DNA from: a virus
DNA: 64,000 nucleotides
Direction: 5' to 3' (one strand)
Virus record (IMG/VR): IMGVR_UViG_3300032156_000001
Coordinates: 62,001-126,000 of that record
The notes under the pieces are model-generated. The model searched no databases. It saw only the letters and a program-made list of their open reading frames with translations, and had not been told where the DNA came from. The translations under genes and the position numbers were made by a program. This document shows, piece by piece, positions 1-64,000 of this stretch. Within the stretch, counting starts at the first letter, position 1; each line of letters begins with the position of its first letter.

Positions 1-1
1 G

Positions 2-241
2 GGCCAGTTCACGGAGGATTACAAGGCGTCGGCGGTGACGCGGCTGTTCAAGTGGGCGTCGCGGAACCTCGTCGGCGTGATCGTCGGCGACTGCACTGAG
101 CGGCAGGACAAGCCGACGGACTACGGCGACGACATGGTCCCGCGCTGCAAGGTGGCGCTGAAGGAGCTGGACGCTGCCAAGGCGGAGCCGGGCGCGCTGT
201 ACATCGGCGACGACCCCCTGGCGCTGAGGACGGGAGGCTGA
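2..241 (+). CDS. Unknown protein, 5'-truncated by window edge
   Basis: The reading frame is open from base 2 and ends with TGA, giving 79 visible residues. The true start lies before the window. An internal GTG at 35 could be read as a start, but the frame continues upstream without a stop, so I treat it as the C-terminal part of a longer protein. It has no motif I recognise; the visible part is charged and contains one Cys near its middle. The next gene starts 1 base after the stop, which suggests co-transcription and translational coupling. Confidence 0.55.
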   Translation, partial: GQFTEDYKASAVTRLFKWASRNLVGVIVGDCTERQDKPTDYGDDMVPRCKVALKELDAAKAEPGALYIGDDPLALRTGG

Positions 242-242
242 C

Positions 243-851
243 ATGGTCGACGTGCTGGATTGGGCGGAGCAGCGGCGCGGCAGCTACCAGGAAGTGAAGC
301 TGCCGAAGCCGGGTTCGCTCAAGCAGCTGGATGCCGACGGGTATGCCGCGTTCTCGCTGGCGCCCGTCGCGAACTACGTGCCCGACATCGACGACCGGCG
401 GCTGTTCGGCAGGTTCGCCGGCGAGCCGAACGCCGCCAAGCCCGGCGAGATCCGGGTGGCGGCGTTCGAGCTCAGCTACCCCGCGGTGGCCAACTGCGGC
501 ATGCACGGCCTTCGGCTGCACTGCATGGATAAGCCCAGCTACGCCTGGTTCAAGCAGTGGATGCTCGCGCAGGGCTTCCTGGACCCGTTCCATGAGAACT
601 ACTACACGGTCAGGGCCCGCGGCTGCCCGGTGATGGACCCGTTCGTCCACATGTCCAACAAGGGGCCCGACGTGGGAACCTCGCTGGAGGTCTTCGCCGT
701 GTCGAGCATGCGCGGCAACATGGTCCCGCGGCGCGTCAACCTGCCCGGGCACGACGCCGCGCCGATGTACATCACGTTCACCAGGGAGGAGCCGGATCCC
801 GAGGTGGTCAAGATCGGGCTGGTCCTGCTGGAGCAAAGGAGGAAGAAATGA
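243..851 (+). CDS. Unknown 202-residue phage protein
   Basis: An ATG at 243 directly follows the previous stop, and the stop overlaps the next start in an ATGA arrangement. The product is a soluble mixed alpha/beta-looking protein with several Cys and His residues and no transmembrane segment. I recognise no domain. The tight packing with its neighbours argues for a real gene in a small early operon. Confidence 0.7.
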   Translation: MVDVLDWAEQRRGSYQEVKLPKPGSLKQLDADGYAAFSLAPVANYVPDIDDRRLFGRFAGEPNAAKPGEIRVAAFELSYPAVANCGMHGLRLHCMDKPSYAWFKQWMLAQGFLDPFHENYYTVRARGCPVMDPFVHMSNKGPDVGTSLEVFAVSSMRGNMVPRRVNLPGHDAAPMYITFTREEPDPEVVKIGLVLLEQRRKK

Positions 852-1114
852 AGGTCGTCGTCACGCCGATATTTTCCACTGACCTTGCCGAACCGCCCAC
901 CGACTGGCCGGGACTGACCGTCCGGCCGACGTTCTACCGCGGGAAGCTGCGCGCGAACGCGTTCACCGTCAAGAGCTACACCGAGGGCGGCGAGCTGCTG
1001 TGCACCGCGCTGATACAGGCCAGCGGCAAGGACGGCAGCCTGCACCTGCTGGACGTCAGCGCGCCCGTCACGGCGGAGATCGACAAGCCCGCCGAGAAGC
1101 CGGACAAGAGGTAG
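848..1114 (+). CDS. Unknown 88-residue protein
   Basis: The ATG overlaps the previous stop (ATGA), and the SD-like AGGAGGAAG lies just upstream. The N-terminal part alternates hydrophobic and polar residues like a small beta-rich fold, and the C-terminus is a Lys/Pro/Glu-rich tail. No family is recognised. Confidence 0.65.
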   Translation: MKVVVTPIFSTDLAEPPTDWPGLTVRPTFYRGKLRANAFTVKSYTEGGELLCTALIQASGKDGSLHLLDVSAPVTAEIDKPAEKPDKR

Positions 1115-1116
1115 CG

Positions 1117-1557
1117 ATGAACCAGGTCATACGCGTCTTCGACGAACCGGAAGGAAAAGTGGGCGCTCTGTACGTCCTTGTGCAGCGGATCGAGGACGAG
1201 GCGGCCAAGCAGGGCTGGGGGATCCGCTCCGTCTCGGTGGTCATGGCCGACCGTCTGTACAAGGCGGTCGCCGTGATGGACCTGCCCGCCCCGCCCGAGA
1301 TCGTCCAGGAGCCCCGCGACGGGCGGAAGGACATCCCGCTCAAGGCCGGCGCGACGGCGCCGACGGTGCCGGCCTTCCTGAAGACCCCTGACGGGCTGAG
1401 GCCCGTGCAGGCGATGGCCGGCGTCTTCGGCGTGCCCGAGGGCGAGAAACTGTCGCCGACGGACGACGAGCCCGCGCCGCCGCCGCTCCTGTCGAAGTCG
1501 TGCGACCTGCGGAAGTACGGCGATGTGTTCGGCAACTTGGAGGAGCCCCATGCCTGA
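1117..1557 (+). CDS. Unknown 146-residue protein
   Basis: I chose the ATG at 1117, two bases after the preceding TAG, over the GTG at 1000 in the same frame, which would overlap the upstream gene by more than 100 bases. The first 60 residues look like a compact alpha/beta segment. The rest is Pro-rich and low in predicted structure, ending in an acidic/Pro stretch. No domain is recognised. It overlaps the next gene by 8 bases. Confidence 0.6.
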   Translation: MNQVIRVFDEPEGKVGALYVLVQRIEDEAAKQGWGIRSVSVVMADRLYKAVAVMDLPAPPEIVQEPRDGRKDIPLKAGATAPTVPAFLKTPDGLRPVQAMAGVFGVPEGEKLSPTDDEPAPPPLLSKSCDLRKYGDVFGNLEEPHA

Positions 1558-1885
1558 GAATCCGGAGACGAAATCGACGGTGCCGGGACAGCCGCGGAAG
1601 GCGTCCTGCATCGCAGTGGTCCTTCCCGCCAAGGAGGGGGCGATACCCGTTCGCTTAGTCGCAGACAGCATTGATGACTTCCTGCCGCAACTCCACAAGA
1701 CGCTCATGGAAGTCAAGCACGGCTGGGCCACGCTGGTCATAGACGGCCAGCTGGCCAAGCTCTCGAACCCTATTCAGGTCTTCGTGCTGCGCGCGACTGT
1801 GAACGGTGGGCCGGTCGAGCATTCCGTCCACGCTACCGGCGCCCCGACGTTCGACGAAGGCGGCCGTTTCGACATCCTCAATTGA
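1550..1885 (+). CDS. Unknown 111-residue protein
   Basis: The ATG at 1550 overlaps the end of the previous gene and follows the SD-like GGAGG. A longer start at 1523 is possible but would deepen the overlap. The product is a small soluble protein of mixed composition with no recognised motif. About 170 bases follow before the next gene. That gap carries an open frame with no usable start codon, and I do not annotate it. Confidence 0.6.
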   Translation: MPENPETKSTVPGQPRKASCIAVVLPAKEGAIPVRLVADSIDDFLPQLHKTLMEVKHGWATLVIDGQLAKLSNPIQVFVLRATVNGGPVEHSVHATGAPTFDEGGRFDILN

Positions 1886-2053
1886 AGCCGCCGGACGTGA
1901 AAGCCTAAGTGAAAGCCCTTACGAAGCCGACGTAGAAGCCGACGGTAAGCCGGAAGTCCGCGGCGGCCTGCGCGCTCGCGCGGCCGGCGGCAACCACCGG
2001 CTCGTCATTGACGATGACGGGCAACACGAAGGTCAGAAAGGGGGCAGGATGCG

Positions 2054-3502
2054 ATGACGAAGGAAGAACTGCTGGAACTGTCCAGCAGGTTGCCCAAGGA
2101 CCGCGTCTTCATAGGTTTCTCAAGCCTGTCGGGGCGCTTCGTGCCTTGGGTCCCGGATGTGGAACTGAACCAGACGTTGATACCGTTGGGAGACCTGACG
2201 GTCGACATGGTGGGGTGGTCGAAGCCCCATCCGAAGACGGGAGTAGTCCAGGTAGAAGTGAAGTCTTCCACAGCCATAGTCGACAACAACCGCGTCCACG
2301 TGGGGGGAAACAAGTATTACGTCTCGGCCGAGTCGAACGTCTTCGACTACTACGTGGAGGGAGGACAATACAGGAGGGGGCTGGTCCGCTATCGCACGCT
2401 GGAACACCTGTTCGGGGAGGCGCACCCCCGGTTCGCCGACATGGCCGACCGGTGCAAGCACCTGCTCGATCCCCAGCTGCGGGAGCACTATCCGTACCTG
2501 ACGAACGGCGATCAGTACGCCACGGCGCCGCAGATCCTTTGCTGCGCGGAACTGGGCGTCACGGAGAAATACCCGCTGACCCCCAGGACCGGCAGGCCGC
2601 CGAGCGCGCTGGCCGCGAAGACGGAATCGGTCCCCTTGTACGAGCACGCCGCGATGATGCTCTCGAGGAACGGCATCAGCGCGCGCAATCCGTCCACCGC
2701 CGCGCCGCTCCGGGGGCTGTGCTCCCCCGCGAACGGCTCCGTCGTCGGCATCGACGACGCGACGGTGGAGGTGGTCTACAAGCAGGACGGCCAGGCGATG
2801 CGGGAGCGGTATTCCGCCGACGAGATGAAGCAGCAACTGGCCGGGATCTTCGACGCGCTGTTCAGGGACCCGTGCGACGTGCACCTGATCCCTGTCGTGG
2901 CCAAGGGCGAGGTCAGAGTAGTCGGGCCGGGGCAGGCCCTGTTCACCCCACTGCCCATCCAGTCCCGCAACAAGCCGTACCTGCCCGAACAGATCCAGCG
3001 GCTGCAGGCCGACATCCGGATCGGCATCGAGTACCTGACCGTCCTCGCCTCGCTCAAGATCGTGGACACGAAGGTCCTGGTGGACGCGGAGTTCGCGTTC
3101 AACCGCACCGAGCCGTTCGTCCTGCTCGACCCCATGCACGCCATCCAGTCCGTATCGAAGTTCAAGGGCACGCAATGGTCTCACGTCCCCAACAAGTCGG
3201 CCTACATCGTGGACCGGGCCGACATCTTGATCGACATGTGGCACACGGCGGTCCATGTGCCGAGCGCGTACCACCAGAAGCCGGCCGTCAAGCCGGCCAA
3301 GCCGAAGCCGCAGTTCGTCAAGCCGGTCGTCAGCGACTTCGGCCAGCCGGCCTTGGACGCCGTCCTGACGGAGCTCAAGAAGATGGCGCAGTCGAAGACA
3401 ACGCCGCCGGAACCGGCGGCGCAGGCCGTTGCGGAGCCGGCACCCGCCGCCGTTCCGGAGACTGCCGAGGCGCAAGCCGCGGAAACTCAGGCAATGGTGT
3501 AA
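2054..3502 (+). CDS. Unknown 482-residue protein, Pro/Ala-rich tail
   Basis: The ATG at 2054 follows a purine-rich stretch (AGAAAGGGGGCAGG). The first ~390 residues look like a folded globular protein with many aromatic residues and several paired Cys residues. The last ~90 residues are a Lys/Pro/Ala-rich, low-complexity tail. I recognise no enzyme motif. A strong intrinsic terminator sits 19 bases after the stop, so it closes the first operon of the window. A virion or DNA-associated role is possible from its position before the portal module, but the sequence does not show it. Confidence 0.7.
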   Translation: MTKEELLELSSRLPKDRVFIGFSSLSGRFVPWVPDVELNQTLIPLGDLTVDMVGWSKPHPKTGVVQVEVKSSTAIVDNNRVHVGGNKYYVSAESNVFDYYVEGGQYRRGLVRYRTLEHLFGEAHPRFADMADRCKHLLDPQLREHYPYLTNGDQYATAPQILCCAELGVTEKYPLTPRTGRPPSALAAKTESVPLYEHAAMMLSRNGISARNPSTAAPLRGLCSPANGSVVGIDDATVEVVYKQDGQAMRERYSADEMKQQLAGIFDALFRDPCDVHLIPVVAKGEVRVVGPGQALFTPLPIQSRNKPYLPEQIQRLQADIRIGIEYLTVLASLKIVDTKVLVDAEFAFNRTEPFVLLDPMHAIQSVSKFKGTQWSHVPNKSAYIVDRADILIDMWHTAVHVPSAYHQKPAVKPAKPKPQFVKPVVSDFGQPALDAVLTELKKMAQSKTTPPEPAAQAVAEPAPAAVPETAEAQAAETQAMV

Positions 3503-3520
3503 CGGGCGTTAGGACCCGCG

Positions 3521-3548
3521 AACGCCGGCAGCCCCGCCGGCGTTTTTT
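3521..3548 (+). terminator. Intrinsic terminator
   Basis: A perfect 9-bp stem (AACGCCGGC / GCCGGCGTT) with a 6-base loop runs directly into TTTT. It lies just after the 482-residue gene and just before a sigma-70-like promoter, so it separates two transcription units. Confidence 0.9.
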
Positions 3549-3565
3549 AGCTTCTTCCCGCGGTA

Positions 3566-3594
3566 TTGACTCCCGCCGCGTGGAAGGGTACGAT
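3566..3594 (+). promoter_or_regulatory. Sigma-70-like promoter
   Basis: The -35 box TTGACT (3566-3571) and -10 box TACGAT (3589-3594) are separated by exactly 17 bases. The site lies between a terminator and the ATG at 3611, so it should drive the portal operon. The form implies recognition by a host-type RNA polymerase. Confidence 0.75.
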
Positions 3595-3610
3595 CCTGTG
3601 GGAGGTCCTC

Positions 3611-4258
3611 ATGGCGCACGGCGACGGCTACCAGTTCGACGGCCAGGATGGCATCCCCGGCACGGTCGTTCCCAAGGTGCGGGGCGCCAACACCGTCACG
3701 TTCTTGAACGACCAGGTCATCCCGCATAACATCGTGGACGGGCTCAACGTCTACGCGCTAACGGAGGAGGGCTTGGAGAAGCTGCGGCAGGGGAACAAGA
3801 TGGTCAACGGAAAGCCGGTCGTCAAGGTGGGCTTCCTTGATGCGGTCGACCGCAGCAGGGAGCCTTACAAGCGCAACGCGATCGCGGATCCGGGGGAAGC
3901 GGGGATCTCGCTTCCCCCGGTTCCAGACAACGTCCGCCCGGTGGGCGGCCAGAAGGCAAGGCAGGCCGATGCCGCCGGCACGCGGCCGATGGCCGTCCTG
4001 TCGCCCGGAACGGCCAAATTCGCCGGCGGCGGGTTCTCGTTCACGGCGCAGTTCGCGCACATCGGCGTCGAGGACATCTACCTCGTGATGGTGCACGACG
4101 AGGACGCGATCTCGCTGGAGCTGCCCGGTGAAGGCCAGATAACGATCTCATGGAACGGCATGCGCTACAACTGCCTGCCGGGCCCGCGGTTCAAGATGGG
4201 CGCCGGCGCGCGGGCCGTGTTCAACGTCTACCTGATCGAGTCCAGCGTACCGGAGTAG
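3611..4258 (+). CDS. Unknown 215-residue protein before portal gene
   Basis: The ATG at 3611 has a GGAGG six bases upstream and is the first start after the promoter, so I prefer it to 3566. The protein has two apparent parts: an N-terminal ~100 residues, then a Pro/Gly linker, then a beta-rich C-terminal ~100 residues. No family is recognised. As the first gene of the portal operon it could be a virion protein, which is inference from position only. Confidence 0.65.
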   Translation: MAHGDGYQFDGQDGIPGTVVPKVRGANTVTFLNDQVIPHNIVDGLNVYALTEEGLEKLRQGNKMVNGKPVVKVGFLDAVDRSREPYKRNAIADPGEAGISLPPVPDNVRPVGGQKARQADAAGTRPMAVLSPGTAKFAGGGFSFTAQFAHIGVEDIYLVMVHDEDAISLELPGEGQITISWNGMRYNCLPGPRFKMGAGARAVFNVYLIESSVPE

Positions 4259-4262
4259 GCCG

Positions 4263-4448
4263 ATGAAAAAGGACGGCGAAGTAAGGGCAGGGCAGACCCG
4301 CTGCGACCGCTGCGGCGCGGTGAGCGCCTCCGTTTCCGGCAAGGCGTGCCTCTGCAAGGGCCACGGCGCCAAGTCGGCTTCGGCGGAACCGGCGCTGAAG
4401 GCCGCCGCCGACAAGCTCGCGGAACTTCATAAGGCGAAGAGCCGATGA
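4263..4448 (+). CDS. Small zinc-ribbon-like protein
   Basis: This 61-residue basic protein has CDRC near residue 14 and a second Cys pair (CLC) about 14 residues later, a spacing typical of small treble-clef or ribbon zinc sites. The C-terminal half is Ala/Lys-rich and probably helical. It sits 4 bases after the previous gene, and its stop overlaps the portal start (ATGA), so it is part of the same operon. Confidence 0.6.
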   Translation: MKKDGEVRAGQTRCDRCGAVSASVSGKACLCKGHGAKSASAEPALKAAADKLAELHKAKSR

Positions 4449-6316
4449 TCGAGCCGCTTTCGGTTTACCCGATCCAGGGGCAGGCGATCTCGGCCGATCT
4501 TCAGAGCCGCTTCAGAGGCGCGTTCCCCGACCCGTACTGCGACTACGCCAGCACGCAGACGCCCCGCAGCATCTACGACGTGCTGCGCTGGTCGGAGTTC
4601 ACGTGGATGATCGACGGCACCTACAGGATGGCGTCGCGCCGCGTGGTCAGGTACTTCCTCACGAAGCTGGAGTTCACCGACGCCAGCGACGACGAGAAGA
4701 AGAAGTACAACGACTACCTCGAAGACACGATGAAGATCATGAGGATCCTGGCGCTCCTCGGCGACAACTTCATCTGCTACGGCAACGTCTTTGTGTCGCT
4801 GCACGTCCCCTTCCGCCGCTACCTGAAGTGCCCGAAATGCAACCTGGAGCGGCCGATCGGCAACGTCAACTACGGGTGGTCCGACTACAGCTTCACCGCC
4901 GAGTGCAAGTGCGGGTACAGGGGGCAGCACACGCGCGTAGACAGGCGCAGCGTGGAGGCCGACCCGCCCAAGGTGGTCTTCTGGCCGCCGCAGGAGATGC
5001 GGGTCCTGTACAACGTCCTGACTGGCGACTCGGCGTACTTCTGGCAGATCCCCGGCTACGTGCGCGATTACATCCAGCGGGGGAACAAGCACTATCTGGA
5101 AGGCACGCCGTGGGAGGTCATCGAGGCGGTCAAGCAGAACAAGCTGTTCCGCTTCAACGACGACGTCATCTTCCACATGCGCGACGACTCCATTGCTGGA
5201 CTCCGGCACTTCGGCTGGGGCATACCGATGATAATGGCCAACTTCAAGCTGGCGTGGTCGATCCAGGTGCTGAAGCGGTACAACCAGGCCATCGCCCTGG
5301 ATTACATCATCCCGTTCAGGGTCGTCACGCCGCATCCCGGCAACAGCCGCGAGTCGGACCCCGTGCTGCACGTCAACCTGGGCAGCTTCAACGCCAACGT
5401 GGCGGCCATGATGCGCAGGCACAGGCTGGACCCGACGCAGATCAACTTCTTGCCGTTCCCTATCGACTTCCAGATGCTGGGAGCGGAGGGGAAGAACCTG
5501 GCGCCGGTGGAGCTGATCGACAAGACCACCGACGAGCTGCTGAATGCGCAGGGCATCCCGGCTGAGCTGTACAGGGGGACGCTCCAGGTGCAGGCCATGC
5601 CGACGGCCCTGCGCCTGTTCGAGCGCACCTGGACGCACCTCGTCAGCGGCATGAACGAATTCCTGGATTGGTTCTGCAAGCAGATCTCCGAGATCCGCAA
5701 CTGGGAGAACCTGCACGCGCGCCTGCAGCCCACCACGCTGGCCGAGGACATCGAGCGCCGGCAGATCCAGCTCCAGCTCGCGGCCGGCAGCCAGATCAGC
5801 CGGCAGACCGCGTGGGCGCCCTTCGGCATCGAGTACAGGGAAGAGGTCAAGCGGATGCTGGAGGAGAACGCCTTCGCGCAGCGCGAGCAGCAGCGGTTCC
5901 AGCAGGAGCAGCAGCAGCAGGCGCTCATGGAGGACACGGTCTACCAGATCTCGTCCGGCCAGGCGCCCGCCGGAAACGACCCCAACGCGCAGGCCCAGGC
6001 GCAGCAGCAAGGACAGCCGGTCCAGCAAGGCCAAGCCGGCCAGCAGCAGGCTGCACCGGTCCAGCAAGCCGGCATACAGATCCTGCAGCCTGCCGCCGGC
6101 ACCACGCCGGAGGACATGCTGGCGCAGGCGGAACAGATCGCCGGACAGCTGCTCAACATGCCCTACGAACAGCGGCGCGTGGAGATGACCAAAATTAAAC
6201 GTGGAAATGAAACTCTTCACAGCCTAGTTTTGTCAAAAATGGATCAGATCCGGCAGCGCGCGCAGACCCTCGGCGGCTACCAGATGATCCCGCAGCTGAC
6301 GGGCGCTGCCCAGTGA
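4445..6316 (+). CDS. Putative portal (head-tail vertex) protein
   Basis: The 623-residue product has the layout of a phage portal protein: an N-terminal region with a conserved Gly-Asp-Asn...Tyr-Gly-Asn-Val-Phe segment, a central alpha/beta wing domain, a long amphipathic region near residues 265-300 that would fit the stem, and a Gln-rich C-terminal tail (residues ~475-540). Unusually, the wing carries a zinc-ribbon-like insert with Cys at 129, 132, 154 and 156. Portals form the dodecameric DNA channel of tailed-phage heads. The assignment is by overall pattern, and no terminase or capsid gene is recognised nearby. A short AT-rich patch at about 6187-6242 contrasts with the rest of the gene. 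Confidence 0.65.
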   Translation: MIEPLSVYPIQGQAISADLQSRFRGAFPDPYCDYASTQTPRSIYDVLRWSEFTWMIDGTYRMASRRVVRYFLTKLEFTDASDDEKKKYNDYLEDTMKIMRILALLGDNFICYGNVFVSLHVPFRRYLKCPKCNLERPIGNVNYGWSDYSFTAECKCGYRGQHTRVDRRSVEADPPKVVFWPPQEMRVLYNVLTGDSAYFWQIPGYVRDYIQRGNKHYLEGTPWEVIEAVKQNKLFRFNDDVIFHMRDDSIAGLRHFGWGIPMIMANFKLAWSIQVLKRYNQAIALDYIIPFRVVTPHPGNSRESDPVLHVNLGSFNANVAAMMRRHRLDPTQINFLPFPIDFQMLGAEGKNLAPVELIDKTTDELLNAQGIPAELYRGTLQVQAMPTALRLFERTWTHLVSGMNEFLDWFCKQISEIRNWENLHARLQPTTLAEDIERRQIQLQLAAGSQISRQTAWAPFGIEYREEVKRMLEENAFAQREQQRFQQEQQQQALMEDTVYQISSGQAPAGNDPNAQAQAQQQGQPVQQGQAGQQQAAPVQQAGIQILQPAAGTTPEDMLAQAEQIAGQLLNMPYEQRRVEMTKIKRGNETLHSLVLSKMDQIRQRAQTLGGYQMIPQLTGAAQ

Positions 6317-6329
6317 CGGAGCAACTTTG

Positions 6330-6755
6330 ATGCTGCAGCTAGAGTTGAGCAACCTCCTCACCGTCGCGCTGGCCGCGCTGGCCCTGATGGGCGGGATGGT
6401 CGCGTTCATCGTGAGGATGTACGACGCGAAGCTCAAGGACCTGTCCTTGCGGGTGGACGGCGCTTTCCGGGCCTCGCAGGCGGCCGAAAAAGCCGCCGTG
6501 GACGAGGAGAAGAACCGCATTCTGGCGGTGCAGGCTTTGGCCGACGCTCGCAGCGCGGAGCACAAGGACGCCTTCACGAGGTCGTATAGGCGGATAGAGG
6601 ACCTTGAAAAGGAGGTCCATCAGTCCGCGATACAGACGCAGCGGCAGGTCAGCGATCTGGAAGTCACGGTATCCAGTTTCGGCGGCATGTACGTCACTAA
6701 GCATGAGCTGGAGCGCTGCCAGGACACGAACACCGGCCGTCATGGAGGTACATAG
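6330..6755 (+). CDS. Membrane-anchored coiled-coil protein
   Basis: This 141-residue protein starts at ATG 6330; a TTG three bases earlier is in frame but less likely. One hydrophobic helix spans residues ~7-29, followed by a long Ala/Glu/Arg-rich region with heptad character (residues 35-115). The layout of an N-terminal anchor and cytoplasmic coiled coil resembles small phage spanin-like or membrane scaffold proteins, but no specific family can be named. Confidence 0.65.
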   Translation: MLQLELSNLLTVALAALALMGGMVAFIVRMYDAKLKDLSLRVDGAFRASQAAEKAAVDEEKNRILAVQALADARSAEHKDAFTRSYRRIEDLEKEVHQSAIQTQRQVSDLEVTVSSFGGMYVTKHELERCQDTNTGRHGGT

Positions 6756-6756
6756 C

Positions 6757-7131
6757 ATGAGATTCCTGATATTCGACTCCAACAGGGTCTACGCCAAGAA
6801 GGTGCAGGCCCTGATCGAGGAACACATCAAGGACGCCGAGGTGGAGCTTGCGCACAACATCCCTGTGCTTCGCCAACGGCTGGACGGCGCCCGATACGAC
6901 CTGATCCTTGCCGACGTCGACACCACGCTCGATACCGCGGCGGCCCTGAAAGAGCTGAACTTGGTCGCCAAGAAGAGCATGGTCGTGGTCTGGTCCGCCG
7001 TCCGCACCCCGGTGACCAAGACGCAGGTATCGCCCCGCTGTGACGCGGCCATGGTGCTGCCGAAGGCCTTCGAGCCGAAAGCCATCCAGGTCGCGCTGGA
7101 CAAGGTGATACACGCGCGATGCGCCGTCTGA
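6757..7131 (+). CDS. Receiver-domain-like protein
   Basis: At 124 residues this is the length of a single CheY-like receiver domain. It shows the expected alternation: an N-terminal hydrophobic strand ending in Asp (LIFDS), a second strand ending in Asp-Val-Asp (ILADVD) where the phospho-acceptor would sit, a VVWSA strand, and a late Leu-Pro-Lys (the conserved Lys). No output domain is present. A partner kinase is not visible. It could be a degenerate receiver used as a protein-protein adaptor. Confidence 0.5.
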   Translation: MRFLIFDSNRVYAKKVQALIEEHIKDAEVELAHNIPVLRQRLDGARYDLILADVDTTLDTAAALKELNLVAKKSMVVVWSAVRTPVTKTQVSPRCDAAMVLPKAFEPKAIQVALDKVIHARCAV

Positions 7132-7916
7132 TATGCGGTGTTTTCTGTGGTGAATTCGGCTGGGAACTGATGTCCTGGCAGGGCTATCTTCGTCGGCAGG
7201 CCAAGGGATTTGATGAGGTTGTCGTGGCGGCCCCGAAGGGCCACGAGCTGCTGTACGCCGACTTCTGCACGCAATATGTCCCTCATTGCGTGACGGGCGA
7301 CAAGGACTGCTGGTTCATCCGGGAGGCAAGCCCGGAGCTGGCCATCGTGGATCAGCATCTGGCCCGCATGGAAGGTACGTGGATCAAGCCGGCCAGGAAG
7401 TATTCGCTGGCCGAGCAGGACTTCGTGCCGTTCGGCGACCCCCAGCTGGCCCCGCCGGATTACCGCTTCGACGTCGTCATGCACGTGCGCGCGCTGGCGG
7501 GCCGCTCTGCTGAGCGCTCCTGGACGTCCGGCCACGCCGATGAAGTCGCTGCGCGCCTGTTGAGAGCCGGATACAAGGTCGCCGCCACCGGCCACTCCGC
7601 GCGCTGCCCGGCGGGCGCGACCGACATCCGCGGCCTGCCGCTGGCGCAGGAGGCCAACATCCTGGCGGCGGCAAGGCTGATGGTCGGCCCGTGCAGCGGC
7701 CCGATCCACTTCGCCGCGCTGTGCCGGCTGCCGGCGCTGGCCTGGACGGATAAGCGGTATTGGAGCGTTCTGGGCGGCACGAACAAGCAGCGGCTGGAGG
7801 AGCTGTGGAACCCGCTGCGGACTCCGGTCCACGTGATGGAGGACGGTTGGGAGCCGTCCATAATTGCCGTGGTCAGCACCGTAATGGCGTTGTTGGGCCT
7901 GCCGAGGGAAGTATGA
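7119..7916 (+). CDS. GT9-like glycosyltransferase, copy 1
   Basis: The 265-residue product has a GEFGWEL motif at the N-terminus and a late GPCSGPIHFAALC motif. These match the acceptor-side loop and the nucleotide-sugar-binding loop of GT-B (GT9/heptosyltransferase-like) enzymes, though the protein is shorter than typical GT9 members. The next gene is a clear paralogue with the same two motifs. It overlaps the preceding gene by 13 bases and the next by 4. The substrate is unknown, and the gene probably belongs to the surface or DNA-decoration cassette. Confidence 0.6.
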   Translation: MRRLICGVFCGEFGWELMSWQGYLRRQAKGFDEVVVAAPKGHELLYADFCTQYVPHCVTGDKDCWFIREASPELAIVDQHLARMEGTWIKPARKYSLAEQDFVPFGDPQLAPPDYRFDVVMHVRALAGRSAERSWTSGHADEVAARLLRAGYKVAATGHSARCPAGATDIRGLPLAQEANILAAARLMVGPCSGPIHFAALCRLPALAWTDKRYWSVLGGTNKQRLEELWNPLRTPVHVMEDGWEPSIIAVVSTVMALLGLPREV

Positions 7917-8713
7917 AGCGCCTTATCGCAGGGCCGTGGGCGGGGGAGCTGGGCTGGGAGCTCATGTCCTGGCAGGGGCTCGTCCGCAAGCTGAGCAGGG
8001 GTTACGACGAGACGGTCGTCTGTTCCGACGACGGCCACCAAGCCCTGTACGCCGACTTCGCGGCGTCGTACATACCGCACAAGCTGCTGGGGCAGCGGGA
8101 CTGCTACCACTTCATGCCCGCCAACCCCACGGCGTTCTTCGCGCTGATGGACAGCCTGACCAAGATGGGCGGCGACTGTGTCAGGCCGACGATACAGGCG
8201 CTGATGGCGCAGCAGGAGTTCATACGGTACGGCAACGCGGCCAGGTGCCCGGAGAACCGCCGCTACGACGTGCTGGTGCACGTGCGGCAGAAGAGGGACG
8301 TGAAGGTGCAGCGGTCGTGGCCGGAGGATCATGCTGTCGGCGTGGTGAAAACGCTGCGCGAGGCGGGGCTGCGCGTCGGCGCCATAGGCGCGCCAGGCAC
8401 GCCGATGGCCGGGGCGGCCAACGCGATCGGCTTCCCGCTGGGCGAGCTGATGGATGTGCTGGCCGCCGCTAAGCTGGTCGTCGGGCCGTGCAGCGGGCCG
8501 ATCCACCTGGCCGCGCTGTGCGGGACGCCGGCAGTCGCGTGGACGGACACGAGAAAATGGACTAGTCTGAAGTTCACCAACCGCGAGCGGCTGGAGCGGT
8601 ATTGGAACCCGCTCGGTACGCCCGTGCGCGTCGTCGACAAATACGGCTGGCTGCCGCCTGCCGACATCGTGGTCGGGCAGGCGCTGAGCTTCCTGGCGGA
8701 GATGAAGCGATAG
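7913..8713 (+). CDS. GT9-like glycosyltransferase, copy 2
   Basis: This 266-residue paralogue of the upstream gene shares GELGWELMSWQG at its N-terminus and GPCSGPIHLAALCG near residue 190. The two arose by tandem duplication and have diverged, which suggests different acceptor or donor specificities. The ATG overlaps the previous TGA. As with copy 1, the family assignment is by motif only. Confidence 0.6.
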   Translation: MKRLIAGPWAGELGWELMSWQGLVRKLSRGYDETVVCSDDGHQALYADFAASYIPHKLLGQRDCYHFMPANPTAFFALMDSLTKMGGDCVRPTIQALMAQQEFIRYGNAARCPENRRYDVLVHVRQKRDVKVQRSWPEDHAVGVVKTLREAGLRVGAIGAPGTPMAGAANAIGFPLGELMDVLAAAKLVVGPCSGPIHLAALCGTPAVAWTDTRKWTSLKFTNRERLERYWNPLGTPVRVVDKYGWLPPADIVVGQALSFLAEMKR

Positions 8714-8727
8714 GACGGGAGGGAACG

Positions 8728-8865
8728 GTGAGTGGCGTGGGCGGACAGGGACATTCGGATAAGTCCAACGGCATATCGGCTTGGATCTTCGCCGCGTGCG
8801 TCGGGTTGGGCCTGCTGGCGCTGCTGATAGCGGTGCTGGTCCACCAAATAGGCAAGGGAATCTGA
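8728..8865 (+). CDS. Small single-pass membrane protein
   Basis: This 45-residue ORF uses a GTG at 8728, eight bases after GGAGGG. A Gly/Ser-rich polar N-terminus is followed by one strongly hydrophobic segment (residues ~18-40) and a short basic end. The role is unknown. It lies between the GT9 pair and a methyltransferase. Confidence 0.5.
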   Translation: MSGVGGQGHSDKSNGISAWIFAACVGLGLLALLIAVLVHQIGKGI

Positions 8866-8874
8866 CCGAAGAAC

Positions 8875-9438
8875 ATGGTTGGACGGACGATGAGGCTCAA
8901 CGCGGCGGAGCGCGCCGCCCTTTACGACCAGCGGGGAGCGGCGTACTGCTCCCCGCTGGACCTGACGCTGCCGTTCATAGACGAGATGCTGCCGCGCAGC
9001 GTCTCCAGCGTCCTGGACATCGGCTGCGGCCGTGGCGACATCCTGGCGTATGCGGCCAAGTCGCTCAAGCTGGCGGGCGACGATGCCACAGGCGTGGATA
9101 TCAGCTCGGTGCGCATAGCGTACGCTAGGCAACAGCACCCGGCGCTGCGTTTCGTGGCCGCGGACGCCTTTGAGTTCCTTTCGGCCCCCGGGCTGCGCTA
9201 CGGAGCGGTCCTCCTGTTCGAGGTGCTGGAGCACGTCGACGACGACCTGAAGCTGCTGGCCTTGGCGCGGGCGGCCTGCGCGGGCAGGATCCTGGGGTCG
9301 CTGCCCGTCAGGGTCAAGGAGATGACGCACGCGCGCGACTTCGCCAGCCACGAGGAGGCCGCGCGGCGGTACAGGCTGACGTCGTGGCGGGCCCGCGGCC
9401 AGCACGTCCTGTTCTCGATGGAAGGAGGCACGGCGTGA
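8875..9438 (+). CDS. SAM-dependent methyltransferase
   Basis: The 187-residue class I methyltransferase has motif I DIGCGRGD at about residue 45, the acidic end of the second strand in GVDIS, and a post-II region FVAADAFEFL. The family methylates small molecules, sugars or protein ends. The neighbours suggest sugar modification. ATG 8875 and ATG 8890 are both possible starts. The stop overlaps the next start in GTGA form. Confidence 0.75.
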   Translation: MVGRTMRLNAAERAALYDQRGAAYCSPLDLTLPFIDEMLPRSVSSVLDIGCGRGDILAYAAKSLKLAGDDATGVDISSVRIAYARQQHPALRFVAADAFEFLSAPGLRYGAVLLFEVLEHVDDDLKLLALARAACAGRILGSLPVRVKEMTHARDFASHEEAARRYRLTSWRARGQHVLFSMEGGTA

Positions 9439-9914
9439 TCAAGGTGTACAACCCGGCGCTCACCGACATCTCGAAGGCGGCCGTCATAGGCGACGGCACC
9501 CGGATAGGGGTGTTCACGCGGATAGCGGCGCACGTGAAGATAGGCCGCAACTGCCTGATAGGATCGCACTGCAACGTGTGCGACGCCGTCGTCATAGGCG
9601 ACAACGTGTCGGTGCAGACGCGCTGCCACATCACCCGGATGACGGCGATAGGCAACGACGTGTTCATAGGCCCGGGCCTCGTAACCACTAACGACAAGTA
9701 CATGCGCAACGCCGGCCTCTGCATCGGCCCGAAGATAGAGGACGGCGCGCGGATAGGCGGCGGCGTCGTCCTCCTGCCCGGGGTAGTGGTGGGGAAGCTG
9801 GCCGTCGTGGGCGCCGGCAGCGTGGTGACGAAGGACGTCCCGGCCGGCATGCTCGTGTACGGCAACCCGGCCAGGGTGATCGGTCCCGCATCGGCGCTTG
9901 GGGAGAGGAAGTGA
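9435..9914 (+). CDS. Left-handed beta-helix (hexapeptide) acyltransferase
   Basis: A GTG start overlaps the previous stop. The 159-residue protein is built from imperfect hexapeptide repeats of the (I/V)G(D/N)xxx type from residue ~15 to 140, ending in the typical GNPARVI. Such proteins fold as trimeric left-handed beta-helices and transfer acetyl or other acyl groups to sugars. It fits the surrounding sugar-modification cassette. Confidence 0.8.
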   Translation: MIKVYNPALTDISKAAVIGDGTRIGVFTRIAAHVKIGRNCLIGSHCNVCDAVVIGDNVSVQTRCHITRMTAIGNDVFIGPGLVTTNDKYMRNAGLCIGPKIEDGARIGGGVVLLPGVVVGKLAVVGAGSVVTKDVPAGMLVYGNPARVIGPASALGERK

Positions 9915-10600
9915 ACGTCTCGGTCCTGATACCCGTGCGGAACAAAGCAGGCGTCATCGGCCGCGTTCTGGCGGCGCTGGCGCCGCAGCTGGAGAGCGGC
10001 GACGAGGCCGTCGTCCTGGACGACCGATCGTCGGACGACAGCGGCGCGCAGGTAGCCGCCCATCCGGTCCGCCTGCTGACCCGCACCGGGGACCCGAAGC
10101 CGTACAGGCTGGCCAGCGCGCGCAACCTTCTCGTCCGCGAGGCGGCCAATCCCGAGCTGGTGTTCCTGGCCGCGGACTGCGTGCCGGAACCGGAGTTCAT
10201 CGCTGAGCACAAGCGTGGGCTGGCTGTGCGCACGCCGCGGATGATGGTGGCCGGCAGGGTCTGGAACCCCGGTTACGTCGGCGTGCGGCCGGAGCCGCTG
10301 CTGTCCGTGGACGACAAGTGGCGCAGGGTGTTCTCCGGCAATCTGAGCATGTCCAGGCGCGACTTCGACATGATAGGCGGGTTCGACGAGAACTTCGACG
10401 GCGCCTGGGGCCAGGAGGACGTGGAGTTCGCCTATCGCGCCGTCCGAGTTTATGGATACAGGATCCTTCGGATCGGCGCGGCCGCTTGGCACGATCCCCA
10501 TCCCAGGTGCGAACCGAGGTGCGACAGGAACTATGTCTACTTCAGGCGCAAATACAACCGATGTCCTGGTCTGCGCGGCACCGACGGGCGTGGTTCCTGA
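9911..10600 (+). CDS. GT2-family glycosyltransferase
   Basis: The 229-residue GT-A fold enzyme begins with VSVLIPVRNKAG, has VVLDDRSSD (the nucleotide-binding Asp), a later Asp-Cys-Val region in place of the DxD, and GAWGQEDVEF (the catalytic ED motif). GTG start overlapping the previous stop. The last 22 residues overlap the next gene by 68 bases in another frame. This is long for this genome and may mark an extended or frameshifted C-terminus. Confidence 0.8.
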   Translation: MNVSVLIPVRNKAGVIGRVLAALAPQLESGDEAVVLDDRSSDDSGAQVAAHPVRLLTRTGDPKPYRLASARNLLVREAANPELVFLAADCVPEPEFIAEHKRGLAVRTPRMMVAGRVWNPGYVGVRPEPLLSVDDKWRRVFSGNLSMSRRDFDMIGGFDENFDGAWGQEDVEFAYRAVRVYGYRILRIGAAAWHDPHPRCEPRCDRNYVYFRRKYNRCPGLRGTDGRGS

Positions 10601-11372
10601 CAGGCAGGACAACCCGCACGTCCCGCTGTCCGTGAAGGAGATCGCGGACTGCGCGGTGGCGTGCGCCGACGCCGGCGCGGCCATGATCCATCTGCACGTC
10701 AGGGACGATGACGGTCGGGCCACGCTGTGCCCGAACAGATACACCCGCGTCATCGCTGCCATAAGGGAACGGCGGCCCGGCTTGGTGCTGTGCGTGTCGC
10801 TGAGCGGACGCGGCGGCGTGCCGGAGGCGGACCGCCATGGCCCGCTTTCGCTGGCCGGCGACGTAAAGCCCGACATGGCCAGCTTGACGCTCAGCTCGCT
10901 CAACTTTCCACGCTGCGCCAGCCCCAACCCACCTGAGCTGATCCAAGGGCTCGCCCGGCACATGTTGGATAGGGGGATCGCGCCGGAGTTGGAGGCGTTC
11001 GACCTGGGCATGGTCAACTATGCGAAGTACCTGATCGGCAAGGGGCTGCTGGAGCCGCCGTACCGGTTCAACCTGCTGCTGGGGAACATCGCGGGCGCTC
11101 AGCTGGACCCGCTGCACTTGGGCGCCATGCTGGCCGCGCTGCCGCCGGACTCGATGTGGCTCGCGGCGGGCATGGGTTTGCGCCAGCTGGCCGCCAACGC
11201 GCTCGGCATCATGTTTGGCGACGGTATCCGCGTAGGGATAGAGGACAATCCCACGGAGGGGCTGAGCAACGAGGAGCTCGTGCGTCGCGCGGTCGGGCTG
11301 GCCGCGCTGTTCGGCAGGAAACCGGCGACTGCCGTTGCGGCAAGGCAGAAACTGGGCTTGCCGGCCCGATAG
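10533..11372 (+). CDS. BKACE-family (DUF849) beta-keto acid cleavage enzyme
   Basis: The 279-residue protein matches the beta-keto acid cleavage enzyme fold: an N-terminal Pro-Thr-Gly strand, the metal-binding HLHVRD (His-x-His), a later SLSGRGG strand, and GIEDNP carrying the conserved Glu that completes the zinc site. Known members condense acetyl-CoA with a beta-keto acid and cleave it. The start at ATG 10533 leaves the usual short N-terminus and overlaps the GT2 gene by 68 bases. An enzyme of this family inside a phage sugar cassette is unexpected. The substrate cannot be read from the sequence. Confidence 0.75.
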   Translation: MSTSGANTTDVLVCAAPTGVVPDRQDNPHVPLSVKEIADCAVACADAGAAMIHLHVRDDDGRATLCPNRYTRVIAAIRERRPGLVLCVSLSGRGGVPEADRHGPLSLAGDVKPDMASLTLSSLNFPRCASPNPPELIQGLARHMLDRGIAPELEAFDLGMVNYAKYLIGKGLLEPPYRFNLLLGNIAGAQLDPLHLGAMLAALPPDSMWLAAGMGLRQLAANALGIMFGDGIRVGIEDNPTEGLSNEELVRRAVGLAALFGRKPATAVAARQKLGLPAR

Positions 11373-11381
11373 GAGGGATTG

Positions 11382-11834
11382 ATGGGAAACCAGTGCTGTT
11401 TCGACTGCCCGCGCTGCGAGTGCGCCGGCAGGGGACGCGAAGTGCCGGTTCTGCGGATGCGGCTGTTCGGCGTCCGCGCGTTGAGGGAGGCCGTCGCGTA
11501 TGCTGCTCAAGGGGGGTTCGCTCTTCACTTGGCGGGCTCGGCGAAGGGTTATCCGGGCGCGCTGCGTTGCTTCCAGGCGGCTAAGGAGTTCGCGCACCTG
11601 TTCGGGAAGGACGCGGGGCAGCTGTGGGGGATCGCGCGCCTGTTGGGGGTCAAGCAGGTAGTCGTTCACTACGCCGGCACGCCGCGCGCGCATGTGGATC
11701 TCTGTGGCAAGCCGCTGGAGCTTGCTAAGCGCTGGTGCGAGGAGCGCGAGGCGGTCGTGGCGGCCCAGATCGAATCGCTGAGGCCGACCGGGTTCAGCGC
11801 CCGGAAGATCAAGGCGGTGTTGGGCATCCCATGA
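11382..11834 (+). CDS. Unknown Cys-rich 150-residue protein
   Basis: ATG 11382 has a perfect AGGAGGG upstream. The N-terminus has a cluster CCFDCPRCEC in its first 15 residues, suggesting a metal site. The remainder is helical and basic. A domain name is not recognised. It lies between the BKACE gene and a methyltransferase. Confidence 0.6.
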   Translation: MGNQCCFDCPRCECAGRGREVPVLRMRLFGVRALREAVAYAAQGGFALHLAGSAKGYPGALRCFQAAKEFAHLFGKDAGQLWGIARLLGVKQVVVHYAGTPRAHVDLCGKPLELAKRWCEEREAVVAAQIESLRPTGFSARKIKAVLGIP

Positions 11835-11850
11835 AAGGAAGCCGCATCCG

Positions 11851-12435
11851 ATGAACTTCGAGGCGATGAAGAGGTTCTGGGACGACAGGTACGGACGGAT
11901 GGAGCCCGGCTGGGCCCACAGGATGCTCGCGCAGGTTCCCGCCGTGGAGACTGAGTTGCGCAAGCACCTGGATCCCGCGCAGCCGTTCGGCACGCTCGTG
12001 GACATCGGCTGCGGCGACGGCAGGTTCCTGCCCTTCCTGGCGCTGGTGGCCAAGCACGTATGGGGAGTTGATGTCAGCCCGGTCGCCCTGCAACGGGCGA
12101 CGGGCAAGGCCAGGAACGTCACGCTGATGCAGGCCGATTGGCCGTACAATCTGCCCTTCCGTGGTGGCAGCGTAGGCGCGGCGACGGTCCTGTTCGCCTT
12201 CCAGCACATGGTCGACGACACCGTTGCCGGTGCCACGGCGGCGGAACTGCGCCGCATCCTGGCGCCCGGCGCCAAGGTGGTGGTCGTGGACAATGCGCTG
12301 GATAAGGCCGCGCACGTGAAGCCTAGGCCCGCCGACTGGTTCGTGAAGTCGCTGGGGCTGAAGGAAGCCGCCCAATGCCGGGTGGCCGTCGATGGCCGCA
12401 AGGACGGTCACTGGCTGATAGCCGGGCATACCTGA
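11851..12435 (+). CDS. SAM-dependent methyltransferase
   Basis: The 194-residue class I enzyme has DIGCGDGRFL (motif I) near residue 52, GVDVSP (motif II acidic residue follows the strand) and a later RRILAPGAKVVVVD, the typical methyltransferase_11-like order. It ends the surface-chemistry cassette. A dispersed palindrome follows 3 bases after its stop. Confidence 0.75.
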   Translation: MNFEAMKRFWDDRYGRMEPGWAHRMLAQVPAVETELRKHLDPAQPFGTLVDIGCGDGRFLPFLALVAKHVWGVDVSPVALQRATGKARNVTLMQADWPYNLPFRGGSVGAATVLFAFQHMVDDTVAGATAAELRRILAPGAKVVVVDNALDKAAHVKPRPADWFVKSLGLKEAAQCRVAVDGRKDGHWLIAGHT

Positions 12436-12437
12436 CC

Positions 12438-12455
12438 TTTCCAAGGCCTTGGAAA
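12438..12455. repeat. Dispersed palindrome, copy 1
   Basis: This is a perfect 18-bp palindrome, TTTCCAAGGCCTTGGAAA, in the gap after a methyltransferase gene and ahead of a promoter. Four further copies occur in the window (21118, 27105, 34626, 48562). Its perfect dyad symmetry suggests a dimeric DNA-binding protein site. Confidence 0.85.
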
Positions 12456-12483
12456 CCCTCCAGCTAAAATTCGGGGCTATTCG

Positions 12484-12538
12484 CGTTATTATGCCTTGGT
12501 GAGTCTGGCGTTGGGCTGGGCTCGTCCAAGCGTAATAA
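12484..12538 (+). promoter_or_regulatory. Promoter with flanking inverted repeat
   Basis: A candidate -35 TTGGGC (12511-12516) and -10 TAATAA (12533-12538) are 16 bases apart, 36 bases before the ATG at 12575. The -10 region carries TAATAAC, which is the inverted copy of GTTATTA at about 12485-12491. The pair may form an operator. Confidence 0.45.
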
Positions 12539-12574
12539 CACGGCGCGGGCACCCCGCGTAGAAAGGAGTGCACT

Positions 12575-13237
12575 ATGAGTACCACAAAGGCGAAGGTGGA
12601 GATGGCCAAGGAGGCAGCCGCGTTGGAGGAGATCAAGAAGCACAATCCCGAACTGCTTGGCGATCCCAAGATGCAGGAGGGGTTGAAAGCCGTCGTGGTT
12701 CGGATGGAGGCCCACCTGATCGGATGCCCCCAGCTCGTGGACGACGTGGAGTTCAAGAAGGGCTTCGAGGCCGTCAGGAGTGCCATTCAAGGCACGGAAA
12801 AGGCTGCAGTCGAGAAGGCGACTGAGGAGATGGTCGGGCAGGTCGAACAGGGCGTACCGCCGGCGGAGGCGGCGGAAACGCTCAAGGACCGTGCACTGGC
12901 CGTGTGCGGCCGCACCAAGGAAGGTGCGGCGAAGGCGGCGCGGTGGATCTACGACAAGATCCTCACACGTGGAGCCAGGTGCATCTGTACGCTCGTCGGC
13001 GGAACCGCGTGGACGGCGTTCAAGATCGTGGTCGACGGCGTCGATGCGGCTCTTCAGCTGGTGGTCGAGACGGCCGCGTTGGCGATCGACCTGATCTGGT
13101 CGATCGTGGACCGCGTCCGCGGTCTCACGCCCGCGCTCCCCGGAAGGGGCCCTGCCATGAGGTGGATCGAGGAGCAGAAGGAGTTGGCCGCGAAGTACGA
13201 AAGGCACGTGCAGGCGGCGAACGAGTACGTCGACTAG
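12575..13237 (+). CDS. Unknown protein with hydrophobic C-terminal region
   Basis: The 220-residue product starts at ATG 12575 after GAAAGGAG. The N-terminal 110 residues are helical and charged. Residues ~130-180 hold one or two hydrophobic segments rich in Ala/Val/Ile, and the end is a charged helix. It could be a membrane-associated or holin-like protein, but no family is recognised. An intrinsic terminator follows, so it forms its own transcription unit. Confidence 0.6.
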   Translation: MSTTKAKVEMAKEAAALEEIKKHNPELLGDPKMQEGLKAVVVRMEAHLIGCPQLVDDVEFKKGFEAVRSAIQGTEKAAVEKATEEMVGQVEQGVPPAEAAETLKDRALAVCGRTKEGAAKAARWIYDKILTRGARCICTLVGGTAWTAFKIVVDGVDAALQLVVETAALAIDLIWSIVDRVRGLTPALPGRGPAMRWIEEQKELAAKYERHVQAANEYVD

Positions 13238-13281
13238 GCTCCTGCCGTGGCGCCGGCCGCGGCGGGACAGGATCGGGACTT

Positions 13282-13312
13282 GCGGGCGCGATTGGAGATC
13301 GCGCCCGTTTTT
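13282..13312 (+). terminator. Intrinsic terminator
   Basis: A 10-bp perfect stem CGGGCGCGAT / ATCGCGCCCG with a 5-base loop is followed by six T residues. It ends the single-gene unit at 12575-13237. Confidence 0.9.
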
Positions 13313-13342
13313 TCGCTACTGGCAGAGGGAAAGGAGGGCCGC

Positions 13343-13894
13343 ATGAGATCGCGAGATTACATAGACGACGGGGTGTCGGACATGACGGTTCGCGTGTACG
13401 AGACCGACTTGCGGCATAAGGCGGCGCCGAAGTTCGGCCGCTTCCTGCAGGCTTGGGATGAGACGCGGCTGTGGGACCGAAAGCTGCTGGCCCGTTGCGA
13501 CACGGTTGAATTGGCGGCATTTACCAATTTCCTCGACTGCGTGGCCGCGCGGGTCCTGCAGGAATGGCTCGTGCGCTCCGGCCTGCGCGTTGCCAACCAC
13601 AGGGACACGAGGCGTATCCTGAAGCGGCTGTGCGTCGATATGGGCCTGCCTCCCGACATCGATCCCAACTACGGCCGGTTTCATGCGCTCTTCGATCACG
13701 TCCGGGTCCTGAAGAGTGACGAAGGCCCTTACTACGCGATCTCCGAGCCGTACGACACGGCGTTCGACTGCCATCTGTTCGACGAAGCTCGGTCGAAGCT
13801 GTTGGAGAAAGGCTGGGAGGTAGGAGTAAAGGGCCGCTCGCAGCACGCCCCATTGGACGGGACGTTACGGCTCATGTTCATCATCGACAAGTGA
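13343..13894 (+). CDS. Unknown 183-residue protein
   Basis: ATG 13343 follows AAAGGAGGG. The in-frame open region further upstream crosses the terminator, so it is not used. The protein is soluble, basic and aromatic, with no recognised motif. It opens the unit that contains the DUF2325 and ParB-like genes. Confidence 0.65.
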   Translation: MRSRDYIDDGVSDMTVRVYETDLRHKAAPKFGRFLQAWDETRLWDRKLLARCDTVELAAFTNFLDCVAARVLQEWLVRSGLRVANHRDTRRILKRLCVDMGLPPDIDPNYGRFHALFDHVRVLKSDEGPYYAISEPYDTAFDCHLFDEARSKLLEKGWEVGVKGRSQHAPLDGTLRLMFIIDK

Positions 13895-13914
13895 TGGGAA
13901 CGGGGGGAATTGTG

Positions 13915-15123
13915 ATGGACATCGCGGAGGCGGATAGACTGCTGGAGGAGGCGCGCGGCGCGCGCGAGAATGCCAAGCGCCTGGAGCGCGAGCACAAGAT
14001 CGAGGCGCTCCAGGCCGCGGTGGACCTGGCCAAGAAGAAGAAGGCCGCCGTGGTGGCGCAGATAGCCAGGCTGGATGCCGGAAGGGAGGGCAGGGAAGCC
14101 AAGATCAAGGAGACGGACGAACTGAAGGAGTTCCTCGGCGACGTCTATCCCCAGGTCAGGAAGCGTTTCGAGGAGGACGTCCTGAACGCCGACCTGGAAC
14201 GCCAGGCCGCGACAAGGGCCCTGATGGACCTGGACTCGGAGATATCATGCACCGTGTCCGACCTGGTGCGGCTGCGCAGGGGGCCGGCATCGGACAAGCC
14301 GCCGAAGGCGGCGGTGGAAGCGAAGTCCAGCAGCTCTGCCGAGCCCATGCCGCCGGACGAAGCCTTGCTTCCGCTATGCCGCGGGGAAGTGGGCCAGGCC
14401 TATGAGGAATGCACACTCGGTCTCGACAGCGCGGCGCGCGAACTGGGCAACGATGTGGAACTCTTGGGACAATACTGCGCGGTCGCCGCCGGCAACGTCA
14501 GGCTGCTTCTCGGTACGCCTATACCGCTGAATAGTGCCGAAAAGACCATGTTGGGCAGGGGACTAGACGCTGTCGCCTACGTGGCGACAGAGTCCAAGTG
14601 CGGCTGTGTCGAGGCGTTGAACAGGGGAATCGCGAAGGACTGGAAGAAGTACGTCGCCGAGGCGGATACTCGGCTGGCCGAGTTGGAATCGATCCGCTGG
14701 AGCATGAGGGCGAAGCCCAAGACGTACGAGGAGAAGGCGCCGCCGGAGCCGGATCCGCTCCTCGATTTCTCCCTGTTGGAAAAGGCGACGGGGCTGCGTG
14801 TCGCCGTGCTGGGCGGCATGAAGAACCCCGACATCGTGAAATGGATGTCGGTCAGGCTGGGCTTCGGAAAGGTGGCCTGGTACGGCTGCTACAGGAAGAC
14901 CAGGGAGCGGGACGGTATGGTGCAAAGCATCGGCGCCGGCGGCGTCGACCTCATTGTCCTTTACACGAAGTTCGTGGGGCACAGGCACGTCGACCTGATC
15001 CTGAAGATGGCGCGTCAGAGGGGCATACCCTTGGCGTGGTGCAACTCGACATCCAAGGCGGAGATCGCCTCGGCCGTGGCGAAGGCATTGGGCCTGGTCC
15101 CGGCCAACGGCGGTGGGAAGTGA
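13915..15123 (+). CDS. Coiled-coil protein with C-terminal DUF2325-like domain
   Basis: The 402-residue protein begins with a long Ala/Glu/Lys/Arg-rich coiled coil (residues ~1-110) and has a variable, Ser/Pro-containing middle. Its C-terminal ~100 residues carry the DUF2325 pattern: strand VAVLGGM, a Gly-rich turn, VDLIVLYTKFVGHRHVD, then IPLAWCNS. DUF2325 proteins often accompany DNA- or defence-related systems, but the biochemical role is unknown. ATG 13915 has GGGGGGAA upstream; GTG 13912 is an alternative. Confidence 0.6.
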   Translation: MDIAEADRLLEEARGARENAKRLEREHKIEALQAAVDLAKKKKAAVVAQIARLDAGREGREAKIKETDELKEFLGDVYPQVRKRFEEDVLNADLERQAATRALMDLDSEISCTVSDLVRLRRGPASDKPPKAAVEAKSSSSAEPMPPDEALLPLCRGEVGQAYEECTLGLDSAARELGNDVELLGQYCAVAAGNVRLLLGTPIPLNSAEKTMLGRGLDAVAYVATESKCGCVEALNRGIAKDWKKYVAEADTRLAELESIRWSMRAKPKTYEEKAPPEPDPLLDFSLLEKATGLRVAVLGGMKNPDIVKWMSVRLGFGKVAWYGCYRKTRERDGMVQSIGAGGVDLIVLYTKFVGHRHVDLILKMARQRGIPLAWCNSTSKAEIASAVAKALGLVPANGGGK

Positions 15124-15138
15124 GCTGGAGGAACTGAC

Positions 15139-16101
15139 ATGCAGCACAACTGGGGACGTTGTCCCACGTCGGAGAGCGTGATGGCCGAGGTGGCCCAACT
15201 GACGGGGACGGAGCTGAAGTACGAGTTCAGGCAGGCCGTGCCGATTTCCAGCCTGAAGATCGGGCCGTCGAAGAAGAACAACGCCCGCCTCGAGCCGGTC
15301 GAGGAGGACGTGGCCGCGCGGTACGCGGCGGACATGCGGAAGGGGGACGTGTTCCCCGCGACCGTGATCCTCGACAACGGGCTCATCCTGGCCGGCAACA
15401 CCAGGGTCAAGGCCGCGCAGATGGCCGGCGCGGACGCCGTCGCGGCCTACGTCATCTGCGGCATCACGCCGGGGCAGCAGTTCTTCTTCGTCCGCCGGGA
15501 CAACGCGAAGCACGGGGTCCCGCTGTCCATGGACATGCAGGTGGAGACCTGCGCGGAGCTGCACCTCACGTACGGGATGCCCGTCAAGACCCTGTGCGAC
15601 CTGTGGTTCGGCACGGCGCTGTCGTACTACAACCGGATCATCGACGCCGTCCACGCGCGGAAGGTGGTCGCCAAGCTGTCCGGCTGGAAGGAGATCTCCG
15701 TCGCTGGCACGGCGCGCAGCACGCTGGCCGCGCTGTACCCGCTGCTCGACAGCAGGCACGTCCTCCGCGGCGCCGCGGACGTCGTGACGCGGCACGGCTA
15801 CTCGTCGGCGCAGACGTCGGCCCTGCTGGCCAGCATCAAGGCGAAGGACAACGAGGCCGACAAGCTGGCGGTGATCGAGGAAGACAGGAGGGCCAATGAG
15901 GGCAGGGTGAAGGGCACCCCGCGGTACGACCTCGACTTCAAGAGGGAGCTCAACAGGCTGCTGAACTTCCTCGAGACGGCCGCGAACGGCAAGCCGCTGC
16001 CCGGCGTCAGCAAGATCGCGTCGGACAAGAAGATCGCCGCGGAGCTGAAGGGCGTCATCGGCAAGATGATGGCCCGGCTGCGGCAGGTGAAAGGAGGATA
16101 G
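15139..16101 (+). CDS. ParB-like DNA-binding protein
   Basis: The 320-residue protein has an N-terminal ParB/Srx-like domain: a Glu-rich helix, FPATVILDNG and the box GNTRVKAA at residues 86-93, which corresponds to the nucleotide-binding GxxRxxA box. A helix-turn-helix-like segment follows at residues ~137-168 (ELHLTYGMPVKTLCDLWFG), and the C-terminus is Lys-rich. ParB family members bind palindromic parS-type sites and spread or silence DNA, and some phage members regulate transcription. A five-copy palindrome in this window is a candidate site. No ParA partner is visible. Confidence 0.65.
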   Translation: MQHNWGRCPTSESVMAEVAQLTGTELKYEFRQAVPISSLKIGPSKKNNARLEPVEEDVAARYAADMRKGDVFPATVILDNGLILAGNTRVKAAQMAGADAVAAYVICGITPGQQFFFVRRDNAKHGVPLSMDMQVETCAELHLTYGMPVKTLCDLWFGTALSYYNRIIDAVHARKVVAKLSGWKEISVAGTARSTLAALYPLLDSRHVLRGAADVVTRHGYSSAQTSALLASIKAKDNEADKLAVIEEDRRANEGRVKGTPRYDLDFKRELNRLLNFLETAANGKPLPGVSKIASDKKIAAELKGVIGKMMARLRQVKGG

Positions 16102-16102
16102 G

Positions 16103-16525
16103 ATGAACCTCTCGCTGGAGGTGCTGCGGCAGCTGGGCGACGGGAGATGGCGTTCCTGCGCCCGGCTGCTGCAGAAACTGGACGGCTGCATCCAGCCGGA
16201 ACGCGCGGCAAGGCGCTACTCCGACACGGTCGAGCACGCGTCAGACATGCCGCTGGGCGACAAGATCGACGCCGGCAGGCGCATGCTCATCGTACAGGCC
16301 GTCGAGGCCTTGCGCAGGCAGGGCAGGGTGGAAGTGGACGGCAAGGGCTTCGGCAAGAGGGCCAGGCTCAAGCCGTACGGCAACGACACGCAGGGAAGGG
16401 CGGTGCTGACCGCTCTTGGTCTGGTCGGGAAGGCCATTGAGCGCTCGCATGTGTCGCCGGAGGCGAAGGCCGCTTGCCGGGGGCATTGCGAGGCGATTCG
16501 TGAGCTGGTGGAAGGAGGACGCTGA
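16103..16525 (+). CDS. Unknown 140-residue protein
   Basis: ATG 16103 sits one base after the ParB-like gene, with AAAGGAGGATAGG upstream. The N-terminal 90 residues resemble a winged-helix-like small domain (helix, helix, basic beta-hairpin), but this is weak. The stop overlaps the next start. It is probably in the same operon as the ParB-like gene. Confidence 0.6.
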   Translation: MNLSLEVLRQLGDGRWRSCARLLQKLDGCIQPERAARRYSDTVEHASDMPLGDKIDAGRRMLIVQAVEALRRQGRVEVDGKGFGKRARLKPYGNDTQGRAVLTALGLVGKAIERSHVSPEAKAACRGHCEAIRELVEGGR

Positions 16526-17754
16526 TGTTGGAGATGGTTCTGACGAACAACGGCGCGCCCAGCGCGGCCGACGGGCGTGTCATGAACGCCGTGGCGAAGC
16601 TGCTCAAGGCGCATTTGGAACGGCTGGGGCTCTCAAAACAGTGGGCCTGCCGGCTGTTGGAACGCACCGGCGCTGGGGGGAACGAGACGGTCAAGTTCAG
16701 GCACATTGTCAAGGACGCGACCGGCGAGTACCCGGTGTACATGGTCAGGCCGTTCGACAGGGACACGGCCTGGAACGTTAAGGTGTTCCCGCCGCCCGGC
16801 GTGACGTGCAGGAACATCGAGGACATCGAGAAACCCATGGCGACGGCGCCCGCCGTCCCGGCGCCGGCCTCGAAGTACACGGCCTGCCAGATACACAGGG
16901 CCAAGGTGCTGGGCCATCTGTACAGCGGCACGGACTGCCGTGCGCACGGTCTTCGCATCGTCCTCGGCAACGAGGGCGTCGAAGGCTACATACCGTTGGC
17001 GGACATATCGCCGACGTACAACCGGAGGGAACTGGACAAGTATCCCGTGGGCACCGTGATCTCCCGCGTCGCCGTGGCCGATCCGACGCGGAAGCCCATG
17101 CGGTGCACGCTTCATGTGGACGGCCTGGCGAACCCGGACGACTCCAGGGACGTCTTCACGGGCAGGCCCGACAAGGCCGGCGTGCTCAACCTCGCGGGGT
17201 TCACCCGCGACATCGGCAGGACGTACGAACTGCTGGGCGAGCTGAAGACGCTGGCCGAGTGCTGCCGCCCGAAAGGCAGCGGCGACAACCCCGCGATGCC
17301 GCGGATCGACGTGCTCGCGTGCGCCTCGGAGTTCTTCCAGAGGGAATACGGGGCGAAGGTCAGCCCTGTCGGGATAGTCTCCATGCTGACCGGGCTCTGC
17401 AAGGTCGCGGAGCCGATGCTCAGGCGGGTCGCCGACGACTACCAGCTCACGGAGTTCGGCTGGACCGAGCTGGGGGCCCGCGTGGAACAGCGGCAGCCGC
17501 CGCCGGCCGACGGCACGGACGCGCGCGAGGTCTCCGAGCAGCTGAAGGCGGAAGAGGCTGCCGCGGTCGAAGCGTCACCCGGCAAGACGGAGGAACAGGG
17601 CGTGCCGATGCTCAGTCCCGACGATGTGGCGTGGCTGCGCGGGAAAGTCAAGCAGCGCGTCGCGCTGCTGGGCGAGATGGCGCGGATAGACGCCGAGCTG
17701 GCGAGGGTGGACAAGGAGTTGGCGGAGGCGTTCGGCGCGAAGCCGGGCGTGTAA
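16525..17754 (+). CDS. Unknown 409-residue protein
   Basis: The ATG overlaps the previous stop. The N-terminal ~100 residues form a basic alpha/beta segment. Residues ~105-250 look beta-rich and include a stretch that could be an OB/S1-like fold (GYIPLADISP followed by YPVGTVISRVAV). The C-terminus ends in a helical coiled coil. An S1-like RNA-binding domain is a guess from pattern only. Confidence 0.6.
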   Translation: MLEMVLTNNGAPSAADGRVMNAVAKLLKAHLERLGLSKQWACRLLERTGAGGNETVKFRHIVKDATGEYPVYMVRPFDRDTAWNVKVFPPPGVTCRNIEDIEKPMATAPAVPAPASKYTACQIHRAKVLGHLYSGTDCRAHGLRIVLGNEGVEGYIPLADISPTYNRRELDKYPVGTVISRVAVADPTRKPMRCTLHVDGLANPDDSRDVFTGRPDKAGVLNLAGFTRDIGRTYELLGELKTLAECCRPKGSGDNPAMPRIDVLACASEFFQREYGAKVSPVGIVSMLTGLCKVAEPMLRRVADDYQLTEFGWTELGARVEQRQPPPADGTDAREVSEQLKAEEAAAVEASPGKTEEQGVPMLSPDDVAWLRGKVKQRVALLGEMARIDAELARVDKELAEAFGAKPGV

Positions 17755-17782
17755 AGCCGCCGGCGACGGATGAAAAGAGCCA

Positions 17783-18016
17783 ATGATGGCAGAGACTGCC
17801 GTGAAAGAAGCCATACCGAAATGGGTCTGGCGCTGTATGGACTGCCAGACCGTCAGCGAGGATGCCACATCCAGTAGCTTTCACGTCGGCTGCATAGGGC
17901 GACGCGTGCGCGTCAAGCTCCGCGAATTCAGGAAGATGCGCGAGCCGGTCGCGAGCAGGTCCGGCGAGCGCATCTGGGTGCTGAAGAAAGAGTTCAAGGA
18001 CGCAGCGCCGTTCTGA
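17783..18016 (+). CDS. Small Cys-containing protein
   Basis: The 77-residue basic protein has CMDC at about residue 18 and another Cys at about 37, a partial metal-binding pattern. ATG 17783 or 17786 may start it. Its last residues KEFKDAAPF recur as a fragment at 19361-19387, showing a past duplication. A terminator follows. Confidence 0.6.
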   Translation: MMAETAVKEAIPKWVWRCMDCQTVSEDATSSSFHVGCIGRRVRVKLREFRKMREPVASRSGERIWVLKKEFKDAAPF

Positions 18017-18045
18017 CCGCTGACAGGCAGGACAGTCGTTTTCAT

Positions 18046-18077
18046 AGGACCCCGCCATGAGGCGGGGTCCTTCTTTT
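18046..18077 (+). terminator. Intrinsic terminator
   Basis: An 11-bp perfect stem AGGACCCCGCC / GGCGGGGTCCT with an ATGA loop is followed by TCTTTT. It ends the 13.3-18.0 kb unit. Confidence 0.9.
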
Positions 18078-18094
18078 GAAAAGGAGAAAAGACG

Positions 18095-19351
18095 GTGTTG
18101 GAAGACCTGCATGACTTTGCTGAAAAGTGGCTGTCGATTGCCAGAAACACGACGCCTGCCACGCGGAACGAGCTGCTTCGTGCGGGCAGGTGGTTCATGG
18201 ACGTAACCTATGGCTGTTCCTACAGGCCTATCTTCGTCGCCGACTCGCCGTATTCCGCTTATCGCCTTTCGTTGCGGCTGGCCGACAGGCAGGCGGCGCG
18301 CAGGGCGCTGCGCAACCTCCGTATCTCTTTTGACCCCACGACGCGCGCTTACTCGAATCTTCGGGAGGCTATTGCCAGCCAAGAGTCGTCGTGGCGTCAG
18401 CCTATCCGCCAAGACAGCTGGCGGAGACTGTGGCACGAGGCATGGATGAAGACGGGGAAAGCTATCGAGGAAGAGTTGCGCCGGTCGATGCCGTTTTCTT
18501 TCCATGCGGTTCTCGATTGCCGTCGTAAGGCCGAAACTGCTCTCAACAATGGAATTCTCAAGCCCATCCGACGGAGGATTGGGGAGCAGATGTCCTCGGC
18601 GGCATGGTCGCGCGTGGATGAATTCATGGCCGAGCGCGTCGACAAGAAGTCGGCCAAGTTGGCCGAAATCTTTCGGGGCCAGGGTAGTCTGCTGCTCGGC
18701 TGCTTAAGCGACCGTTTGTGCGGCCCTTACCAGTTCAGTTCCGATGGGTGCGCGGCCATCGACTATTGTCGTTCGGTGCTCGGCGTGAGACTGACGAGGG
18801 AGTGGCCCGCGTATAGACGAATGGCCTCGCTTGGCCCCGTGTTCGTGGTGCCGCGCGGGGCGTGCGTCGTGTCGAATCGACCTATAGAGCTGCATTGCAA
18901 CGATGATGGGCTGCACAGGGAAGGCGGTCCGGCTCTCGTGTACGCGGACGGCTGGTGCCTGTGGGCGTTGAATGGCGCGGTCGTCCCGAGGTGGCTGGCC
19001 GAAACCGACGCGGAGAAGATCGACGGCCGTAGCTTGGAGCGGCTGTACCACCCGGATCCACGCAACGATGACGGCCTTTATGCGAACGCGGGTGCCCGGA
19101 GGGAATTCATACGCAAAGTAGGAGTCGATCCGCTGCTTAAGACTTTGGACGCGCGCGTCATCGACTCGCGTGCCGACAAGACGTTGTTATCGGTTAGCTT
19201 CCGCGAAAGGCGCCTGCCGCTATTAAAACAGCCGGGCGCAGCGCCGGGCGACTGGGAATTGAAATTCACCGATTTGTCTTTGCAGGAAGCCTGGAGCTCT
19301 AGCTGCTGGCGGATACTTGAGGAGAGACCGAGCCGGCCAGAGGACGAATGA
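18095..19351 (+). CDS. DUF6745-containing protein
   Basis: The 418-residue protein uses GTG 18095 after AAAGGAGAAAAG. Residues ~265-300 match the DUF6745 pattern: HCNDDGLHREGGPAL, then YADGWCLWALNGAVVP. The rest is helical and Arg-rich. DUF6745 proteins are large uncharacterised proteins of Actinobacteria and phages. Codon use looks slightly less GC-biased than in neighbours, hinting at separate ancestry. Confidence 0.6.
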   Translation: MLEDLHDFAEKWLSIARNTTPATRNELLRAGRWFMDVTYGCSYRPIFVADSPYSAYRLSLRLADRQAARRALRNLRISFDPTTRAYSNLREAIASQESSWRQPIRQDSWRRLWHEAWMKTGKAIEEELRRSMPFSFHAVLDCRRKAETALNNGILKPIRRRIGEQMSSAAWSRVDEFMAERVDKKSAKLAEIFRGQGSLLLGCLSDRLCGPYQFSSDGCAAIDYCRSVLGVRLTREWPAYRRMASLGPVFVVPRGACVVSNRPIELHCNDDGLHREGGPALVYADGWCLWALNGAVVPRWLAETDAEKIDGRSLERLYHPDPRNDDGLYANAGARREFIRKVGVDPLLKTLDARVIDSRADKTLLSVSFRERRLPLLKQPGAAPGDWELKFTDLSLQEAWSSSCWRILEERPSRPEDE

Positions 19352-19360
19352 AGGGAGAAA

Positions 19361-19387
19361 GAGTTCAAGGATGTGGCGCCGTTCTGA
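19361..19387 (+). pseudogene. Duplicated C-terminal fragment of the 17783-18016 gene
   Basis: The sequence encodes KEFKDVAPF followed by TGA and then ACCGG, closely matching the end of the upstream 77-residue gene (KEFKDAAPF, TGACCG). No start or preceding coding sequence accompanies it. It is best read as a duplication relic left between the DUF6745 gene and the helicase-ligase promoter. Confidence 0.5.
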
Positions 19388-19408
19388 CCGGCGGTACGGC
19401 TGGTTTGC

Positions 19409-19437
19409 TTGCCGCGCGCCTCCGGCGGGGTTATGAT
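19409..19437 (+). promoter_or_regulatory. Sigma-70-like promoter of the helicase-ligase gene
   Basis: The -35 TTGCCG (19409-19414) and -10 TATGAT (19432-19437) are 17 bases apart. The ATG at 19455 follows 18 bases after the -10, so the leader is very short. The same form recurs at 36808-36836. Confidence 0.65.
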
Positions 19438-19454
19438 GCCCGCCGGAGGCGCGC
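19414..19454. promoter_or_regulatory. 16-bp inverted repeat over -10 box and RBS
   Basis: The perfect 16-bp arms GCGCGCCTCCGGCGGG (19414-19429) and its reverse complement (19439-19454) flank a 9-base centre that contains the -10 box. The right arm also contains the GGAGG ribosome-binding site at 19445-19449 and abuts the ATG. It could be an operator. It could also be an RNA hairpin masking the RBS in any transcript that reads through from upstream. Confidence 0.6.
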
Positions 19455-22400
19455 ATGCACGCGGGCGAGATCGCACGCATACTGAAGGCGGCGGCATTGA
19501 AGAAGGACGTCGAGCTCCAGCCGCAGCAGGAGCGCGTTGTCGAGCGCCTGCGGCGAGAGCCCGCCGTCCTTGCCTACCATCAGTTGGGGGCCGGCAAGAC
19601 GCTGGCGGCCATAGCAGCCGGCGAGGAGACCGAGGGCCCCAAGGAAGTCGTCGTCCCCGCGGCCCTGCGGGAGAACTTCCGCAAGGAACTCAACAAGTTC
19701 ATCTCCCGTCCGAAGGGTTACGCCATCAAGTCGTACCAGGCGGCCAGCAGCGGCGGCATGGATCCCGCCGCGCTGACGATCTTCGATGAGGCCCACCGGA
19801 TGGGTTCGGAGGGCACGATCTCCAGCCATCTGCCGGAGCAGGCGTCCGGCAAGCTGCTGTTCCTGACCGGCACGCCGATCCGCAATGAGCCCGCCGAGCT
19901 GGTCCCCCTCCTGAAGGCGCTTGGCAAGGGGCGGAAGCCGCCCGCCACGGCGAAGGCCTTCGAGGAGCAGTTCGTAGCTAAGAAAAGCCCGTGGCCCGGT
20001 CTGTGGGCGTACCTCAAGGGCGTCAGGCCCGGCCCGGTAGAATCGCTGGCCAACAAGGATAAGCTGGTCAGGCTCCTCAAGGGCCGCGTGGACTACTGGC
20101 CCGCCAGGGGCGAGTTCCCCTCCGTTGAGCACGAGCACGTCACGGTGGACATGTCGCCGGACCAGAGCCGCGTCTACGAGGGCGTGATGCGGACGAACCC
20201 CATCCTGGCGTACAAGATCGTGCACAATCTCCCGCCCACGAAGGCCGAGGCCACGCAGCTCAACGCGTTCCTTGCCGCCGCGCGGCAGGTGTCCAACAAC
20301 CCCAAGGCGTTCAGCACGAAGCTGGACAGGCCGGCGATAGAGTATTCGCCGAAGCTCCAGCGCATGGCGGCCGACCTGCAGGAGGGATTCCAGAAGGACC
20401 CGCACTTCAAGGCGTTGGTCTACTCGAACTACCTGGAGGGCGGCATCCTCCCGTTCGCTGAGCACCTGGCCAAGCTGAAGATCCCGTACGCGCTCTTCCA
20501 CGGCCAGATGGACGACGCGGACAGGAAGAAGGTGGTCAACCAGTACAACACCGGCAAGGCGAAGGTGCTTCTCGTGTCCGGCGCGGGCAGTGAGGGGCTG
20601 GACCTGAAGGGCACGAAGATGGTCCAGCTCATGGAGCCGCACTGGAATGCGGCCAGGCTGCAGCAGGTCGTCGGGCGCGCGGCCAGGCACCAAAGCCACA
20701 GCCAGCTGCCGCCGGATGAACGGAAGGTCGTCGTCAGGCACTACTTCTCCAAGCCGGCGCCGACGCTGGGCAGCCGCGCGCTGAAGTGGGTCGGCATAGG
20801 CAGCAAGCCGATGGGCGCCGACGAATACCTGCAGAACCTCTCCGAGCAGAAGCAGCGGCTGATAGACCAGTTCCTGTCCGTGCTGAAACAGGTCGGCAGC
20901 GAGCCCGTGAAGGCCGCGATGGATCCCGAAGTCATCGCTCGCTACCCGAGGTACGCCGCACAGGTCAAGTCGATGGGGCAGGCCGCGCGTGCGGAATTGG
21001 CCGCCGGCAACCGCGCCGCGCTGGCCGCCGCGCTAAGAAGCGTGCGGGCGATGTTCCGGCCGAACCTGATGCTCGGGCAGTACGTGTCGGGGCACAGCCT
21101 TTCGACTGGCGGACGGATTTCCAAGGCCTTGGAAACTCCTGCGACGAAGCTGGCTGCCGGCTCGCGGCTCGTGAAGATGGGCGTCAATAGGGCCAGGCTG
21201 CTGCTGGTGCTGGCCAAGCGCTCCGACTTCGCGCCCGGCTTGCCCGATCCGACCCGGTTCGGCGATCCCACCAAGCTGCCGATCGGCGTGCCGATGCCGT
21301 TCGTAGTGCAGCGGCATGAGGCCCGCAGGGCCGGAACCCACTACGACGTCAGGTTCGGGCCGGATAATCTCTTCAGCTGGGCTACCAAGCACGAATTGCC
21401 GGAGCCGGGCAAGAAACGCATGTTATATGCCCAACCGCTCCACCGTGGCTCGTATGCACGTTGGGAGGGGGATATCGTTGGGTACGGCGCAGGCCACGTT
21501 TCCACCAAGGATTACGGGTCCATTTTGGTAACGAAGGCCGAACCGAACCAGATCAATATCGTCCTGCTTCACCACAAGTACCCGGAATATTTCTCGCTGA
21601 TCCGCCAGAGCGGCCCGCCGGCCAATCCTAGGACGCCGCGTGAGGCCAAGATGCAGGGCGGCAACTGGCTGATGGTGAACACCACGCCGATGGTGGCGGC
21701 CAAGTTCATGGGGGCCAAGACGCCGCAGGAGGCCGGGCTTGATAAGCCCAAGTACACCTCCGTGCCGGCAGCGGAAGTGGACAAGCTGTTCAATCCTAAC
21801 TACTTGGTGCAAGCGAAGATAGACGGCGGCAGTGCCCTGTTCCATCTGCTGGAGGACAAGATCGAGGCAATCTCCTACCGTACGGCCAAGGACGAGCGGC
21901 CGATCATTCACACGTATAGGGTCTTCGGTCCTGGCGGCGCGACATACAAGAAGAAGCTGCCGCGTGAATTGATCGGAAGTATATTGAGGGGCGAGGTCTA
22001 CGGAACGAAAAAAAACCAAGCGATTCCCCCACAGGAGTTAGGAGGTCTGCTGAACGCCTCCATCCAGAAGTCGCTGGCGACCCAGAAAGAGCACGGCGTG
22101 CACATGCGTGTGGCCCTGTTCGACTTGGTGCGTGCGGGCGAGCTGCCTGTCGGCCAGCTTGGCGCCTCGGAGCGTCAGAAGCGCCTGGAAGCGCTGATGC
22201 CGTATTTGCCCGGCCAGTTCGAGCTCCCCGAGACGGCGGCCTCTCCTGAGGCCGCCAAGGCCCTGTGGCAACGTATTTCGACCGGGGGGCACCAACTGAC
22301 CGGGGAAGGCATTGTGGCGTGGCCACAGGCCCCTGGAAAGCCTCCGATCAAGGCCAAGCTGCGGCCTGAGGCCGACGTGTGGATCAGGCGCATCCTGCCC

Positions 22401-23495
22401 ATGGAGAGCGAGACCCGAAAGGACGAGGCCGGCGGCTTCGAGTACAGCTTGGGGCCGGAACCTGACTCTCCCGTAGTCGGCCGTATTGGTTCGGGCTTCG
22501 ACACGGACGCGCGCCAGGACATGTTGAAGAACCCCGACTTGTGGCTTGGCCGCATGGCCAGGATCCAGTCGCAGGGCCAGTTCCCCGAGTCCGGCGCACA
22601 CAGGGCGCCGGTGTTCATCGCGCGTCACGAGGATTACCCCGCCACGAAAGCCGGTCAGTCGCTGCCCGGGAGCTTTATGAACCCGCGTGAGATGGATGCG
22701 AACAAGCCTGCCCCGCCGAAACCCGACCGCTCTGCCGCCAACGCGCTTGGCTGGGGCGCGCTGGGCGCGACGGCGCTAAGTTTCCTGGGACAGCGGGGTT
22801 TGCGGTGGCTGGCCAGGCACGCGGCCAAGGCGGAACAGCCGGTCGCGCCGACGCACATAGGCCAGCTGATCGGGGCGGAGCGGGCCGATCCGATTCCCCG
22901 TTACTACATGGACGACGATACCGCGAAGGCGCTCGGGCTGCACGGCAACGCTGCCTTCGTGCCCGGCTGGCTGAAGGAATCGTTGCGGCCGGTAGGCCAT
23001 GAAGCGCCGGCGGCCCAGAGGGCGCTGCAGACTGCACACAGGCTGACGGACCCCAAGCGGGGTCTTATCCTGGTGCCCAAGCGCGTCGCGCCCAGCCTGC
23101 TCGCCCACGAGATGGGGCACGCCACGGGGGACAGCCCCGGCAAGTGGCGGTCTTTGCTGGGGTTGGGGCTCCATGTGCTGGCGCCTATTGGCGCCGGCGT
23201 GGCCGGGCTGGCGGTATCTACCACCAACAGATCGGCTATCAGTTCTGCGTTGCGCTCCGCGCTAATAGGCGGGGGCGTAGGCCTGGCTGCCAACATACCG
23301 ACGCTTTATGAGGAAGCGCGGGCTACCCGTAGGGCCAGGCGCGGCATGGAACGTACCGGCCTGACGGAAGAAGCCCGTGGCAAGGCGAAATCTACTCTGC
23401 GCAGGGCCTACCTGACGTACATCTTCAGCGCACTTGCGCCGTCCGTGGCGGGGTCGCTGTTAGGCACCTCGCTGCGCGCGGCACTACAGCCGTGA
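19455..23495 (+). CDS. SF2 helicase - LigD-type phosphoesterase - DNA ligase - metallopeptidase fusion
   Basis: One 1346-residue frame shows four parts. Residues ~1-430 are an SF2/Snf2-like helicase (GAGKT with K48, DEAH at 111-114, LTGTP, QVVGRAAR). Residues ~600-720 match the LigD 3'-phosphoesterase (H621, H629, D631, R633 in HEARRAGTHYDVR). Residues ~765-1040 are an ATP-dependent ligase (KIDGG with nucleotidyl K788, GEVYG, GEGIVAWP, KAKLRP). Residues ~1130-1346 carry HEMGH (H1218, E1219, H1222) and hydrophobic segments typical of a membrane zinc peptidase. Helicase, end-cleaning and ligation in one chain fit DNA end repair. The peptidase could release or anchor the enzyme, which is inference. 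It has its own promoter. Confidence 0.8.
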   Translation: MHAGEIARILKAAALKKDVELQPQQERVVERLRREPAVLAYHQLGAGKTLAAIAAGEETEGPKEVVVPAALRENFRKELNKFISRPKGYAIKSYQAASSGGMDPAALTIFDEAHRMGSEGTISSHLPEQASGKLLFLTGTPIRNEPAELVPLLKALGKGRKPPATAKAFEEQFVAKKSPWPGLWAYLKGVRPGPVESLANKDKLVRLLKGRVDYWPARGEFPSVEHEHVTVDMSPDQSRVYEGVMRTNPILAYKIVHNLPPTKAEATQLNAFLAAARQVSNNPKAFSTKLDRPAIEYSPKLQRMAADLQEGFQKDPHFKALVYSNYLEGGILPFAEHLAKLKIPYALFHGQMDDADRKKVVNQYNTGKAKVLLVSGAGSEGLDLKGTKMVQLMEPHWNAARLQQVVGRAARHQSHSQLPPDERKVVVRHYFSKPAPTLGSRALKWVGIGSKPMGADEYLQNLSEQKQRLIDQFLSVLKQVGSEPVKAAMDPEVIARYPRYAAQVKSMGQAARAELAAGNRAALAAALRSVRAMFRPNLMLGQYVSGHSLSTGGRISKALETPATKLAAGSRLVKMGVNRARLLLVLAKRSDFAPGLPDPTRFGDPTKLPIGVPMPFVVQRHEARRAGTHYDVRFGPDNLFSWATKHELPEPGKKRMLYAQPLHRGSYARWEGDIVGYGAGHVSTKDYGSILVTKAEPNQINIVLLHHKYPEYFSLIRQSGPPANPRTPREAKMQGGNWLMVNTTPMVAAKFMGAKTPQEAGLDKPKYTSVPAAEVDKLFNPNYLVQAKIDGGSALFHLLEDKIEAISYRTAKDERPIIHTYRVFGPGGATYKKKLPRELIGSILRGEVYGTKKNQAIPPQELGGLLNASIQKSLATQKEHGVHMRVALFDLVRAGELPVGQLGASERQKRLEALMPYLPGQFELPETAASPEAAKALWQRISTGGHQLTGEGIVAWPQAPGKPPIKAKLRPEADVWIRRILPMESETRKDEAGGFEYSLGPEPDSPVVGRIGSGFDTDARQDMLKNPDLWLGRMARIQSQGQFPESGAHRAPVFIARHEDYPATKAGQSLPGSFMNPREMDANKPAPPKPDRSAANALGWGALGATALSFLGQRGLRWLARHAAKAEQPVAPTHIGQLIGAERADPIPRYYMDDDTAKALGLHGNAAFVPGWLKESLRPVGHEAPAAQRALQTAHRLTDPKRGLILVPKRVAPSLLAHEMGHATGDSPGKWRSLLGLGLHVLAPIGAGVAGLAVSTTNRSAISSALRSALIGGGVGLAANIPTLYEEARATRRARRGMERTGLTEEARGKAKSTLRRAYLTYIFSALAPSVAGSLLGTSLRAALQP
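21118..21135. repeat. Dispersed palindrome, copy 2 (inside a gene)
   Basis: This is a perfect copy of TTTCCAAGGCCTTGGAAA lying inside the helicase-ligase frame, encoding part of an Ile-Ser-Lys-Ala-Leu-Glu-Thr segment in a linker between helicase and phosphoesterase regions. Its retention inside coding sequence points to selection on the DNA or to a mobile short element. Confidence 0.85.
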
Positions 23496-23512
23496 CAGCG
23501 CAGCCAGCCATG

Positions 23513-23614
23513 CCGTAAGAACCAATGGGTGCGAGCGAGACACACCTCCAGTGCGAACCAGAACATGTGATCGAGCCAACGGCCAAGCGTGAACCACATT
23601 CCCTGAGCGGGTTA
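23513..23614. repeat. 36-bp two-box repeat, outlier mini-array
   Basis: Between the helicase-ligase stop and the next gene lie two full units and part-units of the 36-bp repeat: box A forms GAGCGAGACA and GATCGAGCCA, box B forms GCGAACCA and GTGAACCA at the same offsets as in the main arrays. It lies 5.7 kb upstream of the main block and shows that the element can occupy separate gaps. Confidence 0.8.
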
Positions 23615-23643
23615 CTGCCGGCACAACGCCGAAAGGAGACGCG

Positions 23644-23847
23644 ATGAACGAAGCGATCGAGAAGCGCGAGGAGGGCGGCATACCGTTCCTGTGCCGCGTG
23701 GGATGGCACAAGTGGACCAAGTGGGAGCACCACGCCGACGGTCGGATGACGAACACAAGCACCGGGGGCGGCTGCCATACCGTGACGCAGAAGCGTCGGT
23801 GCGTGGGCTGTGGGTTTCAGCAGTACGAGCTGACGCACATCTTCTGA
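23644..23847 (+). CDS. Small Cys/His protein (DUF1660-like)
   Basis: The 67-residue product has CRVGWHKW at residues ~17-24 and QKRRCVGCGF near the end, the pattern of small phage DUF1660-type zinc proteins. ATG 23644 follows AAAGGAG. The function of the family is unknown. Confidence 0.6.
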   Translation: MNEAIEKREEGGIPFLCRVGWHKWTKWEHHADGRMTNTSTGGGCHTVTQKRRCVGCGFQQYELTHIF

Positions 23848-23866
23848 TCGGGCAAAGGAGGCCAGG

Positions 23867-24154
23867 ATGGAGCTGAAGAAGCTGATCGACGCAGCCAACG
23901 CCGCGTACCCGGACGACCTGATTCGGCGGTACGAGGAGGGCAGGACAGGGAACTTGGGCGACACCCTGGCCAAGTTTATCCTCCTGGAGCTTGAGGAAAC
24001 TTTCGACCCCGATGCGACCGACGAGAAGCAGGTCGAGACGGCCGCGCGCGCCATGGAGACGGCGGAAGGCGAGCTGGCCAAGGTCAGGAAAGCCATCGAG
24101 GCGCTTAGGCCCATGCAAAACGGAAAGGAGACCGGTCATGACGACTGCAGTTAA
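23867..24154 (+). CDS. Unknown 95-residue acidic protein
   Basis: ATG 23867 follows AAAGGAGGCCAGG. The protein is acidic and predicted helical, with a likely coiled-coil C-terminal half. No family is recognised. Its end overlaps the next start by 17 bases. Confidence 0.65.
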   Translation: MELKKLIDAANAAYPDDLIRRYEEGRTGNLGDTLAKFILLELEETFDPDATDEKQVETAARAMETAEGELAKVRKAIEALRPMQNGKETGHDDCS

Positions 24155-24467
24155 GGCGAAGGGGCACGCGCTGGGCAGGCTGGTAGCGACGCCCGCGGCG
24201 CTGGCGGCGATCCGTGAGAGCGTCAAGGATTCCGAGCATGCGGAGGAGCTGGCGCAGGCGAAACTGATGGAGCTGGCCGGCAGGCACTGCCGCGGCGACT
24301 GGGGCGACGTGCCGGCCGACGACGCCAAGCAGAACGACGCGTCGGCAAAGGCCGGCGTGGACGCCATGATCCTGTCGAGCTACAAGTTGGCGGACGGCAC
24401 GAAGATATGGGTCATCACGGATGCGGGCGGGGCGACCACGACCGTCCTGCTGCCGGACGACTACTGA
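24138..24467 (+). CDS. Plasmid/phage-related small protein
   Basis: The 109-residue product carries GDWGDVPADDAKQND followed by a Lys-Ile-Trp-Val-Ile-Thr-Asp...Thr-Thr-Val-Leu-Leu-Pro ending. This is the pattern of a small family common on plasmids and phages of GC-rich bacteria. No biochemical role is established. ATG 24138 follows AAAGGAG. Confidence 0.65.
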   Translation: MTTAVKAKGHALGRLVATPAALAAIRESVKDSEHAEELAQAKLMELAGRHCRGDWGDVPADDAKQNDASAKAGVDAMILSSYKLADGTKIWVITDAGGATTTVLLPDDY

Positions 24468-24470
24468 GCC

Positions 24471-24492
24471 GAATCGGGACATGACCCGATTC
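24471..24492 (+). promoter_or_regulatory. Hairpin with GGG-ACATGA-CCC core, copy 1
   Basis: An 8-bp stem GAATCGGG / CCCGATTC encloses the loop ACATGA, 14 bases before the ATG of the next gene. A second hairpin with the same loop but a different compensated stem lies at 26533-26552. This suggests an RNA element in the leader, though with no T-run it is not a terminator. Confidence 0.5.
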
Positions 24493-24506
24493 AACGGAGG
24501 TGCGGA

Positions 24507-24842
24507 ATGGGGCTGACTTGGTTCAGGGTGGAGGACGGCAGGCCGTGGCCGGCGCTCGTCTGCGATGTCTGCGGCCGTCGGATCGAGCAAGATAAGCATC
24601 AAGGACTGGCGCGGCTTCTTCCTGACGGCAAGGTGCAGTTGGTGCACAAGACTTACGGGGGCAGGGCTTGCGACCCCGACGACCTGACCGAAGAGGGCGG
24701 CTGGATGGAACTGAATGAGTTCTTCGGCTACGTGGCGTGCGCTGCGGGATTAACTCCCAAGAGCTGGCCATCGCGGCGGGACTTGCAGTATCTGCCGCCG
24801 GGAAAGGAGGAGGACACATGCCGTGGCCGCAAGGAAGGCTGA
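24507..24842 (+). CDS. Unknown protein with CxxC
   Basis: The 111-residue protein has CDVCGRR at residues ~19-25 and further Cys residues at ~52 and ~77, so it may hold a metal. ATG 24507 follows GGAGGTGCGG. It overlaps the next gene by 25 bases. Confidence 0.6.
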   Translation: MGLTWFRVEDGRPWPALVCDVCGRRIEQDKHQGLARLLPDGKVQLVHKTYGGRACDPDDLTEEGGWMELNEFFGYVACAAGLTPKSWPSRRDLQYLPPGKEEDTCRGRKEG

Positions 24843-25264
24843 CCGACGACAGGGACGACCCGCCGGACGGACCGGGCGGGAAACGGAAGGGACCGCCGCC
24901 CGAGGTCAAGGCGCTGAAGGCGGAGATCGAGCGGCTGAGGACGTGGGTGGACGACTTACAATCGGGCATGTTCATCAACTGCGTCTACTGCGGGCACAGG
25001 TACGGGCCGAAGGACAAGGTGCCCGACTCGATGGCGGAGGTCCTGAAGCGCCACGTGGAGCAGTGCCCCAAACACCCCATGTCGGCGCTGAAGACCGAGA
25101 ACGAGCGCCTGCGCGGGGCGCTGCGGTTTTACGCTGACATATCGGGAATCCTGTGGGAGGACGCCGGCGACCCCGGGCTGGGCGGGCTGTTCCGCTTCGC
25201 CATCACGGGCACGAGCCATCCAAGCAGGCGCGCCCGAGAGGCGCTGGGCCTGCCGACAGTGTGA
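24818..25264 (+). CDS. Zinc-finger/coiled-coil protein
   Basis: The 148-residue product starts at ATG 24818 after GGAAAGGAGGAGG. After a disordered Pro/Gly/Asp N-terminus it has a short coiled coil and a C2H2-like site: CVYCGHR, then HVEQCPKH about 25 residues later. A second coil follows. This resembles small phage proteins of unknown role. Confidence 0.65.
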   Translation: MPWPQGRLTDDRDDPPDGPGGKRKGPPPEVKALKAEIERLRTWVDDLQSGMFINCVYCGHRYGPKDKVPDSMAEVLKRHVEQCPKHPMSALKTENERLRGALRFYADISGILWEDAGDPGLGGLFRFAITGTSHPSRRAREALGLPTV

Positions 25265-25282
25265 TGGGGAAAGGAGCATCTG

Positions 25283-25792
25283 ATGGCCAAGACGACCGAG
25301 TGTTTCAAGGTGGTGACGCGCTTTCCCGCCGACGGCGACGCGTACCAGTCGGCCGTCGCGTGGATAAGCCGTTTCACGAAGGTGGAGTACCGCATCGGCC
25401 GCCGGTCCGAGGGGATGGCGTTCGAGCGGCCGGACGGGACTGCGGTGCGGTCCAGGCTGTTCGTCTTCAGGCGGTTGGCAGCCGCCGCCCGGTGGACCCG
25501 CCGGGCCGTCATCAAGACGGGCCGGGGGCCCTATCTCCAGTGGGCCGTCAAGCGGGCCAACGTGGCCATACTTCTCTGCCGCGGCAGCAACGTCAGGCCG
25601 GCGAAGGCGGCGCTACGTGCGTCTGGTCTTGGGATACCGGGCGAGCTGGCTATTTTCTGGGACGATTACAGCCGCAAGAAGTTCATGGACGGCTGGGCCG
25701 CGGCGTGGACCACGGCGGGCTTCGGCAGCGTCGCCGACGCCGTCACGCCGATCAGGAAGATCCCCCAGGAGGACTGGATGCGGCTTAAGTGA
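25283..25792 (+). CDS. Unknown protein, paralogue of 26584-27096
   Basis: The 169-residue basic protein shares with the gene at 26584 the segment EYRIGRRSEG, then an F-V-F-(R/K)-R-L motif and a similar C-terminal layout ending with DSVTP/DAVTP and a (K/E)IP motif. The pair flanks the XRE-sigma gene. No known domain is recognised; the Arg richness suggests nucleic-acid contact. Confidence 0.65.
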   Translation: MAKTTECFKVVTRFPADGDAYQSAVAWISRFTKVEYRIGRRSEGMAFERPDGTAVRSRLFVFRRLAAAARWTRRAVIKTGRGPYLQWAVKRANVAILLCRGSNVRPAKAALRASGLGIPGELAIFWDDYSRKKFMDGWAAAWTTAGFGSVADAVTPIRKIPQEDWMRLK

Positions 25793-25807
25793 GGAAAGGA
25801 GGCGGCC

Positions 25808-26545
25808 ATGCAACTGCGTACCACGCTGACGATAAGGAACGACAGGATGCTGGCCGCCCGCGAGCGGCTGGACCTGACCCAGCACGGGCTGGCTGAGCTG
25901 GCCCGCGTCTCGCAGCAAGATGTTTGCAAGTTCGAGGCCTTGCAGTACGCGACCGTCTACGGCGACGTGCGGGGCAAGGCGGAGCGCATATCCGGGGCGC
26001 TGGACCTGACGCCGGAGGACGTCCTGCCGCCGGGGCACGAGGAAGTGTCGGTGCCCACGCGTTTCGTGCGGGTCGACGAGGTCGCGCTGGACCGGATGCT
26101 GGCCATGAGGGAGCGGTTCATCCTGCCGGCGCCGGACGAGGTGGTCGCCGAACAGGACGACCTGGAGGTGCTGGAAGCCAGGGTGTCGGCCGCCTCCGGG
26201 CGCCTTACGGACCGCGAGCGGCTGGTGCTGAAGCTGCGGTCGGAAGGATTCACGCTGGACGAGGTCGCCGAGCAATTGACGGTCACGCGCGAGCGCGTGC
26301 GGCAGGTGGGGTTCCATGCCATCAGAAGGCTGGGAAAGTTCATCGAGGAGGCGGCGAGGGCGGAAGCCGACCGTACGCCCGGCCTGTCGGACGCGGCTTA
26401 TTCGGCGAAAATGCAGGGAGCGGCCGACATGGCCCGCAGGATAGAGGCGAGGTTCAACGGCGCGTTGGAGGGATACAGGCGGGCGCGCATAGAGCGTTGG
26501 CGCATCGAGCGCAAGAAGAAGCCCGACCATCAGGCCGGGACATGA
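25808..26545 (+). CDS. XRE-type HTH plus sigma-70 region 4 protein
   Basis: The 245-residue protein joins an N-terminal Cro/C1-type HTH (residues ~10-65, LDLTQHGLAELARVSQQDV) to a sigma region-4 HTH (residues ~136-180, LTDRERLVLKLRSEGFTLDE, then VTRERVRQV). It lacks regions 2 and 3, so it is not a classical sigma factor. It may recruit or redirect RNA polymerase at promoters recognised by the XRE domain. ATG 25808 follows AAAGGAGG. Its stop lies in the loop of a hairpin. Confidence 0.75.
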   Translation: MQLRTTLTIRNDRMLAARERLDLTQHGLAELARVSQQDVCKFEALQYATVYGDVRGKAERISGALDLTPEDVLPPGHEEVSVPTRFVRVDEVALDRMLAMRERFILPAPDEVVAEQDDLEVLEARVSAASGRLTDRERLVLKLRSEGFTLDEVAEQLTVTRERVRQVGFHAIRRLGKFIEEAARAEADRTPGLSDAAYSAKMQGAADMARRIEARFNGALEGYRRARIERWRIERKKKPDHQAGT

Positions 26546-26552
26546 CCCGGTT
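26533..26552 (+). promoter_or_regulatory. Hairpin with GGG-ACATGA-CCC core, copy 2
   Basis: A 7-bp stem GGCCGGG / CCCGGTT (two G-T pairs) encloses the loop ACATGA, identical to the loop at 24479-24484. The stem differs but stays paired. The stop codon of the XRE-sigma gene lies within the loop. Confidence 0.5.
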
Positions 26553-26583
26553 CGGTCCCGAACGTGCCGGAAAGGAGATTCTG

Positions 26584-27096
26584 ATGCCAAGGATAAGCGC
26601 GCGTTTCAAGGTGACGGTCCTCGTGCGCGGCCGGCTGCTGTCGGCCGTCGTGCGGGGCCAGAAACGAACGAGGCTGGAGTACCGTATAGGCCGGCGTACC
26701 GAGGGCCGGCGCTTTAAGGGACCGGGCGGCAAGACGGTCGCGTCCAAGATCTTCGTCTTCAAGCGCCTGACCGAGGCGGTCAAGTGGATTAAGCAGTTCC
26801 TCATACTCGGAAACGTGCTGTGCGACTGGGCCGCCCCGGAGCGCCAGATCAGGATACTCAGGTGCAGGGGCAAGAATCTCGTCCTTACGCACTCCGTGCT
26901 GCGGCCCCGCGATGCGGGGAACCGAAAGAGGCTGCTCAGCTTCTGGGCATGGATGAATGCCGGCTCGCCGCGGGACGGTATGTGGGACCTCAAGGTTATA
27001 TCGGTGATTGAGCCGTTCTATGCCGCCGATTCGGTCACGCCGGTAGCGGAGATACCACGGAACCGGTGGCCGGTCGTGGACCCTCTTGGGCGGTAG
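26584..27096 (+). CDS. Unknown protein, paralogue of 25283-25792
   Basis: The 170-residue Arg/Lys-rich protein starts at ATG 26584 after AAAGGAG. It shares EYRIGRRTEG and the KIFVFKRL segment with its paralogue. The duplication brackets the regulator gene. The function is unknown. Confidence 0.65.
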   Translation: MPRISARFKVTVLVRGRLLSAVVRGQKRTRLEYRIGRRTEGRRFKGPGGKTVASKIFVFKRLTEAVKWIKQFLILGNVLCDWAAPERQIRILRCRGKNLVLTHSVLRPRDAGNRKRLLSFWAWMNAGSPRDGMWDLKVISVIEPFYAADSVTPVAEIPRNRWPVVDPLGR

Positions 27097-27104
27097 GAAC
27101 AGCC

Positions 27105-27122
27105 TTTCCAAGGCCTTGGAAA
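27105..27122. repeat. Dispersed palindrome, copy 3
   Basis: A perfect TTTCCAAGGCCTTGGAAA lies 8 bases after a stop codon and at the upstream edge of the structured, gene-poor stretch 27.1-27.8 kb. Confidence 0.85.
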
Positions 27123-27180
27123 CCTCTGGTTCCTGATCCAGGCGACCCCGCTCCCTCGGCCCGAAAAGGGCCGAAGTTGC

Positions 27181-27486
27181 GTGATCGAGGTCGATGGACA
27201 AGGGTTCATCGACGGCGACGGCGGCCTGGTCGGCGCCGGCCTGTGTGCCGGGAGACCGATCAGGATCAGTGTGCCGGTGGCGGACGGCGGCTGCTGGCGC
27301 AGCGTGGCGCTCTCCCCTTCGGGGGAGGTCGCGGTGGAAGATGTGCCGCAGGCCACCGAGGAAGACCCCGACAGTGGGCAACCCTTCTGCCCGTCGGGGC
27401 GGTTCAAGACGACTCTTGCTGCCCCGACGGGCAGCAGAGAAAAGGGGTACAGCCAAGGCGCTGAGGATCCGGCGCCACGGCGTTGA
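27181..27486 (+). CDS. Doubtful 101-residue ORF in a structured region
   Basis: A GTG-started frame runs 101 residues with coding-like third-position GC for its first half. But it has no convincing ribosome-binding site, and the DNA folds into stable hairpins (CTCCCC-TTCG-GGGGAG at about 27323-27338, a GGCCC/GGGCC stem just upstream, and a GCTGCCC/GGGCAGC stem near its end). It may be a real small protein or the 5' half of a structured RNA. Confidence 0.3.
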   Translation: MIEVDGQGFIDGDGGLVGAGLCAGRPIRISVPVADGGCWRSVALSPSGEVAVEDVPQATEEDPDSGQPFCPSGRFKTTLAAPTGSREKGYSQGAEDPAPRR

Positions 27487-27804
27487 GTTTGGAAGACCGT
27501 GCCGCGCCGGAGAAGCCGGAGGCCCGAAAGGCCGGAGGCGCGCGGTGCAGACGGGGTCCAGCGGCACCTCGTAGATACCAAGCCGCAGGGGAGCTGGGGG
27601 AAATCCTTAGACGCAAGTCGGGCGAGCTTCCCGCTCAGGATTTCCCGGCCAGCCCCTCGGTCCGTCTGCTGCCTACCGGACGGACGGGCCTCGTGCACAG
27701 GTGGGAGAGGCCGTGGATAACACTAGTATCCCCGTTGGCGCGTAGCGGCGCCGGCGGGGTGTCGGACAAGCTGAGGGGCGCCGACGGACTCGGCGCCCTC
27801 TTTT
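27487..27804 (+). ncRNA. Candidate structured non-coding RNA with terminator
   Basis: This stretch has no good ORF but many nested stems: CGCGCC/GGCGCG enclosing a CGAAA-capped hairpin (27500-27545), a 10-bp stem GGGAAATCCT / AGGATTTCCC (about 27599-27648) with an inner CGGG/CCCG hairpin, GTCCGTC/GACGGAC, GCCTC/GAGGC and GGATA/TATCC hairpins in series, then an intrinsic terminator. It may begin further upstream, near 27120. It does not match RNase P, tmRNA or 6S signatures I can recall. Large phage RNAs such as ROOL or GOLLD are comparable in kind only. Confidence 0.5.
27776..27804 (+). terminator. Intrinsic terminator of the structured RNA
   Basis: A 9-bp perfect stem GGGCGCCGA / TCGGCGCCC with a 5-base loop is followed by TCTTTT. 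It ends the structured stretch before the gene at 27846. Confidence 0.85.
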
Positions 27805-27845
27805 CGCTATGGCCTCAACGGGCTTTCGGGCAGAAAGGAGAACGC

Positions 27846-28112
27846 ATGCCTGAGGAGTACACCAAGCTGGCGGAGGAGCTGCAAACCTTCGTGGCGCGTA
27901 GGGTCGAGACGCGCCTGAGCGAGCTGCGTACCGCGCTGCAGGAGCTGATCGTCCGCCACGGTTTTCAGGACTGCGGTGGTGCCGGCTCCAAGGTTTGGGA
28001 AGTCACGGGGGCCCTGCGGGCCGAGGCAGTCAGGCAGGAGATCGAGCGCATACGCGCCGACGCGGTCACTGCGCGCGCGCAAGCTGAGAAGAAAGCCCAG
28101 AGCGGCAGATAG
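27846..28112 (+). CDS. Unknown 88-residue helical protein
   Basis: ATG 27846 follows AAAGGAGAACGC just after the terminator. The protein is almost entirely helical (Glu/Arg/Ala-rich) with a short Gly-Gly-Ala-Gly turn in the middle, probably a helical hairpin or coiled coil. No family is recognised. Confidence 0.6.
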   Translation: MPEEYTKLAEELQTFVARRVETRLSELRTALQELIVRHGFQDCGGAGSKVWEVTGALRAEAVRQEIERIRADAVTARAQAEKKAQSGR

Positions 28113-28150
28113 CGGGCTTTGAACGGGCGCCGGCGAAAGGAAAGGATAGA

Positions 28151-28597
28151 ATGAATCCCGCTGATTGGCCCAACGCGGTGTCGGGTCGGGTAAACCCGTA
28201 CGTTTCGGAGCTTGTTCGGCTGCTGGAGTGGTGCAATGAAGAAACCCGTTTGACAATGGGCGACGCGGTGTTGGGCGACGCGCCGCCGCCTCCCGGCAAG
28301 TTGGAGTGGCTGGGTGACACGACCGGCTTGTTGGTGGAGGAGATCGACCGGCTGCGCCGAGGCGGGCTCCCCAAGCCTGGGTTGAAAGGCGAGGGACAGT
28401 CGATTCTCAATGAATTCATGGATCTGCTGGCAGAGGCGCAGGCGCGCAAGATAGAGGCGCAGGCGCGCAAGTTCAGTCGGCGCGTAGCCGGTCCTTGGTG
28501 CAAGAGAGGAAGGACGGCGCCAATAACGGCCCCCTTGGGGGCGGAGGGAGGATCGGATGAACGTCACGGGGCACAGGCTGCAGAGTCTCGTCCGTGA
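28151..28597 (+). CDS. Unknown 148-residue protein
   Basis: ATG 28151 follows AAAGGAAAGG. The N-terminal half is helical. Around residues 97-107 it has a short repeat (AQARKIEAQARK). The C-terminus is basic and overlaps the next gene by 41 bases. No domain is recognised. Confidence 0.55.
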   Translation: MNPADWPNAVSGRVNPYVSELVRLLEWCNEETRLTMGDAVLGDAPPPPGKLEWLGDTTGLLVEEIDRLRRGGLPKPGLKGEGQSILNEFMDLLAEAQARKIEAQARKFSRRVAGPWCKRGRTAPITAPLGAEGGSDERHGAQAAESRP

Positions 28598-29087
28598 GAT
28601 CGAGGCCTGCATCGAGGGGCAGCGGCGGATGTTCGAGGAGAACATCCAATACTTCGAGGACGAGAAGGCGAACCACGTCGACCCGCTGAAGATCGGCGAG
28701 CGGCTCAGCGCGATGAACGCGCTGCTGACGCTGGTGCAGACGCAGCAGGCGGCGTACAACCTCAGCGTGACTGTGGAGGTGCTGGGCAAGAAGATATCGC
28801 TGGCGCAGGCGGTCAAGCTGGTAGGCCTGGCCGGCGGCGAGGAGAAGATGTGGCGGGAAGCGGTCTCGCTGAAGCGGGACCGGTACGGCGAGATGACGCG
28901 CAAGAACAAGGACGAGGTCCTCGCGGTGCGCGCGATACCGTACGACATCGCCGTCAGGTGCGTCAGGCGCGCGGCCCAGTGGGTCAACGCGTTGCGGCTG
29001 GCCATCGCGCAGGGCAACACGCAGGAGCGGCCCGCCGTGTACCTCAACGAGGCGGATCTGAAGGTGTTGGACGACGGGGGACTGTGA
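28557..29087 (+). CDS. Unknown 176-residue helical protein
   Basis: ATG 28557 follows a strong GGAGGGAGG. The protein is mainly helical with an EAC...QRRMFEENIQYFEDEK coiled segment early and a basic second half. The last residues are acidic. After its stop begin a short unassigned gap and then the repeat array. Confidence 0.65.
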   Translation: MNVTGHRLQSLVREIEACIEGQRRMFEENIQYFEDEKANHVDPLKIGERLSAMNALLTLVQTQQAAYNLSVTVEVLGKKISLAQAVKLVGLAGGEEKMWREAVSLKRDRYGEMTRKNKDEVLAVRAIPYDIAVRCVRRAAQWVNALRLAIAQGNTQERPAVYLNEADLKVLDDGGL

Positions 29088-29299
29088 GATCCTGCGCCGG
29101 CGCAAGCCGGTGCAGCGGGGAAAGGCGTGCAGCGTGGGCGACCCGACTGGAACCTGAGTGGGTACATTAGCCACGACCCTACGCACGGCCTTGGCGATCA
29201 ATGCCAATCGGCTAAAGGTTGGCATGCAAATGGCCGATGACAGATGGGCGGGCATCCATCTCGTTTTGGCCCATATCTGCCGCCTTCCCCGTCATTTTG
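29088..29299. other. Unassigned gap before array
   Basis: About 210 bases without a supported gene. It contains a short stem (GCCAA/TTGGC near 29200) and possibly decayed versions of the 36-bp unit close to its right edge. I see no promoter or terminator. Confidence 0.4.
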
Positions 29300-29810
29300 T
29301 GAAAGCCGGAGGCCGAGCAGTCATAGACCTGCACCAGGAGCGAACCACTCGGGTGGATCGAGGCATCGTGAGAGAACGGACCATTGACTGCGATCGAGTC
29401 ATTTAGCAGGTGAGAACCGTGCGGCACGATCGAGACACAACAGCTGAGGGAACCAGGAGGACGGATCGAGCCGGCCGGGCGGAGAGCACCAGTCACCGAG
29501 AGCGAGACACCGATGGCGTGCGGACCGGCCGCGACGATCGAGCCACGACCCACGTGAGGGCCAAACTGCGCGAGCGAGATACACCCTCCGAGCGGACCAG
29601 GGGGCGGGATCGAAACACGCAGTACGCGGGCACCGTCGAGCTTGATTGAGCCACAAAGATGGGGAGGACCGTCGAAGGTGATCGAGAGATCGAGCCGCCG
29701 CCTTTGCGAGAACCACTTCCAAGGAACGAGACAGTGTAGGAGCGGGGACCACGTGAATAGATCGAGCCGTGTGCGTCGGGAGGACCATTGAAGACGAGCG
29801 AATCATTGGC
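29300..29810. repeat. 36-bp two-box repeat array 1
   Basis: About 12-14 units, with clear phase from 29356 onward. Each 36-bp unit has box A (GATCGAGNCA and variants GAGCGAG, GAACGAG, GATTGAG) at unit positions 1-10 and box B (GNGNNCCR) at 21-28. The ~10-bp and ~8-bp spacers are not conserved. The left edge decays. The right edge runs to the ribosome-binding site of the gene at 29836. Confidence 0.9.
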
Positions 29811-29835
29811 GCAAGGCGCCGGAAAGGAGTCGGCC

Positions 29836-30513
29836 ATGGACGTCAAGAAGTTCGACATCGGCGAGGAGCCCAGCGAGGCCGGCTGCCTGCTGGCGCTGGA
29901 GATAGCGGAGGGGGCCACGGCGGCCCTGCCGGACCTGCCGAAGGAGTTGAGGGGCGCATTGAACCTGCTGGCGGCGCACCGTACAGTGTTCAGCCTGTTC
30001 GCGGCCCTGCGGCAGAAGAAGGAGCCGCCGAAGGAGGCCCTGGCGGACTGGAAGCGGTTGGTGCAGGATCCGGACTGCTGCGATCCGACTGAGGGCAACT
30101 GCGTTCGCGTGCATCATGCGATAGCCGCCATACTCGACGAGCACTTCCCGGTCATCAACGCCGCCACCAAGGACGGCAGTTACGGCGTACGCGGCGCCGT
30201 CCTGTGCCTTTATGCCGGGGCGCTCGGGTGCGACGTCTACATGCGCCTGGCGACCGGCAAGCCCGTGGGGCCGCTGACCCGTCTCGCCTGGCGCGTCTTT
30301 CGCAACAGGATCGCCGGCCAAGAGTACATACATGGCAACGACGAGGACATCCTGAAGGCCATCTCGGAGCAGACGGAATGCCGCGACTGCGCCGATACCG
30401 CCAAGGGGTTGCTGGCCATATTCCCCGAGCTGGCGCCCGATGCGCGCGGAATGGCCGCCGCGGCCATGCACGAGGCCTGGATGAACTGCCCGAACCGCGA
30501 GCGCAACGCCTGA
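29836..30513 (+). CDS. Unknown protein between arrays 1 and 2
   Basis: The 225-residue protein starts at ATG 29836 after GGAAAGGAG. It is helical and rich in Ala/Leu with several Cys residues (CC at ~87, CRDC at ~190). No family is recognised. Arrays flank it on both sides, so it may be an insertion into, or cargo of, the repeat region. Confidence 0.65.
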   Translation: MDVKKFDIGEEPSEAGCLLALEIAEGATAALPDLPKELRGALNLLAAHRTVFSLFAALRQKKEPPKEALADWKRLVQDPDCCDPTEGNCVRVHHAIAAILDEHFPVINAATKDGSYGVRGAVLCLYAGALGCDVYMRLATGKPVGPLTRLAWRVFRNRIAGQEYIHGNDEDILKAISEQTECRDCADTAKGLLAIFPELAPDARGMAAAAMHEAWMNCPNRERNA

Positions 30514-31640
30514 GACGTGGGGCATGAGGGGGCCAAACCAAACGATCGAGGCATCTCTTTGGCGGGAACCGTTGCAGAGGATTGAGACACGCTCTCCGTG
30601 AGGGCCAATCGGCCAGATCGAGGCAGGGTCGAGAAGCGTACCAAGGTCCCAGACTGAGACACCAGTGCAGTGAGGGCCACGCGGAAAGATCGAGGCAAGG
30701 TAGGTAAGCGCACCAAGGCGATCGAACGAAACAGGGCGGGTAAGGGGGCCGGTCGGAGAGGCACCACCCCGGTGCGGACCGACCTGCGAAATCGAGGCGA
30801 GGGTCAAGCGCGAACCGGCAACTGGGACGGAGACACATCCTCTGTGAGGGCCAGCCTATCGGATCGAGGCAAATCAAAGGCGGGGACCAGCCAACGCGAT
30901 CGAGACAAATATCGTGACAGAGCCAGCAGACGAGATCGAAGCAAGAACGAAGCACACAGAGCGCGAGTACCGCGCTGCCGGATCGAGCCAGAGTTTGTGC
31001 GAGCACCACCCTCCACGAGCGAGACACCAGAGGGGCGAGGGCCAAGGCCCCGGATCGAGCCAATCGCCGTGCGCGAACCACCATGACTGAGTCAGACAAC
31101 GCTGGAGCGAGGACCGTCTGGAGAGATCGAGACATCGGCTTGGCGAGAACCGAGTGCAGAGATCGAGACAGCCCTGCCGCGGGGGCCAGAAAGGCGGATC
31201 GAGACGCTTCGTCGGCGCGAACCGAAGCTGCAGATCGGGACAGGAGGGGTGTGCGCGCCAAGTCGCGGGATCGAGACACACACCCGGCGTGAACCGTGTT
31301 GACAGATCGAGGCACATGGACGGCGCGAACCACTCCGTCGGATCGAGTCATGCGTGGGGGTGCGGGCCATCAACGAAGAACGAGACAGGGCAGTCGTTAG
31401 CACCAGGAATACGGATCGAGGCATGATCGCTGCGCGCGCCGGCCTTGAAGATCGAGACAACCGAATAGAAGGCACCACCAACGGCGATCGAAGCATGTGG
31501 TTAGTGAGCGCCAAAGCGGAAGATTGAGACACAGCTCCCGCGCGTACCACCCACAAGGATCGAGTCAAGTGCGTAGCGGGCACCCAGGACTACGAACGAG
31601 ACAATTCCCGGGACTGATCCACCGATCTAGATCGAGTCCT
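30514..31640. repeat. 36-bp two-box repeat array 2
   Basis: About 30 units begin almost at the stop codon of the preceding gene. Four successive units from 30541 are exactly 36 bp, with boxes at the same offsets. Occasional indels shift the phase (for example near 30760). Array orientation is the same as in array 1. No transcription signal is visible inside. Confidence 0.9.
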
Positions 31641-31725
31641 TTCCGCCCGCGGCCGCGTGGCGGCCGCCGCGGATCGCAGTACGGGCGGGCCGGCTTAACT
31701 GCCGGCCACAAGGAGGGCGGTAGAC
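31641..31725 (+). promoter_or_regulatory. GC-rich hairpins before the gene at 31726
   Basis: After the array a GC-rich stretch with GCGGCCGC-type inverted repeats and a GGCCGGC-TTAACT-GCCGGCC hairpin precedes the AAGGAGGG ribosome-binding site. It may shape the leader RNA. No clear -35/-10 pair is seen. Confidence 0.35.
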
Positions 31726-33051
31726 ATGGCAAGGAAGAAGAAGCAGGAGGAGGAACCGGAGGACGAGAAGATCGCCGGGCGGTTCGAGGATGAGGACGAC
31801 GACGAGGAGAAGGAAGTCGTCGACGAGGAGGAGACACCGGAAGAGGAGATCGAGCCGGCCGCCGAGGAGGGGGAGGACCTCCAGCTCAGGAAGCTGACCG
31901 CGGACGTCCAGGCCTCCGTGCTGCTCGCGGGGCCGAAGGAGGCCAGGTTCCTGGTCGACGCGTATTACAGCAATCAGGAGCAGCGGATGCGCATCGGAGG
32001 GCAAATCCGCAGCATCGAGATGGACGCGCGCAACGAACTCATCCAGCTCCTCGGCCCGGCGCTGACCGAGAAGGACGTCGAGTTCATCAAGGACCGCAAG
32101 GTCAAGTACCCGGTCGTCGTCGCCAGGTTCAAGGCAACGCTGGCCGAGAAGAAGCTGGACGAGCGGAAGCTCGGCCAGCTCATGGAGCCCGCGCTGGGGC
32201 TGAAGTTCGCCTTCAGGAACTACAGCGCGTGCGAGGGGCAGTTGGGCCGGGCGCTGAACACGTACGCGAGCGCCAGGCAGCTGGGGCAGTGGGCGATGAA
32301 GATCAAGGGGATCAAGCACATCCTCGCGGCGGGCCTCCTGGCCCACCTCGACCTCGCGCAGGCGCCGACCGTCGGGCACATCTGGCGGTTCGCGGGCCTC
32401 GACCCGACGCAGAAGTGGCTGGGGAAGAAGAAGGGCGGCGCCGAGGTCGAGCGGCTCCTCAAGGAGGGGTACACCCTGGAGACGGCGATACCCGCGATGG
32501 CGGGAATCATCGGCTGCCGGGTCGAGTCGTTGCGGAAGTTCGCGACGACCTCGCCGCGGAAGGACAAGGACGGGAACTGGACCCCGATCAAGCTCACGAA
32601 GGAGAGCCTCACCAAGGCTGCGGCCAAGCGGCCGTGGAACGCCACCCTGAAGACGCTCTGCTGGAAGATCGGCGAGAGCTTCGTCAAGGTGATGAACAAG
32701 GAAGACGACTACTACGGCCACGTGTACCGGCGGCGGAAGGACGAGGAGATCGCCGCCAACGAGGCCGGGAAGTTCGCCGAACAGGCCGCGGCCAAGCTGC
32801 GGAACTGCAAGATCGGCAAGGGGACGGAGGCGTACAAGTGGTACTCGAAGGGCAAGCTGCCCCCGGGCCACCTGCACGCGCGCGCCAAGCGGTACGCCGT
32901 GAAGCTGTTCCTGGCCCACTACTGGGAGACCGGCAGGCGGATGCTGGGCCTGCCCGTCCCGAAGCCGTACCCGATCGCCTGCGGGGGCCACTCCCCCGAG
33001 AGCTATATCCCGCCGCCGGACGTGGCGGGACAGGCCGCTGGCGGCAAGTAG
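31726..33051 (+). CDS. IS110-like transposase C-terminal-domain protein
   Basis: The 441-residue protein has a very acidic N-terminus (residues 5-60), then a charged helical region. Residues ~190-235 match the helix-hairpin-helix of the IS110/IS116 transposase C-terminal domain (IKGIKHILAAGLLAHLD, then VGHIWRFAGLDP). Residues ~295-420 resemble the rest of that domain. The N-terminal RuvC-like DEDD domain of IS110 is absent, so it is not an intact transposase. It lies between the two largest arrays and may bind DNA or RNA. Start ATG 31726 follows AAGGAGGG. Confidence 0.6.
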   Translation: MARKKKQEEEPEDEKIAGRFEDEDDDEEKEVVDEEETPEEEIEPAAEEGEDLQLRKLTADVQASVLLAGPKEARFLVDAYYSNQEQRMRIGGQIRSIEMDARNELIQLLGPALTEKDVEFIKDRKVKYPVVVARFKATLAEKKLDERKLGQLMEPALGLKFAFRNYSACEGQLGRALNTYASARQLGQWAMKIKGIKHILAAGLLAHLDLAQAPTVGHIWRFAGLDPTQKWLGKKKGGAEVERLLKEGYTLETAIPAMAGIIGCRVESLRKFATTSPRKDKDGNWTPIKLTKESLTKAAAKRPWNATLKTLCWKIGESFVKVMNKEDDYYGHVYRRRKDEEIAANEAGKFAEQAAAKLRNCKIGKGTEAYKWYSKGKLPPGHLHARAKRYAVKLFLAHYWETGRRMLGLPVPKPYPIACGGHSPESYIPPPDVAGQAAGGK

Positions 33052-33061
33052 CGGCATCACA

Positions 33062-33093
33062 CCGGCCGGGGGCGGGCGGCCGCCCCCGGCCGG
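33062..33093 (+). promoter_or_regulatory. 14-bp GC hairpin after the IS110-like gene
   Basis: A perfect 14-bp stem CCGGCCGGGGGCGG with a 4-base loop lies 10 bases after the stop. No T-run follows, so it may be a transcript-stabilising hairpin or a factor-dependent stop. Confidence 0.6.
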
Positions 33094-33099
33094 CACAGT

Positions 33100-35168
33100 C
33101 ATTTCCGCCGAGCGGGCCATGACCTCCGAACGAACCGGGGAAGAGGAAAGCGCCGTGTACGACGAGTGAGTCAGGGGCACAAAGGGAACCGGAGCATCAG
33201 AACGAGCTAAGTACCTCGTGGGATCCAGGGCGCAAGAGCGAGTCGCATCGTCGGCGCGCACCGGGGAAGCTGAACGATACAGGTAATGAGCGGGTGCCAC
33301 CGGAGCGACCGCTGAGCCACATCGGCGGCGCGCACCATGAGTTGAGAGCGAGACAACTGAGGGGAAGGGACCATGAACTCGGATCGAGGCAAGCCCCAGG
33401 GCGAGCGCCATCGATGATGATCGAAAACAGACCGGGCGCGCGAACCAGTGTGGGAGATTGAGACAAGGTCGTGGCGAGCGCCATCGATGATGATCGAGCC
33501 CGGTCTTGAGCGGGGGCCATACGGCAGGAGCGAGACTTGCTCGACGCGGGAACCACCGAAGCCGATCGAGACGGCGCCCACAAGAGGGAGCCATTAACCC
33601 AAGATCGAAACACGCAGTATGACAGGACCGTGGAGTACGATTGAGGCAGAACGCGGGGGCGCACCAGAAGCGCTGATCGAGGCAGTGAGGCTGAGAGAGC
33701 CAGAAAGTAGGATCGAAACATCCGCGCCGTGTGCGCCACGCTGTCCGATTGAGCCGTTCCCCGGGAGGGGACCGGGGGGAGTGAACGAGACACGCGCGCT
33801 GTGAGTGCCACGACGGAGGATCGAGACAAAACCGGTGAGAGATCCAACAGCCATGATCGAAACAGGGGAATCGACGCGAACCATATCCCCGGTTTGAGAC
33901 AAAATCCGAGCGAGTGCCGTTGTGTGGGATCGAGACGCAGGAGATGTGCGCACCACTACGTCGGTTCGAGACCAAGAAGGTTGAGAGGCGCCAAAGATGA
34001 GGATCGAACCAGGCCAGTCGAGGGAACCGCTGAAGCAGCGTAAGCCATCCGTTCGGAAGGGACCGGAGCCGCAGAGCGAGTCACCTGTTTCGCGAGCGCC
34101 AGTGGACGTGATCGAGACGGAGGAATTGAGCGGGCCGGAGCATGGGATCGAATCATTGACGCGGAGGGAACCGGGGCTGGAGAATGAGGCAGGCGCGCCG
34201 CGAGGACCAGTGGCGCCGATCGAGACATCGCCCTAGCGGGGGCCAGAGTTCAAGATCGAGACGTTCGGCGAGTGTGTACCACATAGAGGGATCGAGACAG
34301 TGGGATAGCGGGCGCCAGAGCGCGGGATCGAACCATCCCAAGTGCGGGGGCCAAGCGGGACGAGAGAGTCATACGAGTTGGGCGCACCAGCAGGGCCGAA
34401 CGAGACAGCTCGCCGGAGCGGACCATCGGGCAAGATCGAGACGTCGGCGTGGATGGAGCCATCGATCGTGAACGAGACACTGGGCTGGCGAGAACCACTG
34501 AAGCTGATCGAGCCGCGCGGAAAGAGGGCGCCACCTTCTGGGAGCCAGTCACCTGAACCGTGCGGACCACGCCGCGAGAATGAGACAGCGCATTGGCGGG
34601 CATCACAGCGCCGGATCGAACCAAAGGTTTCCAAGGCCTTGGAGACCTTATGAGACATTCGCCCTGAGCGGGCCACTGGAAGAGATCGAGCCGGGTGGGC
34701 AGCGCGAACCAGAGTGCTGGAACGAGACAGGCCCTTTGCGAGCGCCACAGCGCGTGATCGAGTCAAGAATCGGGTGCGGACCAAGCGAGAAGAGCGAGAC
34801 AGACTCCGAGACAGTGCCATTTCCACAGATCGAGCCGAGGAAACGGCGCGTACCGCTGTCTGCGAGCGAGACACCGAGATCGGGAGCACCAGCCTCCAAG
34901 ATCGAGACATTTCGAGCGCGGGCGCCAGTCGCACAGATCGAGTCAGATCACGGGCGGGAACCATGACCCTGGAATGAGTCATTGAGGAAGAGTGAACCAC
35001 CCTGATCGATCGAGTCAAAGTCCGTGTGGGTGCCGCATCCGGTGAACGAGCCGCGCTGAAGGCGGGAACCGGCGTTCGTGAGCGAGACAGAGGATTTGCG
35101 GGAACCATTGTCCTGGATCGAGACGTTGGGCACGAGAGAGCCAAGTCGCAAGATCGAGCCGTTTCGGA
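33100..35168. repeat. 36-bp two-box repeat array 3 (largest)
   Basis: About 54 units between the IS110-like gene and the gene at 35202. Box A and box B keep the 36-bp phase over long runs, with a few 35-38 bp units. The first units are the most degenerate. One dispersed palindrome (34626-34647) interrupts the array. The array runs up to the ribosome-binding site of the next gene. Confidence 0.9.
34626..34647. repeat. Dispersed palindrome, copy 4 (inside array 3)
   Basis: The 22-bp form of the palindrome (GGTTT...AAACC) has one mismatch here, GGAGACC in place of GGAAACC. It is embedded in the repeat array, so the two repeat types can coexist. Confidence 0.8.
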
Positions 35169-35201
35169 GTGGGCGGAATGGGGAAAGGAAAGGAGGCGGC
35201 C

Positions 35202-35717
35202 ATGAGGATCGTGGGAGCGTTCGTGGGGCCCGTCGCGGCGGTATCGTTCACCGGCGGGGAACTGCGCCTGCTGCACCGGCTGAGCCGGCGGCGGGACGAT
35301 GTCGGACTGGCCCGGTTCATTGAGAACTTGTGCGAAGTAAGATGGCAGCGTGGGGCGAAATGGGCGAAGTGCCTCGTGGACAGGTCGATGACGTCCACCC
35401 GGCACGCCAGCAGGCAGTGTCCCGACCTGGAGATCGGGATGTCGCTGCTGAGCCGGCTCATCAAGCTGCTCAGCGATCATCCTGCTGCCGGCAAGCCGAT
35501 CGGACGGTGCGCCGCCTGTGTGCTGCGTGCCCGACTGTTATCCCTGCGGACGGAGCTGTTCGCTGCCGCGAAGGACGCGCAGAAGCGGCTGTTCCGTTAC
35601 GTCAAGGGCACGTCGGGGTACAGCCGGTCGGCCAAGCGGGTCGGGTTCAGCGCCAATCTGCGCTTCGAGAAGAGCGGCGCGGTGAAGGATGTCGCGGGGT
35701 TCCCCATCGGCTGGTGA
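35202..35717 (+). CDS. Unknown protein between arrays 3 and 4
   Basis: The 171-residue basic, Arg-rich protein starts at ATG 35202 after AAAGGAGGCGGCC, a leader also seen before the genes at 25808 and 35929. It has CAAC at about residue 109. No family is recognised. The composition suggests nucleic-acid binding. Confidence 0.6.
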   Translation: MRIVGAFVGPVAAVSFTGGELRLLHRLSRRRDDVGLARFIENLCEVRWQRGAKWAKCLVDRSMTSTRHASRQCPDLEIGMSLLSRLIKLLSDHPAAGKPIGRCAACVLRARLLSLRTELFAAAKDAQKRLFRYVKGTSGYSRSAKRVGFSANLRFEKSGAVKDVAGFPIGW

Positions 35718-35734
35718 GGGCTGCCGCGGCACGC

Positions 35735-35916
35735 CCCCCGTGAGGACCACCCGCGGAGATCGAGTCAAGACCAGGGAAGGCGCCGTTGAACGTGATCGAG
35801 ACAGTGACGCCGGGAGCGCCAATCGCTCAGATCGAGACAATCAAGGAGAAGGAAACATCGGGGTGGGATCGAGACACCGGCGGCGCGGGAACCAGCTCCG
35901 GGAATCGAGACAGAAA
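35735..35916. repeat. 36-bp two-box repeat array 4
   Basis: Four units plus a partial unit: box A begins at 35758, 35794, 35830 and 35867, and the last box A merges into the AAAAGGAGG ribosome-binding site of the next gene. One unit is 37 bp. Confidence 0.9.
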
Positions 35917-35928
35917 AGGAGGCGGACC

Positions 35929-36348
35929 ATGAACGTCGAAATCGGCAGAATATTCGTCTTCGCGGTCTGGTGCGCCGCACGAGCGACCAGGACCGCCGAA
36001 CAGGCGAAGAAAGAGCGCTCGTATTGGCCCGAAGCGGACCTCACGAAGGTAACCAGCTTTGCCGCCTTCGCGCGGACCCACGCGGTGGCCATAGAGGACT
36101 GCGGGCCGCGCGGCAGGAACGACGCGCTTGGCCATCTTGGGATGACGATCCATTGGACGGTTCGCACTGTCGGCGAACTGTATTGGTGCTGCAGCAAGGC
36201 CGAGGGCCCGAGCGAGCACAGGCGAGAGACGTATGCGAAGCGTAAAAAGGAAGAGCTGGCCGCCATCCGCGATATGGCCAGAGACGTGTGGCCGAAGGTG
36301 GACATGGTGGAGAAGGCCACCGACGTGACCCGTATGAAGCCGTGTTAA
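35929..36348 (+). CDS. Unknown protein between arrays 4 and 5
   Basis: The 139-residue product starts at ATG 35929 after AAAAGGAGGCGG. It is a soluble, helical protein with a WCC motif near residue 91. The longer in-frame extension upstream runs through repeat DNA and is discounted. No family is recognised. Confidence 0.6.
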   Translation: MNVEIGRIFVFAVWCAARATRTAEQAKKERSYWPEADLTKVTSFAAFARTHAVAIEDCGPRGRNDALGHLGMTIHWTVRTVGELYWCCSKAEGPSEHRRETYAKRKKEELAAIRDMARDVWPKVDMVEKATDVTRMKPC

Positions 36349-36354
36349 TCCGGC

Positions 36355-36755
36355 CATCCTAGACGGAACCAGAGCGAGAACCACGGATCAGGATCGAGAC
36401 AACGGCCGCATGGGAACCAGGGCGGGGGATTGAGACATGTGACGGGCGAGGACCGCCCTGCATGATCGAGCCGCCGGCTCGGCGAGGACCGCATCTCGGG
36501 AACGAGACACCCCGCACGGGAGGACCACTGGACGTGATCGAGTCGAGGTCGAGGCGAGTGCCGTCAGAGACGAGCGAGTCAAGAATGTTGCGAGGGGGAC
36601 CGTCGGTCATGATCGAGATAGGACGCCGGCGAGCACCGATCGGGAAGATCGAGGCAGAGCCGCGGAGCGAACCAATCCGCTGGATCGAGGCGTGGGGGCA
36701 GCGAGTACCGGGGGGACTGATCGAGCCGTGCCGACCGTGCGGACCACCCTCCAGG
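36355..36755. repeat. 36-bp two-box repeat array 5
   Basis: About 10 units follow directly after the stop of the preceding gene. The phase is well kept. The array ends at a strong terminator and the promoter of the fibre operon, so it lies outside that operon. Confidence 0.9.
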
Positions 36756-36761
36756 GGCGAA

Positions 36762-36789
36762 GGGGGCGTCGCAGCGCCCCCGTTTTTTT
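36762..36789 (+). terminator. Intrinsic terminator
   Basis: A 7-bp stem GGGGGCG / CGCCCCC with a 6-base loop is followed by G and seven T residues. It closes the repeat-array region from the fibre genes. Confidence 0.9.
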
Positions 36790-36807
36790 AGCTGTCGGCC
36801 GCCGCGG

Positions 36808-36836
36808 TTGCCCGCCGCCGCGCGGTCTGATATGCT
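36808..36836 (+). promoter_or_regulatory. Sigma-70-like promoter of the fibre operon
   Basis: The -35 TTGCCC (36808-36813) and -10 TATGCT (36831-36836) are 17 bases apart, just after a terminator and 21 bases before the ATG of the first fibre-module gene. Confidence 0.7.
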
Positions 36837-36857
36837 GGCCCCCTGGAGGACCGGGAG

Positions 36858-37421
36858 ATGGCCAGCCACCTGACCACCAGGATAACGAACTACGGGCCGC
36901 GAAGGCGGGTGGCCTTCGTGCCGCCCAGCGGCCGCGTCATGAACAGCCTTGAGAGCGTCGCCGTGGACGGGCTGCTCGAGGAGCTGCTCATACACGGCAA
37001 CCACGCGGACATGTGGAACGCCTACCTGGACGACCTGGCGCGCGGCTGGGTGGAACTGACCTACGACTTCGGCGACGCGGCGGTCGTCATACCCGTCACC
37101 GTGCTGGCGGGCCTCAACAGGACCGACAAGCGCCAGCGTCCGCTCCCCAGCGGCTGGGCCAACCACGTCGACACCGGCCTGGACATCGCCCAGACGCCCG
37201 AGGGCGACTCCTACGTCATGGTGACCGTCAACGGCGTCGAGGCGTCCATGGGCGACGGCGTGAGGACGAGGGACTTTTACTTCTCCGCCGACGGCGGCCT
37301 GACGGCCAAGCCGCTGGCGGCGGTGATGGCGGGCGACTCGCTGTACTTCAACGCGCTGGTAGCCCAGTACCCGCTGGAGGTCTCCGACGAGGTCTCGCTG
37401 CATTACGTCGTGCAGCCATAA
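36858..37421 (+). CDS. Putative tail/fibre-module structural protein
   Basis: The 187-residue protein starts at ATG 36858 after GGAGG, directly behind a promoter. It is beta-rich in its second half and has a Gly/Asp/Val composition typical of virion proteins. The role is inferred from being first in the fibre operon. No domain is recognised. Confidence 0.6.
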   Translation: MASHLTTRITNYGPRRRVAFVPPSGRVMNSLESVAVDGLLEELLIHGNHADMWNAYLDDLARGWVELTYDFGDAAVVIPVTVLAGLNRTDKRQRPLPSGWANHVDTGLDIAQTPEGDSYVMVTVNGVEASMGDGVRTRDFYFSADGGLTAKPLAAVMAGDSLYFNALVAQYPLEVSDEVSLHYVVQP

Positions 37422-37430
37422 GGAGCCGGC

Positions 37431-38939
37431 GTGAAGATCCCGCTGAAACAGATCGCGATGGACGTTAGCGGCTACCGGGTCGGCGGCAACTTCTACTCCG
37501 ACCTTGCCAGCGTAGCCGCCGCGGAGCGTTCCACCGTCGTGGACGGCCTGATCGCCACGGTCGTGGACGATACCGCCGTCCTGTCCGGGCCGGGGCTGTC
37601 GCTCCTCGACGACGCCTACGCGGGCGGCTTCCTGATACTTGCGTCCGAGCCGTTTCCGGCGCCCAGCTCCAGCAGTTCCAGCCCCAGCAGCAGCCGCAGC
37701 TCCAGTTCCAGTTCCAGCCTGAGCAGCAGCTCCAGTCCCAGCAGTTCGAGCAGCCCCAGCAGCTCCAGTTCGAGCTCCGGCGTGCCTTCGCGGGCGCCGT
37801 ACCTGTACGTCTGCAGCATCGCCTCCTACCTGGCCGCGTCGAGGACGGTCAGGCTGGGCCAGCGCGCGCGGGTGGACGGCGACTACTACGCGCTCGTCGT
37901 CATGCCGATCCACATCTGGATGGACGGGATGATCGGCGTCAAAGCGGACGACCTGAACGCCCTGCCCGACCACTTCGTCCTGACCGGGCGCGGTTGGGAC
38001 GCCGACATCCTGCTGCCCACGGCGCCGGCGCAGCCGCCGGGCAAGCTGCAGGTCTTCGAGAACCTTACCGTCGCGGGCAAGAACGCGTCCTGGCTCGTTG
38101 ACGGCGCGCAGCACGGCATGCTCATCTTCCGCAGGGCCAGGGTGGGCCGCGGCGCGCCGGTCCAGCCGTCCGCGCCGGGCAGCTCCAGCAGCTCCAGCTC
38201 GATGTCCAGCAGCAGCTCCAGCTCCAGCGGGGCGGGCGGCCTGGACGCCGCCGTGGCGCTCATGAACGGGCCCGCGAAGGGCCACTGGGTCGAGTTCGTC
38301 GACTCCGAGCTGTACGGCGACGTCCTGTTCGCCAACGGCTACGCGCGGCTGACGGCGCTGCGGCTGGACCAGCGGGCCGGCAGGATCTCCGTTGCCCACG
38401 CGGACGGCAGGTTCGTCAGCGGCGGCTACTCGCTGGAAGGCAACGTGGCCGTGCTGGAAGACTGCTCGCTCACGGACGTCCGGCTGGCCTCCGCCAACGA
38501 CACGTACGGCGCGGTGTCGCTCAACGCCGTGACGCCGCTGCTCAGCCTGCTCGGCTGCAAGCTGGCCAAGTCGCCGATTTTCATTGACAACGCAGGGTGC
38601 GTGGTATCATGGGATCAGCCCGTGCTGCAGGCGCGGGGGTGCGAGTTCGAGGGCGGCTTCTCGCTGTTCTCGGGCGCCATCAACGGCCTGCACGGGGCGC
38701 ACGGCGCGTTGGTCGACCTCTGCGGCTGCCGGTTCGGCGGCCGGATCGACCTCGTGAACGGCTGGTACGTCGGCAGGTTCGACATGCGCGACTGCGACAG
38801 CACGTTCGCCGGCGGCTACTCGGTGTGCACCGGCGGCATCGATCCGACGATCTATCGCATTCTCGACACCAGGCTGGGGGGCACCGCCGAGGAGGCGGGC
38901 GGCCTGGTCGCCGTGGACTTGACGGAGTCGGTCGCCTAG
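37431..38939 (+). CDS. Fibre/spike protein with poly-Ser linkers
   Basis: The 502-residue protein uses GTG 37431 after AAGGAG. It has an N-terminal ~75-residue domain, a Ser/Pro-rich linker (residues ~78-120), a middle domain, a second Ser-rich linker near residues 248-264, and a C-terminal region with regular beta-strand repeats (Cys-x-Phe-x-Gly-Gly type) that look like a right-handed beta-helix. This fits a receptor-binding or host-surface-degrading spike. Confidence 0.65.
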   Translation: MKIPLKQIAMDVSGYRVGGNFYSDLASVAAAERSTVVDGLIATVVDDTAVLSGPGLSLLDDAYAGGFLILASEPFPAPSSSSSSPSSSRSSSSSSSLSSSSSPSSSSSPSSSSSSSGVPSRAPYLYVCSIASYLAASRTVRLGQRARVDGDYYALVVMPIHIWMDGMIGVKADDLNALPDHFVLTGRGWDADILLPTAPAQPPGKLQVFENLTVAGKNASWLVDGAQHGMLIFRRARVGRGAPVQPSAPGSSSSSSSMSSSSSSSSGAGGLDAAVALMNGPAKGHWVEFVDSELYGDVLFANGYARLTALRLDQRAGRISVAHADGRFVSGGYSLEGNVAVLEDCSLTDVRLASANDTYGAVSLNAVTPLLSLLGCKLAKSPIFIDNAGCVVSWDQPVLQARGCEFEGGFSLFSGAINGLHGAHGALVDLCGCRFGGRIDLVNGWYVGRFDMRDCDSTFAGGYSVCTGGIDPTIYRILDTRLGGTAEEAGGLVAVDLTESVA

Positions 38940-38963
38940 CCGGCTGCGTCGGGGGGCAACGAC

Positions 38964-41900
38964 ATGCCTAGCAGCGAGGACCGCGCGCTCCTGGTGACGT
39001 CCGAGCTCATCGTCGAGCCTGGCTACACCTCCGGCCGGTGCCCGTGCGCGCTGACGCTGGACCTCTTCCACAAGGACGACTGGGGCCGCATACCGCATCC
39101 CGTCAACGACGACATCGTCGGCCTGCGCGCGTTCGCAAGGGGCGCGCGCCCCGGCGGGGCGAACGCCGGCGACTACGTGGAACTGTCCCAGTACGGCGCC
39201 AACAGCCGCCTGTTCGCCACCGGCGGGCAGCTGCAGCTGATGCGCGCGCCGTACACTGCCGTCCCGACCGCCAACGCCATCGTAACCGCCACGGGCGCGG
39301 CCAAAGTCCCGCTCGTGGTCGAGTCGGCGGACGGCCAGTCGGCGCACCTGCTGGAGTTCCGCGACTCCGGCGGCAACATCCTCAGCTACTTCGACATAGA
39401 CGGCACGTTCTCCGGCGACGTCCACCCCATCCTCAGCGATGACGAGCCGCTGTGGTTCGGGAACGACAACGACTACGGGTTCATGTACGACGTGGCCACG
39501 TGGGGCACGCAGGCGCTAACGTTCGTGGCGGGGCCCGGCGGCAGCAAGACCGGCCTGTTCGCCATGGGGAACTCCGTGATATCGGCCTACGAGGCCGTGG
39601 TCGGGGCCAACGGCCCGTCCGTGTACGTCCGGCTGTCGGATGGGCCCGACCGCGCCGCGGGCGGCTACGCGGCCGGCACCGTCAACGTAACGGCCGGCGC
39701 GGGCGGGGACGCCTCGGCGGGCGCCGGCGGGGCGGGCGGCGGCTACAGCTTCGTTGCCGGCCCGGGCGGGGCGGGGACCGCGGCCGGCGGCAGCGGCGGC
39801 GGGTTCGAGTTCGTCGTCGGCGCGGCCGGCGCTGGCGGAACGGGAGTAGAAGGGCAGTTTTTAGTTCGCGGGACAATCGTTTTCAGCGACATCGCGGGCA
39901 CGAGCACGGGCGTCATACGGTCGGTCGGAGCCCTTGGAGCCACGCCGTTCCTGAGCATCGTTGACAGCGCCGGAACGGTCAACATTGCCCGATTCTACGA
40001 CAGCCAGGACACGGCATCGCGAAGGCCATACGTTCTGTTCGGAAATGGACTGGCCACAGATGCATGGGCAGCGCAGGGACGTGTCGTAGACATCAACGCC
40101 AAGTTCACTGGACCGTCTTCCGATGTCCCGATGGGGTTGTCGGTGGAAACGGAATTGGCGTATGTTGTGGCCGATTCAACCCCGATGGCCGGGGTCTTCA
40201 ACATCAATTACACCGATGCGACCACGCCGAACGCCAACAACGTCAGCATCACCGCGTTGAATTCCCATTTGTACTTGAGCAGCGCCGTCAACTTTTCCCA
40301 TGCGAGCCCGTATTTTCACGGCGGCCAGTTCTCGTCAACCACTAATGCGGCTGTCACTGTAGCCGGTACGGTCGCAGGTTCGGCGTCATTCGTGAATCCC
40401 AAAACGGCAGGAGCCAGTATCGCCACTGCGATTGGTGCACGCGGGTACATCTCCCAATCCGACGGAGCGACGACCAACGCCATCGGCGTCAGCGGACACA
40501 TCTCGTTGTCCGGCGGGACGATAACGAGCGCCTGCGCGCTGCGCGGGTATCTCAGCTCCGGCACTCCGACGAACTACACGGACCTCGTCCTCGGCCAGAG
40601 CACGATACCGACGGGCAACTACGGCATCTACAGCGCCGGGACGAGCGGCAGTTACTTTGCCGGCAGCATACTGCACGCGGATCAGAAGGGCGCGATCTTC
40701 GGCACGGACAGTGACTGGAGCCTGTACTACGACGAGACCACGACGGACGCCCTGGTCCTGTCGGAAGTGGCGGTCGGCGCCCTTGCAATCAAGGGCGCGA
40801 CGCTTGCCGGAGGCTTCGTAGCTGCCGCCGACACGGTAGGCAACAACCTCTTCGCCGCGCTCCAGTCCGGCGGGACAGCGACAGCCGCGGGGAAGAAAGC
40901 CGCGGACTTCACGTTTGAGGGAGGCGCCGGTTCCGTCGGCGTGGGGGCGACGACAAGCGGCGCTGGCAGCGTCATCACGATCACGAACGGCGCTGGCGGG
41001 CCTTCGATTGACAACGCGGGTTCCACAGGCGGAGCGGGCGGGATCACGCGGGTAATCTGCGGGGCTGGCGGGGCGAAGGTCGGGGCTGGCACCGCGGGCG
41101 CGCAGGGGTACTTTGCGGTGCGAGGATCTAGTGGTACGGACGAACTTAGGTTCAGCATGTCTGGCGGTTATGGAACAGTGAACGTCGTCGCTACAACGCC
41201 GGTCTATTATGTCCAGATAAATGGATCGAGCAGACTGTTAATAGATGCGACGAATACTACCCACTACACAAACCAGATACAGTCCACCACTAACACGGTT
41301 AACCTTGGCAGTCCAACGGCTGCCTGGAAAGCAATCTATGGTGGTGAATCCACCGCCTTCGTCAACACAACCGGCCTCTACCTCGGCGCATCGCAGCAAT
41401 GGCGCTTGTGGACGAACTCGGCTCAGAACGCGAGTGAGGCGACGTGCCCGGCCAACAGTTTGGTGCTCAACGAGGGCACCGTCCCGGCGCTGTGCATACT
41501 CGGCAGCGCCATCAGCGGGTTCACGGCGGCGGCTGATACCGCCGGGAATGACATCTATCAGGCGACCCAAACGGCCGGAGCCGGGGCGACGGTCGGCAAG
41601 AACGGCGCTATGTCCTACTGGAACTTCGGAGCGGGTTCCAACGCGGCGTCTGGCAGCAACGCATACGCGGGCGGCGTCGGCGGCGGAAGCACGCTCACCT
41701 TCGGCGCTGGCGGGAACGGCGACACGACCGGGACCGGGGGCAACGCTGGCGGGGTTACGTTCACCGGCGCGGCTGGCGGAACGGGCGCTGTCGGCGGGAT
41801 CGGGACATCGTACGCATGGACCGCGGGCACTGGCGGCAACGGGACGACGACGGGCGGGGCTGGCGGTGGGATTACGTTCACGACTGGCAACGCCGGGACG

Positions 41901-42770
41901 GGCGGGAACGCGGCTGGCGGGAACTTCACGGTCAACTTGGGAACAAATACGGGGTCCGGGGCGACGGGATGCTTCTACGTGACGGGACAGGCGAAGGCCG
42001 GGACGATAGCGCAATTTTCGTCTGGGTCAATAAATGGATCTACATACTACAATTTCCTCAATCCGAACAACGGTACTGCTACCGCCGTTTACATGAACCT
42101 TGGAACATCCTCATCGGTCGGCCTGCAAATGTTGTGGCTTCCTTCTGCGTACACGACCAATGGGATCTATGTTGGAGGCAGGGCATTGTGGACTTCCTCC
42201 GGCGACAACGGGATTGTCATAGACGCCTTAAACGCCAGCGCTCCAATCGTGTTTTTGACCGATGGCGCGAACTACTCGAAAGAGCGGGCGCGGATTGACG
42301 CGACCTACGGCCTTCGCGTCGCCTGCAACGGCACGACCACCGTTGCGAACTGCGCTTACCTGAACATGCAATCGGTCACCGAGGAACTGACCTGCGCAAC
42401 CGGAGCGACAACGTTCACGTCCACGACCGCCGCGCTGCCAGCGAACGCCTACATTGTCGGTGTAACGATGGTCGTCACTCAGGCTTGCACGGACGCGATT
42501 ACCTGGAAGGCCGGCATCGCCGGGGCCGACGACGTGACCGGGCTACAGAAGTTTGCGGAAGCCCTGCAACCGAAGACGCTTGGGCAGAAGACATCCTCGT
42601 GGGGCGCGGGACATGCCGCCGGAACCGGCGGACCGCCCACGATGCTCACGCCGTACACCAACGCGGCGGCGGCTGGCGTGGTCGTGACGACGAGCGGCGA
42701 CCCCGGCGCGACCGCGCTGAAGGTTCGGATAACGACCTTCTACTTCACGTTCACGGCACCGGCTGGATAA
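38964..42770 (+). CDS. Large Gly-rich tail fibre
   Basis: The 1268-residue fibre has an N-terminal domain shared with the gene at 43266 (a KGARPGGA-type strand, DWSL-Y-DETTTD, then a (A)A-A-D-T-x-G-N segment), followed by repeated Gly/Ala/Thr-rich blocks (residues ~235-290, ~650-720, ~890-1010) and a C-terminal ~110-residue beta domain. The segment around DETTTD and SDT/ADT-x-GN occurs more than once, so it is an internally duplicated shaft. Likely a trimeric distal fibre. Confidence 0.7.
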   Translation: MPSSEDRALLVTSELIVEPGYTSGRCPCALTLDLFHKDDWGRIPHPVNDDIVGLRAFARGARPGGANAGDYVELSQYGANSRLFATGGQLQLMRAPYTAVPTANAIVTATGAAKVPLVVESADGQSAHLLEFRDSGGNILSYFDIDGTFSGDVHPILSDDEPLWFGNDNDYGFMYDVATWGTQALTFVAGPGGSKTGLFAMGNSVISAYEAVVGANGPSVYVRLSDGPDRAAGGYAAGTVNVTAGAGGDASAGAGGAGGGYSFVAGPGGAGTAAGGSGGGFEFVVGAAGAGGTGVEGQFLVRGTIVFSDIAGTSTGVIRSVGALGATPFLSIVDSAGTVNIARFYDSQDTASRRPYVLFGNGLATDAWAAQGRVVDINAKFTGPSSDVPMGLSVETELAYVVADSTPMAGVFNINYTDATTPNANNVSITALNSHLYLSSAVNFSHASPYFHGGQFSSTTNAAVTVAGTVAGSASFVNPKTAGASIATAIGARGYISQSDGATTNAIGVSGHISLSGGTITSACALRGYLSSGTPTNYTDLVLGQSTIPTGNYGIYSAGTSGSYFAGSILHADQKGAIFGTDSDWSLYYDETTTDALVLSEVAVGALAIKGATLAGGFVAAADTVGNNLFAALQSGGTATAAGKKAADFTFEGGAGSVGVGATTSGAGSVITITNGAGGPSIDNAGSTGGAGGITRVICGAGGAKVGAGTAGAQGYFAVRGSSGTDELRFSMSGGYGTVNVVATTPVYYVQINGSSRLLIDATNTTHYTNQIQSTTNTVNLGSPTAAWKAIYGGESTAFVNTTGLYLGASQQWRLWTNSAQNASEATCPANSLVLNEGTVPALCILGSAISGFTAAADTAGNDIYQATQTAGAGATVGKNGAMSYWNFGAGSNAASGSNAYAGGVGGGSTLTFGAGGNGDTTGTGGNAGGVTFTGAAGGTGAVGGIGTSYAWTAGTGGNGTTTGGAGGGITFTTGNAGTGGNAAGGNFTVNLGTNTGSGATGCFYVTGQAKAGTIAQFSSGSINGSTYYNFLNPNNGTATAVYMNLGTSSSVGLQMLWLPSAYTTNGIYVGGRALWTSSGDNGIVIDALNASAPIVFLTDGANYSKERARIDATYGLRVACNGTTTVANCAYLNMQSVTEELTCATGATTFTSTTAALPANAYIVGVTMVVTQACTDAITWKAGIAGADDVTGLQKFAEALQPKTLGQKTSSWGAGHAAGTGGPPTMLTPYTNAAAAGVVVTTSGDPGATALKVRITTFYFTFTAPAG

Positions 42771-42779
42771 GGAGGAATC

Positions 42780-43178
42780 ATGGACGGGAGGACGAACATG
42801 CGGCACCTGTTTCTGGTCTTGCTGGCGATCTGCGGCTCTGCCCTGTGCGCCGAGCCGAAGGTCAAGGTGGTCGAGTCCGGTGACAGCTTCGTCGTCACCG
42901 TGACGTTCACGAAGGCGTCTGTCATCGAGTCTCAGGCCGGGAACCTCATGGCCATCGCCGTGCTCGAACAGGCCAAGCGGGAGATCGGCGCGGCTCAGGC
43001 GAACGTCGGGAAGACGCCGACCACGATAGACGCCGAAGCCGTCAAGGCCAAGGCCGCGATTGACCTTGCGGCAACGGCAGCGAAGGCGGCGCTGACGCCG
43101 ATGAAGGCGAAGACCGAGGAGCTGGCGGAAGGGGAGGCCAAGCCGCGCTCGGCGGCGAGGACGAGATCGAAGCGCTGA
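42780..43178 (+). CDS. Exported small helical protein
   Basis: The 132-residue protein has a signal peptide (hydrophobic LFLVLLAICGSAL ending in CA before Glu-Pro), with mature residues forming an Ala/Lys/Glu-rich helix. ATG 42780 has AGGAGG upstream. ATG 42798, with its own GGGAGG, would give a more typical signal-peptide length. It sits between two fibre genes, and a periplasmic role is inferred. Confidence 0.6.
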   Translation: MDGRTNMRHLFLVLLAICGSALCAEPKVKVVESGDSFVVTVTFTKASVIESQAGNLMAIAVLEQAKREIGAAQANVGKTPTTIDAEAVKAKAAIDLAATAAKAALTPMKAKTEELAEGEAKPRSAARTRSKR

Positions 43179-43265
43179 CGCGGTTCGCCAAAGGGCCGTG
43201 AATCTTGACGATCGACGCCCGGGAAGAGGGCGCCCGGTAGCGGGGGCGCCGGAGGAAAGCGCCCG

Positions 43266-44621
43266 ATGGCTTCTGCCGACCCGAAGTCCGTCATGTTCCT
43301 GGGTTCAGAACTGGCCATTGAGACGGCCCGCGAATCCGCGGGGGGACTTGCGGTCACCGTCATAGACTTCGCCCACAGGGAAGACCGCGGCCTCGTTGTC
43401 GCCCCGTCCGGCACCGACGAGATCGGCATCCGCATCTGGGCCAAGGGCGCGCGGCCCGGCGGCGCGCACGACGGCATCCACCTGGAGCTGACCCAGGACG
43501 ACGACGACGACAGCTACGTGTTCGCCGTCGGCGGCGACCTGAACCTGCTGGCCGACGGGGACATCGTCTTCGCCCCGATCGGTTCGCTCGTCGTCGGCGA
43601 CGACATCCCCCTGTATTTCGGCACCGGCAAGGACTGGAGTCTCAAGTACGACGAGACGACGACCGACAGCCTGATACTCAGCGAGGGCGCGGTCGGGACG
43701 CTGGCCGTCAATGGCGCGGCGGTCGTCGGCTTCGCCGCCGCCTCGGACACGCCGGGCAACGACGTGTACGTGGCGACTCAGGCCGCCGGGACCAACGCGG
43801 GGGGCAATCCGCGCGGCGGCAACCTGCACGTCATCCCGGGGACCGGCACGGGGACCGGCAAGCCGGGGCAGATCGTCCTCGGCGTCGAGCCGACGACGCC
43901 GGCGACGACCCTGGACGGGCACGTCGTGATCGGCAACGCCGTCGCGGCGCACAAGAACCTGATACTGCAGAGCTTCGACATCGCGCCGGGGGGCGAGATC
44001 CTGCTGGAGTTCCAGATCGGCAGCGGAACGGCTAGGGCCAGCGTCCACCGGGACGGCGGAAACATAGGCTTCACGGGGGACTGGTACAAGTCGCACGACG
44101 GCAGGTTCAGCCTCAGCTACGTCGGCGCGTCGTACGTGAACCTTCAGCTCCACGACACGGCCAGGATCTCGTGGGGGCCGAACGCCACGGTAGGGGCCGA
44201 CGACACTGGGCTCGCCCGCGCGGCCGTGGACGTTCTCAGGATCACGGACGGCTCGACGGGCATCGGCTCGCTGCTGTTCGGGCGCTACGTCCTGCCGAAG
44301 ACAGGCGGCGTCGGCTCGCCCTACTCGGTCCTGGGCACCGACTCCAACGCGGTCTTCACGAACGAGGGCGCGACGGCGGAGGTCTACCTGAACCTGCCGA
44401 CCGCCGTGGCGAACCTGACCTACACGGTGATGGTGCAGGACGCCGACGGCGTGCGCGTCGTCGCCTCCGGGGGCGATACGATCCGCCTCGGGACGGGCGT
44501 GTCCGCGGCGGCCGGCTACGTCCGGTCGTCGGAGATAGGCGCCGCGCTCAAGCTGGTCGCCATCAACGCGACGGAGTGGCTGGTCGAGAGCATCGTGGGG
44601 ACCTGGACCATAGATTCATAG
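43266..44621 (+). CDS. Tail fibre paralogue
   Basis: The 451-residue protein is a shorter paralogue of the 1268-residue fibre: both have the KGARPGGAH/KGARPGGAN-type segment, DWSLKYDETTTDSL, and the ASDTPGND shaft motif. The C-terminal half is a different beta-rich domain. ATG 43266 follows a GGAGGAAAG. Confidence 0.65.
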   Translation: MASADPKSVMFLGSELAIETARESAGGLAVTVIDFAHREDRGLVVAPSGTDEIGIRIWAKGARPGGAHDGIHLELTQDDDDDSYVFAVGGDLNLLADGDIVFAPIGSLVVGDDIPLYFGTGKDWSLKYDETTTDSLILSEGAVGTLAVNGAAVVGFAAASDTPGNDVYVATQAAGTNAGGNPRGGNLHVIPGTGTGTGKPGQIVLGVEPTTPATTLDGHVVIGNAVAAHKNLILQSFDIAPGGEILLEFQIGSGTARASVHRDGGNIGFTGDWYKSHDGRFSLSYVGASYVNLQLHDTARISWGPNATVGADDTGLARAAVDVLRITDGSTGIGSLLFGRYVLPKTGGVGSPYSVLGTDSNAVFTNEGATAEVYLNLPTAVANLTYTVMVQDADGVRVVASGGDTIRLGTGVSAAAGYVRSSEIGAALKLVAINATEWLVESIVGTWTIDS

Positions 44622-44685
44622 GGGCTTTGTCGCGCGGGCCGGCGGCTGTCGGTTTCGTCATTAGGACGATAAGTCTAGGAGGAGC

Positions 44686-45426
44686 GTGTTGAAACAAGTT
44701 ATTACGGGATCGGGAGCCGCAAGCAAAACGGCCGCTTCCGTCAGCGGGGACGTTACCGCGTGGGCCGACCTGGACGGCGCGCTCGTACGGATGTCCGCGA
44801 CCTCTGTTGCGCACATTCACGGCGTCCTGGAGGGATACGACGGACAGACGGTCTATTTGATCAACGTTGGAAGTTTCGACATCTATATCGAGCACGAGTC
44901 CGCGATGGAACAGGTCGAAGCTAATCGGCTCCTTGCGCCAAACGAAGAGGCCCTGCTGGTTGGAACGGGCAAATCGACGCAGATAATCTACGATTCTGCC
45001 GTTGGGCGTTGGCGCATCTTTAGAGGGCGAGGCGACCCCGGCGATTCCGGAGCCAAAGGCGATCCCGGAGATCCCGGAACGCCCGGAGCCAAAGGCGATC
45101 CCGGAGATCCCGGAGCCAAAGGCGATCCCGGCGATCCTGGAACGCCCGGAGCCAAAGGAGATCCCGGAGATCCCGGCGATCCTGGAACGCCCGGAGCCAA
45201 AGGCGATCCCGGAGAGCCCGGAGATCCCGGCGATCCCGGAGCCAAAGGCGATCCCGGCGATCCTGGAGCCAAAGGCGATCCCGGAGATCCCGGAACGCCC
45301 GGAGCCAAAGGCGAGCCCGGAGATCCCGGCGCGAAGGGCGACAAAGGCGATACCGGCGATCCAGGCACGCCGGGTGCGGACGGACTGACGCAGGCGCAGG
45401 TTTTGGCGCGAGGAATGGGGGCGTGA
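44686..45426 (+). CDS. Collagen-like fibre protein
   Basis: The 246-residue protein uses GTG 44686 (AGGAGG upstream). An N-terminal ~110-residue globular domain is followed by about 35 Gly-X-Y triplets of GDPGDPG/GAKGDPG type, ending in a short tail. Collagen-like shafts are common in phage fibres and trimerise. The repeat DNA (45031-45380) is a GATCCCGG/GCCAAAGGC variable-number repeat that could vary in length. Confidence 0.75.
45031..45380 (+). repeat. Collagen-coding variable-number repeat
   Basis: Near-identical 9- to 45-bp blocks coding Gly-Asp-Pro-Gly-Asp-Pro and Gly-Ala-Lys are repeated through the shaft of the collagen-like gene. Their near-identity suggests recent expansion or ongoing slippage. 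Confidence 0.75.
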
Positions 45427-45427
45427 G

Positions 45428-46780
45428 ATGATCGTCTTGACTGCGGACACAGACACCCTCAAGGCCGTCTTAGAGGCGGCGGGCGGCGCGTTGGTGCAGT
45501 GCTTTGCGTCCTGGCGCGATCTCACCGCGGTCACATACACGCCGGGACGTACGGCTGTTGCATCGAACGGAAACACTCCGGTTACGGTCGTTGCGGCGCC
45601 GACTACCGGACATCAGATCGTCATCGACTTCCTCTCCTTCCGCAACGCCGACACGGTTGCGCGCACGTTGACCGTTAGTTTTTATGCGGATACGACGCCG
45701 TGGATGCTCTGGGCGGGCGTGCTCCAAGCCGGTGAAGCGTTGGTCTACACGGACGGCGGGGGCTGGCAGCGCCTTGGACCGGGCGGCGTTCCATCCTTGA
45801 GCTATCCCGCTTCCCCGACAGACGTGCAGATATTCACTGCTCCGGGCGCGGGCGCCTGGACGAAGCCTGCGGCGTTTGTGCCGAAACAGGTTTTGGTCGT
45901 TTGCATCGGCGCAGGAGGCGGGGGCGGGGCCGGCGGATCGGCGGCGAACGCAGCGATCAAAATGGGCGGGGCCGGCGGCGGCGGCGCTTACGCGGCCAAG
46001 ATGTTCAATGCTTCCGATCTTGGCGCATCCGAACCCCTGAATGCCGGGGTAGGCGGTTCCGCAGGCGTGGCGGGGGCCTCCGGTGCAGCGGGCGGCGACG
46101 GCGGAGTCGGAGGCGTCTCATCGTTTGGCACCGGCGGCACCTGGTTGCGCGCGTTTGGCGGCGGGGGTGGACGGGGCGGCGCGGTCTCTGCCGCAGCGGG
46201 CGGCGGAGGAGGGGGCGGGGGCAGGGCCGGTGCGGGCGCGACCGGCACCACATCGGCGGGCGTGGGGGGCGATCCCAAACCGACCGCGATCACCGGCGTC
46301 AACGGCGGCTCCGGCTCGAACGGTCCGATTACGGTCATTACTACGCACTGCGCCGAATACGGCGGAGGCGGCGGCGGCGGGTATACGAACGTTCCTGCAT
46401 GTTGCGTCGGCGGCAGTTCGATGTTTGGGGGCGGCGGAGGCGGCGCAGGCGTAGGAACGACGGCTGTTCCCGCTCTGGCTGCGGCCTCGGCGGGCGGGTT
46501 GTCAAATGCCTATGTTGGCGGCGGCGGAGCGGCCGCCGGTACGAGCACCCCGCCTGTTGCCGGCGGCGCGGGCGCAGCCGGCACGTCGAAACTTGCCGGC
46601 GGCGGTGGCGGAGGCGGCGGCACTTCAGTGGGCGCGAATGCCAACGGCGCAGTTGGCGGCGAGGGCGGCGCGTGCGGCGGCGGAGGTGGCGGAGGCGGGG
46701 CCGGGTGCACGGGCGGTTCAAACTTCGGCGGCGCGGGCGGCGCGGGCGGACGGGGAGAAGTGCGAGTGTACTCGTGGTGA
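45428..46780 (+). CDS. Glycine-rich adhesin (fibre tip)
   Basis: The 450-residue protein has an N-terminal ~130-residue beta domain, then FTAPGAGAWTKPA, followed by ~280 residues of GGGG-rich loops with short Val/Ala turns, ending in GEVRVYSW. This end and composition are typical of polyglycine-II sandwich receptor-binding tips of tailed phages. ATG 45428 is 1 base after the collagen gene stop. Confidence 0.7.
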   Translation: MIVLTADTDTLKAVLEAAGGALVQCFASWRDLTAVTYTPGRTAVASNGNTPVTVVAAPTTGHQIVIDFLSFRNADTVARTLTVSFYADTTPWMLWAGVLQAGEALVYTDGGGWQRLGPGGVPSLSYPASPTDVQIFTAPGAGAWTKPAAFVPKQVLVVCIGAGGGGGAGGSAANAAIKMGGAGGGGAYAAKMFNASDLGASEPLNAGVGGSAGVAGASGAAGGDGGVGGVSSFGTGGTWLRAFGGGGGRGGAVSAAAGGGGGGGGRAGAGATGTTSAGVGGDPKPTAITGVNGGSGSNGPITVITTHCAEYGGGGGGGYTNVPACCVGGSSMFGGGGGGAGVGTTAVPALAAASAGGLSNAYVGGGGAAAGTSTPPVAGGAGAAGTSKLAGGGGGGGGTSVGANANGAVGGEGGACGGGGGGGGAGCTGGSNFGGAGGAGGRGEVRVYSW

Positions 46781-46902
46781 TACTGAAGTCCGTCAGGCCC
46801 GGCGGCGATGTGTCGGCCGCTGTGCCGGAGATCGTCTCGCTGCGACCGGTCAAGCCGGGGCCCGCCGTCATCGTCTCCGGCCTCGAAGGCGGCAGACTAT
46901 AG
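46777..46902 (+). CDS. Small protein coupled to adhesin
   Basis: A GTG overlapping the adhesin stop (GTGA) begins a 41-residue Val/Pro-rich frame. Translational coupling and the recurrent GTGA junctions of this genome support it, but the length is marginal. Confidence 0.35.
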   Translation: MILKSVRPGGDVSAAVPEIVSLRPVKPGPAVIVSGLEGGRL

Positions 46903-46919
46903 CTCCCTCCTCGCTTCGG

Positions 46920-47039
46920 TTGCTGGCGCTGGCCGCCGACATCGTCCTGTCGGTCGTCGGCGTCATAGCCGTTTTGTGGTTCCTGCTGTGGTCCTTCGGC
47001 GGGAAGCCGAAGGGTCCGGGCCCCTGGGGCCGAGCATGA
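46920..47039 (+). CDS. Small single-pass membrane protein
   Basis: A TTG-started 39-residue frame has one hydrophobic helix (residues ~5-27) and a Gly/Pro/Lys end. There is no strong ribosome-binding site, so confidence is low. It could be a small membrane or lysis-related protein. Confidence 0.3.
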   Translation: MLALAADIVLSVVGVIAVLWFLLWSFGGKPKGPGPWGRA

Positions 47040-47064
47040 GTCCGCGTTTTCTTCAACAATTCCA

Positions 47065-47092
47065 TTGATATTCCCGCTGAGGACTATACACT
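47065..47092 (+). promoter_or_regulatory. Possible promoter
   Basis: The -35 TTGATA (47065-47070) and -10 TACACT (47087-47092) are 16 bases apart, in an AT-richer gap 23 bases before the ATG at 47115. Confidence 0.5.
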
Positions 47093-47114
47093 GTACCGCC
47101 AAGGAGGGAACCCC

Positions 47115-47972
47115 ATGCCGCTGCCCGGCACGCCCGAGCCGCCGAATCCCGGCGAGACCGTCGAGGAAGTCGTGCGGAGGCGTATCCGCGAGGACGAAGC
47201 CTTCCGCACCGCCATTTCGCCCAACGACTATACCGACCGGCTGCCCGGCGAGTCGGGCGCGGCTTATCTCGAGCGCCGGCGGCGCGAACAGCGCGAGGCG
47301 TACGAGGCAGCCCTGACAAGGCGAATGAACGAGGACTGGCAGCGCCTGTCGCGCGAAAGCACGGGCCTCTTCGGGCTGACGGAGCGCTATCGGCAGGCTC
47401 CGTCGCCCCCCGATCTCGCGGTCCGCGAAATCAGGGCGGCCGAGGTCCGCGAACTCAGGGCGGCCCTGGAGCAAGGCAGGCCCAGTCTCCTCGGGGACGG
47501 CATTCAACGGCGCATTCTGCCGCCGGTGCCGGTCGAGAGGACTGGAGCGGGCGACACCGGCAACACGCCGTCGTACACCGCGATCACGGTACAGGAGCGG
47601 GGGCCGGCCGGGGCGAGAGCCGCCAGCTGGGAATGGTCGGCAGACGCGGCGACATTTCTGCTGCCGACGCGTGAAGTCGCTGCGACGCTTTCGGACCAGG
47701 AGAGGGAGCAGATCGCCGGAATGGCGGCCGCGTTGGGCGACTGGCCTGTACGGGTGGTCATCGGCGGTGAGCACGTCGGCGACATGCGGCCCAACGATGC
47801 GCTTGCTGCGCTCGGCTTGGCGGTACGGCGCGGGACGGTCGAGCTGGTTGCTCGTGAGGTCATCGGTGCCGCCATTACTAACGCGGCCGCAATAGGCCGC
47901 CTTAACGTCACCGCCGGTGACAGGGAACCGTCCCTGTTCGACCCGAAATGGATGGGGGAAGTCCGTTGGTGA
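47115..47972 (+). CDS. Unknown 285-residue protein
   Basis: ATG 47115 follows AAGGAGGGAA. The N-terminal ~130 residues are helical, Glu/Arg-rich and likely coiled. The C-terminal half is alpha/beta with a Gly-Asp-Met-Arg motif. It ends where the next gene's GTG overlaps its TGA. No family is recognised. Confidence 0.6.
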   Translation: MPLPGTPEPPNPGETVEEVVRRRIREDEAFRTAISPNDYTDRLPGESGAAYLERRRREQREAYEAALTRRMNEDWQRLSRESTGLFGLTERYRQAPSPPDLAVREIRAAEVRELRAALEQGRPSLLGDGIQRRILPPVPVERTGAGDTGNTPSYTAITVQERGPAGARAASWEWSADAATFLLPTREVAATLSDQEREQIAGMAAALGDWPVRVVIGGEHVGDMRPNDALAALGLAVRRGTVELVAREVIGAAITNAAAIGRLNVTAGDREPSLFDPKWMGEVRW

Positions 47973-48562
47973 GACCTAAGAAGGCCAAAAAGGCGTGGCA
48001 GGGCAAGGGGTCCGCCACGCTGTTCATGGAGCGCCTGCGCGCAAGGAGGACGGAGATGAGACTGGTCCTGAAGCCCGACATGGCGACGTTCGTGCACTTC
48101 GCGCTGAACAGCCCCGGCTCGTTCAACCAGTTCGGCACGATGCAGGTCCGCAGCTTCACCTCGGACGACTTCAACGTCGTGAAGCAGATGGCGCGGATCA
48201 AGAAGTGGTTCCGCGAGCACGTGCTCATGAAGGAGGACGCCAAGGCGCCGGATGAGGACGCCAAGTTCAGGCTGCCGAAGAAAGAGGTCGCGGTCGGCAT
48301 CCCCCAGGGGTACGCCGACATCCTCAAGACGCTCCTGGAGCACTACAAGCCGGCCGGGCACACCGCCGAATGGTGCGAGGCCTACGCCCCGCTGATGTGC
48401 CAGCTCAAGGGCGAGAAGTTCGTCGAGGAGGACATCTGGCTGGACCCCGACGAGGAGGCGCGGAAGGAGAAGGAGGCCGAGGACAAGCGGGCTGCCGAGG
48501 AGAAGGAAAAGGCCGAGAAGAGAGCCGCCGAGAAGGCCGCCAAGGAGGCCGAAAAGAAGTAG
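47969..48562 (+). CDS. Unknown protein with Glu/Lys coiled tail
   Basis: I take GTG 47969 (GTGA overlap). ATG 48056 with AGGAGGACGG upstream is a serious alternative. The product has a basic start, a folded middle with several aromatic residues, and a long Glu/Lys/Ala repetitive helix from residue ~155 to the end. The function is unknown. The palindrome begins at its stop codon. Confidence 0.6.
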   Translation: MRPKKAKKAWQGKGSATLFMERLRARRTEMRLVLKPDMATFVHFALNSPGSFNQFGTMQVRSFTSDDFNVVKQMARIKKWFREHVLMKEDAKAPDEDAKFRLPKKEVAVGIPQGYADILKTLLEHYKPAGHTAEWCEAYAPLMCQLKGEKFVEEDIWLDPDEEARKEKEAEDKRAAEEKEKAEKRAAEKAAKEAEKK

Positions 48563-48583
48563 GTTTCCAAGGCCTTGGAAACC
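48562..48583. repeat. Dispersed palindrome, copy 5
   Basis: A perfect 22-bp palindrome (core TTTCCAAGGCCTTGGAAA extended by GG and CC) starts in the last base of the preceding stop codon and ends 23 bases before the next ATG. Confidence 0.85.
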
Positions 48584-48606
48584 TTGTGGCGGCCGCGGAG
48601 GGAGCG

Positions 48607-48837
48607 ATGACTGACTACGCGCGAGCGCGCGAACGGCTCCGGCGGAAGATGCTGAAGGACGATGAGACTGCTGCAATTCATGCGGCGGTCCTGCGCGGCT
48701 TCGAGAAGGGCTGGATATCGGGATTGGGCGCTGCATTCCGCAAGCGGCAGGCCGTGAAGACGGAGGACGGCGCCAAGGTCTTCGTCTGCCCGTCAGAGAT
48801 CAGGGCCCTGTGGAGGCAGCCACGCTACGGAGGTTGA
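48607..48837 (+). CDS. Unknown 76-residue basic protein
   Basis: ATG 48607 follows GGAGGGAGCG. It is a helical, Arg/Lys-rich small protein with no recognised family. It is first of a run of small genes before the second sugar cassette. Confidence 0.6.
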   Translation: MTDYARARERLRRKMLKDDETAAIHAAVLRGFEKGWISGLGAAFRKRQAVKTEDGAKVFVCPSEIRALWRQPRYGG

Positions 48838-48852
48838 GGAAGGGGGTGCGGC

Positions 48853-49146
48853 GTGCACGACGGACCGTTGACGGAGATCGCGAAAGCGCGGGCGGAGCGC
48901 GACTGGAAGCCTATGCCGAACCCCACAGCCGTGGACTTGAAGGACCCGCTGTTCGAGGCGATCTGGCGGGCGACGAAGTCTTGGGACGTGAGCGTGCCGG
49001 AGTCCTACTGCGGTTACTGCGGGATGAACGGCAGCCATGTGATGGTGATCCTGAACGCGGTCCACGCCGTCATGGCGGCTAGAATCCATGAGCTGGCGGC
49101 CGAGGTCCGCGAAGGGAAGCCCGACGGGAAGGCCAAAACCACCTGA
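48853..49146 (+). CDS. Small CxxC protein
   Basis: The 97-residue GTG-started product has CGYCGMNGSH at residues ~53-62, suggesting a metal or redox site. The C-terminal half is helical. No family is recognised. Confidence 0.5.
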   Translation: MHDGPLTEIAKARAERDWKPMPNPTAVDLKDPLFEAIWRATKSWDVSVPESYCGYCGMNGSHVMVILNAVHAVMAARIHELAAEVREGKPDGKAKTT

Positions 49147-49155
49147 GGACTCGTC

Positions 49156-49401
49156 GTGGGCTGCATCGAATGCGGGGCCGTCAGGGGGCACGCGCCGGGC
49201 TGCGGGCAGCAGACGCGCGAGGAGCTGGCCGCGCAGTTCAAGGTCTATCTGGCCAATTGGCGGTCGATGAGCTTTCAGCACGCCAACAGGCAGAAGGAGC
49301 TCCAGGACCTGGTGACGTTCTGGCAGGGCAAGTTCAGGATCGTGGCCGCCGAGAACAACGCCCTGCGGCGGAAACTCAAGGGAACCGAGGCCAAGGCGTG
49401 A
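49156..49401 (+). CDS. Small CxxC coiled-coil protein
   Basis: The 81-residue product uses GTG 49156. It starts with CIECGAVRGHAPGC, a likely zinc site, followed by a coiled-coil helix. It overlaps the next gene by 4 bases. Confidence 0.55.
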   Translation: MGCIECGAVRGHAPGCGQQTREELAAQFKVYLANWRSMSFQHANRQKELQDLVTFWQGKFRIVAAENNALRRKLKGTEAKA

Positions 49402-50090
49402 ACGCGATAATGACCGTCATCATCGGCCCGGAATACGAGGAGATCGCCGGGCTGACGCTGCCGCACATCCGCGCGTACGTGGACAGGCTGGGCGCCGCCA
49501 TGGTCGAGACGCGCAAGGCGGAACTGTCGCGCGGGATACTGCACTACGAGAAGCTGGGCATGCGGCAGTGGCTGGACAAATTCGACAGGATGGCGTTCAT
49601 AGACGTCGACTGCCTGGTGCGCAAGGACTGCCCCAGCCTGTTCGCCGAGGTCCCGCCCGAGAAATTCGGCATCATGGACGACAGCCAGTTCGGCGACCGC
49701 GAGAAGGCGATCGACCACATGGCGCGCAGCTTCGGCGCGCGCGGGCTGAAGCGCGGGAACCACAAGTACGGCAACACGGGCGTCATGGTGGCTTCAGCCT
49801 GCCACCGCGCCGTGTTCGAGCTGCCCGCGAAGCAGCCGCAATCGTGGATGGAGCAGGGCTGGATCAACCTTCGGCTCTTCCAGCTGGACGTGCCGACGCA
49901 CTACCTGCCGTACCGGTTCAACCACATGCCCACCTACGAGAAGGCGTACTACGCCTGCCAGCATCCGATCTTGACGCCGCGGCTTAACAGTTGGATCATC
50001 CACTACTCCGGCGGGCGGCGCGACCACGCGGCGAACATGGCCGCGATGCGCGCCGACATCGCCGCGTGGAAGGGGCTCGACCTGCTGTAG
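49398..50090 (+). CDS. GT8-like glycosyltransferase, copy 1
   Basis: The 230-residue GT-A-like enzyme has FIDVDCLVRKD (the DxD metal site of retaining GT8-type transferases) and a late NSWIIHYSGG. The gene at 51211 is its paralogue. GTG start overlaps the previous stop. It forms the outer part of a GT-methyltransferase-methyltransferase-GT cassette, suggesting stepwise building and methylation of a glycan. The target is unknown. Confidence 0.65.
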   Translation: MNAIMTVIIGPEYEEIAGLTLPHIRAYVDRLGAAMVETRKAELSRGILHYEKLGMRQWLDKFDRMAFIDVDCLVRKDCPSLFAEVPPEKFGIMDDSQFGDREKAIDHMARSFGARGLKRGNHKYGNTGVMVASACHRAVFELPAKQPQSWMEQGWINLRLFQLDVPTHYLPYRFNHMPTYEKAYYACQHPILTPRLNSWIIHYSGGRRDHAANMAAMRADIAAWKGLDLL

Positions 50091-50098
50091 GAGGCGCG

Positions 50099-50644
50099 AT
50101 GCGCGAAGCCGACCAGATGTTCACCAGCCGCGACGCCCTGACGCTGAAGCTGTGCCGGGACAAGGTCTGCGCCGAGGTGGGCGTCTGCCGCGGCGTCCAT
50201 GCCGCGGTCATGCTGTCCGCCGGGCCCGTGAGGCTGTACCTCGTCGACCCGTGGCGGCGCCAGAAGTGGCAGTCGCGCGGGGCCCCGTGCGACAGGAAGT
50301 ACAACGCCGCCTACGAGGAGCACTACAAGCACGTCGTCGAGACGCTCGGCAGGGACCCGCGCGTCATCGTGGTCCGGTCCACTTCCGTGGAGGCCGCGGC
50401 GACGTTCGGCGACGGGCTGTTCGACGTAGTTCACATTGACGCCGACCATAGCGAGAAAGCGTGCGCCGCGGACACAGAGGCGTGGTGGCTGAAGGTAAAG
50501 CCCGGCGGCTGGCTGTACGGCCACGACTACGACCCGGCCTCGCCGGGCGTGGTGGCCGCCGTGGGGAAGTTCCTGGACAAGCTGAAGCGCGAGCGGCTCG
50601 ACGCCAGGACCGAGAAGGATTCGTCGTGGGGGATCAGGAAGTAG
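50099..50644 (+). CDS. Class I methyltransferase (MT24-like), copy 1
   Basis: The 181-residue protein carries the motif I variant CAEVGVCRGVHAAVM, an acidic VDPW after the next strand, DVVHIDADHS, then KPGGWLYGHDY. These are hallmarks of Methyltransf_24-type sugar or small-molecule methyltransferases. ATG 50099 follows GGAGGCGCG. Paralogous to the next gene. Confidence 0.7.
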   Translation: MREADQMFTSRDALTLKLCRDKVCAEVGVCRGVHAAVMLSAGPVRLYLVDPWRRQKWQSRGAPCDRKYNAAYEEHYKHVVETLGRDPRVIVVRSTSVEAAATFGDGLFDVVHIDADHSEKACAADTEAWWLKVKPGGWLYGHDYDPASPGVVAAVGKFLDKLKRERLDARTEKDSSWGIRK

Positions 50645-50653
50645 GAGGCCGCG

Positions 50654-51214
50654 ATGCGTCCTGCCGTCCGGATGGTGCCCGATCGCGCTACGCTGGACAG
50701 GGAAGTGTGCGCCGGCAAGTATTGCGCCGAGGTGGGCGTGCTGCGCGGCAAGCACGCCGCCGTCATGCTGGCCGCCGGCCCCGACATGCTGTACCTCGTC
50801 GACCTGTGGAAGCACCAGGACGAGCGGATCTACGACGAGGAGCTCAACAGGGAATCCGACGACGCCAAGTTCGAGACGTTCTACCGGCACGTCGCCGACA
50901 CGCTGGGCAAGGACCCGCGTGTGGAGATCTTCCGGATGGATTCGCTGAGGGCGGCGAAGATCTTCAGGAAGCGGTCGCTGGGTGCCGTCTACGTCGACGG
51001 CAACCACGGCTACGAGGCGTGCGCCGCCGACCTGCACGCGTGGTGGCCGCGCGTGGCGCGCGGCGGCTGGCTGTACGGCCATGACTACAAGTTCGATTTC
51101 CCCGGCGTGGTGGGGGCCGTGGACGAGTTCCTCGACGAGCTGGGCAGGAAGGCGCTGGACGTGCTGACGGAGGACGACCCACCGTCGTGGGGGATCAGGA
51201 AAGCCGCGATATGA
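50654..51214 (+). CDS. Class I methyltransferase (MT24-like), copy 2
   Basis: The 186-residue paralogue of the previous gene has CAEVGVLRGKHAAVML, LVDLW, AVYVDGNHGYE and a GGWLYGHDY motif. ATG 50654 follows GGAGG. The tandem pair is flanked by the two GT8-like genes. Confidence 0.7.
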   Translation: MRPAVRMVPDRATLDREVCAGKYCAEVGVLRGKHAAVMLAAGPDMLYLVDLWKHQDERIYDEELNRESDDAKFETFYRHVADTLGKDPRVEIFRMDSLRAAKIFRKRSLGAVYVDGNHGYEACAADLHAWWPRVARGGWLYGHDYKFDFPGVVGAVDEFLDELGRKALDVLTEDDPPSWGIRKAAI

Positions 51215-51897
51215 ACGCCGTCGTGACGGTCTGCATCGGCGACTTCTTCAGGCGGATCGCCAGGTTGACGCACCCGCCGATGCGGAAGTACGCCGAGCGG
51301 CTCGGCGCCGACTTCGTGGTCCTCGACAGGATGCTGACCGCCGAGAAGTACCCGCACTACGAGAAGTTCCGCATCCGCGACCTGCTGGACGACTACGCCA
51401 GGGCCGCCTACATCGACACGGACGCGCTCGTGCGGAACGACTGCCCCGACCTGTTCGCCGAGGTCCCGCCGGCAAAGCTGGGCGCGTTCCCGGAAGGCAG
51501 CCACGTCGACAGGACCGCGGCCGTGAAGCTGGCCTGCGAACAGTACGGATTGGAGTATGCCAGGTTCAGGGACAAGCCATACTTCAACACCGGCGTCATG
51601 GTGGTGTCGCGCTGCCACGCCAGGGCGTTCGTGAAGCCCGCGGTGGAGGTGCGCGACTTCTGGGAGCAGTCCTACCTGAACCTGCGGTTCGTCATCGAGG
51701 ACGTCGAGATGCACGAACTGTCCCACAGGTTCAACCGGCTGCCCGCCTTCGACTACGCGTCGGCCAAATGCTGCGTCCCCATCGACGAGCCCCGCCTGGA
51801 CAGTTGGATCGTGCACCACGCGGGCGGGATCAAGGCGGGCGTCATCAGCCGCATCGCCTGCGACCTGGCGGCGTGGCGCGCCCGCGGCCTCGCGTAG
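51211..51897 (+). CDS. GT8-like glycosyltransferase, copy 2
   Basis: The 228-residue protein has YIDTDALVRND (DxD), YFNTGVMV and SWIVHHAGG, parallel to FIDVDCLVRKD, YGNTGVMV and SWIIHYSGG of copy 1. The start overlaps the preceding stop. It closes the cassette. Confidence 0.65.
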   Translation: MNAVVTVCIGDFFRRIARLTHPPMRKYAERLGADFVVLDRMLTAEKYPHYEKFRIRDLLDDYARAAYIDTDALVRNDCPDLFAEVPPAKLGAFPEGSHVDRTAAVKLACEQYGLEYARFRDKPYFNTGVMVVSRCHARAFVKPAVEVRDFWEQSYLNLRFVIEDVEMHELSHRFNRLPAFDYASAKCCVPIDEPRLDSWIVHHAGGIKAGVISRIACDLAAWRARGLA

Positions 51898-51926
51898 TTG
51901 ACTGCCCGCCCCTTCCGACCGATAAT
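51898..51926 (+). promoter_or_regulatory. Sigma-70-like promoter of the caspase-like gene
   Basis: The -35 TTGACT (51898-51903) and -10 GATAAT (51921-51926) are 17 bases apart, starting in the base after the GT8 stop and giving the caspase-like gene its own transcript start. Confidence 0.7.
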
Positions 51927-51950
51927 GGCCCTATGAAGGGGGAACGGCCA

Positions 51951-52784
51951 ATGGCGGAGGAAAAACCCATGCGAAAAGCCCTTCTTGTTGGCATCAACCA
52001 GTACAGCGCGCCGTACGCGCTGCAGGGCTGCGTCAACGACGTCATGGCGATGCGCAGCCTGCTGCGCGACTACCTGGGCTTCCCGGCGTCGGGCATCCTG
52101 ATCCTGAAGGACAAGCAGGCGACCACGAGGAACATCCTGAACGGCCTGAGGTGGCTGGCCAACATCAACGCCGGCGGCATCGCCCTGTTCCACTATTCCG
52201 GTCACGGCGCGCAGGTGCTCACCAGCGACCCCGGCGAGCCGGACGGATTGGCCGAGTGCATCTGCCCGGTCGACTTCAACTGGACGCCGCAGCGCATGAT
52301 CACCGACAAGCAGCTTGTCGCGGCGCTGGCGTTGCTGCCGTCCACCGCGGCTACGAACTGGTTGTCGGATTCCTGCCATGCGGGAGGACTGGACGAGACC
52401 GACCGCGGCGCCAAATCGCTCGCGACCGACAAGCGGACCCTGCGGCACATGATACTGCCGCCTGCCATGGCCGCCGAGGTGGAGCGCCTGAGGAAGAAGA
52501 AAAAGACCAAGGTGCGGACGATGGCGAAGTCGCTGAAGGCGGCGGAACTGGCCGTAGGCTTCATGGCGGCCTGCAGGGCCAACCAGACGGCGTCCGACAC
52601 GTACGAGGACGGTCGGTGGTGCGGCGCGTTCACGTGGGCGTTCCTGAAGGCCGTGAAGGCCAATACCCGCGCGGCGCTGACCGACCTCTGCGCGACCACG
52701 CGTTCGACCCTGTCGAAGGCGCGCTACTCGCAGGCCCCGCAGGTGGAAGGCACGAGGATCGACAAGCCGTTCCTGTCCTGGTGA
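51951..52784 (+). CDS. Caspase-like (C14/metacaspase family) protein
   Basis: The 277-residue protein has the catalytic dyad in HYSGHGAQ (His85) and SDSCHAGG (Cys142), an N-terminal strand ALLVGINQY followed by GCVNDV, and conserved C14 strand order. There is no obvious prodomain or effector domain. Caspase-fold proteases act in bacterial immunity and programmed death; a phage copy could process virion proteins or interfere with host defence. ATG 51951 follows GGGGGAACGG; ATG 51933 is an alternative. It has its own promoter and is followed by a holin-like gene. Confidence 0.8.
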   Translation: MAEEKPMRKALLVGINQYSAPYALQGCVNDVMAMRSLLRDYLGFPASGILILKDKQATTRNILNGLRWLANINAGGIALFHYSGHGAQVLTSDPGEPDGLAECICPVDFNWTPQRMITDKQLVAALALLPSTAATNWLSDSCHAGGLDETDRGAKSLATDKRTLRHMILPPAMAAEVERLRKKKKTKVRTMAKSLKAAELAVGFMAACRANQTASDTYEDGRWCGAFTWAFLKAVKANTRAALTDLCATTRSTLSKARYSQAPQVEGTRIDKPFLSW

Positions 52785-52798
52785 CGGAAGGAGGTCCG

Positions 52799-53050
52799 AT
52801 GGCGACCGCGCTGAACGCCGGCCGCGGCTTCACGAGCCGCAAGTTCATCGTAGTCATCGTGGCGCTGGTGTGCTTCACCGTCCTGGCGTACTCGATGATC
52901 ATGCCGATAGAGCTGTACGCGGACCTGGTGACGTGGCTGCTGATCGCGTACATGGCCGTCGAGGGCGGCGGGGACGCCATCAGCCGCACGAAATGGGCCC
53001 GGCCGACGGAGCTGATGCCGCCCAAGGACGCGCCGCCGCCCAAGCCTTGA
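52799..53050 (+). CDS. Holin-like small membrane protein
   Basis: The 83-residue product has two hydrophobic segments (residues ~15-36 and ~40-55) and a charged, Pro-rich tail. ATG 52799 follows GGAAGGAGG. Length and two-TM layout fit class II holins, but no specific family is seen. It is 14 bases after the caspase-like gene. Confidence 0.5.
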   Translation: MATALNAGRGFTSRKFIVVIVALVCFTVLAYSMIMPIELYADLVTWLLIAYMAVEGGGDAISRTKWARPTELMPPKDAPPPKP

Positions 53051-53075
53051 CTTTTCGGCACCGCGCGCGAACAAT
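53047..53075 (+). promoter_or_regulatory. Sigma-70-like promoter
   Basis: The -35 TTGACT (53047-53052) and -10 AACAAT (53070-53075) are 17 bases apart. The -35 overlaps the preceding stop. It should drive the unit that ends with the RNA polymerase gene. Confidence 0.65.
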
Positions 53076-53104
53076 GCGGGGGGACGACAAAGGAGGCCGA
53101 CGCC

Positions 53105-53986
53105 ATGCCGTTCAAGTCGAAGTCGCAGTGGCATAAGTTCTTCGCGATGGCCAACCGCGGGGAGATCTCCGAGGGAAAGGCGAAAGAGTGGGCAGAAGAG
53201 ACCAAGACGCCCTTCAAGAGCCTGCCGGAAAAGAAGAAGGAGAAGGCCGAGAAGAAGTCCGCCGCCGACGTCTCCAGGGCCGCCCAGATAGCGGAAGGCA
53301 CGCCGATGGAGAAGAAGGAGCACGGTGTCGGCACCGCCGCGGCCAGGCAGATCGCTACCGATCACGTCGATGAGCATCCCGGCAAGGATGTCTACGGCGA
53401 GTTGAAGAAAGTGGACGCGAAGCTGGAGAAGAAGGAGGCGAGCCAAGTGGACAACTTCGAGAAGGTGCGCGCGCTGCTGGCCAAGGCGGCCGAAGGCCTG
53501 ATGCCCGAACAGGAAGACGGCGTCACGGGGTCCATGGGGCCCGGGGCCGCCGCGCCGGGTATCTGGTCGCAGCTGGCGCAGGCGCTCGGCGGGGCCGGCG
53601 AGTCCATCAAGGGCATGGCCAGCAAGGGCCTCGGGTTCGCGAAGAGCCTGCCCGGCAAGTTCGAGGCGATGCCCGGCTGGCAGAAAGGCCTGGCGGGGGC
53701 CGGCGTCGGCGGAGCGGGAGTGCTCGGCGGGGTCGGCCTGTACAGCCTGATCCGGCACATCCTGGCCAACCGCGCGGAGAAGGAAGGCGCGGCGCACGAC
53801 CTGCCCTGCGGCGGCTTCGCGGACGGCTTCCTGTCCTACTGCATCGATAACAAGCTGACCGACGACCAGACGCTGGAGCTGCTCGAGAAGGGCGCGGCGC
53901 TGGAAGGGCCGGCCGGCGAGGAGCTCGTCGACCTGGCCGGCCAGTTGGCCAAGGTGGGCATGCAGAAGGCGGCGGAGACGAAGTGA
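53105..53986 (+). CDS. Virion-like protein with N-terminal PFKSKSQ motif
   Basis: The 293-residue protein begins MPFKSKSQWHKFFAM, followed by EWAEET. This is a motif frequent in small phage and plasmid proteins. After a Lys/Glu-rich helical linker comes a Gly/Ala-rich stretch with a hydrophobic segment near residues ~198-222 and a helical end. ATG 53105 follows AAAGGAGG. A head- or ejection-type role is possible. Confidence 0.55.
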   Translation: MPFKSKSQWHKFFAMANRGEISEGKAKEWAEETKTPFKSLPEKKKEKAEKKSAADVSRAAQIAEGTPMEKKEHGVGTAAARQIATDHVDEHPGKDVYGELKKVDAKLEKKEASQVDNFEKVRALLAKAAEGLMPEQEDGVTGSMGPGAAAPGIWSQLAQALGGAGESIKGMASKGLGFAKSLPGKFEAMPGWQKGLAGAGVGGAGVLGGVGLYSLIRHILANRAEKEGAAHDLPCGGFADGFLSYCIDNKLTDDQTLELLEKGAALEGPAGEELVDLAGQLAKVGMQKAAETK

Positions 53987-54357
53987 CGCCGGCCAGGATC
54001 CTCTCCTACAAGGCCGGCTTCCTGCGCAAGCTCGCGGAAGCCGGCGTCCTGCCCTCCGAGGCCATGGCCGCCGTGAAGGTAGCGGCGGGCAAGCCGGAGG
54101 GCGGCGGGGGCGGCATGCCGTCCATAAGCAAGGCGCTCGGCCAGCTGGCGTCCCTGGCGCCGTCGGCCGTGAAGGGGACCGCCGCGGTGGCCGTCGGCGC
54201 ACCCTTGGCCCTGGGCGCCGGCGCGGGCGCGCTGGACGCCGTCATGGACGCGCCGGTGCTCGACGCGGACATGCTGCACAAGATGGAGCTCATGGCCGCG
54301 TACCGGCAGGCGACGAAGGAGATCCTTAACCGGCAGGCGGCGCGCAAGGGCGGGTAG
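53983..54357 (+). CDS. Small Ala/Gly-rich protein
   Basis: A GTG overlapping the previous stop gives a 124-residue protein with an N-terminal helix, a Gly-rich turn and a hydrophobic Ala/Gly segment near residues 62-90. It resembles the C-terminal part of its upstream neighbour in composition. No family is recognised. Confidence 0.55.
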   Translation: MTPARILSYKAGFLRKLAEAGVLPSEAMAAVKVAAGKPEGGGGGMPSISKALGQLASLAPSAVKGTAAVAVGAPLALGAGAGALDAVMDAPVLDADMLHKMELMAAYRQATKEILNRQAARKGG

Positions 54358-54372
54358 CCGCGAAGGAGCGAC

Positions 54373-54822
54373 ATGCCTGACGAGCCGTCCGCGGCCAGCA
54401 GCAGCGCGGAACAGGAAGTGCGGCCCGTCGGCGTCGCCGAAAGCGCCGACTCCCTTCCCGATGAAGTCGAGCGCCCGCCGCTCCCTGCGCACCTGCTCGA
54501 TCCCGCCAACGTGCTCGGCAAGGAATCCGTCCTGCCCGGCATGGACGGCCTGCCGTTCAGGGGGCCGATCCCCGACCTGCGCGAGACGGACCCCGACCAC
54601 ATGCGCCCGCAGGTGGGTTACGGGGCGCACGTGCAGCTGTTCGTGCTGAGCAAGCCGAAGGACTTGGCGTATTACCAGCAGGTGATCCAGCTCATGGCGA
54701 ACGGGTTCGCGGTGATGGGCGCCGAGGACAGGGTCTACGATAAGGACATCAAGTCGTGGCGGATACTGCTGCGCTGGTACGAGCAGTTCGCCACCATGAA
54801 GCCGAGGGGCATGGTCCCGTAG
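54373..54822 (+). CDS. Unknown 149-residue protein
   Basis: ATG 54373 follows AAGGAGCGAC. The N-terminal 60 residues are acidic, Pro/Ser-rich and likely disordered. The second half is a compact alpha/beta domain. No family is recognised. Confidence 0.55.
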   Translation: MPDEPSAASSSAEQEVRPVGVAESADSLPDEVERPPLPAHLLDPANVLGKESVLPGMDGLPFRGPIPDLRETDPDHMRPQVGYGAHVQLFVLSKPKDLAYYQQVIQLMANGFAVMGAEDRVYDKDIKSWRILLRWYEQFATMKPRGMVP

Positions 54823-54830
54823 GGGGCGCC

Positions 54831-55754
54831 GTGGGAAAGATAGCCGAACGGCTGATAGCGATGGGCCTGGCCAAGAAGGCCGAACCGCCCGACTGGGAGG
54901 GCCGCCTGTCGGAGCAGGAGGACCGCCTTCGCCAGATCATGCCGCCGTCGAGGGACGAGGCGCAGGCGGAGGCCAAGACGCGCATCGACGCCATGCGCCG
55001 CAAGGCGTACATCCTCGGCTACGCGATGCGCGGCCAGCACGCGCCCAAGGCGGAGCAGCAGCTGGCCGAGCTGTCCGGCGCGATACAGCCGCAGCAGGAG
55101 ACCGTGGAAGTTCCGGCCGTGAAGGCCGGTGAGGACAAGAAGGCACTGCTGGGCCCGATCATCGAGCCCATCCAGGCGCTGCTGCAGTCCGCGCGGCACA
55201 CGGTGCCCATGAATGCGCGGCTGGCGCTCCAGGGGCCGACGGCCGTGACCGCCGACCCCACCACGCTGCCCGGCTACGGCGCGCAGGCTTCCGGCGCGGT
55301 CGCGAGCGGCTTCCAGGAGGGCGTCGGCCACGCCACCGAGGACATGAAGAAGGACATCCACGGCAAGCTCGACACTGAGCTGGCCCAGGCGAAGACCGAG
55401 TTCGAGGCCGCCATGGCCAGCGAGACCGCCGGCGCCAAGGAGGCGGGCGAGCTGGGCCGGCTGCTCGACAAGGCCGCGGCGGAGAAGTCCGCCGAGGGCG
55501 AGCTGAACAAGCTGCTCAACCTCTACCTGGCTGCGGCGGGCCTCGTCGGCGCCGCCGGCCACGCCGCCGGGCGCAGCGCCGTGGCGGGCAGGCTGCCGGA
55601 ATACGCGCGCGCCAAGGCGATCAAGGACCTGGCGCGCCAGCGCACGCAGGAGGCGCCGGTCCTCATCGCGCCGCAGAAGGAGCTCGCCCTGGACGAACCC
55701 GACGCCGGCGAAGAGGAACCCGAGCCGGCCGTCACGCAGCCGGTAACGGCATGA
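54831..55754 (+). CDS. Unknown helical protein before the polymerase gene
   Basis: The 307-residue protein uses GTG 54831. It is Ala/Glu-rich, mostly helical, with coiled-coil stretches (residues ~170-245), one weakly hydrophobic helix and an acidic Pro tail. It is 10 bases from the polymerase gene, so co-expressed with it. A virion role is possible. Confidence 0.55.
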   Translation: MGKIAERLIAMGLAKKAEPPDWEGRLSEQEDRLRQIMPPSRDEAQAEAKTRIDAMRRKAYILGYAMRGQHAPKAEQQLAELSGAIQPQQETVEVPAVKAGEDKKALLGPIIEPIQALLQSARHTVPMNARLALQGPTAVTADPTTLPGYGAQASGAVASGFQEGVGHATEDMKKDIHGKLDTELAQAKTEFEAAMASETAGAKEAGELGRLLDKAAAEKSAEGELNKLLNLYLAAAGLVGAAGHAAGRSAVAGRLPEYARAKAIKDLARQRTQEAPVLIAPQKELALDEPDAGEEEPEPAVTQPVTA

Positions 55755-55764
55755 GGAGGGGCGG

Positions 55765-58700
55765 ATGCCCGACAGCGACCTTCCGCTCGGCCTCCCGGCC
55801 GCCCAGCCGCTCCAGTTGCGCCGCTTCGACGACCACCACGCCGCGCGCGTCAATATCCTGAACGGCGTCGTGTCGGCGCTGCAGGAGAAGTATCCCGTCG
55901 AGAACGAGCGGTACAGGTTGGAGCTTTCCGGCCTGCACTACAAGCAGCCCAACAGCTACTCGCTGGAGGAGCAGAAGAAGGCGATCATCCACGGCGACTC
56001 GCTGCACGCCAAGCTGCACGGCACGTGGGCGCTGATTGACAAGGCCAGCGGCAAGCCGGTAGACACCAAGGAGACCGTCGTGGCGCACGTGCCGTGGCTG
56101 ACCGAGCGCGGCACGCTCATCCACAACGGGTCCGAGTATTTAATAAGTTCGCAATTCCGTTTGAAGCCCGGCGTCTACTCGCGCATGAAGGACAACGGCA
56201 TCCTGGAGGCCCACGTCAACGTGAAGCCCGGGACCGGGCCGTCCTTCCGCGTCTACATGGAGCCGGAGACCGGCGTGTTCCGCATGGCGGTCGGGCAGTC
56301 CACGCTGAAGCTCTACCCGATCCTGCGATCCATGGGCGTGTCCGACAAGGAGCTGCGCGACGCCTGGGGCGAGGAGCTGCTGCACAAGAACGTCGAGGCC
56401 GAGGACCCGCGCGCGGTAGGCCGCGCGTTCGCGAAGCTGGTCGAGAAGCCCGTCGAGGAAGGGCACCCGACGATCGTGTCTGCCGCGATGCCGGAGCTGC
56501 CGAAGGCGGCCAGCGAGACGCCCGAGACGGTCAAGAAGCTGCAGAAGATCGTCGATGCGCACAAACTTAAAGGCGGATATGGCGACGTTGCCTGGGACGA
56601 GGAGACCGGCGAGACCCACCTGTCCGTCGGCGACTGGCACGAGCAGGAAGACTATGCCGGGCTTGAGAAGGCCATCAAGGCCGTCCCGGGCGTGAAGAAG
56701 TTCCAGGTCGAGGCGGAAATAGGTCCGCCCGACGGCTGGTGGGCCGTCAACCACGGTCGTGAGCCGAAGATCTGGCACAAGCCGAAGCCGCGCGATCCCG
56801 AGCAGGAAGCCGCATTCATGGCCAGCCTCGACGGGCCGCCGCTCAAGATTGTCGGGCAGACGCTCAAGGAGGCCCAGGCGCCGATCGGCCAGAAGACCAC
56901 GGACCGCAAGTGGAAGTACCTGTGGTTCCACGGCGAGCTGTACACGAACCCGCCCGACAAGGAGCACCCGGATCCGTGGGTGCTGCTGAAGGTCCACAAG
57001 GGCCTGCCGCAGGCCGCCTATGCCACGCTGAAGGGCGAGGGCGTCGACTGCGAGCCGCACTACGACGACCCGCACGTCTCCGTCCTGCGCGGCGAGGAAG
57101 TCCGCGAGCTCATAAAGAAGTATGGCGACCAGTGGCAAGGCGCGGCCAAGATCGGTCAGAAGATGCGCTTCCGCCTGAGCAAGATCGTCAGCCTCGTGCC
57201 GGGCGGCTGGCCGGAGATGGACCGCGTGTGGTTCATCGAGGTAGAGTCGCCCGAGCTGGAGGAGTACCGGAAGGACCTCGGCTTCCGCAATCTGCCGCTC
57301 CAGCCGAAGACTGGCAACGAGGTCAGGTTCCATGTCACTTTCGCCGTGAAGCCGAACGTCGCGAGCAAGGCCGCCGCGGCGCTGACCGAGCCGCCCGAGG
57401 AAGGGGCGACGGCGCCGGCGGTCAAGCCGCCCGGCGAGGAAGGCCGGAAGATCCTGCACGCGCTCCAGCAGATGGAGCTCGACCCCGACGTCACGGAGTC
57501 GACGCTAGGCGAGCGGCACGTGAACGTGACGCCGAAGATGATGGTCCGGGCGACAAAGAAGCTGCTGGGCATCCAGAAGGGGACCGAGGAGACCGACGAC
57601 CGCGACTCGCTGGCCTACCAGACGCTGCACTCGCCGGAGGACTTCTTCGCGGAGCGGATCAGGCGCGATGCCGGCGGGCTGGGCAGGCGGATGCTGTGGC
57701 ACGCGACCAGGAAGGGCAACCTCGACTACGTCCAGAGCGGCGCGCTGACGCCGCAGATGCACGCCGTCCTGCTGAGCAGCGGGCTGGCCGCCGCGGCCGA
57801 GGAAACGAACCCGCTCGAGCTGGCCGATCAGCATCATCGCGTCGTGCGCACGGGCGAGGGAGGGATGTCGTGTTATTCGGAAGATACCGAAGTGCTAACG
57901 ATAGAAGGATGGAAACACTGGGGAACCGTCGTCGCTGCTGACGAACTTGCCTGTCGGGTGAACGGTCGGTTGGAGTTCCACCGACCGACGCGTCTTTTTA
58001 GCGGCGCATATCGCGGAAAGCTCTTATCTGCCGATACCCGGGTGATCAACTACGCGGTTACTCCGGATCATAGGGTGTTCGTGTCTTGGGATACGACGAC
58101 GGCCGGCCACGAATCGGTTCGGTCTCCGTTCCGGTTTCGGCCGGCTTTCGATATCCACGGCAAAAGAGTGCGGCATTTGGTTTCCGCTGAACCGTATCTG
58201 GGTGGCAGCCGGCCGGACAAACACGTTTTGCCGCCTGCGCCCGTTGACCGGGAAAACGCAGGATCCGCGAGAAGAGAGGCACTAGAGCTTGATTTTCTGG
58301 ACTGGGTGGAGTTCCTCGGTTGCTACCTGGCTGACGGCAGTTTCAGGTACGATGGCGACCGGCACGAATACCGAACGGAAGTTGGGAAAGTCCGATCATT
58401 GAATCCTGGCGAATACGCTACGATTGACGCCGTTTTGCGCCGATTGGGATTCACTTACAGATATGAGCAGAATCGTCGGTTTATCGTTCACGGGAAACAT
58501 CTGGCACACTACTTGTCGAAGTTTGGTAAAGCATGGACGAAGTACGTGCCGGAATACGTGATGCGCGGCGATATAGAAACGCGAAAGCGTTTCTTCTTTG
58601 CCATAACGACGATGGATCACACGGCGGCGTGCCCTGGACTGTCCTTCAAATATATGTCCGCTTCACCTAAGCTGGCCGAGCAGGTGGCTTGGCTGGCTGT

Positions 58701-61700
58701 TTCTCTCGGATACGCAGTTCACTACCTGACTCGCGTCAACCACAACAGGACCAATCCGATACATGTCATTCATATTTCTGAAGCCTCGGAAAGTCTCGTC
58801 TATCGGCAACACGCCGGCTTGCAGTATCGTGAACTTGATTATGCTGGAACGGTCTATTGCGCGTCTGTTCCTGGGGAGCTGGTATTTATACGTAGACACG
58901 GAAAAACGATGTGGTGTGGCAACTCCTTAGATGCAGTCCCCGAGGAGGCCAGGGTGGTGCAGCCGTCCCACTTCGGCTTCGTCGATCCGAGCCGCGCGCC
59001 CGAATCTGCAAGAATGGGTTTGGACAGCAGGATCGCCCACGGCGCGCTGCGCGGCAGCGACGGCCAGGTCCATGCGCCGATGCTGGACCTGAAGACCGGC
59101 AAGACCGAACTAGTGTCCGCGGCGCAGGCCGTCAAGAGCGTGGTCGCGTTCCCCGGCGAGATGGCCAGGACCGGCGCCACCGCCCGCGCCATGGTGCGCG
59201 GCAAGCGCATCGAGAACGTGCCGAAGGGCGAGGTGGACTTCGAGCTGCCCCACCACGCGCACATGTTCTCCGGGGTGACGAACCTCGTCCCCATGGCCGG
59301 CGCGCTGAAGGGCGGCCGGCTCATGATGGGCGCGAAGTTCTTCAGCCAGGCGCTGCCGCTCCAGCACAGCGAGGCGCCGCTGGTCCAGAACCTGTCGCCG
59401 GACGGCCGCAGCTTCGACGAGATCATGGGCGAGAAGGTCGGCGCGGTGCGGGCGGCCAAGCGCGGCGTCGTTATCGGCATCGACAAGAACAAGGTCCTCG
59501 TCCGCGAGGAGGGCGGCGGCAAGCGCGAGTACCCGCTGTACGACAACTTCGTCTTCAACAGGCGCACCGCGATCCACAACACGCCCGCCGTCGGCATCGG
59601 CGAGACGGTCGAGCCGGGCGCGCTGCTGGCCAGGAGCAACTATACGGACGCCAAGGGCGACACGGCGGTCGGGCTGAACTTGCGGACCGCGTACATGCCG
59701 TTCAAGGGCCTGAACTACGAGGACGCCGTCGTCATCAGCGAGAGCGCCGCCCAGCGGCTCAGCTCCGAGCACATGTTCCAGCGGACGCTCGAGAAGGACG
59801 ACCGCGACATGGAGTTCGGCAAGAAGCCGTTCATGTCGGTCTTCCCGGCCAAGTACGTCAAGGACCAGCTGGGCCGGATGGACGAGCACGGCGTGGTCAG
59901 ACCCGGGACCGTCGTGAAGAAGGGCGACCCGCTGATCCTCGGCATGGAGAAGACGCGGTTCACGCACACGCACCGCGGCCACAAGCCCATCTACACCGAC
60001 GCGTCGGAGACGTGGGACCACGAGGCGGACGGCACCGTCACGGACGTGTCGCCCACCAAGGGCGGCGGCTGGAACGTCACCGTGAAGACGTACCTGCCGG
60101 CGCAGACGGGCGACAAGCTGGCCGCGCGGTTCGGCGACAAGGGCGTCATCTCCGAGGTGATGCCGGACCACCAAATGCCGCACGACTCGCAGGGCAGGCC
60201 CATCGAGCTGTGCCTGAACCCGCTGGGGGTCATCAGCCGCGGCAACCCCGCGCAGGTCTACGAGGCGCTGCTGGGCAAGATCGCCCGGAAGACCGGGCGC
60301 GCGTACGTGGTGCCGTCCTTCCGAAACGGCAGCTGGATCGACTTCGTCCAGGGCGAGCTGCGCAAGAACGGCCTGAGCGACACGGAGGACCTGACCGACC
60401 CCTCGACGGGGACGAAGATCCCCGGCGTCCTGACCGGCGAGCGCTTCATGATGAAGCTGCACCATACCGCCGAGTCGAAGGGCAAGGGCAGGGACGTCGG
60501 CAGCTACACGTCGGAGGGGCTGCCCGCCATAGGGAGCAAGCGGATAGGCCAGATGGAGACCAGCGCGCTGGTCTCGCACAACGTCATGGACGTGCTCAAG
60601 GACGCCAAGCTGGTCCGCGGCCAGAGGAACGACGACTACTGGCGCGAGTTCCGCATGGGCAACGTGCCCGCGTCGCCGCAGACGCCGCTGGTCTACAGGA
60701 AGTTCCTGGCCAGCCTCACGGGCGCCGGCATCAACGTGAAGAAGGAGGGCAACAAGCTCAACCTGTTCGCCCTGACGGACAAGGACGTCGACAAGCTCAG
60801 CGCCGGCGAGGTCAAGGCCCCGCATACCGTCGCCGGCAACGATCTCGCGGAGATAGAGGGCGGCCTGTTCGACAAGGGGCTAACGGGCGGGCATGGCGGT
60901 TCGCGGTGGAGCCACGTGAATCTCGACGAGCCGACGCCCAACCCCGTCATGGAGGAGCCCACTCGCAGGCTGCTCGGCATGACGCAGAAGCAGTTCGAGG
61001 CGGCCATCTCGGCGCGCGGCGGCCAGGGGATCAAGGACGCGCTCTCGAAGATGGACGTGGACCGCGAGATCACTCGGTACGAGGACGAGGTCAAGACGGG
61101 CGCGCGGTCGCGGCGCGATAACGCCGTGAAGTGCCTCGGCTATCTTGAGGCCATGCGGACGCAGGGTTACAAGCCGGAAGAGCTGGTGATGTCGAAGGTC
61201 CCCGTCCTGCCGCCGGGCATGCGCCCCATCGTCCCGTTCCAGGGCAGGCCGCTGGTGTCGGACCCGAACTATCTGTACCGCGACCTGATGCACGCGAACC
61301 AGGATCTGAAGGACGCGAAGGGCGAGCTCGGCGCGGAGCGCGCCGGCGCAGAGCGGCTACGGCTGTACAACGCCTTCAAGGCGGTGACCGGCCTGGGCGA
61401 CCCCGTGCAGGCGAAGACCCGCGAGGCCAACGTGCGCGGCCTGCTGGCGCACGTGTTCGGGACCGGCGGACCCAAGACTTCGATGTTCCAGCGTCGTGTC
61501 CTCAGCACGCCGGTGGACGTGGTCGGGCGCGCGGTCATCACGCCGAACCCGCAGCTGTCGATGGACCAGGTCGGCCTGCCCGAGGAGAAGGCCTGGACGA
61601 TCTACAGACCGTTCATAACCCGCAGGCTGATCCGGCGCGGCATGCCCGCCACCGAGGCCGCGCGCGCCGTGGCGGACAGGCACCCCACGGCGAAGAACGC

Positions 61701-62139
61701 GCTGCTGGAGGAGATGCAGGCCCGGCCCGTCCTCATCAACCGCGCGCCGACGCTGCACAAGTACGGCTTCATGGCGGCGTGGCCGACGCTGGTGAAGGGC
61801 GACACGCTGCAGATCTCGCCGGTGGTGACGCCGGGCTTCGGCGCGGACTTCGACGGCGACGCGATGAACTACCACGTGCCGGTGTCCGACGCCGCCGTCC
61901 GCGAGGCCAAGGAGAAGATGCTGCCGTCGGCGAACTTGCGCGACGTCCGCGGGTTCAAGCTGCACTACCTGCCTCGACACGAGTTCCTGCTTGGGCTATA
62001 CTTGGCCAGCACGGCGGACAACCGCAACGAGCCGCGGTCGTTCCGCACGAGACAGGACGCGCTGCGCGCCTACCGCCGCGGCGAGCTCGGGCTTGGCGAC
62101 CGCGTGGCCACGCTGGACGAAGGGGAGAAGAAGAAATGA
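55765..62139 (+). CDS. RNA polymerase beta/beta-prime fusion with intein
   Basis: The 2124-residue product joins a beta-like part (ISSQFRLKPGVY near residue 131, GEGGMS then VVQPSHFGFVDP around the fork region, NYEDAVVISE, catalytic GDKLAARFGDKGVIS with K1451 and K1459) to an N-terminal beta-prime part (VLPPGMRPIVP, NRAPTLHKYG, ADFDGD with D2028, D2030, D2032). It stops about 75 residues after ADFDGD, so bridge helix and trigger loop must be encoded elsewhere. A 351-residue intein (residues 703-1053) and a 2H-phosphoesterase-like insert (H437-x-S, H523-x-T) interrupt beta. Together these suggest a virus-specific, split multisubunit polymerase. Confidence 0.85.
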   Translation: MPDSDLPLGLPAAQPLQLRRFDDHHAARVNILNGVVSALQEKYPVENERYRLELSGLHYKQPNSYSLEEQKKAIIHGDSLHAKLHGTWALIDKASGKPVDTKETVVAHVPWLTERGTLIHNGSEYLISSQFRLKPGVYSRMKDNGILEAHVNVKPGTGPSFRVYMEPETGVFRMAVGQSTLKLYPILRSMGVSDKELRDAWGEELLHKNVEAEDPRAVGRAFAKLVEKPVEEGHPTIVSAAMPELPKAASETPETVKKLQKIVDAHKLKGGYGDVAWDEETGETHLSVGDWHEQEDYAGLEKAIKAVPGVKKFQVEAEIGPPDGWWAVNHGREPKIWHKPKPRDPEQEAAFMASLDGPPLKIVGQTLKEAQAPIGQKTTDRKWKYLWFHGELYTNPPDKEHPDPWVLLKVHKGLPQAAYATLKGEGVDCEPHYDDPHVSVLRGEEVRELIKKYGDQWQGAAKIGQKMRFRLSKIVSLVPGGWPEMDRVWFIEVESPELEEYRKDLGFRNLPLQPKTGNEVRFHVTFAVKPNVASKAAAALTEPPEEGATAPAVKPPGEEGRKILHALQQMELDPDVTESTLGERHVNVTPKMMVRATKKLLGIQKGTEETDDRDSLAYQTLHSPEDFFAERIRRDAGGLGRRMLWHATRKGNLDYVQSGALTPQMHAVLLSSGLAAAAEETNPLELADQHHRVVRTGEGGMSCYSEDTEVLTIEGWKHWGTVVAADELACRVNGRLEFHRPTRLFSGAYRGKLLSADTRVINYAVTPDHRVFVSWDTTTAGHESVRSPFRFRPAFDIHGKRVRHLVSAEPYLGGSRPDKHVLPPAPVDRENAGSARREALELDFLDWVEFLGCYLADGSFRYDGDRHEYRTEVGKVRSLNPGEYATIDAVLRRLGFTYRYEQNRRFIVHGKHLAHYLSKFGKAWTKYVPEYVMRGDIETRKRFFFAITTMDHTAACPGLSFKYMSASPKLAEQVAWLAVSLGYAVHYLTRVNHNRTNPIHVIHISEASESLVYRQHAGLQYRELDYAGTVYCASVPGELVFIRRHGKTMWCGNSLDAVPEEARVVQPSHFGFVDPSRAPESARMGLDSRIAHGALRGSDGQVHAPMLDLKTGKTELVSAAQAVKSVVAFPGEMARTGATARAMVRGKRIENVPKGEVDFELPHHAHMFSGVTNLVPMAGALKGGRLMMGAKFFSQALPLQHSEAPLVQNLSPDGRSFDEIMGEKVGAVRAAKRGVVIGIDKNKVLVREEGGGKREYPLYDNFVFNRRTAIHNTPAVGIGETVEPGALLARSNYTDAKGDTAVGLNLRTAYMPFKGLNYEDAVVISESAAQRLSSEHMFQRTLEKDDRDMEFGKKPFMSVFPAKYVKDQLGRMDEHGVVRPGTVVKKGDPLILGMEKTRFTHTHRGHKPIYTDASETWDHEADGTVTDVSPTKGGGWNVTVKTYLPAQTGDKLAARFGDKGVISEVMPDHQMPHDSQGRPIELCLNPLGVISRGNPAQVYEALLGKIARKTGRAYVVPSFRNGSWIDFVQGELRKNGLSDTEDLTDPSTGTKIPGVLTGERFMMKLHHTAESKGKGRDVGSYTSEGLPAIGSKRIGQMETSALVSHNVMDVLKDAKLVRGQRNDDYWREFRMGNVPASPQTPLVYRKFLASLTGAGINVKKEGNKLNLFALTDKDVDKLSAGEVKAPHTVAGNDLAEIEGGLFDKGLTGGHGGSRWSHVNLDEPTPNPVMEEPTRRLLGMTQKQFEAAISARGGQGIKDALSKMDVDREITRYEDEVKTGARSRRDNAVKCLGYLEAMRTQGYKPEELVMSKVPVLPPGMRPIVPFQGRPLVSDPNYLYRDLMHANQDLKDAKGELGAERAGAERLRLYNAFKAVTGLGDPVQAKTREANVRGLLAHVFGTGGPKTSMFQRRVLSTPVDVVGRAVITPNPQLSMDQVGLPEEKAWTIYRPFITRRLIRRGMPATEAARAVADRHPTAKNALLEEMQARPVLINRAPTLHKYGFMAAWPTLVKGDTLQISPVVTPGFGADFDGDAMNYHVPVSDAAVREAKEKMLPSANLRDVRGFKLHYLPRHEFLLGLYLASTADNRNEPRSFRTRQDALRAYRRGELGLGDRVATLDEGEKKK
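57871..58923 (+). mobile_element. Intein with LAGLIDADG-type endonuclease remnant
   Basis: The element begins at Cys703 (CYSEDTEVLT) and ends ...MWCGN with Asn1053, followed by Ser1054, matching intein splice residues (Cys1, C-terminal Asn, +1 Ser). A FLGCYLADGS block at residues ~850-859 matches the first LAGLIDADG motif. Removing it joins GEGGMS to SLDAVPEEARVV, aligning with the beta fork-loop-2 region. The segment is clearly more AT-rich than the flanking exteins, which indicates recent acquisition. Confidence 0.85.
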
Positions 62140-63029
62140 GCCAGGATCTTGCTACCTTGAAGCTCGTCATGGAGACCGTGGCGGAGGTCCAGCGGCGCTG
62201 GGAGAAGCGGGGCTTCGTCCCGCTCGATTCCTCCGGCATGATGGTGCAGCCGCAGCAGCAGATGGATCCCTCGATGGGCGGGATGCCCGGCGGGCAGCCG
62301 CCGGGAGCTCCTCCGGGGCCCATGCCCCCCGGCGGCGCGCCCCCGCCCGGCGCGGGCGGAATGCCCCCGGGAGCGCCACCGGAAGCCGGTGGAATGCCGC
62401 CGGAAGCCGGCGGCGCTGCTCCCGGTGGGGCTCCTCCCGGCCAGCCCGTCATGGTCAGCCTGAACGACCTGATCCAGCTGTTCCAGATGATCGTCCAGCA
62501 GCTCGGCGGCGCGGCTGCCCCTGGCGGGGCGGCCGCCCCGGCGCAGGCCCCCGCGGAAGCGCCCAAGAAGGGCAAGGTCGCCGTGGAAGAACAGCTGGCG
62601 CAACTGAACGCGAAGCTCGATCAGCTGCTCGGCGCGCTGGGCGGCGGCTCCGCTCCGGCTCCCGCTCCCACCGGGGGCCCTCCTGCTGCCGCCCCCGCCG
62701 AGCCGACGCAGGCCGGCCCCGTCGCGCCCGCGGCGCCGATGCAGGTCCAGGCCAGCGCGATCGGCAAGCCGGAAGAGGACCCCGGCGAGCCGCCTTCGCT
62801 GTCCGACCCGATCAAGACGGCCGAGATCCCGACGAGCGGCCCGGCGAACCCCGCGCTTGGCGCGGCGACCCCGGCCGCCGCAGTTCCTCCGCCGGCGCTT
62901 CCCCCGCCGGCCTCGATGCAGCCGCCCACCGCTGTCGCCATGCAGCAGCCGGCAGGTGGGCTGGCGGGTGCCAAGGCGCAGTCGATGGCCAAGAGGATAA
63001 CCGAACTGAGAGGAGCGCCCAAGAAGTGA
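62136..63029 (+). CDS. Pro/Gly/Ala-rich low-complexity protein
   Basis: The 297-residue product starts with ATG overlapping the polymerase stop. It has a short helical N-terminus, a Met/Pro/Gly-rich region (residues ~45-105), a coiled helix (residues ~150-170) and Pro/Ala-rich tails. It may be a flexible scaffold or virion protein. No domain is recognised. Confidence 0.6.
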   Translation: MSQDLATLKLVMETVAEVQRRWEKRGFVPLDSSGMMVQPQQQMDPSMGGMPGGQPPGAPPGPMPPGGAPPPGAGGMPPGAPPEAGGMPPEAGGAAPGGAPPGQPVMVSLNDLIQLFQMIVQQLGGAAAPGGAAAPAQAPAEAPKKGKVAVEEQLAQLNAKLDQLLGALGGGSAPAPAPTGGPPAAAPAEPTQAGPVAPAAPMQVQASAIGKPEEDPGEPPSLSDPIKTAEIPTSGPANPALGAATPAAAVPPPALPPPASMQPPTAVAMQQPAGGLAGAKAQSMAKRITELRGAPKK

Positions 63030-63253
63030 AGGTGCGCGTGCAGTCAGGCGACATGAGCTCCGTGGAGTTGGAGGACGCCCGCAGCGCGGTGGTCATAGAC
63101 GACCACGGGCAGCCGATCGTGCTGGTGCAGTCGATGGCGCCTGGCCAAGTCCTGGTAGCGCGGGCGTCGGACCCGAACTTCAGGAAGCAGATCGAGGCGC
63201 TCGGCATAGGGTTGCGAGCCGATTTCGAGGTGCGAAAGGGCCATGCGAGCTGA
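63026..63253 (+). CDS. Unknown 75-residue protein
   Basis: A GTG overlapping the previous stop gives a small alpha/beta protein (AVVIDDHGQPIVLVQ strand pair, then a helix). No family is recognised. It overlaps the next gene by 11 bases. Confidence 0.55.
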   Translation: MKVRVQSGDMSSVELEDARSAVVIDDHGQPIVLVQSMAPGQVLVARASDPNFRKQIEALGIGLRADFEVRKGHAS

Positions 63254-64000
63254 CTGGTTCACGGACGCCGTTTACGCCTCCGCGTTGCCGCCGGCTGTCA
63301 AGGAAGTGGCAGGGTGGGGCGGCGCCGGTCGGGCTTTCGGGGGGCGCACGTTCGCCGCCCCGGTCTTCGGGCGGCTCTTCGGACGGACGGCGGCGCCTGC
63401 GGCAGAACAGGCCGCTGCAGGCGCCGCTGCGCGCATCGTGCCGGTAGCAAAGGGGACCGCTGCGGCTGCCGGAACGGCCGCGCGGCCGGGCGCTTTGGCT
63501 GCACTCGGGCAACAGTTCCGGCCGGGCAACGTGGCGTCCCAGTTTTCCCGGCAGCTCGGCTTGGGCGGGTTGGGGACCGCCGCAAGAGGGGAACTGACGT
63601 CGCAATTGCGTTCCGGCGGGCGCATAGGGGAAGAACTGGTAAGGCAGTTCGGCCTTGGCAGCCCCGCGATGGCCGCGCTGGCGCCTGGCATAGCGACACG
63701 GCGCATGGCGGCGCAGCTGGCCCTTCGACCGCCGGTTCCCGCCTTGCAAGGCATCAAGTGGCAGGCGGGTGAAGCGGGTCCGCCCGGCTTGCGTTCCTTG
63801 GTGCCGTCGAGAATGCCGCACGAGCCGGGAGGGACAGTGGAACGCGCCGTCCCGGGGGAACAGTTGGGCGGCGTTCGCATCGGCGGGCGCACGCAGGCGT
63901 ACGCGGAGTCTCCCTCCGGGACCGCCACCGTGCTTCCCATCCTGTATCGGCCGCGGCCTGCGCCCGTACCGGCGCCGGCGGCGTCGATGACTACGCACGT
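63243..64000 (+). CDS. Ala/Gly/Arg-rich protein, 3'-truncated by window edge
   Basis: ATG 63243 opens a frame with no stop to the window end (252 visible residues). The protein is rich in Ala, Gly, Arg and Gln, with repeated Arg-Gln-Leu/Phe-Gly-Leu segments (residues ~100-150), and is likely extended or disordered. Its place after polymerase-linked genes suggests a virion protein, but this is inference. Confidence 0.5.
   Translation, partial: MRADWFTDAVYASALPPAVKEVAGWGGAGRAFGGRTFAAPVFGRLFGRTAAPAAEQAAAGAAARIVPVAKGTAAAAGTAARPGALAALGQQFRPGNVASQFSRQLGLGGLGTAARGELTSQLRSGGRIGEELVRQFGLGSPAMAALAPGIATRRMAAQLALRPPVPALQGIKWQAGEAGPPGLRSLVPSRMPHEPGGTVERAVPGEQLGGVRIGGRTQAYAESPSGTATVLPILYRPRPAPVPAPAASMTTH

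What the first reader, a model, noticed from the sequence alone, without database searches (positions are those of the whole stretch)
29300..36755. Large arrays of a 36-bp, two-box degenerate repeat fill the gaps between four genes
About 110 tandem units (arrays at 29.3-29.8, 30.5-31.6, 33.1-35.2, 35.7-35.9 and 36.4-36.8 kb) keep an exact 36-bp phase. Only two short boxes are conserved: GANYGAGNCA at unit positions 1-10 and GNGNNCCR at 21-28, so the box centres alternate about every 18 bp. Spacers vary freely. This is not a CRISPR, iteron or VNTR layout I can name. Constraint on box spacing rather than on the whole unit suggests repeated binding by one protein or complex, for example partitioning, packaging, a decoy for a host factor, or a transcribed RNA scaffold.
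Basis: seen in the sequence. Interest (0 to 1): 0.92.

Follow-up and report, generated by a model that had tools for sequence, protein, structure and literature searches.

The report
Giant phage TIGR-TasA guide-RNA locus
The strange two-box repeats are about 105 guide-RNA units of a TIGR-Tas system, a recently described RNA-guided DNA-binding machinery, in a large phage; the locus is unusually long, and its worn-down repeats show base pairing between neighbouring repeats that tells where one guide ends and the next begins.

Summary
The arrays are real. About 105 units with a 36-bp period lie on one strand in five blocks, with a sixth mini-block at 23.5 kb. Each unit is edge repeat (10) - spacer (8) - loop repeat (10) - spacer (8). 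They are not protein-binding sites, CRISPRs or VNTRs. They are TIGR arrays (Faure et al. 2025, PMC12045711). The gene inside them (31726-33051) encodes a Nop-domain Tas protein without a nuclease (TasA). It matches a TasR-like chain (9mty) and TasH in the PDB by sequence (E 3e-11, 4e-9), and its model matches TasH-tigRNA complexes by fold. Of 92 Tas relatives surveyed, about 80 carry such arrays next to tas. Two things go beyond the paper's main text. The locus is the largest and nearly the most degenerate surveyed (next largest: 56 units; usual: 5-15). Its degeneracy also reveals structure: of 1,035 column pairs, the two strongest covariations link positions 7 and 8 of one edge with positions 4 and 3 of the next (98% and 89% paired), not within an edge. 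[quoted passage not shown] So each unit runs mid-edge to mid-edge, the predicted mature tigRNA, with paired ends, under selection. No targets were found in about 2 Mb of related DNA; TasA's function remains inferred.

The parts
23497..23614 (+). Mini TIGR array (2 units): 5'-truncated edge 23497, loops 23515/23551/23587, edges 23533/23569, 3'-truncated edge 23605
   Evidence: PWM and box scan; truncated edges and end pairing
29320..29813 (+). TIGR array block 1, about 12-13 units, begins with a 5'-truncated edge (29320)
29836..30513 (+). ORF, 225 aa, Shine-Dalgarno-like start; no Pfam/PHROG hit, no homolog in fetched loci
30508..31640 (+). TIGR array block 2, about 29-30 units; its 5'-truncated edge overlaps the TGA stop of the 225-aa ORF
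31726..33051 (+). tasA: 441-aa Nop-domain Tas protein, acidic disordered N-terminus (about 1-50), a roughly 65-aa insert in the Nop domain, no nuclease domain found
   Evidence: Pfam Transposase_20, PDB phmmer to a TasR-like chain and to TasH, Foldseek to TasH-tigRNA, PHROG 4285, alignment A1
33092..35169 (+). TIGR array block 3, the largest, about 55 units, begins with a 5'-truncated edge (33092)
35202..35717 (+). ORF, 171 aa, no family hit
35722..35912 (+). TIGR array block 4, about 5 units, begins with a 5'-truncated edge (35722)
35929..36348 (+). ORF, about 139 aa, no family hit
36356..36760 (+). TIGR array block 5, about 11 units, 5'-truncated edge at 36356 and 3'-truncated edge GGGCG at 36755
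36762..36789 (+). Intrinsic terminator (GGGGGCG...CGCCCCC then T run) directly after the last unit
   Evidence: sequence

Best explanation
This is a TIGR-TasA locus. Five array blocks and four genes on one strand, ending in an intrinsic terminator, are (inferred) transcribed as one or a few long precursors. TasA binds the edge and loop repeats as a dimer, and a host RNase releases about 105 different 36-nt tigRNAs, cut from the middle of one edge to the middle of the next (processing is inferred from the paper; the unit boundary is shown here by covariation and truncated edges). In each tigRNA the 3' half of edge i pairs with the 5' half of edge i+1 (7-4', 8-3' covarying; 9-1' invariant G-C), closing the RNA. 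Spacer A and spacer B (8 nt each) then pair with opposite strands of a DNA target, top strand = spacer A + 0-2 nt + reverse complement of spacer B (inferred from the TasR/TasH rules). Because the protein has no nuclease, the likeliest action is sequence-specific DNA binding and bending at many sites, blocking transcription or replication of rival mobile elements or of host genes (inferred, targets unknown). The confidence given is for the identity as a TIGR-TasA guide-RNA locus; for the silencing action alone I would give about 0.5.
For: Array anatomy 10+8+10+8 on one strand. Adjacent Tas: Pfam Transposase_20, the IS110-type C-terminal domain; sequence match to PDB chains 9mty (IS116/IS110/IS902 C-terminal-domain protein of 331 aa, which I take to be TasR) E 3.2e-11 and TasH E 4.4e-9; the only significant PDB fold matches are eight TasH-tigRNA chains, probability 1.00, with IS110 ISCro4 far below significance. 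About 80 of 92 relatives' loci have the same kind of array beside tas. Among 1,035 column pairs in 90 exact units the top two mutual-information scores are E7-e4' (z 20) and E8-e3' (z 18); pairing with the next edge is 98% and 89%, against 89% and 52% within the same edge, the latter equal to shuffled. Where successive edges differ at position 3, position 8 pairs with the next edge in 41/50 cases and with its own in 8/50. Two relatives repeat it: L119 21/21 against 6/21 for 8-3', L141 20/20 against 9/20 for 7-4'. All six blocks start with a 5'-truncated edge and all 12 block ends keep both pairs; terminator.
Against: Nothing found speaks against the family assignment. Against the functional part: no exact target beyond chance in about 2 Mb of related viral and genomic loci including 94 kb of the same phage, with 2 hits against 2-6 for shuffled pairs; no transcription or small-RNA data; repeats more degenerate and arrays far longer than typical; Tas is a long isolated branch with inserts, so its activity could have drifted.
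Confidence: 0.93

Rival explanations
1. DNA-level binding array: one protein binds the double-stranded boxes every 18 bp for partition, packaging, replication or host-factor titration.
For: Strict box spacing with free spacers; a ParB-like gene exists in the phage at 15139-16101.
Against: Covariation follows RNA Watson-Crick and G-U pairing between edge i and edge i+1, not within an edge; truncated edges at block starts; direct match of the embedded gene to Tas; the array travels with tas in other contigs.
Confidence: 0.03
2. A decaying TIGR relic: the degenerate boxes reflect loss of function.
For: Lowest information per unit but one in the survey (23.0 bits); long Tas branch with inserts; occasional phase slips.
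Against: Substitutions at edge positions 3/8 and 4/7 are compensated in the next edge (41/50 discriminating cases), box positions 1, 2, 5, 6 and 9 of the edge stay about 97% conserved, the Tas ORF is intact with the family-invariant residues. Decay would break pairs at random.
Confidence: 0.04
3. The repeats encode a 12-residue-repeat protein, most openly on the minus strand.
For: 36 is a multiple of 3 and minus-strand frames are fairly open.
Against: The three largest blocks have stops in all six frames (largest block 5-25 stops per frame); +1/+3/+8 slips break the frame; relatives have periods of 34, 35, 37 and 38 bp.
Confidence: 0.005

Closest known systems
TIGR-TasH of Salicola phage CGphi29 (SpTIGR), PMC12045711; TasH-tigRNA structures such as 9w04 and 21kl
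   Same: Dual alternating repeats, 8+8-nt spacers, 36-nt unit, phage-borne, Nop-domain Tas; TasH is the best fold match of the window protein
   Different: TasH has an N-terminal HNH nuclease; the window protein has none. Published arrays usually have 5-15 units, whereas this one has about 105 degenerate units in blocks
TIGR-TasA (e.g. Flavonifractor FpTIGR; TasA-TasParB operons with 10-nt repeats)
   Same: Nuclease-less solo Nop-domain protein beside dual-repeat arrays; 10-nt repeats as in the TasParB loci
   Different: Usual arrays have 5-15 units with repeats conserved within a locus; here about 105 units, degenerate repeats, three unknown genes interleaved and ParB about 16 kb away rather than in an operon
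IS110/IS116 transposases with bridge RNA
   Same: Shared C-terminal Transposase_20 / Nop-like RNA-binding region
   Different: No DEDD catalytic domain found; array of guides instead of one bridge RNA
CRISPR arrays
   Same: Repeats alternating with unique spacers, transcribed guides (inferred here)
   Different: Two different 10-nt repeats, 8-nt spacers, split guide, no cas genes seen in the genes scanned

Membership tests
TIGR-Tas | Two distinct alternating 8-12-nt repeats (edge, loop) | tested here: met
   10-nt GANYGARNCR and GNGNGNRCCR alternating every 18 bp
TIGR-Tas | Short variable spacers (9 nt typical, 8 in SpTIGR), 36-nt unit | tested here: met
   8-nt spacers; 233 called, only two sequences repeated; 90 of 94 strict units exactly 18+18
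TIGR-Tas | Adjacent Nop-domain Tas protein | tested here: met
   PDB sequence hits to a TasR-like chain and to TasH; Foldseek TasH-tigRNA
TIGR-Tas | Box C/box D motifs shared by edge and loop; extra edge pair supported by covariation, between different edges on a tigRNA | tested here: met
   G1 and C9 in both boxes; 7-4' and 8-3' covary between successive edges
TIGR-Tas | Array begins with 5'-truncated edge and ends with 3'-truncated edge plus terminator | tested here: met
   All six block starts; clear 3' truncation at 23605 and 36755; terminator only after the last block
TIGR-Tas | Edge and loop repeats conserved within a locus; most often 5-15 units (usual, not defining) | tested here: not met
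   Degenerate repeats, about 105 units
TIGR-Tas | Processing to 36-nt tigRNAs bound by Tas | not testable with these tools
   Needs RNA-seq or pull-down
TIGR-Tas | Tandem-spacer DNA targeting on both strands | tested here: inconclusive
   No target beyond chance in 2 Mb; absence from this set says little
TasA subtype | No HNH or RuvC nuclease domain | tested here: met
   Only Transposase_20 in Pfam; residues 1-50 have pLDDT below 50, the rest is helical coiled coil plus Nop
IS110 transposon | N-terminal DEDD catalytic domain | tested here: not met
   No DEDD hit at E up to 1
CRISPR-Cas | Single 25-36-nt repeat, long spacers, cas genes | tested here: not met
   Array anatomy; no Cas family in the ORFs scanned with Pfam/PHROG; not every ORF was scanned

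The most novel reading that the evidence does not exclude
A hyper-expanded guide library: a large phage carries more than 100 individually diverged tigRNAs for a nuclease-less TasA, so that one RNA-guided binder can occupy and bend DNA at scores of sites at once (host-chromosome or rival-virus silencing), with repeats allowed to diverge by compensatory change so that the very long array does not recombine away.
Probability: 0.25. Interest if true: 0.85.

Novelty: new variant of a known kind. Interest (0 to 1): 0.62.

Why it matters
TIGR-Tas was described in 2025, and its targets, array growth and TasA function are open questions. This locus is several times larger than a typical one, and its worn repeats act as a natural mutagenesis experiment. 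They show, within single genomes, that the pairing closing each guide RNA is between successive edges. In arrays with invariant repeats that pairing cannot be told apart from pairing within one edge by covariation, and the authors saw it in a structure. It sets unit boundaries without RNA-seq and gives a simple computational handle (edge i / edge i+1 covariation) for recognising degenerate TIGR arrays that exact-repeat finders miss. With about 105 spacer pairs it is also a rich source of guides for target hunting once the host is known.

Tried and rejected
Protein-coding repeat (stops, frame slips, other periods). DNA-binding or partition array (RNA-type covariation). Known RNA family: no Rfam hit at E up to 1. 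Self-targets: 97 spacer pairs against the 64-kb window in four orders and gaps 0-2, no excess over shuffled pairing. Cross-targets: 970 unique pairs from the window and relatives against 1.97 Mb of non-array DNA, 2 hits (one pair, two related loci) against 2-6 in shuffles. Array growth by unit duplication: only weak traces (two repeated spacers, a 72-bp local duplication at 30583-30718). Homologs of the interleaved genes: none in fetched loci. INPHARED tblastn with Tas: no hit. A tree does not place the window's Tas (long branch, unresolved) and the Nop insert is scattered over it. I did not scan viral contigs for single 16-nt targets because I estimate tens of chance hits per pattern in a collection of that size.

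Full report
What is there. The window is bases 62001-126000 of a 188,118-bp IMG/VR virus record. Between 29.3 and 36.8 kb a 36-bp unit recurs about 105 times on the + strand only. The unit is a 10-bp edge box (GATCGAGACA, degenerate GANYGARNCR), an 8-bp free spacer, a 10-bp loop box (GCGAGAACCA, degenerate GNGNGNRCCR) and another 8-bp free spacer. Positions 1, 2, 5, 6 and 9 of the edge and 1, 5, 8 and 9 of the loop are about 95-98% conserved, and the spacers carry 0.01-0.17 bits per position. Shuffled sequence gives no 36-bp edge pairs, against 71 in the region. No unit lies elsewhere in the 188-kb record except two at 23.5 kb.

What it is. A scan of viral contigs for the two-box pattern returned contigs in which the same boxes are almost invariant (GATCGAGACA-8N-GAGAGAACCA-8N) and sit directly upstream of a homolog of the window's 441-aa ORF. 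That ORF hits Pfam Transposase_20 and PHROG 4285. In the PDB it hits chain 9mty, an IS116/IS110/IS902 C-terminal-domain protein that I take to be TasR (E 3.2e-11), and the TasH chains (E 4.4e-9). The predicted model has only TasH-tigRNA chains as significant fold matches, all eight at probability 1.00; the IS110 recombinase ISCro4 appears next among plausible relatives but far below significance. The published description of TIGR-Tas (PMC12045711) fits feature by feature: alternating edge and loop repeats of 8-12 nt, short spacers, 36-nt units, a Nop-domain protein next to the array, truncated edges at the ends and a terminator. No nuclease domain is found, so the protein is a TasA.

Family survey. 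An alignment of five Tas proteins recovered 364 viral relatives (80 fetched) and 12 in bacterial or archaeal assemblies. About 80 of 92 loci carry a dual-repeat array of period 34-38 beside tas. Edge consensus differs between loci (GAGCGAGCCA, GAACGAGTCA, GATCGAGACA, GAGTGAACCA, GAATGAATCA), but in these common types positions 3/8 and 4/7 are always complementary. The window has the most units (99 by the survey method, against 56, 46 and 45 for the next) and the lowest unit information but one (23.0 bits; the lower one has 7 units). Flanks were cut at 6-8 kb, so other large loci may be undercounted.

The new evidence. Because the repeats here vary within one locus, covariation can be read inside a single genome. 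In 90 exact units extended to the next edge, all 1,035 column pairs were tested. The two strongest are edge position 7 with position 4 of the next edge (G-C 77, A-T 6, G-T 5) and position 8 with position 3 of the next edge (A-T 47, G-T 11, C-G 11, T-A 8), z 20 and 18; the third is 6.8. Pairing to the next edge is 98% and 89%; within the same edge, to the previous edge or to the next but one it is at or near the shuffled level. A hairpin inside one edge would in any case have only two loop bases. In discriminating cases 41/50 pair forward and 8/50 pair within. L119 and L141 repeat this independently. Every one of the six blocks begins with an edge whose 5' half is missing and whose 3' half pairs with the next edge, and all twelve block ends keep both pairs. 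The functional unit is therefore mid-edge to mid-edge, the 36-nt tigRNA seen experimentally by Faure et al. for other systems, with its two ends paired. G-U pairs and compensatory changes indicate selection on the RNA and argue against decay. An alternative that I cannot exclude is that units are inserted as whole mid-edge-to-mid-edge modules, which would also link the halves; the G-U pairs favour selection.

How it probably works. Shown here: anatomy, Tas identity, cross-edge pairing, unit boundaries, terminator after the last block, all genes on one strand with Shine-Dalgarno-like starts. Inferred from the published TasR and TasH work: dimer binding to edge and loop, maturation by a host RNase, spacers A and B pairing with opposite DNA strands (target = A + 0-2 nt + reverse complement of B, the order I derived from the reported 8-nt 3' overhangs and the C-5 rule), sharp DNA bending. 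Inferred without direct precedent: that TasA, lacking a nuclease, silences or blocks its targets. Target searches failed; the paper likewise calls genuine targets hard to identify.

Comparison and novelty. It is a member of TIGR-Tas by every defining feature testable here. It departs from the published norm in size, in repeat degeneracy ('conserved within a given locus' in the paper) and in its split by three unrelated small genes. Multi-block arrays also occur in some relatives (L123, L132) and in one stem-loop array of the paper, so splitting alone is not new. I rate it a new variant of a known kind. The paper's supplement, which might list arrays of similar size, could not be read.

Limits. 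Unit counts per block are approximate because degenerate boxes at phase slips are called or missed depending on threshold. Some relatives are near-duplicates. The E-values of the search for related loci are relative to candidates only. The structure model has a mean pLDDT of 72.6, with the core mostly 82-93 and lower in the insert and around residues 210-240.

Noticed in passing
window 55765-62139 (+): A 2124-aa protein with RNA polymerase Rpb2 domain 6 followed by Rpb1 domains 1 and 2 and a 2H phosphoesterase domain: a single-chain fused beta/beta'-type RNA polymerase, reminiscent (from memory) of crAss-like phage polymerases.
   Followed up: no
window 51768-52784 (+): A caspase-fold peptidase (Peptidase_C14, E 5e-30) encoded by the phage.
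   Followed up: no
window 10452-11372 (+): A beta-keto acid cleavage enzyme (BKACE, E 1e-74), a likely auxiliary metabolic gene.
   Followed up: no
window 15139-16101 (+): ParB-like protein (phrog_620, E 3e-5). The paper reports TasParB operons with TasA; here it lies about 16 kb from tasA, so any link is open.
   Followed up: no
window 19455-23495 (+): 1346-aa protein with SNF2 helicase, weak ATP-dependent ligase and Zn-peptidase matches, followed directly by the two-unit mini TIGR array; a partial homolog sits beside tas in L137.
   Followed up: partly
L120 and L137: TasA genes with the Nop insert in contigs of 141 and 194 kb but no dual-repeat array within 6 kb; their guides must lie elsewhere, be stem-loop type, or be missing.
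   Followed up: partly
window Tas residues about 232-296 (window 32419-32613): An insert of 56-98 aa in the Nop domain occurs in about a quarter of the Tas relatives, scattered over the tree, i.e. an insertion-prone site.
   Followed up: partly
L195-L206: tas genes, most with arrays, in bacterial/archaeal assemblies (Gemmatimonadota, Kiritimatiellota, Acidobacteriota, Halomonas, Propionivibrio, Woesearchaeota), probably proviruses or viral contigs binned with hosts.
   Followed up: partly
window 44686-45426: Collagen-like repeats; the 36-bp period at 45.1 kb is coding and unrelated to the TIGR arrays.
   Followed up: yes

What the first reader, a model, noticed from the sequence alone, without database searches (positions are those of the whole stretch)
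56880..57372. 2H-phosphoesterase-like domain inserted in the polymerase beta part
Two H-x-(S/T)-hydrophobic motifs, HVSV (H437) and HVTF (H523), are 86 residues apart with alternating strands and helices around them, the signature of the 2H superfamily. The phage anti-CBASS nuclease Acb1 belongs to this superfamily. A 2H unit within an RNA polymerase could process RNA ends or degrade cyclic nucleotide signals. I know of no such fusion.
Basis: inference. Interest (0 to 1): 0.78.

Follow-up and report, generated by a model that had tools for sequence, protein, structure and literature searches.

The report
RNA-end-type enzyme inside phage RNA polymerase
A large phage carries, inside the main subunit of its own RNA polymerase, a complete extra enzyme domain of the 2H phosphoesterase kind that usually trims RNA ends or destroys signalling nucleotides; related phages share it, and in cousins the same domain is a separate gene, in one case fused to a repair ligase.

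Summary
ORF 55765-62139 (2124 aa) is a fused beta/beta'-N RNA polymerase of the multimeric-RNAP-encoding Caudovirales (mReC), with an intein and a ~328-residue insert (res 229-556) in the beta2/lobe. The insert ends in a 2H phosphoesterase domain: Pfam 2H-SAK above cut-off (32.6 vs 27 bits, E=1e-7), HVSV at 437 and HVTF at 523. The predicted fold matches 2H enzymes almost exclusively (Acb1, cGAMP PDEs, LigT, Usb1). The motif pair alone is not significant (16% of shuffles); profile, fold and conservation are. Five further phage genomes/fragments carry the same insert with both motifs intact; they form one RNAP clade, in which one member lacks it. Most relatives (94 of 107 sequences) have no insert. 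In some insert-less cousins the same 2H subfamily is in a separate gene upstream on the same strand; in one it is fused to LigD 3'-phosphoesterase + ATP ligase + pyrophosphatase. A second clade carries a catalytically dead copy at a neighbouring lobe site. Partner domains vary (HAD, SET, Cys motif), as in 'polyvalent' proteins. Best reading: an active 2H enzyme relocated onto the polymerase as tethered cargo, probably healing RNA ends or hydrolysing defence nucleotides. Activity, substrate and virion packaging are untested.

The parts
55765..62139 (+). ORF of 2124 aa: phage RNA polymerase beta fused to the N-terminal part of beta' (ends after the DFDGD catalytic loop), with an intein and the 2H-bearing insert
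   Evidence: Pfam RNA_pol_Rpb2_6 E=9.5e-48, Rpb1_2 E=5.6e-24; PDB sequence hits to bacterial beta and beta'; 33-35% identity to Arash and D69 single-chain RNAP
55765..56448 (+). beta1/beta2 (protrusion and lobe) residues 1-228, before the insert
   Evidence: Model of residues 1-701, pLDDT mostly above 90 here; fold match to Mtb RNAP beta B1-B2 (4kbj Z 19.6) and E. coli beta2-betai4 (3lti Z 14.1)
56449..57432 (+). insert, residues 229-556, in the beta2/lobe; absent from most relatives
   Evidence: Gap-length census: 94 of 107 sequence-distinct relatives have under 50 residues here; maps to Enterococcus beta about 251/252 in RPGEPKTAD
56512..56829 (+). small alpha/beta segment of unknown family, residues 250-355; the variable element of the insert, replaced by HAD, SET or Cys-motif segments in relatives
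   Evidence: No Pfam hit, no tblastn match in phages, no second copy in 15 records
56923..57354 (+). 2H phosphoesterase domain, residues 387-530
   Evidence: PF22547 E=1.1e-7 over cut-off; fold matches; conserved in L009, L010, L012, L089, L094
57073..57084 (+). first catalytic motif HVSV (H437, S439)
57331..57342 (+). second catalytic motif HVTF (H523, T525)
57433..57870 (+). beta resumes, residues 557-702
   Evidence: alignment with relatives
57871..58923 (+). intein, residues 703-1053 (Cys1 ... Gly-Asn, next residue Ser); separate from the 2H insert
   Evidence: alignment gap against Arash/D69; homologous inteins in L033, L034, L043, L052, L066, L071, L082
61846..61860 (+). beta' catalytic DFDGD
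   Evidence: sequence, invariant D2028/D2030/D2032
19455..23495 (+). ORF of 1346 aa: SNF2-type helicase + LigD-like 3'-phosphoesterase + ATP ligase; its phosphoesterase-ligase part is 42% identical over 501 aa to a cousin's protein that also carries the 2H domain
4445..6316 (+). portal protein, on the same strand as the RNAP gene, upstream of it
   Evidence: match to Arash portal E=2e-64

Best explanation
A 2H phosphoesterase (2H-SAK family) sits as an autonomous, probably active enzyme in a surface loop of the beta2/lobe of an mReC phage RNA polymerase. Shown: the fold family, the intact H-x-S/T pair, the insertion site, one clade of carriers, and homologous 2H domains in separate genes of cousin phages. 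Inferred: the domain was moved from such a gene into the polymerase; it is tethered cargo and not part of the transcription cycle, since the lobe lies at the downstream DNA side, away from the RNA exit channel, and other mReC polymerases do without it. Inferred activity: metal-free hydrolysis of 2',3'-cyclic phosphate or similar ends on RNA cut by host defence nucleases (end healing for ligation), with hydrolysis of cyclic oligonucleotide alarm signals as the second choice. If the polymerase is packaged in the virion, the enzyme would reach the host with the DNA; this step is conjecture.
For: Identity: PF22547 over cut-off, 2H fold neighbours. Retention: both motifs intact in 6/6 RNAP-inserted and in four non-RNAP homologues; 2H dN 0.160 equals the RNAP N-part dN 0.157 between L010 and L094 (dS saturated). 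Clade: SH-aLRT 98 for the insert carriers plus L011, which lacks 2H. Relocation: one 2H per genome in 5 carriers and one in 6 of 10 other mReC records, in non-RNAP genes in five of them, each upstream of RNAP on the same strand (4-17 kb, positions). End-processing link: in record G014 the same 2H is fused to LigD_N (3'-phosphoesterase), a KxDG ATP ligase and an inorganic pyrophosphatase; the window phage has the matching phosphoesterase-ligase in ORF 19455-23495. Cargo behaviour: HAD, SET+HAD, SET, or a Cys-rich segment precede the 2H in L009, L012, L089, L010/L094; SET and 2H are neighbouring separate genes in L176.
Against: No activity is known. The model of the 2H domain is only moderate (pLDDT 69) and the best Z is 6.0, in the range the tool calls middling. 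No RNA ligase over cut-off, RtcB or KptA was found in the five carriers, and Iyer et al. 2017 argued that phage polyvalent 2H domains are not tied to RNA ligases (PMC5512222). The ligase linked here resembles DNA LigD. The dead 2H copy kept under purifying selection (dN/dS about 0.05) in another RNAP clade shows that a 2H can be kept in the lobe without catalysis.
Confidence: 0.5

Rival explanations
1. Anti-signalling enzyme: the lobe-borne 2H acts like Acb1 or viral cGAMP phosphodiesterases and destroys cyclic oligonucleotides made by CBASS or type III CRISPR, protecting the phage early in infection.
For: Acb1 (Z 6.0), penguinpox cGAMP PDE (5.7) and phage BCSR5 PDE (5.8) are the top fold matches; Iyer et al. 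predicted this role among others for 2H domains of polyvalent proteins (PMC5512222); Acb1 uses an HxT/HxT tetrad (PMC9117128).
Against: Z differences under 1 are ties, and RNA-end enzymes follow closely. No Acb1 family hit by sequence; PADLOC gave nothing, though it is a library of defence and not of counter-defence. A partner in one cousin is a 3'-phosphoesterase-ligase.
Confidence: 0.3
2. Co-transcriptional role: the 2H domain acts on the polymerase's own transcripts or on backtracked RNA, or senses nucleotides to regulate transcription.
For: Fixed place in the polymerase through a deep clade (core path lengths about 1.1 changes per site) and invariance of the motifs. A second clade holds a dead 2H about 25 residues further on in the lobe.
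Against: The beta2/lobe lies by the downstream DNA (established RNAP structure; match to 3lti), far from the RNA exit. Most mReC polymerases have no insert, and the clade member L011 lacks it.
Confidence: 0.15
3. Structural or passive insert: a lineage-specific spacer, like E. coli beta-i4, that binds a partner; catalysis is a relic.
For: Bacterial beta lobes carry lineage-specific inserts; L059-L062 and L197-L198 keep a dead 2H, under purifying selection where tested.
Against: In the window's clade both His and both Ser/Thr positions are kept across about 50% identity, which a mere spacer does not need.
Confidence: 0.12
4. Not a 2H domain; chance motifs in an ordinary lobe insert.
For: A motif pair at this spacing arises in 16% of shuffles.
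Against: PF22547 over cut-off in window, L009, L012, L089 and non-RNAP homologues; fold matches.
Confidence: 0.03

Closest known systems
mReC RNA polymerase (multimeric-RNAP-encoding Caudovirales, PMC7481178)
   Same: Alignable beta and beta' motifs in a large tailed-phage genome; single-chain relatives in Salmonella phage Arash and Vibrio phage D69
   Different: Insert with a 2H domain in the beta2/lobe, plus an intein; the words 'insert' and 'intein' do not occur in that paper's main text
2H-SAK, Pfam PF22547 (Swiss Army Knife 2H phosphoesterase)
   Same: Profile match over cut-off; two HxS/T motifs
   Different: Here inside an RNA polymerase; RNAP-inserted intact copies share a VHKGL or IHKGL motif where the non-RNAP copies read VPNA, VPQA or VPTA
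Polyvalent proteins of phages (PMC5512222)
   Same: 2H domain combined with changing enzyme domains (SET, HAD); 2H fusions to MuF or portal are known
   Different: Carrier is a multisubunit-type RNA polymerase; virion packaging not shown
Acb1 anti-CBASS nuclease (PMC9117128)
   Same: 2H fold and HxS/T pair; phage protein
   Different: No sequence-level match; substrate-binding residues not compared; built into a polymerase and not free-standing
Phage RNA-end healing sets (2H, phosphatase, ligase; PMC7824862, PMC9503650)
   Same: 2H domain joined to a 3'-phosphoesterase, ligase and pyrophosphatase in cousin G014
   Different: In the window the 2H is in RNAP and the phosphoesterase-ligase in another gene; the ligase part is LigD-like and no RNA ligase over cut-off, RtcB or KptA was found

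Membership tests
2H phosphoesterase superfamily | Two H-x-(S/T)-hydrophobic motifs on core strands | tested here: met
   H437/S439 and H523/T525; both on predicted strands E71-75 and E156-162 of the domain model; intact in 6/6 RNAP-inserted homologues
2H phosphoesterase superfamily | Alpha/beta fold of 2H enzymes | tested here: met
   Rows with Z 4-6 are nearly all 2H enzymes; BFVD hits with prob 1.00 include a Swiss Army Knife 2H protein; model pLDDT 69, so moderate
2H phosphoesterase superfamily | The two His close in space around one pocket | tested here: inconclusive
2H phosphoesterase superfamily | Metal-free phosphodiester hydrolysis | not testable with these tools
   needs an assay
2H-SAK (PF22547) | Score over the curated cut-off | tested here: met
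   32.6 bits against 27
mReC RNA polymerase | Alignable beta and beta' core with catalytic DFDGD, in a tailed-phage genome | tested here: met
   beta' C-terminal part in a separate downstream ORF; virus record of 188 kb with portal
Acb1 anti-CBASS nuclease | Sequence or profile match to Acb1 | tested here: inconclusive
   Fold match only, Z 6.0, tied with other 2H enzymes; PHROGs hit is phrog_12204, function unknown
Acb1 anti-CBASS nuclease | Base-stacking Y12, W74, F107, W147 and E141 | not tested
   no residue-level superposition was available
Polyvalent protein | Several unrelated effector domains in one phage polypeptide | tested here: met
   L012: SET + HAD + 2H in RNAP; L089: SET + 2H; L009: HAD + 2H; in the window itself only 2H plus an unassigned segment
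Polyvalent protein | Carried in the virion and injected | not testable with these tools
   only gene order: RNAP on the strand of portal and tail genes
Intein or self-splicing insert | Splicing motifs at both ends of the insert | tested here: not met
   The intein is a separate segment (res 703-1053); the 2H insert ends in unconserved linkers and has no intein-family match
RNA repair cassette | RNA ligase, RtcB or KptA in the same genome | tested here: inconclusive
   none over cut-off in five carriers; weak RNA_ligase hits in G001, G003, G004; records may be incomplete

The most novel reading that the evidence does not exclude
The phage polymerase is a delivery vehicle: a virion-borne or earliest-made RNA polymerase that brings interchangeable counter-defence or repair enzymes (2H, HAD, SET) in its lobe, so that transcription and protection start in one molecule.
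Probability: 0.25. Interest if true: 0.85.

Novelty: new variant of a known kind. Interest (0 to 1): 0.68.

Why it matters
Multisubunit RNA polymerases are among the most conserved enzymes; I found no report of a second, seemingly active enzyme of nucleic-acid chemistry built into the beta lobe. The same 2H subfamily seen as a separate gene, fused to a repair ligase, inserted in RNAP, and dead but retained in RNAP makes a natural series for asking why a phage ties such an enzyme to its polymerase. It also gives a concrete, testable candidate for counter-defence or RNA repair in a large, little-studied group of phages.

Tried and rejected
Direct searches with the 2H alone found nothing in named phages, IMG/VR (single sequence) or GTDB genomes (alignment); relatives came only through the polymerase core and the alignment A3. 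I first read HAD + 2H in L009/L012 as an RNA 3'-end healing pair (PNKP-like), but the HAD is nearest to the BT0820 type, so that pairing was dropped as evidence. Enterococcus 'phage' hit H5 (L005) is a bacterial rpoB/rpoC contig and was used only as a bacterial beta for mapping. The insert as part of the intein: rejected (separate segments). Motif pair as evidence by itself: rejected. Profile search against PDB sequences gave a drCPDase only at E=0.49. The first alignment for the 701-residue model held two sequences from phage records and was not accepted; I rebuilt it without them. The unassigned segment 56512-56829 found no relative. No paper explaining 'SAK' as used by Pfam was found.

Full report
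What is there. The finding lies in one open frame, 55765-62139 on the + strand, 2124 aa. Pfam and PDB sequence searches identify it as RNA polymerase beta joined to the N-terminal part of beta'. It is 33-35% identical to the single-chain polymerases of Salmonella phage Arash and Vibrio phage D69. It ends shortly after the catalytic DFDGD, and the rest of beta' is a separate 614-aa ORF outside the window at 128.3-130.2 kb of the record. The record is a virus contig of 188,118 bases with one such polymerase. These are the polymerases of the multimeric-RNAP-encoding Caudovirales, mReC, of Weinheimer and Aylward (PMC7481178). Against Arash and D69 the window protein has two large extra pieces: an intein (residues 703-1053) and an insert (about 229-556).

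Is the 2H claim more than chance? But the protein has eight such motifs, and 16% of shuffled copies contain a pair at similar spacing, so the pair alone is weak. The curated Pfam profile 2H-SAK matches at E=1.1e-7 and over its cut-off. An AlphaFold2 model from six aligned relatives (mean pLDDT 69, pTM 0.63) has the expected order of strands and helices. Among PDB chains re-aligned to it, rows of Z 3.5 and above are 2H proteins except for a trypanosome mitoribosomal chain: Acb1 6.0 (3.3 A, 110 residues), phage BCSR5 phosphodiesterase 5.8, penguinpox cGAMP phosphodiesterase 5.7, mouse hepatitis virus ns2 5.4, human Usb1 5.0, LigT 4.7. These Z values are moderate and tied; the consistency of the list carries more weight than any single value. 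Against predicted viral structures, the fourth match is named Swiss Army Knife 2H, with Acb1 proteins further down.

Where in the polymerase. A model of residues 1-701 from 62 aligned relatives (pLDDT 78) matches Mtb RNAP beta B1-B2 (Z 19.6) and the E. coli beta2-betai4 lobe fragment (Z 14.1). The insert is bounded by low-confidence linkers (229-251, 540-544). It maps into the RPGEPKTAD stretch of a bacterial beta, Enterococcus numbering about 251/252. By established RNAP structure, the lobe borders downstream DNA and is not near the RNA exit channel; this is knowledge, not a test made here.

Who has it. A scan of IMG/VR with the polymerase core found 185 relatives, 80 kept; a second scan with four carriers found 103, 80 kept. 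Of 107 sequence-distinct entries with both flanks (a few are overlapping pieces of one contig), 94 have fewer than 50 residues at the site. The intact 2H insert occurs in the window, L009, L010, L012 (L013 is identical here), L089 and L094. In the core tree the carriers (L094 was not included) and L011, which has a short Cys/His segment instead, form one group with SH-aLRT 98: one gain and one loss suffice. 2H identity to the window is 43-53%, somewhat below that of the cores, and both motifs are kept in all. Between L010 and L094 the 2H has dN 0.160 and the RNAP N-part 0.157, with dS saturated.

The insert is modular. What precedes the 2H changes: an unassigned alpha/beta segment in the window, HAD in L009, SET and HAD in L012, SET in L089, a Cys-rich segment in L010 and L094. 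The HAD is nearest to the BT0820 family.

Same 2H elsewhere in mReC phages. Of ten further mReC records, six have one match to the 2H profile: an N-terminal domain of a 667-aa protein directly after a portal gene (G005, L138), a 195-aa protein without the His (G006, L176) followed by a separate SET gene, 491- and 472-aa proteins with DUF5661 (G010, G011), a 946-aa protein (G014), and the RNAP of G008 with a dead copy. Three of these records (G005, G006, G008) were chosen because hits were known; of the other seven, three match. The five separate genes lie 4-17 kb upstream of RNAP on its strand (positions). The five carriers have one 2H each, the one in RNAP. This fits relocation of a neighbour gene into the polymerase, which is an inference.

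The ligase link. The G014 protein reads 2H, LigD_N 3'-phosphoesterase, KxDG ATP ligase with a weak OB match, inorganic pyrophosphatase. Its phosphoesterase-ligase part is 42% identical over 501 residues to ORF 19455-23495 of the window, which has an SNF2-type helicase in place of the 2H. So the 2H of this subfamily is physically joined to an end-healing and sealing enzyme in one cousin, and the window phage has both parts in two proteins. This favours nucleic-acid end processing. Against it, no RNA ligase over cut-off, RtcB or KptA was found in the five carriers, and LigD-type enzymes usually act on DNA.

A dead copy at a second site. L059-L062 and L191-L198 contain a homologous 2H without either His, about 25 residues further on in the lobe (hhalign probability 96.8, E=2.9e-10). 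It is kept under purifying selection (dN/dS about 0.05 for L062/L059) and groups apart from the intact copies. Two separate arrivals in the lobe are therefore likely but not proven; long branches limit this.

Mechanism. Shown: family, motif integrity, site, clade, modularity, separate homologues, ligase fusion. Inferred: activity, cargo role, relocation. For the function alone I put about 0.45 on RNA or nucleic-acid end healing, 0.3 on hydrolysis of defence nucleotides, 0.15 on a role in transcription, and the rest on a passive insert. The 0.5 given for the best explanation covers the tethered-enzyme reading as a whole, with end healing as first choice. Iyer et al. predicted RNase or anti-signalling roles for phage polyvalent 2H domains and noted fusions to MuF and portal proteins (PMC5512222); jumbo-phage work ascribes cyclic-end clearing to 2H enzymes (PMC7824862; PMC9503650). 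Delivery with the virion is attractive because the gene is on the strand of portal and tail genes and virion RNAPs are known in other phages, but no data here show packaging.

Comparison and novelty. It is a member of the 2H superfamily and of 2H-SAK by score; it is not shown to be an Acb1. The 2H-RNAP fusion was not found in the searched open-access papers; most subscription papers were not covered. I rate it a new variant of a known kind.

Noticed in passing
window 51930-52784: Caspase-domain protein (Peptidase_C14, E=2.9e-30; also PADLOC caspase) encoded upstream of the phage polymerase gene; unusual cargo for a phage.
   Followed up: partly
window 19455-23495: Fusion of SNF2-type helicase, LigD-like 3'-phosphoesterase and ATP ligase, with a weak zinc-peptidase match at the C-terminus.
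   Followed up: partly
L176 462-1046 and 1289-1732: Separate genes for a dead 2H and a SET domain lie side by side about 6 kb upstream of an insert-less RNAP; the same two kinds of domain are fused inside RNAP in L089 and L012.
   Followed up: partly
L059-L062, L191-L198: Catalytically dead 2H copies in the RNAP lobe at a second site, kept under purifying selection where tested.
   Followed up: yes
window 57871-58923; L089, L094, L033, L034, L043, L052, L066, L071, L082: Inteins at several different sites of mReC polymerases.
   Followed up: no
L004 (Vibrio phage D181) 2429-7943: RNAP gene annotated in two pieces with a homing endonuclease between them, whereas D69 has one intact gene.
   Followed up: no
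L010 6384-6689, L094, and L110 4863 onwards: Cysteine pattern like C-x2-C ... C ... C, resembling iron-sulfur proteins, in the RNAP insert and in a protein after the beta' C-terminal gene.
   Followed up: no
window 44686-45426: Collagen-repeat protein in the tail region.
   Followed up: no
L005 (OR846602.1): Record labelled Enterococcus phage holds host-type rpoB and rpoC; probably a bacterial contig.
   Followed up: no
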